Assembly (NCBI GenBank): GCA_003194525.1
Contig: NBIV01000108.1
Span: 62,001 to 126,000, forward strand
Direction: 5' to 3'
Length of the DNA stretch: 64,000 bases
Origin: Gracilariopsis chorda
Lineage: Eukaryota; Rhodophyta; Florideophyceae; Gracilariales; Gracilariaceae
Below, piece after piece: positions 1 through 64,000 of the stretch (its first letter is position 1; each line of letters opens with the position of its first letter). A program made the translations under genes and the position numbers. Under the pieces are notes generated by a model. That model was given only the letters and a program-made list of their open reading frames with translations. It was not told the DNA's origin and did no database searches.

Positions 1-311
1 CTGAGCTTCTGTGGTGCAACCGCGTCCAGCTGTCCACGTGGCGGAGAACGCGGTGTGCGGCACTGGCAGCGCAACGGTAACCCGTTAGCCTGCAGCGCAC
101 CTTCAGGCCACGTCACACGCGCGCGGTGTATCGAGGAAGATACACCGCTGCGGAGCGCGCTACCACAGCAACCTCGTCCGCGCGACACGAAACCGCTTTC
201 TGGAACTGACCTTCACTTCTGTTCTCGTCACTCTCCGAGTGCACCCCGCCTTCCTCCTTTCTTCCTCCTGCCCCCCTCTGTTCACACCAAACGCCACTTG
301 CCGTCGTCGCC
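1..311. other. 5' flank of the first gene
   Basis: No coding region is supported here. The stretch is GC-rich up to about 200 and pyrimidine-rich just before the ATG at 312, which fits a promoter and 5' leader for the SNARE-like gene. I see no clear TATA box. Confidence 0.4.
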
Positions 312-1625
312 ATGTCCGACGCCGTCAATGACGCTTTCGAGCGTTCCGAGCTTCTTCGTCAACAATGGGAAAATCTCAAACGTGACATGCTTGCTATAGA
401 CCCTTCACAGCCCAACGCCGCACAAAGGAGGGACCGTCTTCGCAGCCAAATGGATCAAATCATGAATCAAATGACTTCAGTTCTCAATGAAACAAAACGG
501 CTCGTTCCTCCCAACCACGCTGAGCCGCACGACGAACCCATTGTTGAAGCGCGTCCGGTTCAGTATTCTGCTCATCACAAACACATCATTCATCGTACAT
601 ACGATTCTTCCGAAAGTTCACATGATTCTCACTCTGATTATGTCGATACGGACCCGCCAAAACCACACCCACCAAGACCGCATCAAAGACCGGTTGCACC
701 CCCGCTTCGAATGTCTTCCCCGCCCACGTCCCCCGTAGCAGATGTTGAGCTTGTTTGTTCTCCCGAACATCAAAAGGTGGTCATTGAAGCCAAGCGAGCA
801 TCTTTGGCAGGCTTTACAAAGGGTCTACGTGAAAAGCTTAGGATGAATGACACGTCGCCGAACCCATCGCCCTCTGCCCCGCCTCCGGTCGCTCTTTCTT
901 CGCCAGTCACAAAGGAAAAACGCGACCTTTTCGTGCAACAGCAAATGCGTTTGGAACGCGAATCTCGACGTTTGAATCGAAAGCCTGAACGCACCTCCGC
1001 GGATGAACAACGCTTACTTGAGATCGCCTCCAGCCTTTCACGACTCTCATCCATTCTGGCAGACACCCCGGACATGGCCACACCATGCGCTCGTAAGAGC
1101 AAACCTGCGCATCAAAACTCGTTTGATAAGGGACGTGAAGTGAAAAGTCCCGCGAAACCACCCAAAGGAACTTTTCCGCAGCCTGCTGCTGTGTTAGTTT
1201 CTTCTCCCGTCACGGATGATGACAGTCGTAGACCATTTGACAATTTGGAAGATTCATCAGCGCATCAGCGATATAACAAACCCACTCATGCGAAAAGAAA
1301 GAAGGGCTGGGGTGCCTTTGAGGCCGGTGTCGCTTCCTCCTTCAAGGCTTTTGGACGTACCGTACGTCACGTCGCAGCCGCTGCTTCCAGTTCCAGAGCG
1401 CCGGACTCCAAAAATGATTCGCACTCTTCTCGCGTTAAGGAAAAGGCGAGAACTGTACAGAATGCTCAGGATCTGTTCTCAGACACTCATGACCGTATTC
1501 ATGAACGCGGTGAAAACTTGGAAAAAACCGCCGAAGGAGCAGAACAAATGGCCGACGATGCAAATGATATGTTAGCCGCTGCTAAAGCGCTAAATCAACG
1601 ACATAAGGGTGGTTTCTTCTCATAG
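312..1625 (+). CDS. R-SNARE-like coiled-coil protein with tomosyn-type tail
   Basis: This is a single-exon gene of 437 residues. The N-terminal 60 residues (ERSELLRQQWENLKRDM onward) look like an amphipathic coiled coil. A long Ser/Pro-rich, probably disordered middle follows, with a second Arg/Glu-rich helix near residues 200-235. The last ~60 residues have the heptad pattern of an R-SNARE motif, and HERGENLEKTAEGAEQM places Arg399 at the position of the ionic-layer arginine (compare LERDQKL in synaptobrevins). There is no membrane anchor after it: the protein ends NQRHKGGFFS, like the soluble tails of tomosyn or amisyn. The inferred role is a soluble regulator of SNARE assembly in vesicle fusion. 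No WD40 repeats are present, so it is not a tomosyn itself. The ATG at 312 sits in a good context (cgccATGtcc). The SNARE assignment rests on one short motif. Confidence 0.6.
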   Translation: MSDAVNDAFERSELLRQQWENLKRDMLAIDPSQPNAAQRRDRLRSQMDQIMNQMTSVLNETKRLVPPNHAEPHDEPIVEARPVQYSAHHKHIIHRTYDSSESSHDSHSDYVDTDPPKPHPPRPHQRPVAPPLRMSSPPTSPVADVELVCSPEHQKVVIEAKRASLAGFTKGLREKLRMNDTSPNPSPSAPPPVALSSPVTKEKRDLFVQQQMRLERESRRLNRKPERTSADEQRLLEIASSLSRLSSILADTPDMATPCARKSKPAHQNSFDKGREVKSPAKPPKGTFPQPAAVLVSSPVTDDDSRRPFDNLEDSSAHQRYNKPTHAKRKKGWGAFEAGVASSFKAFGRTVRHVAAAASSSRAPDSKNDSHSSRVKEKARTVQNAQDLFSDTHDRIHERGENLEKTAEGAEQMADDANDMLAAAKALNQRHKGGFFS

Positions 1626-3168
1626 CTTTGAAGGGTTTTGCAGTTTTTGATGACTTTGTTGTATTGTACGCTTCGTTTACTAATAGTTTGTTCTCGCACT
1701 CGATCATCACTTCTACTACTAAGGTTACGATTTAGGGTTTGTAAACAACCTTCCGCACATCAGTCGACGTTTCAAATCCGATATCCTCATTGCAGCTGCG
1801 TGCCACACTGCGTTTTACTATGAGCGGTGGTAAATGGTCTCCTTCACGCTTCTTGAAGGGGATTAGATGATCCCGCGTTTCTGTTTTGCCATGTGGTGCC
1901 TCTGGAGTCTCGGAACCCGATCGTTTCATAACCTTGCAATTGCTTTGAGTCATTGAAAGCACATTGCAGCAAAAAGCAGCTGTGTGTTGCTGTCGCAGAA
2001 GGCATGTTAGACTCCTCCACCCCCGTCACGTTGTGTCTCAACTTGCTTTCCACCGTAAACTTGAACTATATAGCGAAGGAAAGCGAGAAACCAGTTGCCC
2101 CTGTCCCTGCCCACAGGTGTTGCTTCCGGACAGCCTTCAGACGTCAGGAATCGTGTGGAGAAGCATGCTGCTTCCCTTTATCCTTGTAACATTATCCACA
2201 GTGTACCGTTGGCACTTGACGGAATGTCAGTGGTGACGTGTGATCATACATACGTTGTCCATCTCGGATGAATTGCATCTGTACTAGCATTTGCAGATAC
2301 ACTTTGATCATTATCAATATATTTTTCTCCGCAAGTCATGTTCGAATCTGTCTTGTGAGCAGTTCATATATCAATTTCATTTACCCAGTCCATGTTTTGT
2401 AATGATTACCAGCACGATCCGTGAAAATTCCATCCGTCACTGTCGTGAGGCATCGCAACAGAGTGTAAGGCGATTGCCTACAGAACATCCCACGCATTCC
2501 ACTAGAGATAGCCTTTGCAGTATTGTCCTCTCGAGTCGTACAATTTAGGAATGAACTCGAGACGTTCAACGCCAGGATGGAAGAAAGTTATGTCAGAAAC
2601 TGTTTTGATTCACATTGCCCAGCACTTTTTGTATTCTCCAACTCTGGCTCGCATATCGAGCACAAATTATGATCATATGATGATTGGTGTCTTGTTCTCA
2701 AGCGATTTCTAGAGATATTTTTGTCTTCTATGCGTCAATAAGGCGTCTGGGGCCAAGCATCTTGGCTAAAGGTGTACCTTTTGCACCTTTACAGATCTTG
2801 CATAATGTGCAATAACGATAGCAGCGCGGCCCCATACTTCTATCGTAACGGTGCTACACTTCACGTAAGATGTGCACTTTGTTCTTGCTCAACATGATGA
2901 CAGCTGCGGAGCAACACTTATTTACCAAAGGCACCTGATCTCGCTATTGTATCAAAGCTGCGAACATTACAAAACTACATCGCCAGTTTAGACAAACCGT
3001 TACACTAACTACAAGTTCTAACACAGTATGATACTGTTGAAAGAATGAAAGGACGAGAAGAATTGAAGAGGGCGATCCCGCTCAACAAAAATCTGTGCAG
3101 TGGAAGACCAAGCAAGGAGAGCACTGGGTCTCGAGGCTGCAAAAGGGTATGTAAACAGCACGGCATGC
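1626..3168. other. Intergenic spacer with two tandem hairpins
   Basis: About 1.5 kb lies between the end of the SNARE-like gene and the 3' end of the RRM gene. Short ORFs exist on both strands but none has a convincing start, length or family match. The only structure I see is a pair of adjacent inverted repeats at 2752-2791, listed separately. The two flanking genes converge, so the spacer should contain both 3' UTRs. Confidence 0.5.
2752..2791. repeat. Two tandem small inverted repeats
   Basis: GCCAAG (2752-2757) and CTTGGC (2761-2766) form a 6-bp stem with a 3-nt loop. It is followed at once by TAAAGGTG (2767-2774) and CACCTTTA (2784-2791), an 8-bp stem with a 9-nt loop. Both are exact. 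They could form RNA hairpins in a 3' UTR or be remnants of a small element. No function is shown. Confidence 0.6.
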
Positions 3169-4386
3169 TTAGCGATACGAACGCTCAATTCGTTCCCTAG
3201 TTGAGTATGGATGGAACCTTCGTTCTGTTCTTGTGCTGGGTATGACGCTGGTAAGATCACTTGCAAAAGAGTTGAGTGGAGCGGAAGCTGCATAAAACGC
3301 ATCGTATGCACATTGGGCGAGGTCTGGAGAGTACGACTGTGCCGGTGTGAAGAAACCCATACCAGCTGGAGACGTTCGCGACGTAGTCTGACTTGGAACG
3401 GCACTCGACTGAGGTGATAACGAATTGGGAGCTACGCCAGAAGGGTGAACGCTTCGGATAGACGTTGGGTCCTTCACCTTGCCCGAACCGTAACCCGAAG
3501 AGGCCTGAACAGAGGTCCAGCTGGAGCCCGCGCCCGATGAAAAGACGCCGGACCAAGGCGAAATCGAGTGGAAAGGTGACTGTGCAGGAGGCGAACGAGC
3601 AAGCGCGATAGAAGATGTATTTGGAAGCGCAGAAGGGTAGGAACCATACGGGATAGAAACAGCTGAAGCAAGATGTGATTGCAGATTCTGAGAGGTCTGT
3701 GACAAATGACTCTGTTGCTTTTGAGGGGATACATGTAATGAAGAAGTAGATGACTGAGTGGAAGAAAAGGGCAGTGGAGCAGCTGCTGCCTCGCGTCCAC
3801 GACGTGCGTCAAGCGCTTGTTTGGGCTCCGCACGCTTTACCTCGACGTGTTTCTGCATGATTTCGTGGTCTATATCGACCACTTTGTCGACGGTTAGCTC
3901 GGATGTAAACGTGACAAAGCCGAAGCCCCTCGAGTTACCAGTCTGATGATCGTACATGACCTGACATTCCGCGATATCACCAAAGCGAATGAAGTGGGCA
4001 TGCAGGTCTGCTTCGCGACATGTGGCGGGTAAGCCACCGATGAAGACTTTCTTGGTGGCGCGCCAGGCATTGCTACGTGACGGAGGCACGCATTCCGAAC
4101 GCGGCACAGCTATCTTGGCCTCGACCTGTCGGCCGTCCAATTCGTGAAACTCGGCGGCGACTCGCTCGGCAACTAACTGATCTTCATAGGTAACGAAACC
4201 GAAACCGCGCGGGTGACCGGTGAGACGGTCGCGCATAATAACGCAGTCGGACACGGAACCATAGCGACCAAAATAGTCACGCAGACTTTGTTCATCAGTC
4301 TCCCAGGATAGGCCGCCGACGAAGACCTTCTTGTGGGTGGTGGACTGTGCTGAGGAGTTGGAGGGAGGATTAAGAGGTGCCGCCAT
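3169..4386 (-). CDS. hnRNP-like protein with two RRM domains
   Basis: The protein has 405 residues. RRM1 lies at about residues 20-97 (RNP2 VFVGGL, RNP1 HPRGFGFVTY) and RRM2 at about 112-188 (RNP2 VFIGGL, RNP1 NSRGFGFVTF). The rest is a long Ser/Pro/Gln-rich low-complexity tail with scattered Tyr, as in Musashi/DAZAP1/hnRNP-A-type proteins. The expected role is sequence-specific single-stranded RNA binding in splicing, stability or translation. The start is placed at the ATG at 4386 (MAAPLNPPSN, strong ccATGGc context). An upstream in-frame ATG at 4491 would add 35 unlike residues. About 130 nt upstream of the ATG the sense strand carries a long C-tract (4512-4531 on the + strand as G), which may be in the 5' UTR. 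Confidence 0.88.
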   Translation of the reverse strand: MAAPLNPPSNSSAQSTTHKKVFVGGLSWETDEQSLRDYFGRYGSVSDCVIMRDRLTGHPRGFGFVTYEDQLVAERVAAEFHELDGRQVEAKIAVPRSECVPPSRSNAWRATKKVFIGGLPATCREADLHAHFIRFGDIAECQVMYDHQTGNSRGFGFVTFTSELTVDKVVDIDHEIMQKHVEVKRAEPKQALDARRGREAAAAPLPFSSTQSSTSSLHVSPQKQQSHLSQTSQNLQSHLASAVSIPYGSYPSALPNTSSIALARSPPAQSPFHSISPWSGVFSSGAGSSWTSVQASSGYGSGKVKDPTSIRSVHPSGVAPNSLSPQSSAVPSQTTSRTSPAGMGFFTPAQSYSPDLAQCAYDAFYAASAPLNSFASDLTSVIPSTRTERRFHPYSTRERIERSYR

Positions 4387-4799
4387 TGACGTTGGAAAAG
4401 CAGGGAGTTGACAAACGGAAGACGAAATGACGCAGGATAAAGACGGGGAGTGGTTGAAGGAGGGCAGTGCACGGCAACGTTTGGTGCACATGTAGATACC
4501 TCTACTGCTGGTGGGGGGCGGGGGGGGGGGGCAGCAATCCTGCCGCAGGAGAGGAGTTTGCCAGAACGAAGCCGAAGCACTTGACCCAATCAGCGTGCGC
4601 GAACAGTATTATTGCGCTTGTATAAAATGGTGATTATTTTTTCCGCGCGAAAATGCGCGTGTACCGTTGGTAGCGTCGGTAACTCATCCCTGGACCGGGA
4701 GTTGCGCGCCAGGGCCATTTTTGAAATTTGCTTTTTCCTCTTTTTGCTTTGGTTTTCGCAAATCAAGAGCGGGCCGTGTGTGTGACCGCAGTGCAGTCA

Positions 4800-4834
4800 G
4801 AGCAGTGCGGTGCAGTCACTGCACCGCACTGCTC
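4800..4834. repeat. 35-bp perfect palindrome with flanking inverted repeat
   Basis: Seventeen-base arms (4800-4816 and 4818-4834) are exact reverse complements around a single C at 4817. The left arm starts GAGCAGTGCGG and the right arm ends CCGCACTGCTC. Outside it GCGGGCC (4769-4775) pairs with GGCCCGC (4835-4841), giving a nested structure of about 70 bp. GTGCAGTCA also occurs twice in direct orientation (4791-4799 and 4810-4818). It lies in the shared upstream region of two regulatory-protein genes. It could be a cruciform, a dimeric-factor operator or an element scar. Confidence 0.85.
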
Positions 4835-6537
4835 GGCCCGCACTGGGATAGAGAGAGAGCCAACTTGACGAAGCAAAACGCCTCTGCTTCCAGTTCAGCG
4901 CAAGCGCTTTCCGCCCGCAGCAGTCAGTCAAGAACCCTTGCTGTCCGCTATGATGCGACAACCGGAAAAGCTCCACGCCTGCATCTTGCGCGGTTGAGTC
5001 TAGAATGGGACGTATGCATGTGTTCTGTGCACGCTTGTCTCCCGTTCATGCACCTGGTGTCAAACCAGACACATACGGGCTGGGCGATGGAACTCGTAGC
5101 GATATATACAAAGATACAAGAGCGCACATCGTCAACACTGATGATGAAGCGCTGCCGTGACAGTCGAGCGCTGGCTGCAGTGCGCTTGGAGGCGCTCAAC
5201 TGATCTTGAACCGCCTATCCAGCTGTCACTGCCGCCCGTCTTTTGTCCAATCATTGTGCTGCCTCGCACTGCTTTATATTTGCTATCCGCCAATCAGAAG
5301 CGAACATCACACGCACATGCGCCCTCTGCTTCCCGTCTGTTGCTTGTTAGATGAGCTTCTTCCCCGTCTTGCTCGACGCCAAAGTCTACGTCAGCTCTGG
5401 AGCATCAGTCTTAGTCTGAAGCGCCATTGACCTGGTTCCACAGCAATTCACTAACATTTATGTCACGCGAAAGCGTATCGACCTATGGGCTTTTGATAGC
5501 CATGACAGACACACTCCAGCGCTGTCGTATGTTCGACGTTCTGTCAAATCTCAGCATCCATCGTTGTTATTAAGAGATACTGTAGAGTTCCCCAAATCGA
5601 ACAGATTGGGGACGGTCATTTTAGTGCGCCTTCGACTTCGTGCGCTGGCTAACGGCTGTAGCTGTTAGATATTCAGTGCTTTAACTAACTCCACGGCATC
5701 CACGATGTGTCGTCGTTCTACGCAGTCACTGTTGCCGTTATTTATCCTGACGACCACTGAAGCTCTCGCCCGTACAGCGGCTTGAGCTGTCTGCATAAAA
5801 GATATTGTGTTGGTCCCGCTCAGTAATGATGGATCGTATATCCACATGCAGTTTCTTCAGTACAATCATTTCCTTTTTATCTGACCGATAACATGCTGGT
5901 CTCCGTGAGAAACTTAGTCGCCACTCTATTTCGCTTCCATCGTTTGCGGAGGGAAGAAGGGTACAACTCTTGAACGCGGATCAGATTGTGTCCTTCCTCT
6001 TGTGTTCCTTTTCACCAATGCGATACGCCACCAGTGTAACAATCATAAATCAGCAGTTCCCTTCTCTGTCCCGTTACATCATATCATTAGCTTTCTTCAC
6101 GTGGAATTCATTTTAAGCGCGTTCAATAACAGTTTTTGGATTGGGCCTTTCTGCCGTTGTGCAAAAGCTGTCTATCAGAAATGGCTATATTCCTATAACA
6201 GTCGATTGTATGACGTCTTTTGTGGAATGATATAGTTCTCTTACTGTGGCTGTCGAACAAAATCATTGCTTCCGCTTGCTCACGTGTGCTTTCGTTAGGA
6301 GAAAAAATCATGGTCCGATTCCTATTCAAACTCACTAAGCCGGCATCCACAGGCAGAAGGCTGTACTGTGGCCCTTTGCCCTACGGATTTCAAGTTCTGT
6401 TGTTCATCCGATACAAGCCCCACTTCGAGGCTATTAATCCTGCTATTTAAAATATCCCACAAAGAGACCTTTCGGCTTGTGAAGCATCATGACTGCTCAA
6501 GTTATTCCCTCGGGCTTTGACTCTCAAGGTATCGAAC

Positions 6538-6545
6538 TGACGTCA
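6538..6545. promoter_or_regulatory. CRE/bZIP-type TGACGTCA element upstream of MYB
   Basis: An exact 8-bp TGACGTCA palindrome lies about 310 bp before the MYB start codon. In eukaryotes this is the consensus for CREB/ATF and plant TGA-type bZIP factors. The site is seen directly; its use as a regulator is inferred. Confidence 0.4.
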
Positions 6546-6856
6546 ATGTAGTCGATAATTTCAGTTTCCTGACCCGCGCAGGTCATAAATTTTACCTGTC
6601 CAGTTGATTCGAAGATTCCGTTTTTTGTCATTGTAGCTCTGCCTTCAAGATTAGGAGACATATATCTAAGATCAGTGGAAGGCTTCGACAAATTCCCCCT
6701 CAGCCAGAGCGCACCTTCCCTCGCAATTGTCGAACGTACTTAACGCCAGCAATCGTGGAGTCGCCCTTCCATCATCGATTTCGTTACCTATTCAGCCCTC
6801 GTGTTTCCTTACTTAATCCATCAAATCGGACGTTACTCTCCCCTTCTGCGATCAAC

Positions 6857-7783
6857 ATGGACTCTTTCGAGGAAAACTCTAATTGGGTTCAACCCCCAGC
6901 ACTTCTTCCTTCTGAGTTTTACTTCGAGGAACCCTCCGAGCTACTAGTCTCTCTAACCGAATACAACCCTTCAACTCGTGACAATGAGGATCTCGAAACG
7001 CTCATTCCAACGCCTTTTTCATCCCCACAAAATGTTTCAGATGTTGAACCACTCTTTGGACACATAACACAGACATCAGTTCAGCAAGAAGTAGGTGGAA
7101 GTGTGTTCGAACCAACGGGTGATAAATGGACTTGCGGGTCGCTCTCAGGCGTATCTGGAAACCTGTGCGGTCAACAACAGCAGTTGAATCTTTCCTTGGA
7201 TGGGAACCACGAAATTTCTCTTATGGATGACGCGAGGAAGGATCCCAACACGAGTCAGTGTATTGACCAATACCGTTTTCAGACTGACAAGGAAAGAATA
7301 AAGCGCGAATTGGAAGCAGCTTTGGGTACGTCGTTAGCGCTTTCCGAACATCATTCACATCCTGAGACGAGTTTTGTATCTTCAAAAAGCGACTCCCCCG
7401 CTTCACCCAGAAGCAATTCGATGGGGGTTGTGAGAGAAAGTAACCGGCAAAAGAGAACCAAGAATAAGAGAGCTCGAGCTCCAGCGCGGCCATGGACAGA
7501 AGAAGAGCATCAGAGGTTCAAGGCGAGTCTTGAGCTTTACGGGCGCAACTGGGAGAAGTGCGCAAAGTACATTGGAACTCGAAGGGCGCAACTTGTGCGG
7601 AGTCATGCCCAGAAGTACCTGATAAAGCTTTGGAAGCTTGGAAAACCGCTTCCAAAGAAAGTGGCTGAAAGTGGCAAAGGATACACACTCTCTGGGAAGC
7701 CTTTACTGGCAGAATCCGCCTCCGCTAGATCCTATCTGACGAGAATAACCGGTCCTACGGTTCCAGTAGATCAATCGGACTAG
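6857..7783 (+). CDS. SHAQKY-class MYB/SANT transcription factor
   Basis: The protein has 308 residues from the ATG at 6857 (atcaacATGGac context). The frame is open upstream to 6755, but that part has no ATG and reads as leader. One MYB repeat spans about residues 208-262: it opens ARPWTEEEHQRF, contains NWEKCAKYIGTRRAQLVRSHAQKYL, and so carries the SHAQKY signature of single-repeat plant/algal MYBs (CCA1/LHY/RVE and MYB-related families). A basic stretch (RQKRTKNKRARAPAR) just before it is a likely nuclear localisation signal. The N-terminal 190 residues are acidic and Ser/Pro-rich and may act as an activation region. The expected role is DNA binding in transcriptional control. The exact subgroup is not decidable from sequence alone. 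Confidence 0.9.
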   Translation: MDSFEENSNWVQPPALLPSEFYFEEPSELLVSLTEYNPSTRDNEDLETLIPTPFSSPQNVSDVEPLFGHITQTSVQQEVGGSVFEPTGDKWTCGSLSGVSGNLCGQQQQLNLSLDGNHEISLMDDARKDPNTSQCIDQYRFQTDKERIKRELEAALGTSLALSEHHSHPETSFVSSKSDSPASPRSNSMGVVRESNRQKRTKNKRARAPARPWTEEEHQRFKASLELYGRNWEKCAKYIGTRRAQLVRSHAQKYLIKLWKLGKPLPKKVAESGKGYTLSGKPLLAESASARSYLTRITGPTVPVDQSD

Positions 7784-9467
7784 AATCACAGTACAAGAGA
7801 GCGAAGGCAGAGTGTTCTTGGCGTGCCAACCCATCGAGAAGGATGATACCGCAGTCTCTGTAAGAACTTGCTGGGTACATTTCCAGTGTATGACACCTCT
7901 TGTTCTTAACTAAGCCTGGATCTTTACTTTAATAACCTGACATAACTATTGTTTCGCTCTAATTGGTTTTCTTTCTTTGGCATACAAGGAGTTTGATCCT
8001 CATTCTGCTCCAAAGATTTGATAGCTTTACATAAAAATGCCGTTTGGGCAGAGTACTTCGCAATTATCTTAAAAGCCGTTGACACATGCTGTGTGTGATT
8101 GTCTTTCGGGTCATTCTAAGGCAAACGTTCAGCTCTTAGTCTTGCCGTCCGTGAAACCATGAACTACATAGATGCTCGTAAACGAATTGTCTGTAAGACG
8201 TACACGCGGACCGTAGTCACGCAAAAGGCTGGAGTGCTCTGTTAATATATCGACATTCAGAGTGCAAATCATATCGATCTACGTTTGTTGATCTATCCCG
8301 CTGTTATCCTTACAGCGTGCCATTAAGCATGCTTGAGGTTGTACAAAATTTGTACTACAAATGTGTATCTATGGAGCTGTGTCAGCATTTGGAGCCTCGT
8401 ATAAAATAATTTTTCGACACTGTAGGGCAAAGGTCTCTGCTCTGCCAAGCAGCATTGGATTGTTGTCAAGGGGCCTTTGGTACTTCACTCTAAGGAATAA
8501 GATTGAAAAGTTCAGTTATCTTGTCCAATGTCGAACATGCGCTATAGGAGTATAGGAAAACCAAGTTCGTCATCGTTGCAGATGATCACCATTAAGAATA
8601 TTGTTAGAATGCTTCTATGCGCACGAAAACGGTGTGGGGAAACGATCTGATGAGTTCGGGGTTGTCTTTCACGGTATAGTTGGAAAACATATCTCTGGAG
8701 GAGACGAACTCGAGACAAAGTGCTTGATTCCTCCTGTAATGCGGACAAAGCTCAGCACCTTTATCGGGAAGATAGCGGTCCGAAATGCGGAGTGAGCGTA
8801 TTGGTCTTGTGAGTGGTCGAATATCTGCAAACTTTACTTTAATCGCTGAACTTTGGTTATCAGGGGTACCTTTGGTAGTTTCTGTTGTGTGTGGTGAAGC
8901 GGAAGGTACGGCTGGTAGCCTCCAACGGTGACAAGGACGTGCTCTGTGCGGTTCAGATTTCCTTCGACCAAGGTGTTTGATCAAAGTTTGTACGTTGCGG
9001 CGCAAAATAAGGCTATCCTTGGCCAACTCCTTTGGGGCAATCGATAAAGTCACCTTTACCCTTGTATTTGCAGGTGAACTGTTTGTTGAGTGATGCTAAG
9101 AATAGTCTCGTAATCATGAGAAGCAAATCTAGTAGACACTAGCTAGCTAGAGGAGCATCATGGCAAAAAATGGGGTGATCTTGGTATTCCATATGGACAC
9201 GTAGCACAGCTGATAGAGCATCGCTTCTCTTGGAGCAGATGCACGTGTTCAACAAACCGGCGCGAGCGGTGCCCAGAGCCGGGCGACGTGAATCCCGCCT
9301 GGAACTGCTGTGGTGGCACCGGGCTCCGCAATTGATAAGCTAGCCTTCCGGATATAAATATCTGTACTGGCGCCATCCTAACGCTATCTCAAGTGAACGC
9401 TTTCCTTTTCCCCTAACCATTCGTGCTCGCCTTTCAGCGTCTCCTCTCCATCATTCCATTCCAAACA
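7784..9467. other. Intergenic spacer with promoter of the EF-hand gene
   Basis: About 1.7 kb without a supportable gene. A minus-strand ORF at 8604-9053 (149 codons, very basic) lacks an ATG start and any family signal. Near 9195-9250 an A-box-like string sits inside a 7-bp acceptor-like stem (see findings) but does not make a complete tRNA. A TATA box at 9353-9360 belongs to the next gene. Confidence 0.5.
9353..9360 (+). promoter_or_regulatory. TATA box of the EF-hand gene
   Basis: TATAAATA lies 108-115 bp before the ATG at 9468, a plausible distance for a transcription start near 9385 and a short leader. Confidence 0.5.
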
Positions 9468-10057
9468 ATGCATCTCGGAAATGCAATTATGCCCACCAAG
9501 CTATCTGCCACCCCGGCATTTCGGGCCTGCGTCACGCGGGTCTTTAACAAGTTCGATACAAACGGCAACCACACCATCGATGCCACCGAACTGGTAAGCA
9601 TTTTCAAGCCAACCATTCGGCCTATGCTCACCCGCTGACCATCTATCCCCCTCGAATAAAAACAGACGGTTGCAATGTGTCATCTTCATTTCTCGCTCGT
9701 CAAACACAGTCCTGGCCTCACCGAACCACCCACTTCCGATGACGTCGCCAAAATCATGCGTGAACATGACAAAGACGGATCGTCTACACTTGATGAGCAA
9801 GAGTTCTTTGACATGGCTGTGAAATGGTTCGATCATTCTGGCGCCATGTTTTGCCAGCGTTTGATACTAACCTCCCTGATGTCTATGGTAATCATTCCAG
9901 AGACGGCTAACTTATTGCACAAGAAGATCCCACTTGCAAGACGTCTTCCAAACATTCTTTTTAAAGTATTGTTCGGCGTTGGTAAGTACTTACTGCCTTA
10001 TCTTGTCCTGCATGCACATGCTTTGCTACAGGCTACTTGATTGTCTTCGTATTCTGA
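9468..10057 (+). CDS. EF-hand calcium-binding protein (spliced)
   Basis: Modelled exons are 9468-9593, 9666-9981 and 10032-10057 (155 residues). The introns start GTAAGC and GTAAGT and end CAG; the phases (0 and 1) join cleanly. EF loop 1 is DTNGNHTIDATE and EF loop 2 is DKDGSSTLDEQE; both keep Asp/Asn/Ser/Thr at ligand positions and Glu at position 12, so both should bind calcium. The C-terminal part is hydrophobic (LARRLPNILFKVLFGVGYLIVF), suggesting membrane association. The 3' end is uncertain. If a further very short intron (10049-10086) is removed, the frame runs on to a stop at 10173, two bases from the stop of the convergent GnT-I gene. The start is the first ATG after the TATA box. 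Confidence 0.75.
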
Positions 10058-10174
10058 CAATCTATCATGTTTATCCTCTTCCCAAGCGCTCAAAGTGGCT
10101 GCCACCAACATTCAATCCTCATCTAAGGACGACGAGTGACCGCGACTTCTTCATTTGGACTACAGCATGTTAAT

Positions 10175-11485
10175 CTAGCAGCATTCCTCGCCCTCTAAGT
10201 CAAAACCCTCGGGTGCTTTCCAGCTCCGGCTCACGAGGAACGCCCAATGCCCGTTCCATGGAATCACAATCACCCCTTTGTAACTTGTACGACGCATCCC
10301 GTTACGGTGATCCCCCATGATTCCTGTGCGTCTACTGATCGCCTCCATATTATTGTCAGGGTAGAAAGCAATAACATCACAATCTTGGGGACGGCTTGTC
10401 AGATAGTTTGAAAACCTTAGTCTCTTCGCCTTTTTCATTCGCCCAAACAACATGTTATCATACTCTTCGGGCTCAAGGTACGATAAGTTCAACTGAGAGA
10501 AGTTCACTCCATTCTTCGCGACAGTAACGCGTGAGACGTGCTTCTGGAAATGAAACGATTGTGATACGCCTTTCTCTCCGAAGTTGGCCGTGCGGCTGAC
10601 CTCTGGTCGGATGCAATGACGGCCTTTTGTTTGTTCTTCGTGACGAAGCCAGTCATCCCAGAACATCAGAGGCCACTTCGGTTTCAGTTCTGTCCACAGC
10701 TTTCTAGTGAGCATCCATCCAAGACCTGGAAAGAAGTCTGTGCGATGAAACTGGCTTTCGTTGAGCGCAAGATCCGGGATCCCGTTGTCATTCCAGGCGG
10801 ATACGCAAAACAAAGACGGGTCATTCTCTAGCATCGGAGTGAACGCAACAAAATAATTAAGCATGTCGCTTGCGATTTCTATATCATCCTCAAGGATTAC
10901 CACTCGCCGCACATCGAAACCTGAGATAGCCGGATCAAATATGCGGGATAAGGCCCATTTATAATGCCTGGATATGCGTCGGTAAGCGATATTGTCAATG
11001 AATGCCTCGTCGTTTGTTACATCGTCCTCGTAGCATTTTGCATGCGACCATGACTTGAAAGTAATGCCCTGAAGGGCAGCTCTTCTGGAAAATTCTGCAA
11101 CAAGTTTGTCTACATTAGGATACTCCTTGTCTTGTTGATCCTTCGAAACGAAGATGGGAAGCTCAGAGGTCTGAGGGTGGTGAGTAAAAAGTGAAGTTAG
11201 CGAACGGTTTAGATAGTCATGCCGTGAATGTGTGAAGAGCAGCACGGCTGTGCTACTTGGTATGGAAGGCTGCTGTATGGTGTGTGTCGGAGAGGTTTCT
11301 TCAATGATAACAAGTTTCGCTTTCGACAAAATGAACAAAATTATGACAAGAAAGCGCGCAACCCAAACTGCGCAAAGCCTCCATGTACTTTTGTTTGACG
11401 GAGAACTTGTTTGCACCAGGTTCCCTCGCCCTGGGGTTTGTGATGTGGGCTGGGCACTTGAATGTTCTTTGAGCCGGTTTTCCAT
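10175..11485 (-). CDS. MGAT1: Alpha-1,3-mannosyl-glycoprotein 2-beta-N-acetylglucosaminyltransferase (GnT-I, GT13)
   Basis: The protein has 436 residues and type II topology: a short cytosolic tail, a membrane anchor at about 36-54, then a luminal catalytic domain. GnT-I moves GlcNAc from UDP-GlcNAc to the Man5GlcNAc2 core, the first step toward complex N-glycans in the medial Golgi. The EDD metal/UDP-binding motif is at 199-201 (VVILEDDIEIA). The strongly conserved block FFPGLGWMLTRKLWTELKPK (251-270) and FWDDWLRHEEQTKGRHCIRP (275-294) contain the family's acceptor-site and catalytic residues. The length matches animal and plant enzymes (about 440). The start at 11485 (ccATGg) gives the expected anchor. 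It converges with the EF-hand gene, and the 3' UTRs must overlap. Confidence 0.95.
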   Translation of the reverse strand: MENRLKEHSSAQPTSQTPGRGNLVQTSSPSNKSTWRLCAVWVARFLVIILFILSKAKLVIIEETSPTHTIQQPSIPSSTAVLLFTHSRHDYLNRSLTSLFTHHPQTSELPIFVSKDQQDKEYPNVDKLVAEFSRRAALQGITFKSWSHAKCYEDDVTNDEAFIDNIAYRRISRHYKWALSRIFDPAISGFDVRRVVILEDDIEIASDMLNYFVAFTPMLENDPSLFCVSAWNDNGIPDLALNESQFHRTDFFPGLGWMLTRKLWTELKPKWPLMFWDDWLRHEEQTKGRHCIRPEVSRTANFGEKGVSQSFHFQKHVSRVTVAKNGVNFSQLNLSYLEPEEYDNMLFGRMKKAKRLRFSNYLTSRPQDCDVIAFYPDNNMEAISRRTGIMGDHRNGMRRTSYKGVIVIPWNGHWAFLVSRSWKAPEGFDLEGEECC

Positions 11486-11673
11486 GGCGTTTATGTATCG
11501 CTGACGCCGACCAGGCGCCTGACTACTCAGTCACACGCTGCAATGTTACGGCAATTACGGTTGGTAGCTGAAGCCAGGTCTCATTGCTTCTCGAATTAGA
11601 GTCGAACGGTACGCGTACTCGATGAATCATATGCTTGAGAAGGTCATTCTCCTGTTCGCTTCACGTGTATCAC

Positions 11674-14119
11674 ATGGACCAGATGTACTTGGAGAGCTCA
11701 AACGGATTCCCGCAATTCGGACAAACGGGTTGTAGAATTGCCTTATCCGTCGTTGAAGGCTTGACGACGATACGTGTTCGGGTGCTCCAGGCAGACAGGG
11801 TTGTTCGTGGCATGAACTGTACTGTAAGTTGCAGTCTGTAATACGTCTTTGTCTTTTCCCGCCGACTTCACTGACGTGTATATAGCGAACCGGAGATGTC
11901 AGTCGAAGCATTCGCGTTAGATGTCAAGAATTATTGGAAAATACTTCCCCTTGTCGTACCAGTACCTATCCCTGTGTTCTTCATGACCTAGATACCACTA
12001 CCTACGTCTTGATCTCTGGATTGCAGCAGACATTCACATTGTTCACAGACAACATGGCTTGTAATTTATCTATCCAGCATTGCTTTGACTGTGATACCCG
12101 CCTTGATGATAATCGCGTTCCTTGAAACATAGCAGCAGCAACTCGTACTGGCACTACTATCGTAATCACAGCCTAACTAGCAAGCCTCTATAATCAGGTA
12201 GAGTTATGGCGCGATGGACGACATGCGTAACTACTCGACCTCTCTCAATACAGCTCGCACCACCAAGGCCCGATCCTGTTCTGCCTCTCCCCGAATCAAG
12301 TCCTTCAACTATCGAAATAGCAGGTTTGGAAGCCGTTGTAATTGTATCGTTCACCAACAGAGGACTGAGGTCGGCAAAGGCTGTGTTCCCTACCAGAATG
12401 GCCAATCCAACGCACCCAAGAGGATACTTGCAGACCTCTCTTCATTTTGACATACATATATCTCCAAGCTTCGTTCGATATGATGGTGTATCTGTGTCTT
12501 TTGTTGTGGAAGGTGAAGAGGCGGTCACGCAGTCCATTTACGCTTCTCCGTCTCAACCTGTGGTCTATTCGAACTACACGTACGCGAAACCGCAAGTATC
12601 TGCGGAACTAGTTCGAAAAAGCTCAATGTCCAAGCTTCCCAGACAAGGGGACTACGACTTATACAGACATGAAGTCTGGATTTCTGGGACCTGCCTCCAA
12701 ATCAAGTATACTTGCCTTCAGTCTCATCCCTTGTCCGCAGCGTTTGCGGATTTAGCTCTAAGGAAGAATCTGATTTATGACTGGACTTCTCCTGTCTCAT
12801 TACAATGTCCAGAGAGCAGCATCTCTCTCATGATACACTTTGCGAAGATACGCGCACAAGAATCCATTTTCAAAGCACCGAAACTTGGCCTAGTACATTC
12901 ACCAGGTGGTGACATGTTTTACTCTGGAGTTTGGTGTAATGATCAAGCAGAATACGCGGCCCCTGCTCTCGCGTTCTTGGGTGCTCCGAAATCAAGGGCA
13001 AGAGAGGCTGCAATTAATTCTGTTCTCGCTCTTGGAAAACATTTCGATTATCAGTCCGAATCAATCCCATACAGCGTGGAGATCGATGGGGGTTACGTAG
13101 GCAGACTCGATCGAGGAGATGCGGCAATGTTTGCATGGGGCGCATCACTCTTAGCACTTACCATTGCTGAGGAAAACGTAACTGCGAGGCTGTTTCCTCT
13201 TATCAGTTTTGCGTGCGGTATATTGTATAACAAGCTGGCACAATCCCAGAGCGGTGTGATTCCATCCCAGAGTGATGAGTTGGAAGGCCGCTTTCCGACC
13301 GGGGAAGAAAACTTGTCAACAAACTGCCTAACCATTCTAGCGTTCGAAACTGCAGCGCAAGTTGCCGTCGAAGCAAAAGACCCCCTGCTGGAACAGGAAT
13401 ACAAAGCATCAGCGAGTACATTGCGTTTGAACGCACACAGGTACTTTGCGTGTGGTGGTGAAAGAAAGTACGCTTACTACAAGGGGTGCCCAGACGCACG
13501 TGGATGGGCCTGCCTGGCTGCATTAGCGGGTCTACCAGATGGACAGCAAGCTCTGGAGTATTGCTTAAGCGAAATGTGGTGTGATGATGGCGTTCTCGTT
13601 TCTAGCTCCAATACTGCAGTTTGGGATCGTACTACTTTGTACGCCATAAGGGCAGCCTATCGTTGTGGTTTGGTTGACGTTGCTACGGAGAAGTTGCGGC
13701 AATACGCGAAAAAGCGTTTCACGGAGGGCCCGGCAGCGCCCTATGCTGTCGAAAACAATGACAGCTGGGCTCAATTGGCAGCGGAAAGTGCCCTCTTTGT
13801 CCGCGTTATTCTAGAAGGTCTTCTTGGTATTGAAGTAATATCAGATCGCAGATTGCTTTTTACACCAAGAAGTCCAACATCGTGGCCGTCTTACGTCGTT
13901 GACAAAGTACATTTTGCTGATGTATCACTAACTTTCCGCGTGAACGTCGTAGATGACAGTACATATGTGGAGGTGGAGTCTGATAGCGGAAGCTGCAATA
14001 CTGAGTTTAAGGATGGCCACTTGCTTCTCCGTGTACCGAGACCGCCCACTCCTCCAGAACTGACCCACTTGACCCTTCAACAGTACGCTACATGCCGTAT
14101 GATGACGCTTGATAGGTAA
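11674..14119 (+). CDS. Six-hairpin glycosidase-like protein (spliced)
   Basis: Three exons, 11674-11823, 11886-12060 and 12198-14119, total exactly 749 codons (748 residues). Intron 1 (62 nt, GTAAGT...TATAG, phase 0) and intron 2 (137 nt, GTAATT...ATCAG, phase 1, with CCTAAC upstream of the acceptor) join frames without a stop. The ATG at 11674 is in good context (cacATGGac). The C-terminal two thirds have the alternating helical pattern of (alpha/alpha)6-toroid glycosidases. Landmarks include WCNDQAEYAAPALAFLG near residue 355, LDRGDAAMFAWGASLLAL near 410 and a WDRTTLYAIRAAYRCGL segment. No classical secretion signal is visible. The precise GH family and substrate are not recognisable, and several families share this fold. 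The large third exon has an in-frame ATG at 12206, which a single-exon gene finder would take as the start. Confidence 0.72.
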
Positions 14120-14541
14120 AGGGTTGTTGGGTTAACCGCCCGTCTCACCTTTCATCTGTCCATATCGAGGGGTGTTGTGTGTCAAACAGTCACCATGTCA
14201 TTCAGCAAAGGTTCGAGACCTCATGAGGCATCCTTCACACATTTGTAGACTGCCAAATGTGCGAGGCTCATTCTCTTGATGGGGAAGTGCAGTCTTGCAG
14301 TGCATGTAAACTCATCAGGCCACGTGCGTAGATAAGAGGTGAGGAGCATAGCCACTTCCTGTAAAATATTTTCAAGAAATATGATTCGCAGGTATTCCCA
14401 CGGCATGCCGTGCACGACGTACTACGAGGGATGCGAACGGCGGTGGTGAGGTTGCCAGAAAATAGCTGCACCAGCACTTGCGGCTTTTTTTCAGCTCTTG
14501 TCATCGACATGCGTATGTCCAGTGGGGCGTGACGTAAGCCA
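14120..14541. other. Spacer before the LRR gene
   Basis: No gene is supported. A perfect B-box string (GGTTCGAGACC, 14209-14219) occurs, but there is no matching A box, T-stem or acceptor stem, so I do not call a tRNA. A TGACGTAA bZIP-like site at about 14529-14536 lies directly before the LRR start codon. Confidence 0.4.
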
Positions 14542-15834
14542 ATGAATGTTTCGGACAAGTCCGAAGACGAAGAGAAGCAAAAGGTTCTCACTGCTGCTAA
14601 GGCAGCTGAGTTCTGTCAAAGACACTACAGATTAATAGCACCACGACAGGGCTTTACGCACTTGGACGACGTATCAACACTCAGGGCGTTGGACTATGTT
14701 GATCTCACAGCAAACAAGCTTCGTTCCCTCGAAGGTCTGAGGAATAACAGACAAATCAAGACGCTCATCGTTCGCGGAAATAATCTGAGTCATTTGACTC
14801 CCGTGTTGAAGTTGTCGTCATTGCGAGTACTCAACACTGCAAACAACAAATTTGTATCCACAGATTGGTTAATTCACGCTTCGTTTTCTAAAGAACTACT
14901 AACACTAGTCGCAAGTGGCAATCAAATTGCAGAACTTGACGGCCTTGTCGCGCTTCAATCCGTGAAGACACTTGTTCTAAGCAATAATTGTATTGAGAAT
15001 ATACAACCTGTCAGTGCTCTCACGTCACTGACAAAACTTTCACTCTCGAACAATGCGATCCGTATCATCCCAACGTCATTTCGGAACCTTCGGAACCTAT
15101 CGGAGTTACGATTAGCTCACAATCGAATATCTTCCCTGCCAAACAAAGACGTGTTTAAAGCACTCAGTGCATTGAAGATTGTTGACGTCGGTCACAACCG
15201 AATTACGACTTTTGAAGAACTTTGTTTTGACGGGAATAGTATTGTTAACCTCAACGTTCGCAACAACTCAGTTGCAGACGAGATAAGCGTTGCTGATCGC
15301 CTGCAGAAGTGGTGTCCGAAGTTGGAGATCATCAATGGAAAACGTGTTTCCGGTGGTCGACGAAAGCTTCGAATAAACCGCCTACGAGTGGCAGCGGGAT
15401 TTCCCATTGAGAATGATAGAAAGTTCGCACGGCCGCCCCCCGCCCAAGCCTTGAAAAGGATTGCGGGCGACAAGGATGGAGAAGTGGAACAAAGACCAGT
15501 GGAACGTAATGTGGATGACAGACAACATGAGATGGATATGAAACGAGGAAAAGTCGAAGAAGCTGACTCTCTCACAGAAGACCAACAAACCAGAAAAAGA
15601 TATCGAGAGGTAGAGACCGACAACCCCGGAAGAGAAGACGATGAATGTCTGGAACCCGAAGAATTCATTGAACAGGCTCGCGAAAAGTCGCTTGGACATA
15701 TAACTTCAGCAAATCTTCAACGTGCAAGCGCTGGCAAGACACGAAAGCGGAAGAGAAGAAAGTCTTACATTGGAAAAGAGCCTTCCTTCAAGCAGGCCCC
15801 AGACTTTGGTAGTGGTTGTCAAAGTAAATGGTAG
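14542..15834 (+). CDS. Leucine-rich repeat protein, probably nuclear
   Basis: A single-exon gene of 430 residues. Residues about 45-250 form seven or more SDS22-like LRRs (repeats such as LDYVDLTANKLRSLEGL, VKTLVLSNNCIENIQPVSAL and LTKLSLSNNAIRIIPTSF), closed by an LRR-cap-like segment (LQKWCPKLEIINGKRV). The C-terminal third is charged, with a bipartite basic cluster (KTRKRKRRKS near residue 402), a likely nuclear localisation signal. SDS22-type LRRs are protein-interaction scaffolds, for example with phosphatase 1. The partner here is unknown. The ATG at 14542 is the first in frame and is followed by an acidic stretch. It converges with the beta-rich gene 488 bp downstream. Confidence 0.82.
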   Translation: MNVSDKSEDEEKQKVLTAAKAAEFCQRHYRLIAPRQGFTHLDDVSTLRALDYVDLTANKLRSLEGLRNNRQIKTLIVRGNNLSHLTPVLKLSSLRVLNTANNKFVSTDWLIHASFSKELLTLVASGNQIAELDGLVALQSVKTLVLSNNCIENIQPVSALTSLTKLSLSNNAIRIIPTSFRNLRNLSELRLAHNRISSLPNKDVFKALSALKIVDVGHNRITTFEELCFDGNSIVNLNVRNNSVADEISVADRLQKWCPKLEIINGKRVSGGRRKLRINRLRVAAGFPIENDRKFARPPPAQALKRIAGDKDGEVEQRPVERNVDDRQHEMDMKRGKVEEADSLTEDQQTRKRYREVETDNPGREDDECLEPEEFIEQAREKSLGHITSANLQRASAGKTRKRKRRKSYIGKEPSFKQAPDFGSGCQSKW

Positions 15835-16322
15835 TATCATACTAGCTGTTGAAGTCAATTGCACTGACAATATTTGTCTGATATGGCACGTGTTTCTTCA
15901 TCCGTATTCTGAATCAACGGATCGCATCTCCATCCAAATGCTGCTTGGTAGTTTGTGTAGCGATGTTCAAGCACTCTGAAGGAAATGAGTGCTACGAGCC
16001 TTTCCGTCATTGTATAGATGCGACCGTGATCCACGGCTTTGGTCTTCTTGGGTTGGAGTGTTGTCAACCTAATGGATGCAGGATAGTTGTCAATTGGAGG
16101 AGAGAATTGCAAATCATTTATCAAGAAGTCGTACATAGAGCCTCAGACGTCATGGAAACATGCCTTTCTTCTTTCTTTCAATACCTCTCGCGAAAATGTT
16201 ATGGATCCGGGCCCTCTGTCTGTTCGGACACTCAAAGGAAGAACGCCTCTTTCATTCTTTGAAATCTTTATCCTAATGTGGTCATCAGACATCTACGCAC
16301 CCAAAGTGTACAGGAAGAACCT
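15835..16322. other. Convergent 3' spacer
   Basis: About 490 bp between two converging genes. It must hold both 3' UTRs. Small ORFs here show no family signal, and I see no repeats. Confidence 0.4.
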
Positions 16323-17561
16323 CTATCTATACTCGAGACATCTGATCTTCACATCAATCGCGGTAGGACCATGGAGGTGGAACAAGGTTTTTCTGGCAGT
16401 TTGATACGGTGATTCAGAACTACGAGCACTCTGTCTTCCTTTGCGGCTGGAGAGTTGCCCCTTTTCTTGTGTGTGACGAACAGCTCTGTTAACCTGGTGT
16501 GGGGCGTTTGCAGTTCTTCCTAGATACTTCTTGGCTCCAATGGTTACCTTGATACCGTTGTCGAAACGGACGGGGTACTTGAAGCCAAATCCTAGCCCAG
16601 GAGCTTTCAGGAATGCCAAGTCCATCGCTCGAAATGATATCTTAACTGTGTCAACAGAAGAGGCCAGATTCCTTTCATAAGTGACGTCCATGATGAAGCG
16701 AGGATCAGATAGCGGGGCTTTCGCTCTAACTTGAAGCACTGAATCTCCATCTGCCCGCACCATGTATTTCACGCAGTCTATTAACTTGACATCGAGTCGC
16801 ATAGCTATGGGAGTAGTATTGGGGCCTCTATAGCTAAGATCAATTATGGGCTTCAACTTGAAAATGGGCAATAGGGCGAGTGTTTGTTTAAGCCGTAACC
16901 TCGAGTTGCGTGGATTATCGGTTAAACGAAAGTACAGGTCAATGGAGACCTTTTTCCAGTCCCTCCAAGTTGATGTAGACGGTTCTGCCTGCCGCCTGGT
17001 TTCGTTGTCTGGTTTCAAGCTGTCATTCCCTGGTTGGTCTCGAAGATCTTCATTGTCGTCGATAAGACTATGGCTCCTGTCGTCTACGCCTGATTGCTGG
17101 GAGATTCTATTTTGTGTGCGATTTGATGAGCTGAATCTACTCAGGAAACCATCAGTCTTGTCTGACCCTTGGAACAGTGATCCTCGACGGGATTCGCTGG
17201 CATCTCGCCAGGCATTAGTAGATGCGTGTTCTTTCCTTCGAAACAGGCCAATCAGCCAATCTAAGATATCGGATGGCAATGGTTGAGGGGACGCGGGACG
17301 CGTTGCATCTCGTTCGGACTCAACATCTAATTGCGCGGGAGTCTCAACGTGGCTTCTAGGAGTGGTCGGAATCGAAGAGGAGCTATCGTGTTTATCTGGT
17401 ACGACATGGGTGTTTTGAGCGGTCTCATCCGGGTTGTTAATAGGTGTGCTTGGTGCTGGAGACGTCGACTCAGAATGTATATTTGGTGCAACGGGGATCA
17501 CTGTAGCAAGCAGTGGTGGCCGAACTGGACAGCTGTGGCTGAAGTTTGTGTTCTTTCTCAT
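16323..17561 (-). CDS. Unrecognised protein with a C-terminal beta-rich domain
   Basis: The protein has 412 residues from the first ATG at 17561; the frame is open further upstream but without an ATG. The first ~190 residues are Ser/Pro/Asp-rich and probably disordered, apart from a short hydrophobic helix (DILDWLIGLFRRK). From about residue 195 (TWRDWKKVSIDLYFRL) to 350 the sequence alternates short hydrophobic strands (LLPIFKLKPIIDLSYRG, AMRLDVKLIDCVKYMV, SVDTVKISFRAMDLAFL, GFGFKYPVRFDNGIKVTIGA), as in a beta sandwich or a small outer-membrane-type barrel. Similar strand-rich proteins occur at the plastid surface in plants, but I cannot name a family. The tail is basic. It is divergent from the UBR gene and shares its upstream region. 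Confidence 0.65.
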   Translation of the reverse strand: MRKNTNFSHSCPVRPPLLATVIPVAPNIHSESTSPAPSTPINNPDETAQNTHVVPDKHDSSSSIPTTPRSHVETPAQLDVESERDATRPASPQPLPSDILDWLIGLFRRKEHASTNAWRDASESRRGSLFQGSDKTDGFLSRFSSSNRTQNRISQQSGVDDRSHSLIDDNEDLRDQPGNDSLKPDNETRRQAEPSTSTWRDWKKVSIDLYFRLTDNPRNSRLRLKQTLALLPIFKLKPIIDLSYRGPNTTPIAMRLDVKLIDCVKYMVRADGDSVLQVRAKAPLSDPRFIMDVTYERNLASSVDTVKISFRAMDLAFLKAPGLGFGFKYPVRFDNGIKVTIGAKKYLGRTANAPHQVNRAVRHTQEKGQLSSRKGRQSARSSESPYQTARKTLFHLHGPTAIDVKIRCLEYR

Positions 17562-18396
17562 TAGCGCCGCGGCCAAATTCGAACAAACCAAAATGGCCAA
17601 TTACACAGAATTGTGCGAAGTGAACGGCGTCGACCTCGTTCCCCTTGGTTCAACAGGAAGCAAACAAACCGCTCCAACAAAGTCTGCGTAGGACTCTGGC
17701 GTCTGGTGTTTCACTCTTTGCTCTCGCAGTTGACAAGTCTGCTCTGCTGAACCAAGCGTAAACGGAACTGTGAAGCTAAAGCTGTCTTGAAGAGAGTGAG
17801 CCACAAATAGATGAACGCCATGTTTCACGATTTGATTGGCGTAGTTTTGACTTACAGTTTTCTATCGTCCAATCAATCACGCGAGAGGGATAGACTTACA
17901 CCGTTTGGCATCCTTCACATGCGGGATGCATGGTGAAGTGCCCAGCCGGAAGTGCAGACTCTTGGTCGGATCACATCCCACAGCTGGCGGGCAGCTAAAC
18001 CAGTTGGGTGCCATGCCTTTGCTCTGAAGGAATACACGAAGTGTTTTTCTCTGCACCAGCTCTTTTCGAACCGAGTATTTGCCGCCTCTCTCTGGAAAGG
18101 GCAGCACTACTTCTGACCGCTACTACACTCTGTAAACATCATCCTTCGAGGGCTTTGCTTCGTCGAGTCTACACCAAACTAGTGCCTCGCGTTCGTCGTC
18201 ACAGCCTTTCTGCACTCAGCACGACTTCATTTCCCATCTGTGGTACCTGTCACCAACTCTGCTGAAAGAGAGCCAACGCGTCTGTTTCGCCTCTTTTTTG
18301 CCAACTAGCCGGAACACACTGAGACGGAGGCGAGAAATACGTTATTCAAGTCACTACGTGCTTCTCTGGGCACAGATCTGAGCCCTCGTCTGTAAC
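17562..18396. other. Divergent upstream region of the beta-rich and UBR genes
   Basis: About 830 bp serve as the 5' side of both neighbours. No coding region has support, no TATA box is evident and no repeat stands out. Small ORFs at 17601-17828 (-) and 18008-18265 (+) have no recognisable features. Confidence 0.45.
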
Positions 18397-21300
18397 ATGG
18401 ATGCAACAGCTAATGCATTCGTTGAAATTAACGGCAGAGTTATTCGTCATGCGCGAACCTTATATGCTCAGCTGAAAGCAGCAACTCGTCCGCCACGCCC
18501 ACACGCCTTTGAATTCGAGGAAGGTGAAGTCTCCCTCTTCGTGGATTACACACTGAGCAATCCAGAATGGGAGACTGATACCGAAGTGCTGAAGAACATG
18601 ATGTCAACAGTACTTGTTCCTTCAAGCTGGCCGTTACCAGGTCTACCCTCACTAAAACAACAAGCTGGAGACGCTGCCAAGAGCGGCGTATGCGGGCAAG
18701 TGTGGCGAAAGGACGAACTGGCGTACAAGTGCCGAACTTGTGAACGTGATACATCTTGCGTTATCTGCGTGCCTTGCTTTCGAAATGGTGACCACGAAGG
18801 ACATGATTATGCCATGCTCCGAATCAACGGGGGGTGCTGCGATTGCGGGGATGACCAAGCATGGCATCCCAACGGATTCTGCCGTCATCACAAAGGAGCT
18901 AGCGCAGAAGATGAAGATCTAAGCTCTTCTTTACCCCCAGACCTGAAGCGCGCCATTGCGGAATCGGTGATGGTTGTGTCAGAGTTAGTATGTAATTCTT
19001 GTACAATGCTTCACAAACTGCGACGATCTTCTAGGTCCATTCAACATAACAGATTGCGCACCCGCACATGCACCCTCTTAGAATGGCTGTATGAAGTTGT
19101 CAGATGCGGTGATGGTATTCGCCGTGTGGTTGGGCTTCTGCTAACTTCGAAAAACTTCAGCATTTCAAGAAGAAGTGATAAAGAAAGGCAACAGCGGGAG
19201 ACAGCAGCAAATGAGACGTCCGGTGTATCATGGCTTGAACTAATGCTCAGACTTGACGGGGTAGATATGCTACCATATCAAGTTTTAGTCAAACTACATG
19301 CTCTATACTTTCAACTAATCACAGACACAGTCTTCAAGCGGATATTTCTCGAGAAGTTTGCATTGAACTATCCAAGATATGTACACGCTCACATCGCGCT
19401 TAAGTATGATTCAAGAAACAGGTCCTCAGAAGAAGACGAAGACTTGATAGAAAAAACTGATATCATCTCTAAATTTACAGTTCAGCTTTTCACAGTCCCC
19501 GCTCTGGTCCCAATAATGTTGCAAGATGGAGGTCTTCTGGAGGTTTTGATCAAGTTACTTGGCATTATCTTCGAGTCTACTTCTGATCCTCTTGATTTGT
19601 ACAGAAGAGATGTCCCGTTCGAAAATACAAATTATGCATGGCATTGTTCACGGAACAACCCGGCTGTTGACTCTACAGACTTGAAGACGAGTGGTCTAAG
19701 TAAGACATGCCTTTATTCTCTTGAGTCATTGGAGAGGGCGACGAATTTCCCAAGTGTGAAGTGGTTGGTTATGAGACATGCTCGTCGAACAGAAAGTCCT
19801 CTTTATACCACCTGCGATGTCAAACTCACTGATGAGACAGAACTCCAAGTGCGCGATATCAAAGGAGAGTATACTGCTTTCTCAGATGAAGATATTGCTT
19901 TTCCAGTTGAGGTTGAATATTCTCAAATATCGAGTTCTGACAGCTATGCTCCCGACGTTTCAGGGATCACGGGATCACCGATTTCTTCCAAATTGAGGCA
20001 GTTCTCGGCTTTTGAGGAAGGGCTTGAGACGTTCGACCTCAACATAAACCGGCTTGTCAGTGGGTTGCCAAAAGATACAGTTTTCGGCTCTACTGTGGCA
20101 GAAGCACGAGCTTTGGAAGACGAGTCGAGGAGCGGAAATGAATCTCTAGTACATCCAATGCGTCTGAATTGGTCGGCTGGGGAAGTGTTACTTGCCAAGG
20201 ACACATGGTGGAGAATAATGGCAGATCTTAACTATATTCTATCACACAAAGAAGCCGCCTTTCATTTGGTTCACGTAAGGGTGGATTTATTTCGTCTGTT
20301 TGTACGAATGATTTCGATGCTTCAAGGCATGCATCCGCTATCGAGACGGCTTGGGGATCATGTTCTTATGGATCAGACTTTTTGGACTGAAGGTTACAGG
20401 CTAGAGGCTGAAGTGTACCACTTATCTGAGCTTCTTGTCGTGGGTTTTTGTGGAGAAGAAGTACCGGACAGCTTTTCTGCAGAGACCAAGGACAAGTGTA
20501 CATATGACCTCCGTTCTTCACGTCAGCGAGCCATTGGGGTACTGGGGAGATGCCTCGAGGATTGGATTGAACGAGAAGAAGCCATTGAAGCGCTGTCTAC
20601 GTACGCTGGCGAGTATTTCAGTGTTGCCCATGCGGTCTCGATTCATTTGCCTTTGCACAGATTGTTCGCACTGTTCGTTCACCACGCCATTCGTCTGGAC
20701 AATGTAGACTTACGAACAATACTGTCCGGAATGAGAAATAACACACCCGAGTCGATAGCCCAGAAACTAATCACACACCCTATTCGAATACAGGCGTTTC
20801 TCTATCAAGAAAGGGCAAGGATGTGGAGAAGGAACGGTAGAATGATAAGCTTAATCCCAGTTTACTACCGATATCCCTGGTACTCAGAGTGGTATGTCGA
20901 CCTTGACATCTTCTTGCAACAATGCTGTGCGGTGATCATGGGAGATAGGGAGTTCGTCCAAGTAGCTTTGAGAGCTTTCCGAATCAGAGGTGTGGGCCAG
21001 CTCATATCATTTGTGAAATCGTATGACGAAAGCTCTTCCTTATCTGCGGAATTCCTAGAGGACCTCATATATGTTAACGGTGCCAGTGGTACAGGGAGTT
21101 ATTATCGCCAAGGAAGTTTGGAGCGTAATTCTCTCGATAGACGTTACGTGAGTATCTCAGCAGTTGACATGGCAACTTTTTCTCTGGCTCCTAGGATGTT
21201 TAAGAAGAAGGACACTGCAAACGGACCAAAACTGATATGGATTCGCGGCGACATTGTAGAAGATATATCAAGATTTGGTCCGGTCCTCTTGGATGGCTTG

Positions 21301-24300
21301 ATGACATATCTTGTGCATATAACATCCGAACGCACTCTCTGTGGTCATTCTGATGAAAACAGCTTAAGAAGAAAGTTCATTCATCAACTGTGCTCTAGAG
21401 ACAGAACTTACTCTCAGCTATACAAGATCTGTTCCTTCCGGATTTGTAATGTCTTAGGGAGGGGTTCAGACACACCTACAGGTCCTGCTAGAACGCCAGG
21501 CCTGTTAGTAGAACGGGTGATTGGTAGTATAGCCGAGTATTTGGAACCAAAATATATGGAACAGGGTAAATACAGGCTGAAGGACGATATCTGGAAAGAA
21601 TTCGACCCGTTCTTTCCGCAATACACGCCCCGAGAGAAGAATGATGCAGAAGTACGCCATGCATCTGTGAGCAAACGACGGAAACAACAGCTAATGATGA
21701 TTACTGAGGAAATAATCAGCAATCGCCCTACATGGCAACAGTTCAATGGTTTGAAAAGACTTTCTCTTTTCCTATGCAGCGACCACGATCTCGCGATTGC
21801 CACAAGGATTCTGAAAGAACTCGCTGAGATTCCACATTCACAGAAGATGCCTGCAACAATTTGTGCTACGGCCCTTCATCTAGTCTCCGCAAACGTGGAA
21901 TCAGTTCGAATCAGCAATCCCCCAAGCAATGCAATGACCTGGTTGCTGAACTGTTTTAGACCGGAAGCTTTTGACCCATCGGTCCTTGGTAGTATATGCA
22001 GGCTTGCGCTTCGAACAGTCGAATTGCAAGCAGATTTTGCACCGACATTCTCGAGAATCCTGTGTGAGTCATACAAGCGTTGCCCTCCAGGTCCTAAACT
22101 ATTTCTTCAGCAGCGTTTGCCACAGTGTGTTGCATCCCTGTGTGCAAAAGACGGTAGGTTGTCTCAACAAGAGGAGCTGGTAACTGCTGAGGATAAACGA
22201 CGTAGGAGGTTACAAGAGAAAAAGAAAGAACAACAATCTGCGATGCTGGCTCGAATGCAATCGGCACAAGCTGATTTTGAGAGACATATGTCAGAGGCAA
22301 AGGATTTCAAATCTGACACAGTTTCTCATCCTTATGCGGATAAGAGTACAACAAACGAAAACCAAGGCGCGGACAGGAATTTTCGGAAGGGTTCGTTCGA
22401 TATTCTGCATCGGGTTCAAGACTCATTTCGAGAAACTCCAAGTGAAATTCCAAAGTGCGCCCTATGTCATGAAGAAGGAGGAGCAGGAAGCAATGGTCCA
22501 TTGGGGTGTATTGGGTTCAAGCAAATGACAAAGTTACCCCTTATTTCTAGAGAGCAATTTGAATCGCAGTTTCATGTTACTCGAAGCCATAGTACTTGTG
22601 ACAGAGTCGAGACGCCAGGGAACAATGTGAATACTGCCGGACTACCTGATTTTCACAGAGAGAGTGCCGAAGCGATGCCTGTACCAGTCTCCAACTTCAT
22701 TGACCGACATCAGCGACTAGTCAATCTTAAACTCTTGGAAGAAGGTATTGAAACGTCGACGAGTATGCATGTGTCTCTTTGTGGGCATCTGATTCACAGC
22801 GACTGCTTTGAAGGTTACTTCTCTAATCTTATCAGTAGTAGGGAGACGAATATTCCTTTTGAAGGAAATAACGTCGTGAACTTGGAGAACATGGAATTCT
22901 TGTGCCCCGCTTGTAGAAGACTTGCCAATTTGGTTCTGCCATGTGTCGACATACCCTTCGACGGCTTGGAGAGCAAGAATGAACCGCGAGAGAACACAGG
23001 CACCAAAGACGTTGATGCAGAACAGCTATTCTGGAAGTGGTTAGATGAGGCCAGAGAAAAGGTTCTTACAGGGAAGCATGTCGCATGGAAATGTGAAAAT
23101 GGTAGTACCCTGACAGGAGAGATATGGAATGTTAGCCATGACGTGTTTCAACTGTTTTTGCCGACGAAAGACATCACGGCCGAAAGAAATCGTCTCATAC
23201 TCAAAAAGGGCTTATACGCACTTCCCGTATCAGATCTGTTAGGGCGGTTCAGACTTTGGACCACGGATTACGTGTGGCTTAATAGAGACGGCTCGTTCGT
23301 TTCAGATGTTTACTGTCAGCCCTGTACGTCCCTTGTACTCCCCAGCGCTTTAATAGCATCCGTCGCATCGGCTGAGATTGTCGCTAGATCATACGAGTGG
23401 GGTGGTTCTCTTCTGCTGAACACGCGGAGAACATTGAAGAAACTGTTTTCGGCCACACGTGCACAGTTTCATCTGAACGACAGAAACATTCAAGAAGACG
23501 AGCGCAAAAAGGCCCTTAGTGGACTATGGAGAATAGCTACACAGGAAGCAGGGGTGGTGAAGGCAGACCCATTTGCAATGCTGTCGTATTTTTGTTTCAT
23601 GTGGCCAACTTCTTTGACAGTCGATGATCTCAGTTTCTTAATTCGGCTCTGCTATGTGCACTTCTCCAGAGTACGAAAGTCCATGATGGGGTTGAGGTCA
23701 TCGGCGCGTTCAGCAGAGCTAGTCTTGTTTCTTAGAAGAGCCGCCATTCTTTTTTGGTGTGTTTCTTCATCCAGGGACCTGCAACTCTCGGTGTACACGG
23801 AAAGCGAACGTACTTCGAAGACTTTGGTCCAAGAAATTGAAGGACTTGTTGAGTATTTGAATGTACCCGTCATCAGATCTTCATGGAAGAAAGATTGCAA
23901 TTATTCTGCCGAATTGCAAGACGTATTGCTTGATGAGAATCAAATAGAAAGATCCTTCGGTTTACGACCATCACCGGTGGGCCTCCGTAAGCTCCCAGAT
24001 ATCTTCCAAACGCTCTTAGAAAGGTTAGCCCGAATGCCGTGCGACCTTTGTCGAGAAGTACCAAGGAGGCCCGCGCTATGCCTTGTCTGTCACGACATGC
24101 TATGTTATCGTTCTGAAGGTAATGTTGGGGAGCTCCTCAAGCATGCTGAAACTTGTGGCGCTGGGATTGGGGTGTTTCTATTGCTAAAGAAAGCCAAAGT
24201 TTTCGTTTTGCGTGGAAATCGAAGTGCTGTGTGGGGTTCACCTTATCTGGATGCGCATGGAGAGGAAGATGAGTTTCTTCGCCGGGGAACGCCGCTGCTT

Positions 24301-24450
24301 TTGAACAGAGACAGATACTCATCCTTGGAGCAGTTGTGGCTTTGTCATGGATTTGACCAAGATCCTCGGGTTCTCAGCAAAACTCTGCGTACAAATATAA
24401 GTCCTCTCGGAACCGATTTCCTAGCATTAGCAATGCCCCCTACATTGTGA
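18397..24450 (+). CDS. UBR-type E3 ubiquitin ligase (N-recognin, UBR1/PRT6-like)
   Basis: An intronless gene of 2017 residues, the usual length for this family. The UBR box, the zinc finger that binds basic N-terminal residues (type 1 N-degrons), spans about residues 99-166 (CGQVWRKDELAYKCRTCERD, NGGCCDCGDDQAWHPNGFC). A RING-like module is split: CALCHEE near 1354, then CGHLIHSDCFEGYF near 1463 and FLCPACRR near 1502. A C-terminal Cys/His cap lies near 1881-1905 (PCDLCREVPRRPALCLVCHD), as in the UBR autoinhibitory domain. The protein works with an E2 enzyme in the Arg/N-degron pathway. I see no ClpS-like N-domain after the UBR box, which resembles plant PRT6 rather than yeast UBR1. A basic coiled coil (DKRRRRLQEKKKEQQ) precedes the RING. 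The ATG at 18397 has good context (aacATGGat). Confidence 0.93.
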   Translation: MDATANAFVEINGRVIRHARTLYAQLKAATRPPRPHAFEFEEGEVSLFVDYTLSNPEWETDTEVLKNMMSTVLVPSSWPLPGLPSLKQQAGDAAKSGVCGQVWRKDELAYKCRTCERDTSCVICVPCFRNGDHEGHDYAMLRINGGCCDCGDDQAWHPNGFCRHHKGASAEDEDLSSSLPPDLKRAIAESVMVVSELVCNSCTMLHKLRRSSRSIQHNRLRTRTCTLLEWLYEVVRCGDGIRRVVGLLLTSKNFSISRRSDKERQQRETAANETSGVSWLELMLRLDGVDMLPYQVLVKLHALYFQLITDTVFKRIFLEKFALNYPRYVHAHIALKYDSRNRSSEEDEDLIEKTDIISKFTVQLFTVPALVPIMLQDGGLLEVLIKLLGIIFESTSDPLDLYRRDVPFENTNYAWHCSRNNPAVDSTDLKTSGLSKTCLYSLESLERATNFPSVKWLVMRHARRTESPLYTTCDVKLTDETELQVRDIKGEYTAFSDEDIAFPVEVEYSQISSSDSYAPDVSGITGSPISSKLRQFSAFEEGLETFDLNINRLVSGLPKDTVFGSTVAEARALEDESRSGNESLVHPMRLNWSAGEVLLAKDTWWRIMADLNYILSHKEAAFHLVHVRVDLFRLFVRMISMLQGMHPLSRRLGDHVLMDQTFWTEGYRLEAEVYHLSELLVVGFCGEEVPDSFSAETKDKCTYDLRSSRQRAIGVLGRCLEDWIEREEAIEALSTYAGEYFSVAHAVSIHLPLHRLFALFVHHAIRLDNVDLRTILSGMRNNTPESIAQKLITHPIRIQAFLYQERARMWRRNGRMISLIPVYYRYPWYSEWYVDLDIFLQQCCAVIMGDREFVQVALRAFRIRGVGQLISFVKSYDESSSLSAEFLEDLIYVNGASGTGSYYRQGSLERNSLDRRYVSISAVDMATFSLAPRMFKKKDTANGPKLIWIRGDIVEDISRFGPVLLDGLMTYLVHITSERTLCGHSDENSLRRKFIHQLCSRDRTYSQLYKICSFRICNVLGRGSDTPTGPARTPGLLVERVIGSIAEYLEPKYMEQGKYRLKDDIWKEFDPFFPQYTPREKNDAEVRHASVSKRRKQQLMMITEEIISNRPTWQQFNGLKRLSLFLCSDHDLAIATRILKELAEIPHSQKMPATICATALHLVSANVESVRISNPPSNAMTWLLNCFRPEAFDPSVLGSICRLALRTVELQADFAPTFSRILCESYKRCPPGPKLFLQQRLPQCVASLCAKDGRLSQQEELVTAEDKRRRRLQEKKKEQQSAMLARMQSAQADFERHMSEAKDFKSDTVSHPYADKSTTNENQGADRNFRKGSFDILHRVQDSFRETPSEIPKCALCHEEGGAGSNGPLGCIGFKQMTKLPLISREQFESQFHVTRSHSTCDRVETPGNNVNTAGLPDFHRESAEAMPVPVSNFIDRHQRLVNLKLLEEGIETSTSMHVSLCGHLIHSDCFEGYFSNLISSRETNIPFEGNNVVNLENMEFLCPACRRLANLVLPCVDIPFDGLESKNEPRENTGTKDVDAEQLFWKWLDEAREKVLTGKHVAWKCENGSTLTGEIWNVSHDVFQLFLPTKDITAERNRLILKKGLYALPVSDLLGRFRLWTTDYVWLNRDGSFVSDVYCQPCTSLVLPSALIASVASAEIVARSYEWGGSLLLNTRRTLKKLFSATRAQFHLNDRNIQEDERKKALSGLWRIATQEAGVVKADPFAMLSYFCFMWPTSLTVDDLSFLIRLCYVHFSRVRKSMMGLRSSARSAELVLFLRRAAILFWCVSSSRDLQLSVYTESERTSKTLVQEIEGLVEYLNVPVIRSSWKKDCNYSAELQDVLLDENQIERSFGLRPSPVGLRKLPDIFQTLLERLARMPCDLCREVPRRPALCLVCHDMLCYRSEGNVGELLKHAETCGAGIGVFLLLKKAKVFVLRGNRSAVWGSPYLDAHGEEDEFLRRGTPLLLNRDRYSSLEQLWLCHGFDQDPRVLSKTLRTNISPLGTDFLALAMPPTL

Positions 24451-26241
24451 GGAGTCGCACAATGTTAAAGCTATCAAAGAAGTCATCCGTACTGAAGTTT
24501 GTATATTACCATCTGAAGAACTACGGCGGGAGTCTCCCCATAGAAGTTTAATGCTGGTCTGGCTCCGTTTCCCGCTAGTGGATAGTGAGCGTAACATAGC
24601 CGCTGCAGGGCGGGAGCAGGAAGTAGACCTTCGTTACATCCTCTTGACAGCAATTAAGTTGGATGTTACAGCAGGAACGGGAACTGCTTGTCAAAAAGCA
24701 GCCCTCCCATGGCTTCGTAATAAGAAGGCGTGGTGCACACAAAGAAGAAATATTTCCACAAAGAGAAAGGGTATCAAAACCGTAATACTTCGCGCGAAAC
24801 TGAAGTGGCGGGAAACGACACCAGGATCTAGCGATCTCACACAGGGCGCACACCATCGCAGCCCTGTCGAGATAAACCGACACGCCTTCTCGGGGGAATC
24901 AGAAGGACGCGGAGTGGATCAGAGAAGGGTTTGTCTGAAATGTATAACCTTCGCAGTAGAGAGTAGTCCATAAAGCTAGTGAGGGTTAGCAATCTCCCTC
25001 GCGGTCTGCATCGTTGCTTTTTCAAACATGACTATTCGTTGGAGAAGGAATAGCGTATTCTTCGTACATTTCTATTTTCAAAAGCCAATACGAGTGGACT
25101 TGTTCGGCAGAGGCTCAAGGTTACACTGCCTGGTCTGCCGCCCCCTGATAAGATTCCAGAATCGTTGGTATCACGAACGAACGATTTCCTTTGTTCTATG
25201 CTTATGTATGGAAGGCCGCACCACTCACTCTACATGCCTCCGTTGGTAGAAGGAGAAGAGTTCCGGACGGCGCATGGCTCTCTCTCGAGTACATGTTATA
25301 ACGCTACTGGGCTTCACCCGGCACCAACCTATGTGCGGAAGAGAAAGAATTTCTGCCTACTCGAGTAGGGGCATAGAGATCAAGACACATTTGATCACTA
25401 CGTCATGGGGTGCAGGAGCCACTCTTGTGTCCAGGCGGAAGATCCTAACGTCTATATGAAAATGCAAAGGTCTTTGGGGTGACAACGATACTTGGCCGGC
25501 TAGGATGTCAGAATACTTGCAGGGGGAGGAGTTCTTTCAAGAGCACTCCCACCACTCTTCCGGGACTGGTAGCGTGAGCCTACTATAAAGGTCACTGCAA
25601 ATGACTGGCTGAAATTTTATACGGCGCGAGTGCCTTTATACCAAAAGGTTTAGAGGTCTAACCCTTTTACATCTATAATACATTTAATGCATCTCCTGAC
25701 TTTCTTTATCCTTTTCTGCGTGCGGCGGTTTGAAGTAAAGATGATCAGGTGAGGAGAGGACAAGACAAGAAATCCTGATGACAGAGACATTTCAGTTCTG
25801 CGGGTACAGAACCTGCACTATAGAGGTAGGTCTACGTAGTGTGACCAGCAAATGATACATGATTTGGGAAGCAAGGCTGTGAGTGTACTTGTTAGACCCA
25901 AGTGGAGGACGCTACCAAGGGTAAGAGGAAATTTGAGCGAGGGAAAGGAAATATTATTTGGGAGAGGCTCCGGGAACCCCAACTGACGTGTCAATTTCAC
26001 AAGAAAGCTTGCAAGGGGAACCGGGGGACCGCCATACGCAGGGTATAAAACGAAACAGCCTCGAACACCTCTACAAAACTTCTTTCCAATTGCACCCAAG
26101 CCGACCACGTTAAACTTCTGTCCTAGAAAAACTTTGGCAGGTTGACCTTGGACTACCTGAAAGGTGCTCACGCTGCCTGCTATCAGTTAAGCATTTTCAG
26201 ACAGTTAGCGCTTCAGAACATACTGACAAAGAAAAAGCAAA
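24451..26241. other. Long spacer with promoter of the first small coiled-coil gene
   Basis: About 1.8 kb. ORFs at 24551-24973 (+) and 25818-26171 (-) are long for the area but have no family signal, and the minus one overlaps the apparent promoter. A TATAAAA box lies at 26044-26050. A weak inverted string (ccaaaaggtttagaggtcta, then acccttttac) occurs near 25640-25671. Nothing else is identifiable. Confidence 0.45.
26044..26050 (+). promoter_or_regulatory. TATA box of the 26.2-kb gene
   Basis: TATAAAA, about 190 bp before the ATG at 26242, in the right orientation. Confidence 0.45.
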
Positions 26242-26841
26242 ATGTCTCATCCCTCTCTTCACACAAAAGGTATGGTAGAGCAATACAATGCTACTCGCTT
26301 TCGCACATTACGAAATTGGTAATCTCAAGAACTAACAACTCTAATCGCTATAGCCGAGTACGGCGATAAGCATGAGAAACCTGTCACATCAAAGATAGCC
26401 AACATATGGGAAAGAAGGATTGGTTCGGATGTTGTGCATGACGCTTCGCCGAGCTCAGTTGTTAAATCTTCTGGCTCCGAAGTGAGTCGTGGACCAAATC
26501 TCACCAGCGCAGGATCCCAAAAAGCGTTTGGAAGAAAGAACACTATTGAAATCGTGAAAGGTAAGTTGGACTGAAAGCGTTCACAAGCAAGAAAAAAGGT
26601 TCTAACCAGTGAAACAAAAGAATTCGAACGAATGGCTAGCTTTCACAACCAGCAGTCCCTTTCCAGGCCGGCCTCGATTGCGCGCAAAATAGGCTCGTCG
26701 CTTAGCACTGTGAAGAGCGATAACAGTACGGTTGACATCTCAAAGGAAGAGATTAAAGAAATCGTTCAGAAGATTCGTTCGCGAATGACTGAAGTTGACA
26801 AGGACCTGAACAAACTTCAAGCATTGATTGCTAAGCAGTGA
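26242..26841 (+). CDS. Small coiled-coil protein, unrecognised (three exons)
   Basis: Exons 26242-26269, 26354-26560 and 26621-26841 give exactly 152 codons (151 residues). Both introns (84 and 60 nt) are phase 1, start GTATGG and GTAAGT, end TATAG and AAAAG, and carry AACTAAC and TTCTAAC before the acceptor. The protein starts MSHPSLHTKAEYGDK. It has SKIANIWERR near residue 25, a disordered Ser-rich middle, EIVKEFERM near 80, SLSRPASIARK near 90 and a C-terminal heptad helix (SKEEIKEIVQKIRSRM, EVDKDLNKLQALIAKQ). I do not recognise the family. The SKIAN-type motif plus coiled coil recalls cytoskeleton or trafficking adaptors, but that is speculation. Intron logic and an exact multiple of three support the model. 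Confidence 0.65.
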
Positions 26842-27551
26842 GGAAACCTTTCGTCACACTCCGATGGCATCTCTTACCAATGACAGCGGCAGTTCACACA
26901 ACAATTGGGAAGAGCACCGAAGATCAACATGAGATAGTGGCGGTACTTTCATGGTTCGAAACGTATGAAAGACACAACTGGCGGAATGATTATTCTCCAT
27001 GGAGAAGTTCCTTCGCTGCCGTCCATAGAATTCTACAGTCTATAGCTATCTAGCTAGTGCTACGCCGGGAAGTCCGTCAGGTTAAAATAAAAAAACGTAT
27101 AGTGTAAGCTTTGGTTGAGAGAGGCCGCTCCGAAGTCTTACTTGTACGCTGTGATTTGCACTTAAGTAAACAGGGCAGCCTGAATCGTTGACGTCTGCTG
27201 GAACTTTTGCCGCAGCGCCACACATTCAGTAGGCGTGCCTTTAGTTACTCCTTGCTTCAAGCATTGGACAAGCACTTTCCATCTGCAGAGGTTAAGGGAG
27301 AAGGGTCAGCTGATAATTGTCACGTTATATTCATTCAATACCTTTTGTCCTTTCTCCGAACTTGCTACTGCATAACTTCTGAAAGCAGTGCAGCGTTGGG
27401 AGGGCTACTGTTCTTGCGATGCAAAACACCATACCGCAACCATTGATATTTTGAGATTACTAACGCCGATTCAACCACTTCATCGACGTACGATTGAGAA
27501 GAAGTGCTGACTGTCAGAGCAAAGGGGAACGTCACATTATCTTCTATACAA
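26842..27551. other. Spacer between the two small coiled-coil genes
   Basis: About 700 bp with no supportable gene. Small ORFs (27207-27446 + and 27365-27628 -) overlap each other and the next gene's first exon and have no features. Confidence 0.4.
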
Positions 27552-28239
27552 ATGACCGATAGTAAGTCACCGCGATACTTCAGGACACCCATGCTCTCAT
27601 TGCATATGCTCAAAGCTAGCACTAACATTTCTCATGGTCTAAGCGACAGGTTCCGTTTCACGCTTGCGTGACCTGCTTAACAAATTTGAGGGAGTACGGC
27701 CTCCCTCCCCTCCAAAGAAAGAGCGAGTCGTGAGTGCGCTGGACCCAAAACGCCGTCCTTTATCAACCGAAGCAACGTCTGCTCGTGAGCAAAGCCAGAA
27801 CCGTTTATCAACTCACTCTGCCGAGGCGAAACAAGCGGAACAGCCTACTCGATACGTTCCTCGCATATCTGCATCTGATACAGACGAAATGCGAGATTTA
27901 AAGCGGGTTATCCTAGCGAAAGAGCAAGAAATATCTCGGGTATGCAACCAGCTTCAGATGATGGCTGATAGACTCGACCGCGCTCTTGAGATATTCCTAG
28001 CTGCTGCGATTGAGCATGATGCCGCAAATGCAACCTCCGGAAAGAGTGCTGACCAACGAGTTAAGGCCTTCGAGTTGGATGTTGCTAAAGCCATTGAGAC
28101 TACTGCGCCTAAACCGAAAAAGGCACCGGCGAGCTCTCCAACTTCTCTAGAAGCAATACTGGCAGCCGCCCGAGGCGACCGACCAAGTTCTACCGGAGGA
28201 AAGCCAAAATATTCGAAACTTCTTCGCGATATGAAGTAG
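27552..28239 (+). CDS. Small coiled-coil protein, unrecognised (two exons)
   Basis: A 10-nt coding first exon (27552-27561: ATG ACC GAT A) joins to 27650-28239 across an 88-nt intron (GTAAGT...GACAG, with CACTAAC inside), giving exactly 200 codons (199 residues). The protein begins MTDSSVSRLRDLLNKFEGVR, followed by a Pro/Lys/Arg-rich disordered stretch, then a helix at about 90-130 (DEMRDLKRVILAKEQEISRV, DRLDRALEIFLAAAIEHDAA) and a Lys/Pro/Ser tail. The N-terminal VSRLRDLLNKFEG resembles the LxxxFE motifs of some actin/Rho-linked proteins. No family is recognised. It lies in tandem with the gene at 26.2 kb and is similar in size, splicing and composition, so the two may be distant relatives. 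Confidence 0.65.
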
Positions 28240-28583
28240 ACCTGTGGTAATTATGGGCTCTGTCGGCTTTGCTTCGATAAGATCGAAGTAAGCAGCGCGA
28301 AAGACTTGCTGCTAACTAGATCCAAACAATATTCGATATTTGTACGAGGAAACCAACTGCTTTGTCAAAACGACGGTGTGCTATATCACTACTCCGGAAC
28401 ATAGAGTTTAGAGACCGCAGATTAGACATTTTGGGTACCGTCGGTACTGCAGAGGGATTCTTCTGATTCAAAAAGCATTTCTTGTATAAAAAGAATCCCA
28501 TCCACAACGTCTGAAAGTGCTTGTACGAAGGAAGTACGAACTAACTAGATGTCACGGGATGGCGTTTAGAGCATTCAAAACAT
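28240..28583. other. Convergent 3' spacer
   Basis: About 340 bp between converging stop codons. I see nothing except a GGTACCgtcGGTAC string near 28435, similar to intergenic motifs elsewhere in the window. Confidence 0.35.
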
Positions 28584-29981
28584 TCATGTCTTGTTAAGCC
28601 TATTCAATCTGTCAAAACCTTCATCAAGATCTTTGATAAGGTCGTCTACATCTTCAAGCCCGACATGGATCCGCATTGTTTGGCCGTACCCATCACCATA
28701 CTTCCACTTTTGTACAGTTCTATAAGAGTTGATATTATTCTGCATCAGTAAACTCTCAAACCCACCCCAGGAGAATCCCATTGCATGCAGTTTCATACCA
28801 TCGAGCATGCTATCTAAAGCGTCCTGTGAGAAACCCTCTATTAGTTGAAATCCGAACAATCCCGAGGATCCCTTAAATTGTCGTTTGAACAACTCATGTT
28901 GAGGATGACTCGGTAACCCAGGGTGCATGACGCGTTTAACTTCCAGCCTGTTTTCAAGCCACTTCGCGATGCGTAAAGCGCTTTGTTCGTGCTGTCGTAA
29001 CCTAACACCCAATGTTCTGAGACCGCGTAATGCCAGATATGCATCATCTGAGCCCGGTGGACACCCAAGCTGCACCACGGAATTCTTTATAGCACGATAA
29101 GTCTCTCGGTCCTTCGCAGCGACTATGCCCATCATCAGATCTGAATGTCCTCCTATATACTTTGTAGCAGCGTTAATAGATACATCACAGCCATTTTCAA
29201 AGGGGGAGAGGAGAGTAGGACCCCAGGTGTTATCGATGAGAACTTTCAAGTTATGCTCGTGAGCAACTTGTGCGATTGTCGGGACATCCATTACTTCAAA
29301 AGAGAGACTGGCTGGGGACTCAACGAGTATTAGTTTTGTATTCGGGCGAATAAGCTCGCGAACCTCATCACAAGAAGCAACGGGCGAGAAGTACGTAGTA
29401 CCGACTCCAAAACGTTTCAAGAACACGTCACAGAAGGATCTCGTTGGGTCATACACAGCATCTGTTATTAGAACATGATCACCGGATTGCACAAATGCAA
29501 GCAGTGCAGCGTTAACTGCGGCAACGCCTGAAGACGTCAAACAAGCATTATCTGCCCCTTCAATCGCAGAGAAGGCTTCTTCTAGAGCGAAGGTGGTTGG
29601 ATTTCCATGCCTGCCATACCACATGCCAGTGAACGGCCAGTCCGAAGAAGCGAAGCGGAGGGCCTTGACATTCGGGAAGGTGACCGTTGAAGCATGGTAA
29701 ACTGGGGGGTTCACTACTGATCTTTTGAGTGGATCGGTGGTCCACTCATCTTTATGTACGCCGCCATGAACGATTCGAGTGTCCACATTCACGTGGGACA
29801 GCTCAAGATTTTTGCCGGATGTACGGAGTGTTGAATGTGAGGATGGATCGGGCGCAGAATCAACGGAGCTTGGGGCTTGCTGCGACATTGCGATCCTTCG
29901 CGACCTCAGTTGTGGTGATCTGTGAGCCGTCAAAGGAAGCGCAGATACAAATGCAGAGTAAGCAGAGACATTCATTTTCAT
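28584..29981 (-). CDS. metC: Cystathionine beta-lyase, bacterial MetC type, probably plastid-targeted
   Basis: The protein has 465 residues. It is a PLP enzyme of the Cys/Met metabolism family that splits cystathionine to homocysteine, pyruvate and ammonia in methionine synthesis. The PLP lysine is K274 in SINAATKYIGGHSDLMMG. Phosphate-binding Tyr/Arg are in MWYGRHGNPTTFALEEAFSAI (120-140), and an SSGVAAVNAALLAF loop follows. The block LVESPASLSFEVMDVPTIAQ and the C-terminal SWGGFESLLM match proteobacterial MetC better than the plant enzyme. The first ~55 residues are Ser/Ala/Arg-rich, with few acids in the first 35 (MKMNVSAYSAFVSALPLTAH), typical of an organelle transit peptide. A second ATG at residue 32 could give a cytosolic form. 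It is divergent from the GT14 gene. Confidence 0.9.
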   Translation of the reverse strand: MKMNVSAYSAFVSALPLTAHRSPQLRSRRIAMSQQAPSSVDSAPDPSSHSTLRTSGKNLELSHVNVDTRIVHGGVHKDEWTTDPLKRSVVNPPVYHASTVTFPNVKALRFASSDWPFTGMWYGRHGNPTTFALEEAFSAIEGADNACLTSSGVAAVNAALLAFVQSGDHVLITDAVYDPTRSFCDVFLKRFGVGTTYFSPVASCDEVRELIRPNTKLILVESPASLSFEVMDVPTIAQVAHEHNLKVLIDNTWGPTLLSPFENGCDVSINAATKYIGGHSDLMMGIVAAKDRETYRAIKNSVVQLGCPPGSDDAYLALRGLRTLGVRLRQHEQSALRIAKWLENRLEVKRVMHPGLPSHPQHELFKRQFKGSSGLFGFQLIEGFSQDALDSMLDGMKLHAMGFSWGGFESLLMQNNINSYRTVQKWKYGDGYGQTMRIHVGLEDVDDLIKDLDEGFDRLNRLNKT

Positions 29982-30530
29982 GTTTCATCAATAGCAGAGT
30001 AGCTGGGGAATCTTCGGAGGTAATAAGAATATAGATTAACTGCTTAGGAAAGATGTCTCCAATAAAAGCTATTTTGCTGTGGCCGTGACAAAAGACTTTG
30101 AGATTGCGCTTTTATGAAGGAAGCATAATGTATTGTACGTTTCACGAGTACTTCGAAGATGTGCGACGCCGCGTGCGGCGAAGGAAACGAACAGCTGGCG
30201 ATCATTGTGCACATTAGTAACCCTATCATATAACCTTTTTCTGTTTCGGCATCTGAAGCGCACTCTCATCACAAGATGATCTTGTGACACTTGGCAGTTC
30301 CCCAGTTGCTCATGCACTGGTGTTCTGCACTGTTCACCTGCGGGCTCATGTGCGAGCACCGGTGGCTTTCTGTACAAGTGGTAAGGCACGCCTGTGCTTT
30401 CCTCGTTTCGTCAGACTTCCTGATACCATGGATTCAAAGCCAGAGTTACATACCCTTGTTGATAGGAACCATCTTCACATCGTGGCACGTTTCCGAACAT
30501 CGTAGTTATCCGGTATATGAATGTTCTGTT
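29982..30530. other. Divergent upstream region of metC and the GT14 gene
   Basis: About 550 bp. The GT14 reading frame is open back to 30291, but that part has no well-placed ATG and no protein-like composition, so it is treated as leader. A TATA-like ATCATATAACC lies near 30225. No other feature. Confidence 0.4.
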
Positions 30531-31949
30531 ATGAAGTCCTCCCGAAGGCTTTCCATTTTGAATTCTAGACCTTCCAAGGTGAGGGGCGGGCTCAAACGTG
30601 CTCGACGCGACGTGCATAATCTTCTGTTCGAGATTCGACACCCTCGTAATTTCGTGATTGTTTCATTCCTCGTACTTCTGGCGCTTTCGATAGCCTTTCG
30701 TGCCAAACTTCGGCGATATGCGTATGATTCTCAACGGATGAATCCTGAGCTCTTTGACCCATCGCACAACGATCCTCGATCAGCGTTTTCAGAAGAAGCT
30801 TGTAACCGAAAGTATGACGCAGCCTGGTCTCTTCTGCACAACAAGAATGGTCACCCAGCAGAAAAGGATGCCGTGGATATAGCTTACTTCATTCAGGTCG
30901 GCAATGATTCAGTGATTTTATTGGAACGTCTCTTCAAGCGAATACATCATCCACGTAACATATACATCGTACACATTGACGGCAAAGTTAGCTCGACGTT
31001 GAGAGATGGAGTAGCCGCCCTGGTCAACAACTCTGAGATTTATAAGAAGAACATTCACATAATGGAGAGTGAAATGATAACTTATCGAGCAATTACAATG
31101 GTTATGAACACAATAGCGGCGATGACGATTGCTCTGGAAAAGCATAGCACTTGGGACTACTTCATTAATCTGAGCGGCGCTGATTATCCTCTTGTCTCAG
31201 TTGAAAACCAGGCACGCCTTCTTGCCAGACCACGGGTACCACCGGGCCGACTCAACTTCATTACTTTTTTTCCTAGAAAGGAGTGGATGTCATATTCCTT
31301 TCGGATTCGCAAACTTCATTGGGACCCAGCTATTGCCAGGAAGCAAGATCCTCATGCACGCCTGTATCTTCTACGTGGGCACGGTGAAAACCCAATGGAA
31401 TCAAATAGGTCTTTTATCTTTTCGAAAGCAGAAGCGTGGATGATTCTTTCTAGGCCTTTTGTCAAGTTTCTTATTCGAAGTTCGTTTGCTAAGAGAATGC
31501 TTGTATATCATAAGCATGTTCTATCTGTTCCAGAACATTACTTTGCAGACGTTTTGTACAACCATCCAGTGTGGCGCAAGACTATTGTTCCGGATGCCTT
31601 GCGTAAAGTGGTATGGTACTTACATGGGCATCGGTCAGGGCAACATCCGTACGTGCTTGACAAAGGGCAAACTCTCGATACGTTCTGGAGTTCTATTGAC
31701 ACCACCAGAAGTCTATTTACGAGGAAGTTCAGTCAACCAAATTCGGCACTAATGGACCGGATAGATATCGAACTAAGTGGAATTAGAGTGAATACAAGTT
31801 CACCAGGCTTTGAGAAACATGCGAAGCAGCGACACCGCTTCCTTGAAAGCCTTGTCAAACATTTCGACGATATCACTAAGAAAACGCTACGAGACCAAGG
31901 GTATTCTTCGCCTTCAAGTGCCTATCCTAAATTATCGACTTCGAACTAA
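30531..31949 (+). CDS. GT14 family glycosyltransferase (core-2/I-branching, GlcAT14/xylosyltransferase-like)
   Basis: The protein has 472 residues and type II topology: a basic cytosolic tail, a membrane anchor at 41-57 (FVIVSFLVLLALSIAF), then a luminal GT14 domain. Family landmarks are IAYFIQVGNDSVILLERLF, HHPRNIYIVHIDGKV, WDYFINLSGADYPLVS, FIFSKAEAWMILSRPFVKFL and HVLSVPEHYFADVLYNHP, the last being the SPE(x)YF block that holds the probable catalytic Glu. Plant members add glucuronic acid to arabinogalactan proteins; animal members make branched O-glycans or start proteoglycan chains. Acceptor and donor cannot be told here. The start at 30531 is the first ATG that gives the expected anchor. 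A 24-nt hairpin follows the stop. Confidence 0.88.
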   Translation: MKSSRRLSILNSRPSKVRGGLKRARRDVHNLLFEIRHPRNFVIVSFLVLLALSIAFRAKLRRYAYDSQRMNPELFDPSHNDPRSAFSEEACNRKYDAAWSLLHNKNGHPAEKDAVDIAYFIQVGNDSVILLERLFKRIHHPRNIYIVHIDGKVSSTLRDGVAALVNNSEIYKKNIHIMESEMITYRAITMVMNTIAAMTIALEKHSTWDYFINLSGADYPLVSVENQARLLARPRVPPGRLNFITFFPRKEWMSYSFRIRKLHWDPAIARKQDPHARLYLLRGHGENPMESNRSFIFSKAEAWMILSRPFVKFLIRSSFAKRMLVYHKHVLSVPEHYFADVLYNHPVWRKTIVPDALRKVVWYLHGHRSGQHPYVLDKGQTLDTFWSSIDTTRSLFTRKFSQPNSALMDRIDIELSGIRVNTSSPGFEKHAKQRHRFLESLVKHFDDITKKTLRDQGYSSPSSAYPKLSTSN

Positions 31950-31975
31950 GCGCGCTTCGCAGAAGTACTGTAATG

Positions 31976-31999
31976 AATCATGACTTATGACTCATGATT
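31976..31999. repeat. Inverted repeat after the GT14 stop codon
   Basis: AATCATGA (31976-31983) and TCATGATT (31992-31999) form an exact 8-bp stem around CTTATGAC, 27 bp after the stop. The right half contains an AP-1-like TGACTCA. It could be a 3' UTR hairpin or a binding site. Confidence 0.6.
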
Positions 32000-32145
32000 T
32001 TCTTTCAATTCCTACAATTTACAACCAGAATGTTAGTTTGAAGGTCAAGACGAAACATGGCATTCAAGGGAAGGGAAGCAAGGCAAGTTCGTATGGCCCG
32101 CTCACTTCAGACCAAAAATGCACAACATTCCTAGTTCGGCCTCTG

Positions 32146-33966
32146 TTACGGCGCTATATGGATGAACGATTCTGTAGTTAGACGGGTATTGCAACCAGGC
32201 ACCGGACATTTCCCGAAAACTGAAACTGTCTGATTTCCGCATATGGAACAGAACGCGTGATTGCATGGTGTCTTGAGGTGAGCGTTTTCTTTGCACATGA
32301 AACACTTCGCGTATGTTTCTAAACGTTTTGGAACACTCTGTCGTGGTTTGTGAAGTACGGATGCATTGGGTGCAGACGGAAATACATCTGAAGCAGCTGA
32401 GAGTACATTCTTCCGATGTTCTAATCGTTGGATTAGTTCGCGAGGGTCATCTTGGAATGAGGGTGGCGGAGGGGGAGGTATGTGTCTTTGAGACTTTTTG
32501 GGAGATCTTGTTCTCGTCTCCACCCTAGGTGGCAACACTGCAGAGTCCGGGGATACAGGGTCCTCATCGAAGCTGCGACGATCTGTCCGCGGTGGACTAG
32601 AATTTCGGGGTCTGGTGGGATATGAAGTTGAATTTTGTGTTGGCATGTTCGGTACATCTGTAGGTACTGTAGGTGCAGTGGCCTTGAGGAATAGACGAAG
32701 CTGCTCGCACTTGTCGAGCATTGCTGATGCTTCCCGTTGCACCTTCGCCTTAAGCGACAAGCGGGCATTCTTGTTAAGCTCCGACCCAATATCAAGTTCC
32801 TTAGAAGCTGGAACAAGAAGCGATAGTGCCTTCATGTAGCCCGCTTCAGCGGCACCCATGTTTCCCTGCTCTTCTTGCTCAATCGCTAAAAACGCGAGCT
32901 GTCGTCCACGATTGATCTTTTCTGCGAGACTTGGGTCGACTGTGGTTGGACCACGTTGCGCAAGATGGGCGGGAGTACCGTAAAGAGGTTGAGACGGTGC
33001 AGTATCGTATGCGTCTCCCCAGCCAATTGGAGCTGGCTGCGTCGGTAACCTTCGTGCGTGTCCTCCTTGGCTGAAAGCAATGGGGGCGGTTGATGATCCA
33101 TTGGGCGCTGCGGTGCTGTGATTGGGGCTGGTAGCTTCTGCAGATGCTGACGGTACGGCAGTGGACGGGTTATTTCCCGTTAAGGCTTGCGCAGCAAATA
33201 GTTCAGCCAGTTGAGCGTCCGTGTTACGATTACTAGGAAGAGCTTGTGCGATGTCGAGCATGGGGGCTGCGTCAGAAGGAAGGCTCGGGTTTGTGCTCGA
33301 CGCACTTTGCAAGTGCCTGTGGGTTTGACTTAGTGATCTTACCGGATCCCGCTCGTCTTCTGAAGCTGAGTCGAAGTTGGATAGGGGTGGCAAAGGTTCA
33401 TAGGGAAGGTCATAAATCTTGCTTTGGTTAAAACGTTGGCGATTTTCTTCTTTCCATTCCTCTTCTTTTCGCTCTCTTTCCGCTCGACGAGCCTTGCGAC
33501 GTGCATCCTTCGCTCGTCGTTTCACTTCGACTATGTCATCAGAAGGAATATCAGTATTTTGCAGTTGGGGAACGGAGCTGGAAGGGGAGGATGCCGACTG
33601 TGTGCTTGATGCAGCGGGTACACCATCCGTAGACTGTTTTCTGACATGTCGAGCTTTTTCCCATATCAGTGCTCGCAAAGACTTCTTCGCAGGGGCAACA
33701 TCACTGGAACGTCTCTCTTCGTCGATTTCTTGCTCGTCAGGTGCCGGGGATTTTGGTGGGGTAGCCTGAGTTTCGAGAGGAGGCATTTTCACGTCAGCAC
33801 TCGCACCTCGGCGAAGTTTTGCGAAGCGGAGCATTTCGTTTTCACCTGTATTCCCTTCGCCGCTCACGATCAACTTCAGATTCTGAAACCACAGCCGAAA
33901 CCAAATCCAGAAGGACATGAAGATACTTCGTAAATAAAGCTTAGCGGCAGAACGTTCAACGCTCAT
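32146..33966 (-). CDS. MIT-domain protein with C-terminal RING-like zinc finger
   Basis: The protein has 606 residues from the ATG at 33966. The frame is open 54 codons further without a better start, and ATGs at 33918 or 33834 are alternatives. An aromatic hydrophobic segment near the N terminus (RSIFMSFWIWFRLWFQNLKLIV) may anchor it to a membrane. A basic Glu/Arg coiled coil follows (VKRRAKDARRKARRAERERK). Residues about 344-425 form a MIT domain (INRGRQLAFLAIEQEEQGN through AGYMKALSLLVPASKEL), the module that binds ESCRT-III tails on endosomes. The C terminus (about 553-606) is a Cys/His finger, CFMCKENAHLKTPCNHAFC then CSICGNQ and CPVPGCN, most like a RING. The likely role is endosomal or ESCRT-linked, perhaps a ubiquitin ligase. 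The function is inferred from domains only. Confidence 0.78.
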   Translation of the reverse strand: MSVERSAAKLYLRSIFMSFWIWFRLWFQNLKLIVSGEGNTGENEMLRFAKLRRGASADVKMPPLETQATPPKSPAPDEQEIDEERRSSDVAPAKKSLRALIWEKARHVRKQSTDGVPAASSTQSASSPSSSVPQLQNTDIPSDDIVEVKRRAKDARRKARRAERERKEEEWKEENRQRFNQSKIYDLPYEPLPPLSNFDSASEDERDPVRSLSQTHRHLQSASSTNPSLPSDAAPMLDIAQALPSNRNTDAQLAELFAAQALTGNNPSTAVPSASAEATSPNHSTAAPNGSSTAPIAFSQGGHARRLPTQPAPIGWGDAYDTAPSQPLYGTPAHLAQRGPTTVDPSLAEKINRGRQLAFLAIEQEEQGNMGAAEAGYMKALSLLVPASKELDIGSELNKNARLSLKAKVQREASAMLDKCEQLRLFLKATAPTVPTDVPNMPTQNSTSYPTRPRNSSPPRTDRRSFDEDPVSPDSAVLPPRVETRTRSPKKSQRHIPPPPPPSFQDDPRELIQRLEHRKNVLSAASDVFPSAPNASVLHKPRQSVPKRLETYAKCFMCKENAHLKTPCNHAFCSICGNQTVSVFGKCPVPGCNTRLTTESFIHIAP

Positions 33967-34555
33967 CAGCGCTGTTGTACAGCAAGGATATCTAATGCAC
34001 ACGTCATTTCGCTTACAATTGTTCATGGCAACTTGTGCACACGCATGCACCAGCACAGGAGCATCATGCCTGTGGAAAGCGAGACAGTGTAGAAGCATCC
34101 TGGGCACCCGCGTCACGAGTCCCTCCACACGTGTATCCTGGTATCTACATACAGTAGCCTCAACACGCTGCTGGCTCTAGTTTGCTGGTCTCGAGCAATT
34201 CCAAACTCGCCTTTGGCTTGGTGATGAAGTGCGAAGGCGTAACGACAGCCCGAGAGTAACTCTAGCTAGGCTTACCACGAGTGCATCGATTCCCCCCTTT
34301 GTCCAACAGCTGATAATCTCGCTCCATGTGTTTATGAAGAAGATTTTGCTAGGAAATCTCGAGTGGATTGCGTTGGGAAGTCTAAAACAAGTATTGAGTG
34401 GTGTCCTACTAGTCATTTGTTTCATATCACAAGATCGAGGAAGCGACCCTTTTTAGAGCACAGCTTCTGCAAAAGTTTTTCCTCCGCTCCAGTTTAGCGC
34501 TTTATCTTGCAGAACAGTTCCTCTTTGGCGACAGTTTCGGGTGCTTGTCGACGGT
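33967..34555. other. Divergent upstream region of the MIT-RING gene and ATP23
   Basis: About 590 bp. Part of it may be leader of the MIT-RING gene. I see no TATA box or repeat. A + strand ORF at 34229-34456 has no family signal. Confidence 0.4.
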
Positions 34556-35255
34556 ATGGGTCTTTCTGAAGAAGCTGAGATGACCCGATGTCAAAAATTT
34601 CGAGATGAAGCGTTCAATAGGTACAGTATGCCCAGTCACCAATCCCCCCTCTACTGAATGTTACAATTTACCAAGTGTTGGAATTCTAACAAAACTATGA
34701 CAGTCACCCATCGGTAAAGTTCATGTTCAAGCATTTGAAACGGGGAGGTTGCGAACTCAGTCCGGAAAGAGTTATCTGTAAGAGATGCGACGGGCAGCTT
34801 GCTGGCGGATACCAGGATGATGGTGGCATCTTGTTATGTTCAAATCACCTAACTACACAGGAGCATGCGTCAAATACGCTTGTGCATGAAGCCGTGCATG
34901 CATTTGACCAGTGTCGTGCCAAACTGGATTGGGCAAATTGTGTCCATCATGCTTGTAGTGAAATTCGTGCCGCTGCGCTGTCAGGAGACTGCAGCTTTGC
35001 CAGAGAAGTGTTTCTCAGGCGTAACTTCGGTTTTGCAAAACAATTCCAAAGATGTGTTAAACGGCGAGCAGAGCTTTCGGTATCCCTAAATCCATATTGC
35101 CAAGGAGTTGCGGTAAGTTCGACCCTCGTCCTTCGGGAAGTTGCGGTGGTAACCGTTACCCACGTACTAACTCATACCCAAAGACCAAACTGGCTGTGCA
35201 GCAAGCATGGGACTCATGCTTCAATGACACCGCGCCTTTCGACAAGTTCCCCTAG
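34556..35255 (+). CDS. ATP23: Mitochondrial inner membrane protease ATP23 (three exons)
   Basis: Exons 34556-34620, 34704-35112 and 35184-35255 total 182 codons (181 residues). Introns are 83 nt (GTACAG...GACAG) and 71 nt (GTAAGT...CAAAG, with a perfect TACTAAC branch point at 35165-35171). ATP23 is an intermembrane-space metalloprotease and chaperone that matures Atp6 and helps assemble the F0 sector. The zinc site is HEAVH at 83-87 within NTLVHEAVHAFDQCRAKLDW. The family's Cys-rich blocks are all present (CKRCDGQLAGGY, CVHHACSEIRAAALSGDC, FQRCVKRRAELSVSLNPYC). The last exon restores the typical C terminus NDTAPFDKFP. Read without splicing, the frame runs into unrelated residues. The family usually has HELIH; HEAVH keeps the ligands. 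Confidence 0.93.
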
Positions 35256-35312
35256 AACCCTTTTGCATTTGCGGAAAGATGATAAAGCACATTCCTTCAG
35301 AAACCAGATGAT

Positions 35313-36731
35313 TCAATAGCAGCAGGAGCAATCAAAGGGACATTCTCCGTTCAGCCCCAGAGGTTGATCAGCTTTAATCTCATCATATGTCATGATGCGA
35401 AAACCTTCTTCAGTGTACCTTGTGGGCCCTTTCTTTTGCTGAGGTCTATTTATTTCCGTCTTGCTTGCCTGCTTCTTTGGAGATTTAATGCTGTCTTCTC
35501 GAAGGTTCACTCTTCTGCCTTTCTCTAGCTTCTTTTGGGCTTTTTGGCGTACCAGTTCCCCAAACATTGTATCTATCTCAGAATCCTCTCGATCCGTGCT
35601 ATGATCAACCCCGTTCCCTTCGCTGCGTTCACCCAAACCGGATGGAGAGTTTTGCTTGACGTTTCTTTTTGCTTCATCCCCTGAAAGCGACTTGGAAATT
35701 GAAGCTATCTTCTGGTCAGGATCCTTATCGTTTTTCTTGGGCGATATGAGTTTGGTGGGCCCTGCCTGTGCACTATGTTGGCCGTTCAGAAGCTTTCTTC
35801 TCTTCTTTTTCCGCGTCCTGGGTGAATCCGGAGTGTTAGGAACAGCATCGTTTACGTTCGGTAGCGTAACACGTTTGTCATTATCCGAATTAGGAGAAGG
35901 GGGAGAAGAGTTGGATGTGTTAATTGATTGGCCCGAGTGTAACGCATGATGTTTACGTTTCCGCCTTGAACGTTTTGAAGGTCCGTTTGGTGACGCATCT
36001 ACTGTGCAAGGCTCGCACTGCTCAGGAAACTCGGTTTTGATGGGGCTTTTGGCCCTGATAGTCTTCGGCTTTCCAGCTTTTGGAGACGCATGTGACTGGG
36101 ACCGATCCGTCAGTCGAGGGGATGTGTTGGACGCGCTCGCTTGCAGAATCTTTTGCCTCCCCGATGATGCCGAATTCTCCAGAGGCACAGGCACAGCGAT
36201 TATACGACGCTTTGGTGTCGTCATCGGAAGGGGATTAAGTTCTTCCCCTTCTTCTTCGGTTCCTGGAATGAAATCTGGATCATTGCTTTCGTCGTAGTTA
36301 TCTTCTGAACTGAACAGAGCAAAGCGAAGAGTAGTTGCATTCCGTACGAGATGGCGATTGGGAGATTCGTTGTCGTCATCGTCACGGGCTAGGCGCACCC
36401 CGATTGGGGAAGATGTGGGCTTCGGTAGTTTGTGCTGGGGTTTTGTTGGAATCTCAGCAACTGAAACGTTTTCAGCAAATCGAACGCGAGGTTTCCTTTT
36501 CGGCGTTGACGGAGAACGAGACGAGGTCTCCCGCCGTTTTGCTAAGCGTTTCTCGTCCTCAAGCCACTTCTGCACGGCTCTTTGCCGCGACTCTTTGGCT
36601 TTACCCGCTGCCAAGAACTGCGCTTGGTGCTCCCGCTGAGCCTTTTGTATCCGACGTCGTTGCAAACGACGTATGCGTCGCTTGCGCTTCGAAATCTGAA
36701 GTCGAGTTTTTGACATGTCAACCGTGACCAT
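35313..36731 (-). CDS. DUF1764 family nuclear-type protein
   Basis: The protein has 472 residues from the ATG at 36731 (ggcATGGtc); an ATG at 36716 is also possible. It is highly charged and mostly disordered, with many Lys/Arg clusters (KRKRRIRRLQRRRIQK near the N terminus, RSRRKRKHH in the middle) that look nuclear or nucleolar. The C-terminal ~35 residues (YTEEGFRIMTYDEIKADQPL, then ECPFDCSCCY) match the DUF1764 signature, a conserved eukaryotic C-terminal tag ending in CPFDCxCC. The molecular function of the family is not established to my knowledge. The gene converges with ATP23, with only 57 bp between the stops. Confidence 0.85.
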   Translation of the reverse strand: MVTVDMSKTRLQISKRKRRIRRLQRRRIQKAQREHQAQFLAAGKAKESRQRAVQKWLEDEKRLAKRRETSSRSPSTPKRKPRVRFAENVSVAEIPTKPQHKLPKPTSSPIGVRLARDDDDNESPNRHLVRNATTLRFALFSSEDNYDESNDPDFIPGTEEEGEELNPLPMTTPKRRIIAVPVPLENSASSGRQKILQASASNTSPRLTDRSQSHASPKAGKPKTIRAKSPIKTEFPEQCEPCTVDASPNGPSKRSRRKRKHHALHSGQSINTSNSSPPSPNSDNDKRVTLPNVNDAVPNTPDSPRTRKKKRRKLLNGQHSAQAGPTKLISPKKNDKDPDQKIASISKSLSGDEAKRNVKQNSPSGLGERSEGNGVDHSTDREDSEIDTMFGELVRQKAQKKLEKGRRVNLREDSIKSPKKQASKTEINRPQQKKGPTRYTEEGFRIMTYDEIKADQPLGLNGECPFDCSCCY

Positions 36732-37521
36732 GCCTTCGCATAAAGAATAAATGGGCAATCGCGAAGAACAGAGGTGTAAGACAAGAGACCAGGCCGGTTG
36801 CAACGTAGTTGAGCAAACAGTGGCTCCAGTCTTCTTACTGTTGAAGAAGCAAAGAGGCACACCCGCTACCTGTATCTACATTGAGACCGTTGCGAGTTCA
36901 GCCCGAACACAAGCTATAGCTACAAATGGTGGTTGGCAAGTACATAGTCAAAACGCATGAAATGCATAGAAAATGCATGTTTCGGCAGTATCGATGTTTG
37001 AAAATCCGGTTTCCCCTCGTTCGCGGTGGACGTCGACGTCACTGGCGTCGTCGCGCAACAAAGTTCTGTAAGGAAGAAATATTCTTACTATAGTTAAAAC
37101 AATGGCAAAAACACAATGTAAAGATAAATAAAATGTACTGGTATTGTTTGTCTTTTGACTATTGCCGGAGAGGCACGAAGGCCTTTGTTACAAGAAATTG
37201 AATTTGTATTGGAAGTACTTACAGCTCCTTTGTAAGGCTACGTTTCATTGTCCAATGAAAACTGAACATGACCTGGTCGTCGTCAGCACTTCACATCATG
37301 GTTGTCTACAGCACCCTTGGTAGAAAATTGAAGGAATCCGCCGCCTTCTCTGCAGCGACGAGGTGCATACTTGCAAGCTCGTACTAAGCCGACGCTTGCT
37401 GCAGCTCAAGACATGTGATATCAACTTACCTTCCTCTTTGTGGTTACCCTGAAGAAGCAGCGTCTTCTCGCACACTGCCTGTTTTGAGTGGTTGTTGTGG
37501 TCGAACTGGATAAACAGAGTC
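36732..37521. other. Divergent upstream region of the DUF1764 and DHQ synthase genes
   Basis: About 790 bp. It contains a double bZIP-type palindrome (37029-37040). The stretch from 37060 to 37260 is AT-rich. The GTG-led extension of the DUF1764 frame to 36860 is not accepted as coding. No gene is seen. Confidence 0.45.
37029..37040. promoter_or_regulatory. Double GACGTC palindrome
   Basis: GACGTCGACGTC is an exact 12-bp palindrome with two overlapping ACGT cores, flanked by GTG and ACTG. ACGT cores are bZIP targets. It lies about 300 bp from the DUF1764 start and 480 bp from the DHQ synthase start. Confidence 0.4.
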
Positions 37522-38853
37522 ATGACATCGTTATATGCAAATGCTATGGGTCCATCTTTCATCGTTCCGCTAGCAATGAATAACAGACGCCAACCAGAAG
37601 TTTTCACTTTGCGAAGATCTTTGTGCGATCCGACACACGTTCGGAGACGTTCACGATCCAGCCTTAAGACATCTGGCGTCACGATGGCAGCAGCCACCCC
37701 CACAGCTCAGTGCGAATATACCCTTCATGTCGACGCCGATTCCAGGAAGTATCCCATTCTCTTTTCAGAGGGAGTCATTTCTAAACCTGATACTTTCAAG
37801 CCATTTATTACTGGCGATAAAGTGCTCATCGTGACCAATTCAACCATAGCACCGCTTTACCTCAATCAAGTTAAGAGCGCAATTGCAGCTACTGGCGTTT
37901 CAGTCTTTGATGTTGTTCTTCCTGACGGTGAAGAGTATAAAAGCTTGGATTACGTCTCTCAAATCTGGGACGTGTGTATGGAGCACAGACTTGACCGCAA
38001 GAGCGTCCTTATCGCCCTAGGGGGAGGCGTAATCGGTGATACCACTGGCTTTGCTGCTTCCGCGTTTGTACGCGGTGTTCCTTTTGTTCAGGTCCCAACT
38101 ACACTGCTTGCCATAGTAGATTCATCCGTTGGTGGAAAGACGGGCATAAATCACCCAATGGGGAAGAACATGATAGGAGCGTTTTACCAACCGCATGCTG
38201 TTATCGTTGATTCTAATGTTCTAAAAACCTTGGATGACCGTCAGCTCGCGGCCGGTATAGCGGAAGTTATCAAGTATGGGATTATCTGCGACTGGCGTTT
38301 CTTTGAGTGGTGCGAGCAAAACGTAGAGCGTCTCTCAAGCAGAGATCCAGATGCCACGCAGTATGCAATGATTCAGAGTTGTAAATATAAAGCAGATATC
38401 GTCAGCCAGGACGAAAAGGAAAGTGGGTTGCGAGCTATTCTGAACCTGGGTCATACGTTTGGGCATGCGATTGAAGCAAGCATGGGCTATGGTTCGTGGT
38501 TGCATGGCGAAGCCGTTGCTGCTGGTATGGTAATGGCATGTGAAATGAGCGCAAGACTTGGTTGGATAAGCAGTGATGTCACACGAAGGGTCGAAGCTGT
38601 TCTAGCAAGAGCAAGCTTGCCAACCCGCCCCCCTCCCAGTGTTACTTTGGAGAGATTCATGACTTACATGTCAGTTGACAAGAAAGTTGAAGCAGGAGTA
38701 CTCAGGCTCATTTTATTGAAGGAGCCTGGAAAAGCTATCGTTACTTCAGATTTTCCTGAAAGCATTTTGTTCGATACGATCATGCACTACCAACAGTTAT
38801 ACAAAGAAAGCCCTGGAACATATGAGCATGCGACTTTGGGCCTTCCAAAGTAG
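37522..38853 (+). CDS. aroB: 3-dehydroquinate synthase, probably plastid-targeted
   Basis: The protein has 443 residues from the ATG at 37522. ATGs at 37546 and 37576 are alternatives, and the mature enzyme probably starts near the later MAAATPTAQ. The enzyme converts DAHP to 3-dehydroquinate, the second shikimate step. NAD-binding GGGVIGDTTGFAASAF lies near residue 166, and VPTTLLAIVDSSVGGKTGIN follows. The metal ligands sit in AAGIAEVIKYG (Glu), LNLGHTFGHAIE (His) and WLHGEAVAAGM (His). The N-terminal ~65 residues are rich in Arg/Ser and poor in acids (TLRRSLCDPTHVRRRSRSS), as in a transit peptide. It is a single-function enzyme of cyanobacterial/plant type, not part of a fungal AROM fusion, which argues for a plastid-bearing host. 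Confidence 0.95.
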   Translation: MTSLYANAMGPSFIVPLAMNNRRQPEVFTLRRSLCDPTHVRRRSRSSLKTSGVTMAAATPTAQCEYTLHVDADSRKYPILFSEGVISKPDTFKPFITGDKVLIVTNSTIAPLYLNQVKSAIAATGVSVFDVVLPDGEEYKSLDYVSQIWDVCMEHRLDRKSVLIALGGGVIGDTTGFAASAFVRGVPFVQVPTTLLAIVDSSVGGKTGINHPMGKNMIGAFYQPHAVIVDSNVLKTLDDRQLAAGIAEVIKYGIICDWRFFEWCEQNVERLSSRDPDATQYAMIQSCKYKADIVSQDEKESGLRAILNLGHTFGHAIEASMGYGSWLHGEAVAAGMVMACEMSARLGWISSDVTRRVEAVLARASLPTRPPPSVTLERFMTYMSVDKKVEAGVLRLILLKEPGKAIVTSDFPESILFDTIMHYQQLYKESPGTYEHATLGLPK

Positions 38854-38855
38854 CT

Positions 38856-39500
38856 TTATAAACAATACCTTTGAAGAACTGTCTGCGTGTCGTGCGTAGC
38901 GGGATCACCGAGAGACGTTGGGCACCTACATAGTTTGGTAATATGCTCCAATCCTAATGCCGGAAGCTTAGATAAATCAGCAGCTTCTCTGGCCCATGTT
39001 CTTACTATTGATTCGACGTCGAAACCTTGCCTTTCTCGAAGAAGTGGAAGCTCTCTTCGTCGGGATGCCGCTCTACGGCGACATTTGAGAACGAAATGAT
39101 CTACACTATTTTCTATACAGAGTCCGTATCCAAGCGGGCAGAAACATTTCCTGTTGTGTATAAATGCCGAGACGGGATGCAGCATCGGGACGTGGCTGAT
39201 AAATAAATGTCTGCGCCGAAGCCGTGTACGCTCTTCTCAAATTCACTTTGTTCAACAGGGGCTCAGGAACTTCGTTGATCGGCTCTCCGCTTGTAAAGCG
39301 GACACGGAGCTTTTGTTTAACCTCCAGGAAGTCGATTTCTCTTTCCAGCAGCTGCTCTGCGCGTAACCATGTGATTTCCTTTCCAAGGACATCAGCGGTC
39401 TTGTCTTGTGGTATTTCACAGCGCCCTGGCACCGAAACACTGCGTGACGTTCAAGGCGAAGTTTGCGTCGAAGTTCCCTCACGTACTATCTTGTCCGAAT
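38856..39500 (-). pseudogene. Probable degraded retroelement (reverse transcriptase C-terminal region)
   Basis: On the minus strand two overlapping frames carry protein-like pieces. One reads KCFCPLGYGLCIENSVDHFV then LKCRRRAASRRRELP, a C-x-C...C...H...C pattern like the zinc-knuckle tail found after reverse transcriptase domains of non-LTR elements. Another, just upstream (39106-39432), reads LRRAYTASAQTFIYQPRPDA then ASRLG, in the style of the linker before that tail. They lie in different frames with no intact start or RT core, so this looks like a frameshifted fragment. Identity is tentative. Confidence 0.35.
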
Positions 39501-39595
39501 TTTACTAGTTGGGATCGAGAAAGGGACCAATGGATACGACATGGTACAGACTCGATATACTTACCGCGCCCTGCATGTTCCGGAGAGAAAAACGA

Positions 39596-39901
39596 CTAAA
39601 TCCGTTTGGTATCGTTCAAAAGCCTTAACCTTATCGGACCACGAAGTGAATATAACTCATCAATAGGAATGACAAACCCGCGTTGTAGGATGCTGAGCTT
39701 GCCCTCCTTGGCCAAGCGATATGCAATAGAGCGTATGGTTTCCATTTCTTCCCGCCATCCATTGGAAAGTTGAGCATCCAGGCTTCGAACAACATCAGAG
39801 GGGCATATTGATTTCTGCGGGCCACGACTTTGCAACATGCTGTGTAGTTGGTTTTCGATGAGAAACCCAATCTTGACGCGATCTACAATGCTCTCCCCCA
39901 T
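39596..39901 (-). CDS. DUF3253 domain protein
   Basis: A small single-exon gene of 101 residues from the ATG at 39901. The core SICPSDVVRSLDAQLSNGWR, then METIRSIAYRLAKEGKLSIL, QRGFVIP and RGPIRLRLL, fits DUF3253. This is a small winged-helix-like family known mainly from bacteria: CPSEVAR, W-R near the middle, a helix ending in LA..G.I, then QRG and GPIRLR. The function of the family is not established. The length matches stand-alone members. It sits beside a degraded element and is divergent from TRM10. A bacterial origin by transfer is possible but not shown. The family call is from memory of the motif pattern. Confidence 0.68.
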   Translation of the reverse strand: MGESIVDRVKIGFLIENQLHSMLQSRGPQKSICPSDVVRSLDAQLSNGWREEMETIRSIAYRLAKEGKLSILQRGFVIPIDELYSLRGPIRLRLLNDTKRI

Positions 39902-40335
39902 TATCAGCGTGTTCAACAGACAGGAAACAGACTGGCGTGTTTTTGGTTTCGAGTCACATTAATTCCGCAATATGCGGCGCTTCACGAGAGCAGAGAAACA
40001 ACGCACAATCTGAGCACATTCAACGGGTGAGTGACAGAAGCTGCTCTGCGCGGCAGGGTGAAGGCTAGCAATCTTAGCCCTAGCCCTTGTCTGTCCGCTG
40101 CCGGATGAGGGCCAAGAGGATTAACAATCGATCCTTCCATCGTTGGCTTTCTACAGGCGAAGCAGCCACAAAAACTCCAGGCGTCGACGAACCGCCAGAA
40201 ATCGGAATCTGTGGCATTTCTCAATTTTTGTTTCGCCGTCTTTCATGGCTTGAATACGCGACGTTGCAGCAATACCTGAACATAGCAGGCGACTTGCTTC
40301 GATACTTGGCTTTACTTTCCTTCTGCCGAGTAAAA
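39902..40335. other. Divergent upstream region of the DUF3253 gene and TRM10
   Basis: About 430 bp. The TRM10 frame is open back to 40087 and has an ATG at 40105, but that stretch does not look like TRM10 sequence and the ATG at 40336 has a far better context. No other feature is seen. Confidence 0.4.
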
Positions 40336-41253
40336 ATGGGAGCCGCCTTAAGCCAGTTGTTTCGACCCCCAGAACTTCATCGGACACTCTCAGCCCCAGA
40401 CCATATTCCAGATCAACCTCAAGCAGTACAAACTTTGTCAAAGAATGCAAGGAAGAAACTTGCTCGTCAGCGCCGACTCCAAGAGCGGAAGGAAGCCCGA
40501 AAGGCTCAAAGACGAGAATTGAAAGCACAACAGAAAATCAAGAAACGACAAGAACGAGAGGAAGCACTGAAGCACTTAACGAAGGATGAAAGAGAGTCTA
40601 TACTTCGCGAGAGGATTGAGCATATTCAATCTGGACGTGCAGCGGAACGGGAGAAGAAAGCCCACGTTCGCAGTGTTCTTGAAAATCATACGAAATACAA
40701 TGTGTGTATTGATCTAGGTTGGAACGAACAAATGTTTGACAAGGAGAGAAAAAGTCTTGCACGACAACTAGCGTACTCATACAGTGCGCTTCGGAAAGCG
40801 GTTGAAGAAGGTTTGACACCAGTGCATCTGTCTATTGTGGGAGTTGATGATGTCATTAGGCCTGCGTTATCATGTGCAGCACAGGGATGGGATACATGGC
40901 CCGTAGTTCTGTCCGAAAAAGGACTTGTCGAAGTCTATGACAAGAAAAGGCTTGTCTATTTGACTCACGATGCTGAAGACGTGCTAGAGACCCTGGACCC
41001 TTCAGATGTTTATGTGATCGGTGGTCTCGTAGATAGAAACCGACTAAAGGGCGTGACCCGACAAAAAGCGGATGCCTTATCACTCCGATCAGCCAGGTTG
41101 AACTTGAACGAGAACATTTCGATTCAACACGGGACACCAGTTCTTACTGTTAACCACTGCGTTGAAATTCTTCTTCACACGGCTAATGGTCTTTCATGGA
41201 AAGATGCATACTTGAAAGTCCTTCCGCTACGCAAAGGAGTGAAGAGCTGTTGA
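40336..41253 (+). CDS. TRM10: tRNA (guanine-N1-)-methyltransferase TRM10
   Basis: The protein has 305 residues, close to yeast Trm10 (293). It is a SPOUT-class enzyme that methylates N1 of the purine at position 9 of tRNAs using S-adenosylmethionine. A Lys/Arg/Glu-rich helical N-terminal part (RKKLARQRRLQERKEARKAQ) is typical. The catalytic domain has NVCIDLGWNEQMFDKERKSL, then VYLTHDAEDVLETLDPSDVY, VIGGLVDRNRLKG, and NHCVEILL followed by W-KDAYLKVLPLRKG. The IGGLVDRN(R)xKG block and the C-terminal Val-Asn-His segment form the SAM-binding trefoil knot. The start at 40336 (aaaATGGga) is preferred to 40105. Cytosolic/nuclear type; no targeting peptide is needed. Confidence 0.93.
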   Translation: MGAALSQLFRPPELHRTLSAPDHIPDQPQAVQTLSKNARKKLARQRRLQERKEARKAQRRELKAQQKIKKRQEREEALKHLTKDERESILRERIEHIQSGRAAEREKKAHVRSVLENHTKYNVCIDLGWNEQMFDKERKSLARQLAYSYSALRKAVEEGLTPVHLSIVGVDDVIRPALSCAAQGWDTWPVVLSEKGLVEVYDKKRLVYLTHDAEDVLETLDPSDVYVIGGLVDRNRLKGVTRQKADALSLRSARLNLNENISIQHGTPVLTVNHCVEILLHTANGLSWKDAYLKVLPLRKGVKSC

Positions 41254-43083
41254 ATTTGTGAACGTGTTCTTCAAATGGGTGCGGCTGGGACCGGCACATG
41301 ACTTCACTTTCTCGTATCGTTTTGGCATTATCTTCATCGAAATAATCCCCTCTGGACGACTGCTAGTGGCTTTTTTCAAAAGGTTCATCTTAACATTGAA
41401 CCCAACGCGCCGGGTATCCGCGTGAGGAGTATTGTTGACCTAAGGCACCTACGTCAGAATAGTGAAAAGGAAGAATGCAACCCAACGCCGCGCCGATTCA
41501 TCATTTGTATGTATACAGTCCACAGGGCACGTGGCCTCATTATGGCGTCGTGGTAGAATCTAATCGTACACGAGAGTTTTCCTTTTTGACGAGAGCAATA
41601 TGCTATCTTCCAAGAAAAAATTCTCTCTTCGTAAGGAGGCTACACAGTCCTCGGCCGCTGCTATCGAAGAAGAAATATTCTCTCTTTGTGCCGTAACACC
41701 TGTCCTAATCTCTGTCTCTAGAATGTTGGCTCTACGTGCTACGAAGAATACTCTCTTTGCTTTCAAAGTTAAACTCCCAAGGAAGGCCCTGCTGCGGATC
41801 CATTTCGCCTTTCGCCTGATCAGCACACACAGGCACATCGCAGCATCCATTGTCCCCGAGGTTGGGCCACAGGTGTTTCCAGCGTGATTCGTTATCGCAT
41901 TCCAAGCAGCACACAAAGCAGCAACTCCAGACGAGCTACTATGGACCTGGCTATGGCCCGTATCCAACGGACGAAAGTGTCTGACCCTTATGTTGTAATT
42001 AGACATCAAGGAACCACAGCAAAGGAGAAGAAGAAGAAGGACGTGTCTCGAGCGATGACGAAAATGCAAGCGTTTCTCTGCCATGACAGGTTGATGCAAA
42101 GCTTAAGCCAGAACGAGACTCTTGCTCGTGCTTAAGAACGAGATCATGATATGAAATCTCGTCCAGCGCCTTCTCCTTTACCCGTACGCTATCTGTGTAA
42201 CAAGGGTATGCCGAGTCTTACCCGACTCGACGCTGGATCAACAGTTGTCACAACCACAACGACAGAGCCTCTTTAAATAGAAAGTTGTTTAACTATGCTC
42301 TCTAGCAGGCGATTACTAAGAGTTAGCGGACTGCTAGCAAGCTAACCCCTTACCCTTCTTACCAAGGGTAAACGGTACCAACCTGGCCAAATGACATGCT
42401 GGTAGTTTCCATGAGAAGCTTTCTACAACCGGTGAGCTTTCAGACTCTGCACCCTTTTCTGATAGCCTGCTATGGGATCTCATTGCAAAAGAGGTCGTTC
42501 AACTTGTCCAGGCGATTGGTCAGCTTGCCGGTGGAAAGTCATGAAAAGGCCCCCGTCTAACTGCACGTACGCAGTCGGTCACGAGCCTGTTGTCAGAAGA
42601 AGATCCAACCGCCGTTTCCCTGAAGTTTTTCCCTCGAAGGAAGAGCTCCAAAGGAGCTTCTGGACGGGGGGTTTTCCAGGTTTTTCTCGGAGGTCTACGC
42701 TTGGGTCGGATGATGATGCAAGCTACTCGCCGGTTCTTTTGTCTGGTCTCACCGATGATAAGAGGATTGGGCAAAAGGACGTCGTCAATGGTTTCTATGG
42801 CGGCCAACGTGGTACACGCGAAGCGCCTTGTCGTGGTGTGCCGCTTAACCGACGACCTCTAGAGGGTGAATGAAGAGGTGCAGAGAAGAAGACGATAGTC
42901 GTCGGAAACGAAACGCTTCAGCGGTTGAAGACACCTACTGGACCTAATACTTTCTTCGTGTCATATGTAGCCCAGTGAGTGTAGAACGGCTGCTGGTTTG
43001 TAGTTCGTGGCTACGGTATATGAGAAAGTATTATAGGTTGTTGGGGCTCTTAGCAAACCCCCGCGCTACGAGCAATTAAATGT
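41254..43083. other. Accessory-looking intergenic region
   Basis: About 1.8 kb with several overlapping ORFs on both strands (41475-41696 +, 41600-41887 +, 41560-42099 -, 41884-42135 +, 42472-42873 +). None is recognisable, and their mutual overlap makes most of them chance frames. Three near-copies of a pyrimidine string (aagaaNNNttctctctt) lie at about 41614, 41669 and 41746. Palindromic repeats are at 42322-42371. A short open frame reading LLWDLIAKEVVQLVQAIG near 42467-42537 is protein-like but isolated. Confidence 0.4.
42350..42371. repeat. Inverted repeat, ACCCTT/AAGGGT family, copy 1
   Basis: TTACCCTT (42350-42357) and AAGGGTAA (42364-42371) are exact reverse complements with a 6-nt loop, next to AACGGTACCAACC. 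It belongs to the dispersed family described in findings. Confidence 0.6.
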
Positions 43084-43380
43084 ATGCGTGTTCGTAAAAG
43101 AGAGAGAGCGAGTCATTGCAAAATGTGTTGTCACGGGGAGCCTCCCAACAGCTCACAAAATAGCCCTTTCTCGCTTGACTATAACGATGAATCAGGTTCG
43201 AGCTGGGCACACGAAACTATCGATGTTGACGCAAATCATCTGAAAACTATACAGAGCACGCATTATTTGTTTGCTCACTTTGATTCTCTTCATGAAATCA
43301 TTCATACACTTCATACTCGAAAAGAGATATACGCTCATGGAATCGATGGCAGTTTTATGTCGCACATGGGCTACGCCTGA
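43084..43380 (+). CDS. Hypothetical small protein, weakly supported
   Basis: An ATG-started frame of 98 residues: a basic start (MRVRKRERASHCKMCCHGE) and then a mixed, protein-like stretch with several His (ETIDVDANHLKTIQSTHYLF, DSLHEIIHTLHTRKEIYAHG). An alternative frame starting near 43337 continues ESMAVLCRTWATPEEMAPED and is equally protein-like. One of the two could be a gene, or both could be debris of one frame-shifted ORF. No family is recognised. Confidence 0.25.
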   Translation: MRVRKRERASHCKMCCHGEPPNSSQNSPFSLDYNDESGSSWAHETIDVDANHLKTIQSTHYLFAHFDSLHEIIHTLHTRKEIYAHGIDGSFMSHMGYA

Positions 43381-43458
43381 AGAAATGGCACCTGAGGATA
43401 AGGCTAGAAGATTGCTTCTGACTCAGGAGATCTTATGCTCGTGCTTTCACCGGAGCTT

Positions 43459-43909
43459 TCAATCGCGCTCTGATTCATTTTCATGTACTAAGTGTTCCAC
43501 TTCTTCCCGTGTGATGGAAAGAACCTTATGGCAATCCAAGAACTTCCTCTTGTATCGCTCCTCAAGTTTCTCCCCAAAAACTGAAGGCGACCCTTGTTTG
43601 TCCCACGTCTTCTGGCTTGTAGGAGTTACTGTATACAACAGGATGAACGATGTGATGGTTTCAAATTCTTTCTTGGAGAGAGTTGTTTGTAGTTCTGCCA
43701 CAATATCGGGTACCATGACGTCCTGCAAAACAAGAAAAGCACAGCGATAACAACAACATGAGTCCCCAACAAGACCGCCGACAACCGACAAACAGATAAA
43801 CAACAAACACAACACTCACTGACAAAACCACTAATCCTTCGTTACCAAAAGCGTCGCGAGCAACGCAAGACGACGATAACGACAACGACGACTGAGAGTC
43901 GGAAAACAA
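43459..43909 (-). CDS. Unrecognised small protein (two exons)
   Basis: Exon 1 is 43820-43909 (30 codons, MFSDSQSSLSLSSSCVARDA) and exon 2 is 43459-43722 (88 codons with stop). The 97-nt intron reads GTGAGT...TTTTGCAG and is phase 0 on both sides; the joined protein has 117 residues. Exon 2 is convincing as protein: DVMVPDIVAELQTTLSKKEF, then ETITSFILLYTVTPTSQKTW, a Lys/Arg/Glu-rich helix (EKLEERYKRKFLDCHKVLSI) and an acidic tail. I cannot name the family. It lies among repeats in an otherwise gene-poor stretch, so it may be lineage-specific or element-borne. Confidence 0.5.
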
Positions 43910-44046
43910 TCAGTCAGCTGCCGAGCATACAAAACGTCCATCTCTTTTACTTTTCTTGTTCCAGTGTGGATGCAATTACCGCTTACAGGGTTAGCGGCTA
44001 GCAGTTACCCTTCGAACACCCCTTCTCCCCAGATATGCAAAAACGA

Positions 44047-44066
44047 TACCCTTGGCACCAAGGGTA
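44047..44066. repeat. Inverted repeat, ACCCTT/AAGGGT family, copy 2
   Basis: TACCCTTGG (44047-44055) and CCAAGGGTA (44058-44066) form a nearly continuous 20-bp palindrome with a 2-nt centre. Confidence 0.75.
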
Positions 44067-44138
44067 GAGTTATGAAAGCACCGGTTTTCACAGCAACAAA
44101 GAATTGTATTTTGAACATTTCGAAGCTTTTCTTTGTAA

Positions 44139-44169
44139 TACCCCTTGGTACAAAGTTTGTACCGAGGTA
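44139..44169. repeat. Inverted repeat, ACCCTT/AAGGGT family, copy 3 (diverged)
   Basis: TACCCCTTGGTAC (44139-44151) and GTACCGAGGTA (44159-44169) pair imperfectly around AAAGTTT. The shared core is TACC...GGTAC. Confidence 0.5.
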
Positions 44170-44698
44170 ACAGCCTCTTTGCACTACTCTAGCGAGCCAA
44201 GCTAGCTAGCTACTAGAGAGCAGCTGAGAGTGGTCTTACTGCTACGATCCGTTCTTAGACTTGCGCATTCTGGCCTGTAACCCTTACCTCATACCGGTGC
44301 TCGCAAATCACCTTACCCAAACCGACTGAAGATCGCTCCTGAGAAGTAAGACTGGAGAAAGTAGAAGTGTTTTTCGAGTTGCTGTTCTCCTATAGAGATA
44401 TACGAAGGTGTAACGAAGACGAACGGTGGGGGCATTTATTTGGCCTTTGGGTACGAGGAGGCTTCAGCTACCTAAGTGCATCCGTTGAATCCGCAGGTAA
44501 AGCGTGTAAGAATTAATGCTTAAGCCGTTTTCACAGGTAAGTCCGAATATTTCGCTTCGTCTCGTTTTATCAAAGACAAAGACAGACATATTTGAAACCA
44601 GATTGCGTACGACGGTACTTCCAGAGACGGATAGAGCCACCGAGTTCTTGAGTGTTTTTTAAGCATACTCCTACTTGAAGGCGCTCTGTGCCTCTGAT

Positions 44699-45928
44699 AT
44701 GTGCTCAAGACTCAAAGGGGTCCTGTGCCTTGGTGTGGCCTCTTCTACGTACTTTAATCTAGTTGCATGCGAGGCTCCAAGTCGTGATGGATCATGGACG
44801 CGGTGGCTATTCCAGGAAGAAATTCCTATCACTAAAAAGCGGAAAGAGAAGGGCAACGTTCTCACAGAATCCCCGGGCAAAGTTTTGGTGTGGGGCGGAA
44901 TGTTTGGAAAACTTCCGCGCACCATAAAAGGACTACAAGAGAACATCAAGAAAGTGGCTATTGGCAATGGTTTTGGGGGAGCGATTTCGAGTGAAGGCCT
45001 GCTTTACGGATTTACGTCAAGGACCGGTAAGGATAGTGTTCAACAAATAGATATTCCAGGAAAGCCTACACATTTAGAAGTCATGGAGTCCAACCGACAA
45101 CTTGTTTTGCTCAATTCAAAAGGAAGAGTGTATATCTCATCAGTTGGGGACCAGGGTGGCTTTGAGCCGGCAAGGATGATGGAAGGGATCCTAAGAAAGG
45201 TAAAAGTAGATCGTCTATCGTGCGGGCGAGAGCATTGCGTTGCGTTATCTGACAGAGGACAAGTCATTGCTTGGGGTAACTCGAACGAGTATGGCCAGCT
45301 CGGAAAGAGCAGTAAGCATCTGAACCCTCAAACCCCAAGAGTAGTGGACATTCCTGGTAATGCTTCTATCACAGATGTCGCGTGTGGTGATCAACACTCA
45401 GTGTTCATAGATCTCAAAGGAGGTGTCTATAGTGTCGGATGTGACAAATGGGCGCAACTGGGAGTGTCATCAGAACCTTGGTTGAAGGGCCATGAACGCT
45501 TTACGAACGGAGTTCAGAGAGCAAGTCTTCTAAAAGGGCTTGCTGGGTCTGAAGTGGCGTGTGGAAGTCAGCACAGTGTTCTACTGGTGAAAGATGGAAC
45601 GGTGTTCACTTTTGGCTTCAATCAATGGGGTCAACTGGGCCACCATAACTATTCTAGCCTGGCTCCCCCTTCCCCTATAGCCAATTACAATATTAGAGCA
45701 GTCTCTGTGTGCGCGGGAGAGAATCATACCTGCTTAGTAACTGAATATGGGGAGCTTATGTGTATTGGTTGTAATGAGTATGGTCAGCTTGGAATCGGAA
45801 CGCTGCAATCTTCTATGAAATGGAGGAAGGTTAAGGCAGAAAGAAAAGTAGTACGACCATCATACATACACAGCAGCGGGCTTGCAACAGCTGTTGTCGT
45901 TGACAAGGATTTGTACAAGGACAAGTAG
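44699..45928 (+). CDS. RCC1-repeat protein, mitochondrial RCC1L/FMP25-like
   Basis: The protein has 409 residues from the ATG at 44699. It forms a seven-bladed RCC1-type propeller. Repeats are clear in the second half: CGREHCVALSDRGQVIAWGN then EYGQLG, VACGDQHSVFIDLKGGVYSV then WAQLG, VACGSQHSVLLVKDGTVFTF then QWGQLG, and CAGENHTCLV then YGQLGIG. The N-terminal ~25 residues include a hydrophobic, possibly targeting stretch, followed by a Lys-rich patch (PITKKRKEKGNV) and KVLVWGGMFGKL. The order of a degenerate N-terminal half and a Lys patch recalls RCC1L/FMP25 proteins, which act in mitochondrial ribosome or complex III assembly. A role as Ran exchange factor is less likely. Subgroup assignment is an inference. 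Confidence 0.8.
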   Translation: MCSRLKGVLCLGVASSTYFNLVACEAPSRDGSWTRWLFQEEIPITKKRKEKGNVLTESPGKVLVWGGMFGKLPRTIKGLQENIKKVAIGNGFGGAISSEGLLYGFTSRTGKDSVQQIDIPGKPTHLEVMESNRQLVLLNSKGRVYISSVGDQGGFEPARMMEGILRKVKVDRLSCGREHCVALSDRGQVIAWGNSNEYGQLGKSSKHLNPQTPRVVDIPGNASITDVACGDQHSVFIDLKGGVYSVGCDKWAQLGVSSEPWLKGHERFTNGVQRASLLKGLAGSEVACGSQHSVLLVKDGTVFTFGFNQWGQLGHHNYSSLAPPSPIANYNIRAVSVCAGENHTCLVTEYGELMCIGCNEYGQLGIGTLQSSMKWRKVKAERKVVRPSYIHSSGLATAVVVDKDLYKDK

Positions 45929-46547
45929 AATACGCTGCCCGAACAAGCTACTTAAATCGATAGAAGCCATCCATCATCATCATCCAGAATCTGTAATCAG
46001 CAAGAGAGCAGGAAAGACTTCCCATGATTCCTGGGGACAATGATGAGATTTTTTCAAACTCTACTCATGTTCAGTACCAAAAGAAAACTCAATACCAGAA
46101 CTGAAACACTTTTCCACATGCATAGCTGCAAAGGCGTAGAGGTTAGCAATAGCTAGCAGTCTTATCCTTATAATACTTGGAGCAAACAGCCGTGTATTTG
46201 CGCAGCCAAGTACGTGTTAAGGCTGGCTCGTTTGAACAGTAAGGCGACAAATGCCCATGTGTTCTTATACCTTTGGACACTACTCTGAAGAGCACAATCG
46301 TCGCAAACAAATGATATGATCCAGAACGGTTAGTTGTTACATGAACAATCCTACATTGTTTCTTCCAAGTTTTATGAACTACCTTGAACATCTCAAATGC
46401 GTAACTATGTACAGTTTCTGGCATGGTAATCTTCTAAAGGGGTATGCGAGTCTTCATCTTGAAGGGATTCTTGATTCAACCGAGATCTCTTCGCAGTGTA
46501 GCCCCAAGAGTCACTGTTTGGTTCTGTTGCTTCAACTCAATCTAATT
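45929..46547. other. Convergent spacer between the RCC1-like and HUWE1-like genes
   Basis: About 620 bp. It was searched on the minus strand for a continuation of the HUWE1-like protein; no HECT-like or other coherent frame is present. A CATCATCATC microsatellite lies near 45968-45981 and a GGTTAGCAATAGCTAGCAGT repeat word at 46141-46160. Confidence 0.5.
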
Positions 46548-49500
46548 CTACCAGTGTCGATGACTGCTACTTGAGAAAGAAATTTCATCATTTCCCGAGT
46601 CTCCAGTCATCGCTATGTGTGCCGATGCCTGTCCCAGAAAAGCTAGGGCCTTCAAAACAGCGGCGGTTACTTCAAAGTGCTTCGAAACAGATGTGTCCAT
46701 CTTGTTCAGACTCCTTGCAAGGTCGTTGGCGAGGTCTGTTTTCAGGATTGCTCGTAGCACCCGGAGTTTGGTTCCCGACGTTATGCAGCTAGCAATACCT
46801 CGAACTGCGTCCACGTTGACAACTGCTTTGTCAGCCTCTACTTTTGCAGCGGCAGCTAGTGCTTGTACAGTTGCATTATGAGTATTCGCAGATTTCGAGC
46901 ACAATGCGTAGAGAAGCTTCCGCGTTGGGCTTATCAGAAGCTCGTCATTCTGTGGAATGGCTCCCGCCAATGACGGTAGTTCATAGTTACTCGAGGCTTC
47001 AAATGGAAGGCATGTTTGAACAACGTAATCCAGAGCAGATCCATCTACTGCCTTTGACGGCGACTCAGTCGACAGGAATGCCACTGCGGCCATTTGAAAC
47101 AGCTGAATAAGCTCAGCCAGGGTTTCTAGAGCAAACTGGGTTAGGTCTTGATTCGAATTAAGGTTCACTGAAGATACAAAGCTCCTCGTAGGACCTGTGT
47201 CCTTCTTCGCCTTCGAAACCAGTAAATGCGACAAAGCGTTGATCACTTCCTTGATGTTTGGCCTTTCATTCAGTTTTCCCACCATATCCGGGAAACGGAG
47301 CGCTTCTTGTTCTTGTAGCTGAAGTTGACTGCCTGCCAGAAGTTCAATGGCTTCCACAGTGTGTGAAGCCGCTGAAACAAAGCTGTTCATACTTCTGCTC
47401 ATCATCGGCGCAGAAGCGGATAACAAATACTTCACGGTGAATCCCGATCTAGCGCGCGGTTGGGCAACCAATGAGTGAATCTCTGCAATCATCGCTTCCT
47501 CCAACGTCCTTGGGTCTTCCACAATGTGCCGAAGAATCGTTTTCACAAGTGCCCTTACAGTTCGATAATCGGTTCCATGTGCAACCCTGGTATCCAACTG
47601 CGGTAGAGCCAAAAGGGCGGGTACTGCACCAGCCTCGTACGCCTTCTTTGCAATGTCCCAGTCGCGGGTAATAGACGCTAATAACTGAAGACAAGCCACC
47701 AGCGTGTCTCCAATTTTCATGTTCCGCCACATGCGAATACACTCCATGCAGATGTCAAGAACTGATCTTTTTTGCAGTCGTTGTGAATCATCGACTTCTA
47801 CGTCAGGAACCATCTCTCTGATGGCCATTTTGGTCCGATCAATCGCAGCTTCTTTATGCTGTCTTGCAATGGCTTTAACTCTTGCGAGTTCATCGTTAAC
47901 ATCTCCAACATCATTCTTCGCTTGCTTTATAGATTGGGTGCCATTAGGAGATTGCATATCGACATCATTTGGCTGGACATCTGCATCCTTGCGCGCTTCT
48001 TCGGACTTGCGCGAACGATCGCCTAGCGCTTTGGTGAGGTGCACGACAGCTCTTTCAACGCCGTTACCGGTCGTATCTTCAGTGTCCATCTTATCACCTG
48101 CATCGCGTTCTTTCTTCGCCTTTTCATCTCCTCTAGCAAGTATCTTGCCACGCTTTGAAAACTCGATAAGGTTATCTTTGAACTCATATCTGTACCTTGC
48201 GTCAAGTAGCAACATGCATGAGGTCATCCATCGCAATATCGCTTCCTCAACTCGGGATGGGATATGCGGAACTTCGCTTCCTGCCTTTGTTCGAGGAGAG
48301 AAAGCTGGCGGCTCTTTTGTGCCTCTTTCCACGAACCGTCGCTTCCGGCTCTCAGAGCTCCTCGCGTTACCGTTTCCCTGATCTTCTTTGATAGATAACT
48401 GTTTAATCGGCTGTGTAGCCTCTTGGTCAACATTAGGATCTCTAGAAGCATCTTCCAAATCTGAAATCAATCTTCTGAGAGTCTTAAATGCCAACTCAAA
48501 CACGCCGTTTTCCGTCAAACATTTTCTACTCCTGTATCCTCCGTAGTGGGCCAAAAGTGTGGCAACGCGGCCTACGGTGGAGATATCCTGGTGAGGATTG
48601 GTATTTAGAGCATGAATCAAGCCTTCATTGATCAGTTTGGAAATTACTTCGAGACTTTGATTTGTTAAAGCCCCATCTTTTTGCAAAGCCGATAACAACT
48701 CCACGCAAAGAAAGGAGAGGTCTTCAGTTCCGTTTTTAGCGTACTGCACAATCTCTTGGATCACCTCTATCAGTGACTGAAACATGCCCTGCTTGATGTC
48801 CTTAAACGCTTCAATTTGTACGGGTAATATTTTCAGACTCTCAGTATTCATCTTACTCTCTTGTTCGTTGCTCAGTTGATGCTCAGAAATAGAGTTGTGA
48901 ACAACCCGAATTATCTCTGAAATTTCTTGAGCTTCCAATTGTGTTGACTGCTTCAGACCTGAGCGGAGAAGATGAATGTCAGTCCTTAACGAACGACGAA
49001 GAAGATCTACGTCATCGGTATCCACGGTGCGTGACAGGATCTTTGGTTTCGAACTCGTCAACCGACCAGCCTGAGCTGTTAGGGTCCCCGATTCCTCATC
49101 ACTGTCTTTGCTTGGAAGGGAAGGAGAAGAGCCGCGATTACTATTTTCATTCTCTGAAAAGTCAACTGGGCCTGCAGAACCTGAGTCCATCATAACCTCA
49201 TCAGTTGGTGTTTGCGGTCCTGCCAGAACATCTTGTATCATTTGACGCACAATCGCTCTCCCATCTACTTCATCGTCACTTTGTGATTGATCCACATCAT
49301 CCCCTCTCTGGTTAGAGTCCTGTTCCTGGTCATGTTCATCTCCACTACCTTGGTCATCTCTTTCCCAGTTCCTTTCGTCGTCACTAGCAGCAGAATCTAT
49401 GTCACCGTCCATGTGAGCAAGAAGCCACTCCGTTGCATGCTCAACACCACCTGGTGCGGTCCTTCGAATGGCTATCCTGGCCATTCTTTCTGAGAATCCC

Positions 49501-52500
49501 ATTTCCGTCAACGTCGGTAGTATGCTGGGATCGGGGGAAGGCGTGCTTCTCGGTGGGAGATCTGTGGTGTCCATATCAGGGCGTGAATTGCTATCATCAT
49601 TTCCATTCGGCTCAGGTGCGTCAGTGGTTTCTCCCTTGCAAACATCTTTGGCTACGTGAGAGGCGGTATGAACTAAAGCAACAAAGTCAGCAGAAGCGGA
49701 ATCATCTTGGCGAAGTACCGATAAGAGATTTGGCACATTCTTCGTAACCGGGTGTACCATGCGCAATGCAGCTGCTAGAGCCGTGCGCTGAATTTCCTCT
49801 TTGGTCCACTCGACTGAGGAGCTCAGAGGTTCGGTAACGGTTCCTTCTGTACCGAGAAGTCCTGGACATGATCCTAACGACAAAAGAAAACCACAAAGTG
49901 AGTTCCAAACATCTGAAGCAACCTTCCGAACCGAAATACGTCTGTGAGCTTGTAAGCTTGCTTCACCCAGCTCCTTGACTTGATAGCGAAGCGTTTTCAG
50001 AGCGTTATTGTCGCGCAGAAGAGCACAAAGGACTTCGTCCGTGGTCTTTGACGACACTTCAGGACCAGTGTCCGAATCTGTTACGGCTATCATAGCTATT
50101 CCCTTCGCTTGATTGGTGACTGAGTCACAAGAAATGTCCATGTCAGACTTCTCGGTTTCAGGTATTGCTGTAATGTCGTCTTCAAGGGATCCCGGTCGTT
50201 CAGCTGGTTCTTTGGGAGGCAGCGCTTCTGATAGCGCGAGAAGGTATGAAGCAGTGGCCAGTGGATCGTCCCCTTGTTTTCGATAAATCCTTTCACGTAT
50301 ACAAGACTCACTTGAGAGCTGAGGCTGCATATTCTGCTCCTTCTCTGCTCCTCTCGAAACAACTTTGGCGATTTCCATTGGACGAGTTGCTGCGAGTAGA
50401 ACCGCAAAGCCGCCTGCCTCAAAAAAGGATTTCAACACCATGGACTGAGTTCCTCTGCGATGTTCATCGAAAATAGTACCTTTAATCTCAATGAGGACAC
50501 CGCGGATATAATCCCATGCAGCAATCACGTTGTTATCACCCATGGTGCCAACATTAATGTCCCAGAGAGATTCAGCTGCTTTAAGATGTAATACAAAAAT
50601 TCGACCAATGGTGGCAGCAACGGAACTTGCACACGCAGCATACAGACTGGGGTTCCTCGCTGATCGACGGGACGTGAACGTGAGCCCTTTTGACAGAGTC
50701 GAGTACAGATTCTGAACAGCCACCGCAAATGTGACTAAATCCCATGCCAAACCCTTCACTTTTTGTCTCGGAAAGGCCTTCGTCTGAGGAGGAACCGAAA
50801 ACTTCCTACAGGCATCCTCAAACTCTTTGCTCTTAGATATAGGTGTACCTAGGAGTTTGTCCACATTTCCTAAATACCGAACACAATTAGATGCTTGCAA
50901 GGGTTTCGACGTTGTGTTCGCCACGGCGGTGACGGTTGAGCACGCTAGATCCCCATCTGGAGCGCTCAGAACTAAACCAGTGTAAACCGTAGCCAAATGA
51001 TATCTTGCTGCTCTTTCTGCGCATGATATCGCTGCGGCAATCTCGCGGCCCCCACAGTCCTCCCAAGACAGGAGTGATGACCCAAGGGCCCCACGCAGAA
51101 GTCCTGAAAGTAAGACTGTATCAACGCGAAGAATTTTGATATGACTTTTAAGCTCTTCACGAAGCTGCTCTCGATTTCTCTGTTCGCTCTGGGGATTCAC
51201 CTTAGCAAATCGGCCGCTCATTTGGTTAACCAAAATCTGCTCTTCCTCAGGGAGCCATGCATCTCCAAGCTCCTTAGCGACTCTCAAAACACTGGCAGCA
51301 TCGTTTAGAATAGCTGAGAATAAAACTTTCAGCACAGATGCTGGGTGGCGGGCGCTTGCTGTACGAAGGGAGTTGACCAGAGAGTTCATTAGCATATTCG
51401 GGGTTGGATAATGACGATAGAAATTAAGCCCATCTCGAACAGCGGCTTCTGAACAGGCATATGCAGCTGCCTTGCGCATGCAAATTATATCTCGAACCCC
51501 GCTTCCCTTGACAAGTCCCTCCTGATGCTCAGGGCTGTTTTGGGATACTGCTGCGAGTCTGCACGCGTTGTTAGCAATCGCTAGCTTCGTTTTGTCCAGC
51601 AAGATCTGCTGCCAAGTAGACTTGGCACCATCTCCGAATGCTCCAGTGCTCTTATTTGCATGCTTCGAATCAGACGCGATCTGGGGACTCTTAACGCTCT
51701 CTAAGCTTCCGGCGAGTGGCTTGTCTGGCCCACGCGCTTCAACAAAAGCCGCCGAGATTCGTATATATTCTTCAAGTGCTTCCATTCCATCTTTTCGCAA
51801 AGACTCCACATGTCGTACAAGTTCATCGATACCGTTCCCTATTTGATTTGGTATTTCCCCATGAAGAGCCCGTGTATAAAACGGGGTCGCGAGACGAAGC
51901 AGATAGTTCTTGAGAGGTCTTGTGGGAACAATTATGTCCCTTGCGCTCGGAGCCAAACATAAAGCTGCCAAAAGGCTTGGTATACATTTGATGGCTTCAC
52001 CGCATGGAGGAAGACCAACAGCAATAGACCGCAAAACCGTAGATGCTATGCCAGCGTTGACTAATTCAACTGTTGCTGTAGGTTCTGCGTGCGCAATGCT
52101 AGCAGTAACCGATGCAGCAGATTGAAATAGGCTGCCGCCATGATAGAAAGGCTGTCCCAATATCTTTCGAAGACTTCTTGGCAGTTTGGAGTTTGCTACC
52201 AGTTGCCGTACTTCGTTGCCACCAGACCCCAAAGCAGGAATAAGAAGTTGATGTAATGAACGGAGTAATGACCATTCAGAATGAGTAAGTTGGCCTCTTG
52301 AAGTTGCACTTGAACTTGGAGGGGCGTGCTCATGCGCCTCTTCAGGAGTCATTTGCCTTTGTCCGAGACGTTCGTAAAACGCACGTGATTCTCCTCTGTT
52401 TTCGAGGGCACCAACTTCAACTTTCTCATCCTCTTGCGTATAGTCAACATCCGTCATGTCCGAGTCCTCTACTCCGACTTCTATTGCGATACGGTCAGCA

Positions 52501-54554
52501 ATGAGAGAAAGGCCGTTCTGCTCCCTGAACACCTGAGTACCGGAGCTGTGAGATGAGCCCTCTATTATAGCTTGCATCGCTCGAATAGCTCGCGTTACTA
52601 CTCTTGAATGATTGGCGTTGCGGTCACTGATTAGCGGGATCAAAGTTGTAAGTACGCCAGACGTGGTAAACAAGGCTGTGTTGGGAGAGCTTGTTGGTAC
52701 CGCGACGGAATGAACCAATGCGAGCAGAGATTCTACCACCTGTAACTGATCAGCTGGAGACTTCATGTTTGTGCATTCTGACAACACAGAAAACGATTCT
52801 GTTCCAGGTGTTGCTGATGAAACCCCAAATGACTCTTCGTTAGCCTCGTTAAAATGGTCCTTCCTGCTTCCAGTAGTAGGTGATAGAGTCCCATAATCTG
52901 AGTTATCCAAGATATTTCGAATCTCGCTACGAAGCAATGTAGTTAATGCACCGTGATGAATCCCAAGTCCGGTTGCCCCAAGTACGCTAGCCAGCCGATG
53001 GCGATCGGCCGCAAAAGCAATTAGGAAACGAATGCAAATGCTCCGCAGACACAGAGGGACGTCGTCAAGGCCATCTCTCTTCTCTGCTCTGGCGACTGCC
53101 ACGACATCTTGCAAGAGCTCGGTCTCCTTGGCTAGATCATGTGTCGCTTGTTGCATCGGTTGCAAAAGGAAGAGAATAGTTAATGCGTACATTCTGAGAA
53201 TGCAGGCTTCTATTCTCCCTGCTCGACCTTCACAAAAAGCTCGCGCTCTACGACACGCATAGAGAAGGGAGAATAGCTTAACCTTCGGAATCCCATGCTG
53301 GCTCGCAAAGTCTGTTAAAAACCATCTTTCATCTCCAGTAACAGCCTGTATATCCTCGATTATTATTGATGTCATGGCGCCAGCTGTAGTGACAGTTGGC
53401 TGTGTATACTGAGTTGAATTATCCGAAGGCTTAGACGGAGGTAGCGGCAACGGAGTTGAAGAAGCGGGTCGATTGCTTGAGACACCGTTGGACGATTTTC
53501 TTCTAAATGATTCCTGAACGGCAAACGTCCAATCTCTTCGAGCTTTGTCAACAACGTAAATGTCAGAAGTTGAACCAGATGCGGACTTGGCGTACTTAAA
53601 ATGAACTTGCTTTCCATCAGAAGGTAAGGACATCTCCGTGTTTACGCTGCAACACTCCACAAAACCCATTCCCCGTTCTCTACCCCCCCAACCAGTCGAT
53701 ATATCCATAAGGCGTTGAATAAGTTCAGATGTGACCCCAGGATGAGAAGCTCTATATTTCGTCGACTTCTGGTATAGCAAGTGGAGCACTTCAAGCGCAA
53801 GCAAAACAATCGCGGGATGTCCATCAGCTAGCAAAGCTGTCAGGTGTTCAACCGAGTTGTATACATGTCTCGAATCATGGGAAGCATTCCGGATAAACTC
53901 GCGGGTTTGGCGAAGGATCAGACGCACGCATTTTGCAGAAGGCACGAAGGCTTTTGCTGCAATCTCCAGGTCCGCTAATCCAGAGCTCTCAGAATCTGAC
54001 TGCGATACAGTTGGGGCAGATGAAGCCAGTGAATGCGGTGCCATAGCAGAAGGGCCCATCTGGTTTCTCGGCGTCTCTGGCGTTGTGGAGGATGGCAATG
54101 GGGATATCTGATTCGAAGAATGTCTTTGGTTCTTCGTGCTTTCATTCGGAGCTGCAGTTGATGTTTTCCCGAATATGTCATATTCTGATATGTAGCGTTC
54201 AAGAAGCCGATCAAAGCAGTCAAGAACTTTGAACCAGTTAGATAGATTCCGCTCTTCGGCACGCTCGAAGTGGTATGGCGCGTCAAATGTCTCTAAGACG
54301 CTAATCAGCGCTTCGTTACTGGAAGCGTTTACGATCTTCGAGATAGGACTTTTCAAGAAATTAACCTGTGTCGGCGAGAGAAGATGTTAATTATGTTGAA
54401 CAGGAGCGGAGTCGCAGATCATTGAAAAGATGTTAAGAGACGTCAGAAAACAGAAGGATTACCAAAGTAGCATGGTAAACAGCAATAGCACCAGATGCGT
54501 GAACGAGAAAGAACTTACTGCTGCCATAGCCCGTTTTAGCTTGACAAGCACCAT
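46548..54554 (-). CDS. HUWE1/UPL1/Tom1-like giant protein lacking the HECT domain
   Basis: Exon 1 is 54519-54554 (MVLVKLKRAMAA) and exon 2 is 46548-54365. The 153-nt intron is GTAAGT...CACAG, phase 0. The protein has 2617 residues. The N-terminal half is a helical armadillo-like repeat region of the DUF908/DUF913 type (AAVNFLKSPISKIVNASSNE start; LLALEVLHLLYQKS; repeated leucine-rich helices). A UBA domain sits near 1625-1665 (ILPTLTEMGFSERMARIAIR), followed by an Asp/Glu-rich stretch (DDERNWERDDQGSGDEHDQE). The C-terminal helical part matches the region before HECT in plant UPL1/2 (LRVLRAILKTDLANDLARSL). The protein then stops after HIAMTGDSGNDEISFSSSSH. No DUF4414 or HECT follows, and the next gene is only 620 bp away. 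With HECT it would be a ubiquitin ligase; as written it has only scaffold and ubiquitin-binding parts. Confidence 0.85.
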
Positions 54555-55511
54555 GGTTGGTGCTTTTCTTTGCAGATTCGAAAACGAAAACCGTGCTTAA
54601 ACGAGTCACCTGTTGCAAGACCGTCTAAAGTTTGGGACCTTGATTGTGATGGAGTTGAGGCGAGTGATCAGAAGTGAGAAAAATACGGTGCTTTCACTTC
54701 GCAAATAGATTGCTTTTGCACTCATATGAAAAACAAACTGAGAGCGTTCTGGCTCATGAACGGAAAACGTGTTGCGCGGAATATCGAAGCGAGTTTACGC
54801 CGCAAGGAGTGCCAGATGGAAGCGCCTGAACACACATGTACGCATGGAGACCTCGGCATGACGGCCGGAGAGGCTTAAATGAGGGAACTCTAGCTTGAAA
54901 TCAAGGCAGAAAATTGTGAAAAACCCGTAAATCAGAATCTGTTGACAAGACGGATACAAGGGTACAGGCAGGTATCGTGTTGGAACGCAGAGCGCGGACA
55001 ACGGGAAACGCGAAAATCCGTGCCGGAATCAACTGTATATTCCTACCCCTATACCTCACATGCGCAAGTATGATGCACAGGAGTAGGCGCTTAAAGACCC
55101 AGCTGAGCATGATCATCACCGAAGGTGAAGGATATTCCGCGCACTTAAGCCTTCAATGAGATACCATTATGGAGCACAGCGAAGCAAGTCTGCTTACCAG
55201 TGCTATACGGATAACCTTTCGTAACATTTCAGCCAAGGCCTGCAAGCACTGAAGATATCTGATGTCCCTGTCCGATTTGGACATGAATGTTTATATCTCG
55301 CTCTGTCGCACCCTGTACAGGATTTGAGAAACGGATATCCGTGGTACCGTCTGCAGACTTGGCGTATCTCGGCGCCTGTGTCAAGCACCGAATGCCAACT
55401 GCCTTTGGTCCTTAGAATCTTCGCCAAAGCCTCAGAATCAAAAACTTGCTTTCCTTTGAGCTAAAAAGAAGCTTCTTCTACGCAAAGAGCCCTCTAGATT
55501 CCGTATGCTTA
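54555..55511. other. Upstream region of the HUWE1-like gene
   Basis: About 960 bp between the HUWE1-like start and the ceramidase-like stop (both minus-strand genes). Small ORFs (54795-55001 -, 54901-55119 -, 54977-55159 +) overlap each other and lack support. No TATA box or repeat was found. Confidence 0.4.
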
Positions 55512-57017
55512 TCAGAGGCTCAGGTCTGTCAAAATAGAATACGCACTGTCCACAATGCGACGCTCTGTATCCACTGCCCATGCGGATGGTAGGCCATAGT
55601 ACCACGCAGCTCGTTCGCCGCCCTCTCGACCACCGTCCTTTATCACCTCGGCAGTCCCGACGTACCCCATCACATCCTGAGAGTACCCGACAACCCAAGA
55701 AGCGCCTGCTTTCCTGAGCAAACTAATGTAGCCTACAGTAGGTTCTCCACCCATGAACACAATTCTCATGTCCCCAAGCCGCCATACTCCGAGTGGAAAA
55801 GGATACAATGAGTCTGTCTTGCCATCCTCTCCGATTCCTATAGCATGCAGTTGATCAGCCGCACGTCGTTCTATCAGGTTTCTTGATCTCGCCCTGATCG
55901 ATAGTTCACGCCCGCTGTACCGCCTTGCAAATCGCACGTCAACGTGCATATCACCAGCGGCTGCATCGGGTTCCAATCTGCGGCCACGTTCTTTAACAGT
56001 TTTCAGGATTCCATCAACCAGCTTCGATCCGTGGCGCTTCATGAGACTAACTGTTCCTCTTGGATAAATGTTCTGGTCTCCCCCACATCCAGCCAAAAAG
56101 AACCAGACCCCTCCAATCTTACGCTCTAGTTGTTTAGCCGCGAAACCAGGGTAATCCCCAGAATATCTGTACCCAGAAGTAAGTATGGTGGCGTGTGCAG
56201 CCACTCCGAACATGCCTCCCATAATCTTCTTCCCTTTCTTAAACCAGAGCACGGGAACCCTGTCTTCTGTAGTTCCTCTAAATCCGTCGAACTCACGTTC
56301 TGCCACTTGACGCCTATTCGTCGCCAGTGGTATCAAAACTTCAGCATGATATATATCAACAGTATTATACGGTTTTCCTATGCATTCTCTTATTGCTTTC
56401 AGTACAGCCGATATGAGTGACTCAGTGTACCGGATTATCTTTTGATGTTCGACCTCGTCATCTGGCACAAGAAGTATTAAGTTTCTTCCAACAACTGGTC
56501 CGGAGTGGGTATGCGTAGCACAAATACGAAGTCGGTCTCTTGAAATGCCGAATTCTCTTTCAACTTCTTGGTGCACAGTCTTGGAAAAATGTCGATCGAA
56601 GCCAATCACATCCAGAGACACGAGTACAAGGGGAAGGGATATCCTATGGCCAGTCTTATTACGAATAGCTATGGCCCTAGCGTACAACGGAAATTCTGGA
56701 TCCAACGGCTGCGTGGATGCAGCAGTGCGATTGCGGGATGCGAAACCGGAGAGCCACACGAGTTCGGTAGGGGTGATATCCAATTGAGAAGTAGTGATTT
56801 CCCAAGTGCTTTTTGCGTTCATCTTCCCCTCTTTATAACCTTTGAGATATAGACTACAAAGAAGTACTGAAGAAACCGACAAAAACAGAAGTGCATACCT
56901 CTTAGAACTTAAAAAACGTTTCAACAAGTATCGGTAATGGATCCAGTGCAAATAAGAGTCGAGAGTGCTTCTTTGTAGCCTTCTTCGATGCATGCGCCTC
57001 GTTATATGAGGCTTCAT
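55512..57017 (-). CDS. Neutral ceramidase-like hydrolase, membrane-anchored
   Basis: The protein has 501 residues from the ATG at 57017. A basic cytosolic N terminus precedes one membrane segment (about 41-57, YALLFLSVSSVLLCSLYL), giving type II topology. The rest matches the N-terminal catalytic domain of neutral/alkaline ceramidases and their bacterial relatives. The zinc-binding ATHTHSGP is at 167-174, and AAHATILTSGYRYSGDYPGF carries the second His and the SGD(x)(x)G segment. FLAGCGGDQNIYPRG matches the conserved GDxxP region. The C-terminal Ig-like domain of classical ceramidases is missing, since these are usually 700 residues or more. This is the short architecture seen in many bacterial members. 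The substrate may be an N-acyl amide other than ceramide. Confidence 0.82.
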   Translation of the reverse strand: MKPHITRRMHRRRLQRSTLDSYLHWIHYRYLLKRFLSSKRYALLFLSVSSVLLCSLYLKGYKEGKMNAKSTWEITTSQLDITPTELVWLSGFASRNRTAASTQPLDPEFPLYARAIAIRNKTGHRISLPLVLVSLDVIGFDRHFSKTVHQEVEREFGISRDRLRICATHTHSGPVVGRNLILLVPDDEVEHQKIIRYTESLISAVLKAIRECIGKPYNTVDIYHAEVLIPLATNRRQVAEREFDGFRGTTEDRVPVLWFKKGKKIMGGMFGVAAHATILTSGYRYSGDYPGFAAKQLERKIGGVWFFLAGCGGDQNIYPRGTVSLMKRHGSKLVDGILKTVKERGRRLEPDAAAGDMHVDVRFARRYSGRELSIRARSRNLIERRAADQLHAIGIGEDGKTDSLYPFPLGVWRLGDMRIVFMGGEPTVGYISLLRKAGASWVVGYSQDVMGYVGTAEVIKDGGREGGERAAWYYGLPSAWAVDTERRIVDSAYSILTDLSL

Positions 57018-57860
57018 GTGGCAACGTAGTACTTTGAATTGGAGAGATTCTTTTCTTAGCTTTTATTCAGGACGTGAATGCTCAGAGCATCAAGGCCGTA
57101 ATGCCGTATGTCGACGCCGGAAGATAGTCTTACAGCAAAGCAAGATCCATGACCACCAGGAGTTCGTTTCTTGAGTCTGCTCCAGACAAGTTCAAATGAT
57201 AGCTGAACAACGGCACTGGCACCAAGACGCTGGACCGGAAATCAAACTTCGATAACGTCGGCGAGAATCTTCTCTCGCCCAGCGCTTATGCTGTCTGATC
57301 TATACAATTCAAATTATCTGTCCAAAGTTTAGTCCGGCAATCCTTGCTGCATAATAAAAAAGAATTGGTACTCCGTACGCCCAGTACAGAGGTAGAACGC
57401 TACCGTCGTAGACACCAAGATAAAAACGAAGGCTGGGCTGTTGTCCACGCCTAGCGAAGGTGGGAATGATTGTGGTTGTTCCAATACCCGTAATTGTCTC
57501 AATTACGAAGGACAGGTAGCGGTCTAATCCTTTAAGGTTCGTACATTGTACCAACGGTACTCGTACTAATGTATTATTCTACGTGCACCCTGATAAAAGA
57601 GGAAAAAGTTTAAAAAAAACCTTTAAGGGCATTCTGGGATTGAGATGGATTGACTGCATTTATCTACCCTTCGTACCCGTTGTACCACAGGTACCAAGGG
57701 TGGCCTTCTCTTTACCACACAAGCCATTTGACGGATCCAAGCGCAGGTCGATCCGATCGATGCTCTTTGGCCTTCCAGAAGTCAACATCATCTCGATTCC
57801 TGTCCGTATCCATTTCAATTTGCGGTTCCGTCGCGTACATCTTTGAAATCCAAACCCAGA
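57018..57860. other. Spacer with a palindrome and a possible membrane-protein fragment
   Basis: About 840 bp. The minus-strand frame at 57309-57554 has no ATG but reads like a membrane protein (SLRFYLGVYDGSVLPLYWAY, then GVPILFYYAARIAGLNF); it could be a terminal exon or a relic. An inverted repeat of the ACCCTT family lies at 57666-57701. The last 160 bp are the upstream region of the ATP synthase epsilon gene. Confidence 0.4.
57666..57701. repeat. Inverted repeat, ACCCTT/AAGGGT family, copy 4
   Basis: ACCCTTCGTAC (57666-57676) and GTACCAAGGGT (57691-57701) pair with a single C/C mismatch around a 14-nt loop. Confidence 0.65.
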
Positions 57861-58236
57861 ATGGTGCAGTATTGGCGTGCCGCAGGAATGACCTATCTGA
57901 AGTACTCTACCACTTGCGCAGAACTAGTCCGCCAGGCTTTGAAAGAGCCCATTCGTTCTCAAGTTCTGAACCGTGCCGGCTACGCGATGATCAAAGGAGA
58001 GTGGGAAAGTGGGAAGATCGTTCAAAGGAGTAAGTAACTCGATGATTCTTTCTCAATTCAGCAACTGGCAAAACAAGATCTGACCTTCAGTTCCTTCGAA
58101 TATACCGGTTATTCTTTGAACTGTGATTATCCTTCTTGCATTGTTGTGTGCGTGATTCTATTCCTTCTACCCTTCTACATCAATAGCGTTGATTGAACCT
58201 ACTGGTAGCAGCAGCGCTCCTGCTGTCGCAAAGTAG
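57861..58236 (+). CDS. ATP15: Mitochondrial F1-ATP synthase epsilon subunit (two exons)
   Basis: Exon 1 is 57861-58029 and exon 2 is 58187-58236. The intron is 157 nt (GTAAGT...AATAG, phase 1), and the product has 72 residues. The sequence MVQYWRAAGMTYLKYSTTCA, then ELVRQALKEP and a WESGKI motif is diagnostic for the small eukaryotic mitochondrial epsilon subunit (ATP15/ATP5F1E), which sits at the foot of the F1 central stalk. The family is 50-75 residues, so the length fits. Splicing replaces a premature stop (QRSK) by the tail TLIEPTGSSSAPAVAK. If the intron were retained, the protein would end eight bases after the splice site and still contain the conserved core. It converges with the IleRS gene. 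Confidence 0.85.
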
Positions 58237-58339
58237 AACAATCCCTTCCTCTCTAGGACACGCATGGGCGTACTCGACTCTGGCGGAGCGTTTTATTGAA
58301 ATTGAATTCCCGCTTGCTATACGTAAACCGTGCCCTTCA

Positions 58340-61300
58340 CTAGACAGCCTCAGAGCTCTCTACAGGTTCAGAAGCCATGCCCATGCTCACTACTGCGTCT
58401 GTGCAACGACTGCAAAGCAGTGGATGTTCATGGTGTACCCCAACTGTGTCATCATAGTGCCAGCATCTATCACATTTAGGAGCATCAGACTTATCCATCC
58501 CAACGATGAATCGCGGCATCTCACCTTCATAATCGTAATTGACATGCGCGCAATGTCTAGCGGACTCCGGCGTGGTTAACACTTGTACGTTCGAAACGAT
58601 AAATGCTCGTTGCAGACTGTCAATATCATTCGTACAGTCGGCCATTTTCTGCAACGCAGCCGCATCTCTAGCATCTCCAGCAAAAATTTTGATCGAAGCT
58701 TCCATGGATGCCCCTAGAGTTTTCGAATTCCGTGCTGTTTCTAGTACTTTGTTCACCGCATCCCTCGCTTCGAGAACGACTTTCCAATTGTCCATGATGT
58801 CAGGGTCTACATTAACCCACTCAGAACGCCGTTCAAACCACCCAGCTTCGTAGACTGACTTAGCTTCTGGAAACAGAGAGTTTGTAGATAACGGCTTGTA
58901 CGGCATATTCTGCCAAAGGTCTTCAGCGGTGTGAGATATAATCGGGGCCAGTGCACGAGTGTAGTTCTCCAAAAGTACGCCGAGCACCGTTTGACATGAT
59001 CTGCGTCTGAAGGAATCTGGAGCAGAAATATACAAGCGGTCTTTCGCAATGTCCAGATAGAAGTTTGATAGGTCAACCACGGCAAACCTCTGAAGTGCCT
59101 GATATACCTTGAAAAATGAGAATGAGTCGTAGGCTGAGTCAACCTCATCCAACAAAGATATCATACGTCCCAGGATGTACTTGTCTAAAGAAGGCAAGGA
59201 TTCGTAAGATAGTCCATGTTTCTTGGGATCGAAATCATGAATGTTTCCCAGCATGTATCGTAACGTGTTTCTCAGTTTCTTGTAAACGTCTGCGACTTGC
59301 CTTAAAATTGATGGACCAATCATCATATCAGCATTGTAATCAACTGATGCAACCCACAAGCGAAGAACATCACTGCCATACGGAGGTTCTTTCTTCTTGT
59401 TGTTTCCTCCACTAATGACTTTTAACGGATCAACAACATTTCCAACGCTCTTACTCATCTTCACACCCTTTTCATCTAGCACGAAACCATGTGTAAGGAC
59501 CTTCTTGTACGGGGCCTGCTCCCTCGTAGCAACAGATGTCAACATCGAGCTCTGAAACCATCCACGATGCTGGTCGGAACCTTCCAGGTACAAGTCAACA
59601 GGATACGATAGCTCGTCTCTTACTGCTGCTACAGCAGCCCATGATGAGCCAGAATCAAACCATACGTCCATGGTATCGCGACCTTTCCGGAGATTTCGAC
59701 CCCTGTGGCTTTCAGGTAATAAGTCCTCACTTTCTAGTTCCCACCATGCGTCAGTCCCACGTTCACGGATTACACCTATCACGTGATCCAAAATTTCTCG
59801 AGACATCAGGGCCTCACCGGTTGCATCGTCGTAGAACACAGGGATGGGGACACCCCATGACCTTTGTCTTGAGATGCACCAGTCCCCTCGACCCTCAACC
59901 ATGCCCTTAATGCGTTTTATCCCGGCAGCAGGGAACCATTGAACTTTCTCAATGGCTCTAAGAACATCCTCACGGAAGTCTGCGATCGAAATGAACCATT
60001 GCTCGGTAGCTCTGAAAATCGTTGGCTTTTTGGTTCTCCAATCGTATGGGTACTTATGGGAGTAAGACTCTTCCAAGAGCAATACCTTTGCATCATCCAA
60101 CGCGTCCAGAACTGCTTGATTGCCCTCGCCAAGAACCGGTAGGCCAGTGAAGCGTCCATCGGCAGCCTGATCTGTGAACCTACCTCCGTCATCTACTGGA
60201 GATACAACTTCGAGGCCCTCTCGAAGCCCTGTCTGGTAATCTTCCTGGCCATGACCAGGTGCGGTGTGTACAAGTCCCGTTCCGGTTTCAGTGGTAATAT
60301 AGTCCCCACCCTCGAGAACCCTACAATACTTCTTTGTCTCCAGCGGGTGCTGGTACTCGATCCCCAAAAGGTCTGTGCCCTTCACCACTGACAAAACTTT
60401 GACGCTATCCTTTGTTTCCAGTTTGGACGAAGTTGCCTCAATCAAATCCTCTGCAATTACAATAACTAGTTCCGGTAGTTTCGGGTGAAGTCCAGTTACG
60501 AGTGCATAATCCAGGTTTGCGTTGATGGCAATGGCTCGGTTGGCAGGTATTGTCCACGGCGTAGTGGTCCATATCGACAGTGCTAAGCCACCAGACGAAT
60601 TCATCGCATCAATTACGAAATGTGGTGCACTATGTGGGGCAGAAACAGTTTTAAAAACGCAGTAGCAACTACGTGAGGTGTGCCCTTCCGGATATTCAAG
60701 CTCCGCCTCTGCGAGGGCTGTGCGACTAGAGGGTGACCAATGCACAGGTTTCTTCCCACGGAAAACGTAGCCCTTTTCATACATTACTCCGAACACTTCC
60801 ATCTGAGCGGCTTCGTATTCTGGATTAAGTGTTAGGTATGGATTATCCCAATCACCCCAAACTCCAAATCGCTTCATGCCTGCAATATGGTCTTGGATTG
60901 TGTTAAGTGCAAACGAGCGAGCTTTCTTACGCAGCTCGACGGGAGTCAAGTTCTTTCTCTGGCTGCTTTTCATACTCTGCAGAACCTTGAGCTCGATTGG
61001 TAAACCATGTGTATCCCATCCAGGAATAAAAACTGCCTTTTTGCCGTTCATCAGTTGATGTTTGTTGATGAAATCCTTCAGTATCTTGTTGAGAGCGTGC
61101 CCGCAGTGCAATGGACCATTTGCAAACGGTGGTCCATCGTGCAAGACGAACGTTTCGCCGGGATTCCCTCGCGAAAGTCTTTCGTAAACTGTATTTTCGC
61201 TCCAAAAGTTTTGTATCACTGGTTCTTTCTTTGTCGCATTCGCTCTTTGTTCGAAGCCAGTCTTTGGAAGATTGACTGTCGCAGAGTACGGACTAGAATG

Positions 61301-61495
61301 CTCTTTGCGTTTCCGACCCTGCTTACTCCCAGCTTCTCCTGCTGCAGTGGCAATTGAAGCACAGACATGACGGTGAGACCTGCGAATAAAAGGACGGTGA
61401 AACAACTTTCCGTGTCTGGTGGCAATTGGTAATCCCCATTTCGAGGCAGTCAGTGCAGCACCATGAAAAGCACTTACGAATGCTACTCGGTCCAT
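58340..61495 (-). CDS. ileS: Isoleucyl-tRNA synthetase, bacterial/organellar type
   Basis: The protein has 1051 residues. It is a class I synthetase that charges tRNA-Ile, with a connective-peptide editing domain. The HIGH motif is HCGH at 130-133 (GPPFANGPLHCGHALNK), and KMSKS is near 682 (GVKMSKSVGNVVDP). CISRQRSWGVPIPVFYDD is diagnostic of the IleRS Rossmann fold. The C-terminal zinc finger (CDRCWHYDD then CSRC) is the bacterial IleRS type, not the cytosolic eukaryotic one. About 95 extra N-terminal residues, rich in Arg/Ser/Ala/His, are a likely transit peptide for plastid, mitochondrion or both. The cytosolic enzyme should be encoded elsewhere. It is divergent from KIN17. Confidence 0.96.
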   Translation of the reverse strand: MDRVAFVSAFHGAALTASKWGLPIATRHGKLFHRPFIRRSHRHVCASIATAAGEAGSKQGRKRKEHSSPYSATVNLPKTGFEQRANATKKEPVIQNFWSENTVYERLSRGNPGETFVLHDGPPFANGPLHCGHALNKILKDFINKHQLMNGKKAVFIPGWDTHGLPIELKVLQSMKSSQRKNLTPVELRKKARSFALNTIQDHIAGMKRFGVWGDWDNPYLTLNPEYEAAQMEVFGVMYEKGYVFRGKKPVHWSPSSRTALAEAELEYPEGHTSRSCYCVFKTVSAPHSAPHFVIDAMNSSGGLALSIWTTTPWTIPANRAIAINANLDYALVTGLHPKLPELVIVIAEDLIEATSSKLETKDSVKVLSVVKGTDLLGIEYQHPLETKKYCRVLEGGDYITTETGTGLVHTAPGHGQEDYQTGLREGLEVVSPVDDGGRFTDQAADGRFTGLPVLGEGNQAVLDALDDAKVLLLEESYSHKYPYDWRTKKPTIFRATEQWFISIADFREDVLRAIEKVQWFPAAGIKRIKGMVEGRGDWCISRQRSWGVPIPVFYDDATGEALMSREILDHVIGVIRERGTDAWWELESEDLLPESHRGRNLRKGRDTMDVWFDSGSSWAAVAAVRDELSYPVDLYLEGSDQHRGWFQSSMLTSVATREQAPYKKVLTHGFVLDEKGVKMSKSVGNVVDPLKVISGGNNKKKEPPYGSDVLRLWVASVDYNADMMIGPSILRQVADVYKKLRNTLRYMLGNIHDFDPKKHGLSYESLPSLDKYILGRMISLLDEVDSAYDSFSFFKVYQALQRFAVVDLSNFYLDIAKDRLYISAPDSFRRRSCQTVLGVLLENYTRALAPIISHTAEDLWQNMPYKPLSTNSLFPEAKSVYEAGWFERRSEWVNVDPDIMDNWKVVLEARDAVNKVLETARNSKTLGASMEASIKIFAGDARDAAALQKMADCTNDIDSLQRAFIVSNVQVLTTPESARHCAHVNYDYEGEMPRFIVGMDKSDAPKCDRCWHYDDTVGVHHEHPLLCSRCTDAVVSMGMASEPVESSEAV

Positions 61496-62140
61496 TTCAA
61501 AAGTCGAAGCCCTGTTTACATCGATAAGATCAGTCTGTCTAGAAATCGCAGGAATCCATTAAGTGCGATAGCGATTTTTTTTGGGAATGCCACTTGAAGA
61601 ATGAAAGCACGATAACGCAATACCGGTGAGATTCTACTTCTGGCGCTGCGATCTCGATGCATTATGGTGCCCTGCATGGCAAACCAACCATGAGAGAGCT
61701 GGTATCTAAATGCTACGACAAGAGAGCAAGAAAAGCCTCCAAAAAAATAGTTAATTTTCACAAGGCTAATTTACCGCGGCACCTCGCTTTTCACCCATCA
61801 GCCTTGCTGCGCAGTTGGTGTCACGCCCACGCTGTATATTTCCAGCCTTTGGTGGTGGTGTGAGGTCCTATGATTTTGCATAGCTTTCTTCAGAACAAGC
61901 ACTCGTCCTGGAGTTGGTTGCCTAAAAACCCATAGCCTAGCGGAGCTTCTCGTGTAGTTTCGGAGGGCTCAGCGCGAATGTAAGGAGCAAGACCTTCCTT
62001 GCGACGTAATCCAACGACACTCTTTCTCTCAAATGGATTAGCGCAAGCCTGGGCAGCGCGAGTCACAAACCTGAAATCAACGAATCTGTCATCTTCAGAA
62101 CTAGGGCCTGCGCTTCTTGCTCCATTTCCTTCGGAACAAC
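61496..62140. other. Divergent upstream region of IleRS and KIN17
   Basis: About 640 bp. A minus-strand frame at 61890-62180 has no ATG, but its C-terminal half is protein-like (RFVTRAAQACANPFERKSVV then APLGYGFLGNQ); it may be an exon of an unrecognised gene antisense to the KIN17 leader. No TATA box was found. Confidence 0.4.
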
Positions 62141-63379
62141 ATGGGAACTGATGGTTTCTTAACCGCAAAAGCAATAGCAAAAAGAATTAAAGCGAAGGGC
62201 CTTGGACGGCTAAGATGGTATTGTCAAATGTGCGAGAAGCAATGCAGGGACGAAAACGGATTCAAGTGTCACACAAAGAGTGCTGGACACCAACGCCAAT
62301 TCGCTTTGTTTTCTGAAAATCCATCCGAGTATATCAACCGCTTTTCAGATACGTTTCGGAAAGAGTTCTTACTTGTTCTGAGACAGAGGTACGGAACAAA
62401 TTTCGTCCACGCCAGTACCGTTTATCAGGAATATATCAAAGACCGAGACCATGTACACATGAACGCCACAAAGTGGACCACTCTCACAGCATTCGTGAAA
62501 GAATTGGGGAAAGAAGGTCACTGTCGTGTAGAGGACAGAGAAGACGGTTGGTGGGTTGCTTACCTTGCAAGGGAGAATTATGAAAAGGAAAGACGAGCCA
62601 AGGAACTGAAATCACATACACTTGAAAGTGATGAACGAGCAGCTCTGGTACTGCAGAAGCAAGTGAATAAAGCAAAGGAAATCGGAGGGACGAGGAAAAA
62701 ACACACCATTCCTGAAGAGGCAAGCGTCACAGACACGAAGCCGCTGAGCATAACTCTGACAAAAAAAGGCAATGCGAAACGCAAAATTCCGGATGCGTCA
62801 CAAAACGCTTTAGCAGTCCATTTTACCGCGAGCAACGAAAACAACTCTCCCTGTGTGAACAAGAAAAGAAAGCGGTCATCCCGATGGCAAGATCTCAACA
62901 AAATCGGATCTGAAGAGAAGGCTCACGTGCGAGAAATCAAAACAGTTGTGAAGGTAAACGAGATAGATTCAGGACATAAAGCTGAATCAGATAATGCTGA
63001 CAGGCCAGGAAGCGATGATGACTCAGGAATTGAGGTTCCATGGCTTCATCCAGATATTACTGTTAAGATTACCAACAGTGAGCTTGCGAAAGGTGAGTTT
63101 TTCGGAAAGAAGGGAAAGGTAGTGGAGGTCATTGACGGCTTCGGGGCCAGAGTTAAGCTGGTGAACTCTGAGGTCGTTCTGGAATTGGATCAAGATGACC
63201 TAGAGACGGTAATTCCTAAGCCAGGCGGTGTTGTTTACTTGTTGCGTGGTGCTCACCGTGGAAAGAAGGCGGTTGTACGATCTATCGATATTGACAAATT
63301 TAGTGTACGAGTAGAACTTCTTGGAACAGGCGAAGAGCTCTCAGGAATTGAGTACGAAGCAGTTTCAAGAGCTGCATAG
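62141..63379 (+). CDS. KIN17: KIN17-like DNA/RNA-binding protein
   Basis: The protein has 412 residues, starting MGTDGFLTAKAIAKRIKAKG, the typical KIN17 start; the ATG is at 62141, while the frame opens eight codons earlier. A C2H2-type finger follows (RWYCQMCEKQCRDENGFKCH, H near 50). Next comes the conserved winged-helix domain (EFLLVLRQRYGTNFVHASTV, YIKDRDHVHMNATKWTTLTA, WWVAYLARE). A charged linker leads to the C-terminal KOW/SH3-like tandem (WLHPDITVKI, EFFGKKGKVVEVI, GAHRGKKAVVRSID). KIN17 binds curved DNA and RNA and takes part in replication, repair and pre-mRNA processing. All domains are intact and the length matches human KIN17 (393). Confidence 0.95.
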   Translation: MGTDGFLTAKAIAKRIKAKGLGRLRWYCQMCEKQCRDENGFKCHTKSAGHQRQFALFSENPSEYINRFSDTFRKEFLLVLRQRYGTNFVHASTVYQEYIKDRDHVHMNATKWTTLTAFVKELGKEGHCRVEDREDGWWVAYLARENYEKERRAKELKSHTLESDERAALVLQKQVNKAKEIGGTRKKHTIPEEASVTDTKPLSITLTKKGNAKRKIPDASQNALAVHFTASNENNSPCVNKKRKRSSRWQDLNKIGSEEKAHVREIKTVVKVNEIDSGHKAESDNADRPGSDDDSGIEVPWLHPDITVKITNSELAKGEFFGKKGKVVEVIDGFGARVKLVNSEVVLELDQDDLETVIPKPGGVVYLLRGAHRGKKAVVRSIDIDKFSVRVELLGTGEELSGIEYEAVSRAA

Positions 63380-64000
63380 TGTACCGAGGAGTTAATTTTC
63401 AGATAGCATGTAAACGGTAGGCTAGTATCCAAATGAAGTATTGCAAAGGTACTGAAAACACCTCAAGTGCGATGTTGACACGCGGGATAACCCTTTACCC
63501 CGAGTACCGTGCCAGTGGTGTTTGGGATATAGGGATACCTGGTGAACTACAATAGCACAGCATATATGTCCTGAAGTATACTGAACTCACTGAACTCAAT
63601 CGCTGATCCGTTTCGTTTTGTTTCGTTTGAAGGGCGTGGGCCCACTTCAACAGGCGGAGCGCATTGTACTAGGGATGTTATCTTCAAACGTTGCTCTGCT
63701 GCGTTGGTACCGTTGGTGCGGCTATCCCTCTTTGTATTAACATGAATTGCAAGTTATGGCCTCAAAACACCATAATCCATTGTCGAAGTAGAATTGTCTT
63801 CAGAGAAGAAATTCTCTTTCCAGAGGACCAAAAACTTCTTTGGCCACTGTCTTTTATGTGTGTTTTGTTGCTGTTGTTATTTGTGGGCGTACGAAGCTCA
63901 ACTCCGACTTCAACTTAATAAGTAACAAGTTAGTCTCCGTCGCAAAGGGTAGGTTCTCGAGGCAGACCCAGTTGCAGATCCATTTTGCTTCCTCCTGATT
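63380..64000. other. 3' flank of KIN17 to window end
   Basis: No supported gene. AGAGAAGAAATTCTCT near 63799-63814 is a 6-bp stem with a GAAA tetraloop. ACCCTTTACCCCGAGTACC near 63490 and GTTGGTACCGTTGG near 63705 resemble the intergenic ACCCTT/GGTACC words seen elsewhere. A short + ORF at 63691-63918 has no family signal. Confidence 0.4.

Follow-up and report, generated by a model that had tools for sequence, protein, structure and literature searches.

HUWE1 is an ancient quality-control ligase, and human HUWE1, yeast Tom1 and Arabidopsis UPL1/UPL2 each carry DUF908, DUF913, a UBA domain, the UBM (DUF4414) region and a HECT domain, in this order, on one chain. TOM1, HUWE1 and plant subfamily V are concluded to descend from a single ancient gene in which the full order of domains was already present (PMC5913265, excerpt). 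HUWE1 and Tom1 are helical solenoids closed into rings, in which some insertions are unresolved; the ring-closing interface is required for the activity of HUWE1-type ligases (PMC13196369, excerpt). The HUWE1 relative of Plasmodium, PfHEUL, has DUF908 and HECT on one unsplit chain of 8591 amino acids (PMC12007708, excerpt), and HECT E3s have been called single-subunit proteins one and all (PMC10506303, excerpt).

In the red alga Gracilariopsis chorda we found the same domain order spread across a pair of genes, at two complementary loci on two contigs, instead of on one polypeptide. The first gene lies in the window, by which we mean the whole 64,000-nucleotide stretch analysed (contig NBIV01000108.1, positions 62,001 to 126,000; C108 below), and encodes DUF908, DUF913 and UBA. 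UBM and a HUWE1-type HECT domain with a catalytic cysteine occur only in its partner, on a contig that we call C104. We refer to the two as the N-half and the C-half. Pfam detected no WWE domain in either, and the domain orders given for plants and fungi likewise lack one (PMC5913265, excerpt). We consider it likely that a HUWE1/UPL1 gene has undergone fission in a flexible linker and that the two resulting proteins probably reassemble into a ring ligase.

The gene in the window

The N-half gene runs on the minus strand from an ATG at 54554 to a stop at 46548, with one predicted intron, and its product has 2617 amino acids. Predicted exon 1 (54519..54554, minus strand) consists of 12 codons (MVLVKLKRAMAA), with GTAAGT following 12 codons after the ATG. 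The predicted intron (54366..54518, minus strand; 153 nt, phase 0) has this GTAAGT as its donor, a TTAAC branch-like site and a CACAG acceptor, and two in-frame stops fall within it. Exon 2 (46548..54365, minus strand; 2605 codons and the stop) is an open frame, and no other place in the genome matches it in full; counted from stop to stop, the open minus-strand frame (46548-54386) has 2612 codons. An earlier note on this DNA had placed the start at 54554, and this proved right, the 12-codon exon and predicted intron reaching that position.

Pfam identified two armadillo-like regions, DUF908 (PF06012, E 8.1e-27; 52926..53927) and DUF913 (PF06025, E 1.5e-35; 51762..52547), each the only match to its family in the genome, and a UBA domain (PF22562, E 3.9e-15; 49395..49532), all on the minus strand; neither HECT nor UBM was detected in the protein. 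When searched against the PDB with phmmer (E up to 0.1), the N-half matched 14 distinct sequences, comprising three of HUWE1 (E about 5e-24), four of Tom1 (E 2.5e-12) and seven for which the match was confined to the area around the UBA. Judged by sequence similarity, the gene in the window encodes the N-terminal part of HUWE1/UPL1/Tom1, in agreement with the earlier description of a HUWE1/UPL1-type protein that lacks HECT.

The last stretch with recognisable homology lies at 46635..46760 (minus strand), which aligns to HUWE1 2212-2253. Here HUWE1 2210-2254, picked because phmmer printed it (at a phmmer score of -2.9 bits), has a BLOSUM62 score of 60 when aligned to residues 2543-2584 of the 2612-codon frame. 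None of 1000 shuffles reached this score, the best giving 56, and the same HUWE1 segment scored 42 against the C-half. The last 850 amino acids of the N-half, searched alone, gave no HUWE1 or Tom1 match up to E 10. Because the position is collinear and the score points the same way, the end of the N-half is likely to be homologous to HUWE1 around residue 2253. The aligned stretch is followed by 28 residues, serine-rich towards the end.

Beyond the stop, 619 nt (45929..46547) of N-free, unique DNA separate the N-half from a convergent RCC1-like ORF, confirming the roughly 620 bp without a HECT frame that had been reported from first inspection; the longest minus-strand frame in this gap has 96 codons. 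We also scored codon usage around both junctions, taking 13 further ORFs of the window as the training set. The N-half frame scored 0.07 to 0.19 until about 100 nt before its stop, and past the stop no frame was steadily positive, with single windows reaching 0.10. At the C-half the best windows upstream of the ATG scored 0.05 or less, and the frame after it 0.35, declining to 0.05. The contrast is modest and fits the ORF ends of both halves.

The window also contains a second large ubiquitin ligase, a UBR1/PRT6-type N-recognin at 18397-24450 with a UBR box, a winged helix and PRT6_C. Two further frames, 32149-34128 and 12206-14116 (660 and 637 amino acids), gave no Pfam match at E up to 0.001, and an Rfam search of the window at gathering thresholds found nothing.

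A complementary HECT gene on a second contig

We searched the organism's own genome (91.3 Mb in 1081 contigs) for HECT domains and found four places, none on the window contig C108. By our reading, C104 alone appears HUWE1-like. The other three frames have different N-terminal regions and were assigned, by reading and with no tree, to the UBE3C/UPL6, RCC1-HECT (HERC-like) and TRIP12/UPL3 types. At the locus L008 a HECT-domain frame (1991-5707) carries, again by reading, RCC1-like repeats and is HERC-like.

The C-half lies at C104:184511-189718 on the minus strand, as a frame of 1741 codons that gives 1735 amino acids from the first ATG. It opens with an acidic stretch (28 D/E in a 50-residue window), followed according to Pfam by three UBM (DUF4414) stretches (E 1.5e-24) and a complete HECT domain (positions 3-305 of 306, E 7.5e-96). 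A TCF motif from residue 1707 of the frame is presumably the catalytic cysteine site. The matches of the C-half rank HUWE1 first (8e-152), then Tom1 (2e-128) and RSP5 (7e-101), and the pieces significant against HUWE1 cover residues 2890-3231 and 3915-4374, the latter ending at the last residue. The match of the acidic stretch to HUWE1 reflects composition only (-11.4 bits), and neither half contains a significant counterpart of HUWE1 2254-2889. Upstream of the C-half there are about 2 kb without N-half sequence, a PRA1-type membrane-protein frame and a methionine-synthase-like frame (both by reading). Together the halves amount to 2617 + 1735 = 4352 amino acids, compared with 4374 in human HUWE1. 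The earlier note had proposed a genome search for a stand-alone HECT protein, and the 1735-residue frame on C104, complementary to the window protein, is such a protein; the option of a split ligase, which that note had put forward, is thereby supported. Its option of a catalytically dead scaffold loses ground, as a HUWE1-type HECT exists on C104 and DUF908 and DUF913 at one locus indicate no second intact copy.

The same searches bear on a possible second full-length HUWE1. None was detected, DUF908, DUF913 and UBM being confined to one locus each; the two genome matches to UBM both fall inside the C104 frame. The N-half protein gave 13 matches in the genome, namely one full match, ten partial ones in five copies of a repeat, and two at a locus on contig C41 that matches in the UBA only. 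No relative was found when each half was searched against viral contigs and the C-half against a genome-contig collection.

The repeat just mentioned is at least 6.6 kb long and present in five copies (L021-L025, on contigs C616, C152, C96, C559 and C567) that are 96.8-99.7% identical. It carries an eroded HUWE1 fragment in which N-half residues 1861-1922 (approximately) are fused to 2472-2578; the longer piece retains 59-66% amino acid identity, and stops interrupt the fragment in all five copies. N-half residues 1804-1842 are additionally present in two of the five, and another frame, in L022 and L023, is by eye what we take to be a FANCI-type repair protein. The repeat is either a gene-capturing mobile element or a segmental duplication. 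We considered these fragments as a relic of an ancestral junction between the halves and dropped the idea, since similarity does not extend past residue 2578 and a comparison of the C-half with the repeat loci gave nothing at E up to 1.

Published work on related algae offers a view of the C-half as a transcribed gene. The qPCR primers for UPL1 of Gracilariopsis lemaneiformis (PMC10418974, excerpt) match the C-half at 46 of 46 positions (21/21 and 25/25), and the closest site in five other stretches, the window included, has six mismatches. The C-half is therefore transcribed in Gp. lemaneiformis, and the match also places the genome within Gracilariopsis or close to it; the primers are internal to the C-half and uninformative on its 5' end. 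Heat, cold and ozone are among the stresses reported to induce UPL1 in Gp. lemaneiformis (PMC10418974, excerpt), and on the primer match this stress-induced gene is identified as the C-half. Two genes, UPL1-1 and UPL1-2, are named in Gp. lemaneiformis, Gp. chorda and Agarophyton vermiculophylla, with no split described (PMC10506303, excerpt). We would guess that they are possibly the N-half and the C-half. Three E3 coding sequences above 6,000 bp failed amplification in that study (PMC10506303, excerpt), and at 7.85 kb the N-half coding sequence would fall in this class. Four HECT-type genes are described there as including a HECT domain, which counts against the guess; the study lists 11 HECT-family genes (three NEDD4, four HERC and four HECT), against four HECT domains here, and the classes are not directly comparable (PMC10506303, excerpt). 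A literature search by title, covering few subscription papers, returned no report of a split HUWE1/UPL1 among its best matches, which is weak evidence of absence from the literature.

Probable fission and its alternatives

Since TOM1, HUWE1 and plant subfamily V go back to one gene with the full order, the simplest account of the split is a derived fission, not an ancestral state. A fission could have left products that no longer cooperate, the C-half acting as a free HECT ligase and the N-half as a HECT-less, ubiquitin-binding scaffold. The C-half does possess ubiquitin-binding motifs of its own along with a complete HECT, the N-half retains its UBA, and UPL1-1 and UPL1-2, putatively the same two genes, are named as separate in Gracilariales (PMC10506303, excerpt). 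We nevertheless regard such a loss of cooperation as unlikely on an indirect argument: a pair of complementary loci has been kept that between them have every domain of the family, as would more readily be expected if the two share one function.

It is considerably less probable that the organism has an intact gene and that misjoins in an assembly of 1081 contigs have placed its halves apart. A 772-nt region at the N-half stop and an 802-nt region at the C-half start have no match in the genome other than themselves, and both junctions are N-free. The contig of the N-half (212,554 nt) extends 96 and 108 kb beyond the gene on its two sides, and that of the C-half (262,541 nt) about 72-73 kb on the shorter side. 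An error would require two misjoins, each immediately beyond the point where a frame naturally stops or starts, in unique DNA deep within contigs of this size. The broken assembly suggested in the earlier note is thus disfavoured, and we keep it as a very improbable rival.

That note had also asked about trans-splicing, and here the two ends gave different answers. At the N-half end, the patterns GTAAG, GTGAG, GTATG and GTACG (the four scanned) are absent from the last 403 nt of the gene and from the 619-nt gap. The C-half start is acceptor-like, with CTAAC placed 11 nt before the ATG and then a pyrimidine-rich stretch ending in CAG, and the nearest GTAAG upstream is 1158 nt from the ATG; the C-half may accordingly have a 5' exon or be trans-spliced, as far as such motifs indicate. 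The joining of two primary transcripts into one full-length mRNA, although in keeping with this resemblance to a 3' splice site and with the distance to the nearest GTAAG, is the least probable reading and can hardly be expected, given that none of the four donor patterns stands at the N-half end, while GTAAGT is the donor of the intron within that gene, and that the pyrimidine tract doubles as coding sequence for a run of serines preceded by an in-frame ATG.

A proposed ligase of two chains

We return to the reading that we favour, fission with reassembly. The break would lie in a flexible linker, so that no folded unit is cut. As a cut in the linker would leave the folded arms whole, two chains could still close the ring, and the N-half and C-half would dock via the surfaces that close the HUWE1/Tom1 solenoid. 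In the assembled ligase the N-half would collect substrate or ubiquitin, and the C-half would take ubiquitin from the E2 and transfer it. AlphaFold2 predictions from single sequences were too poor for use, with a mean pLDDT of 39.6 for the last 850 amino acids of the N-half and 34.4 for the last 992 of the C-half. More tentatively, and with slightly more doubt than belief, we propose that the pair may be an obligate two-chain HECT E3, in which the substrate-binding and catalytic halves are separately encoded and regulated and assembly via the ring-closing surfaces is the on-switch.

A natural split in the linker would show which parts of HUWE1 are separable. In place of one protein of 4400 residues it makes two available, of about 2600 and 1700, and such a split ligase would allow a test of whether the two ends, by making contact, truly regulate the enzyme. 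If the split is common to the Gracilariales, it may also explain the double listing of UPL1 there.
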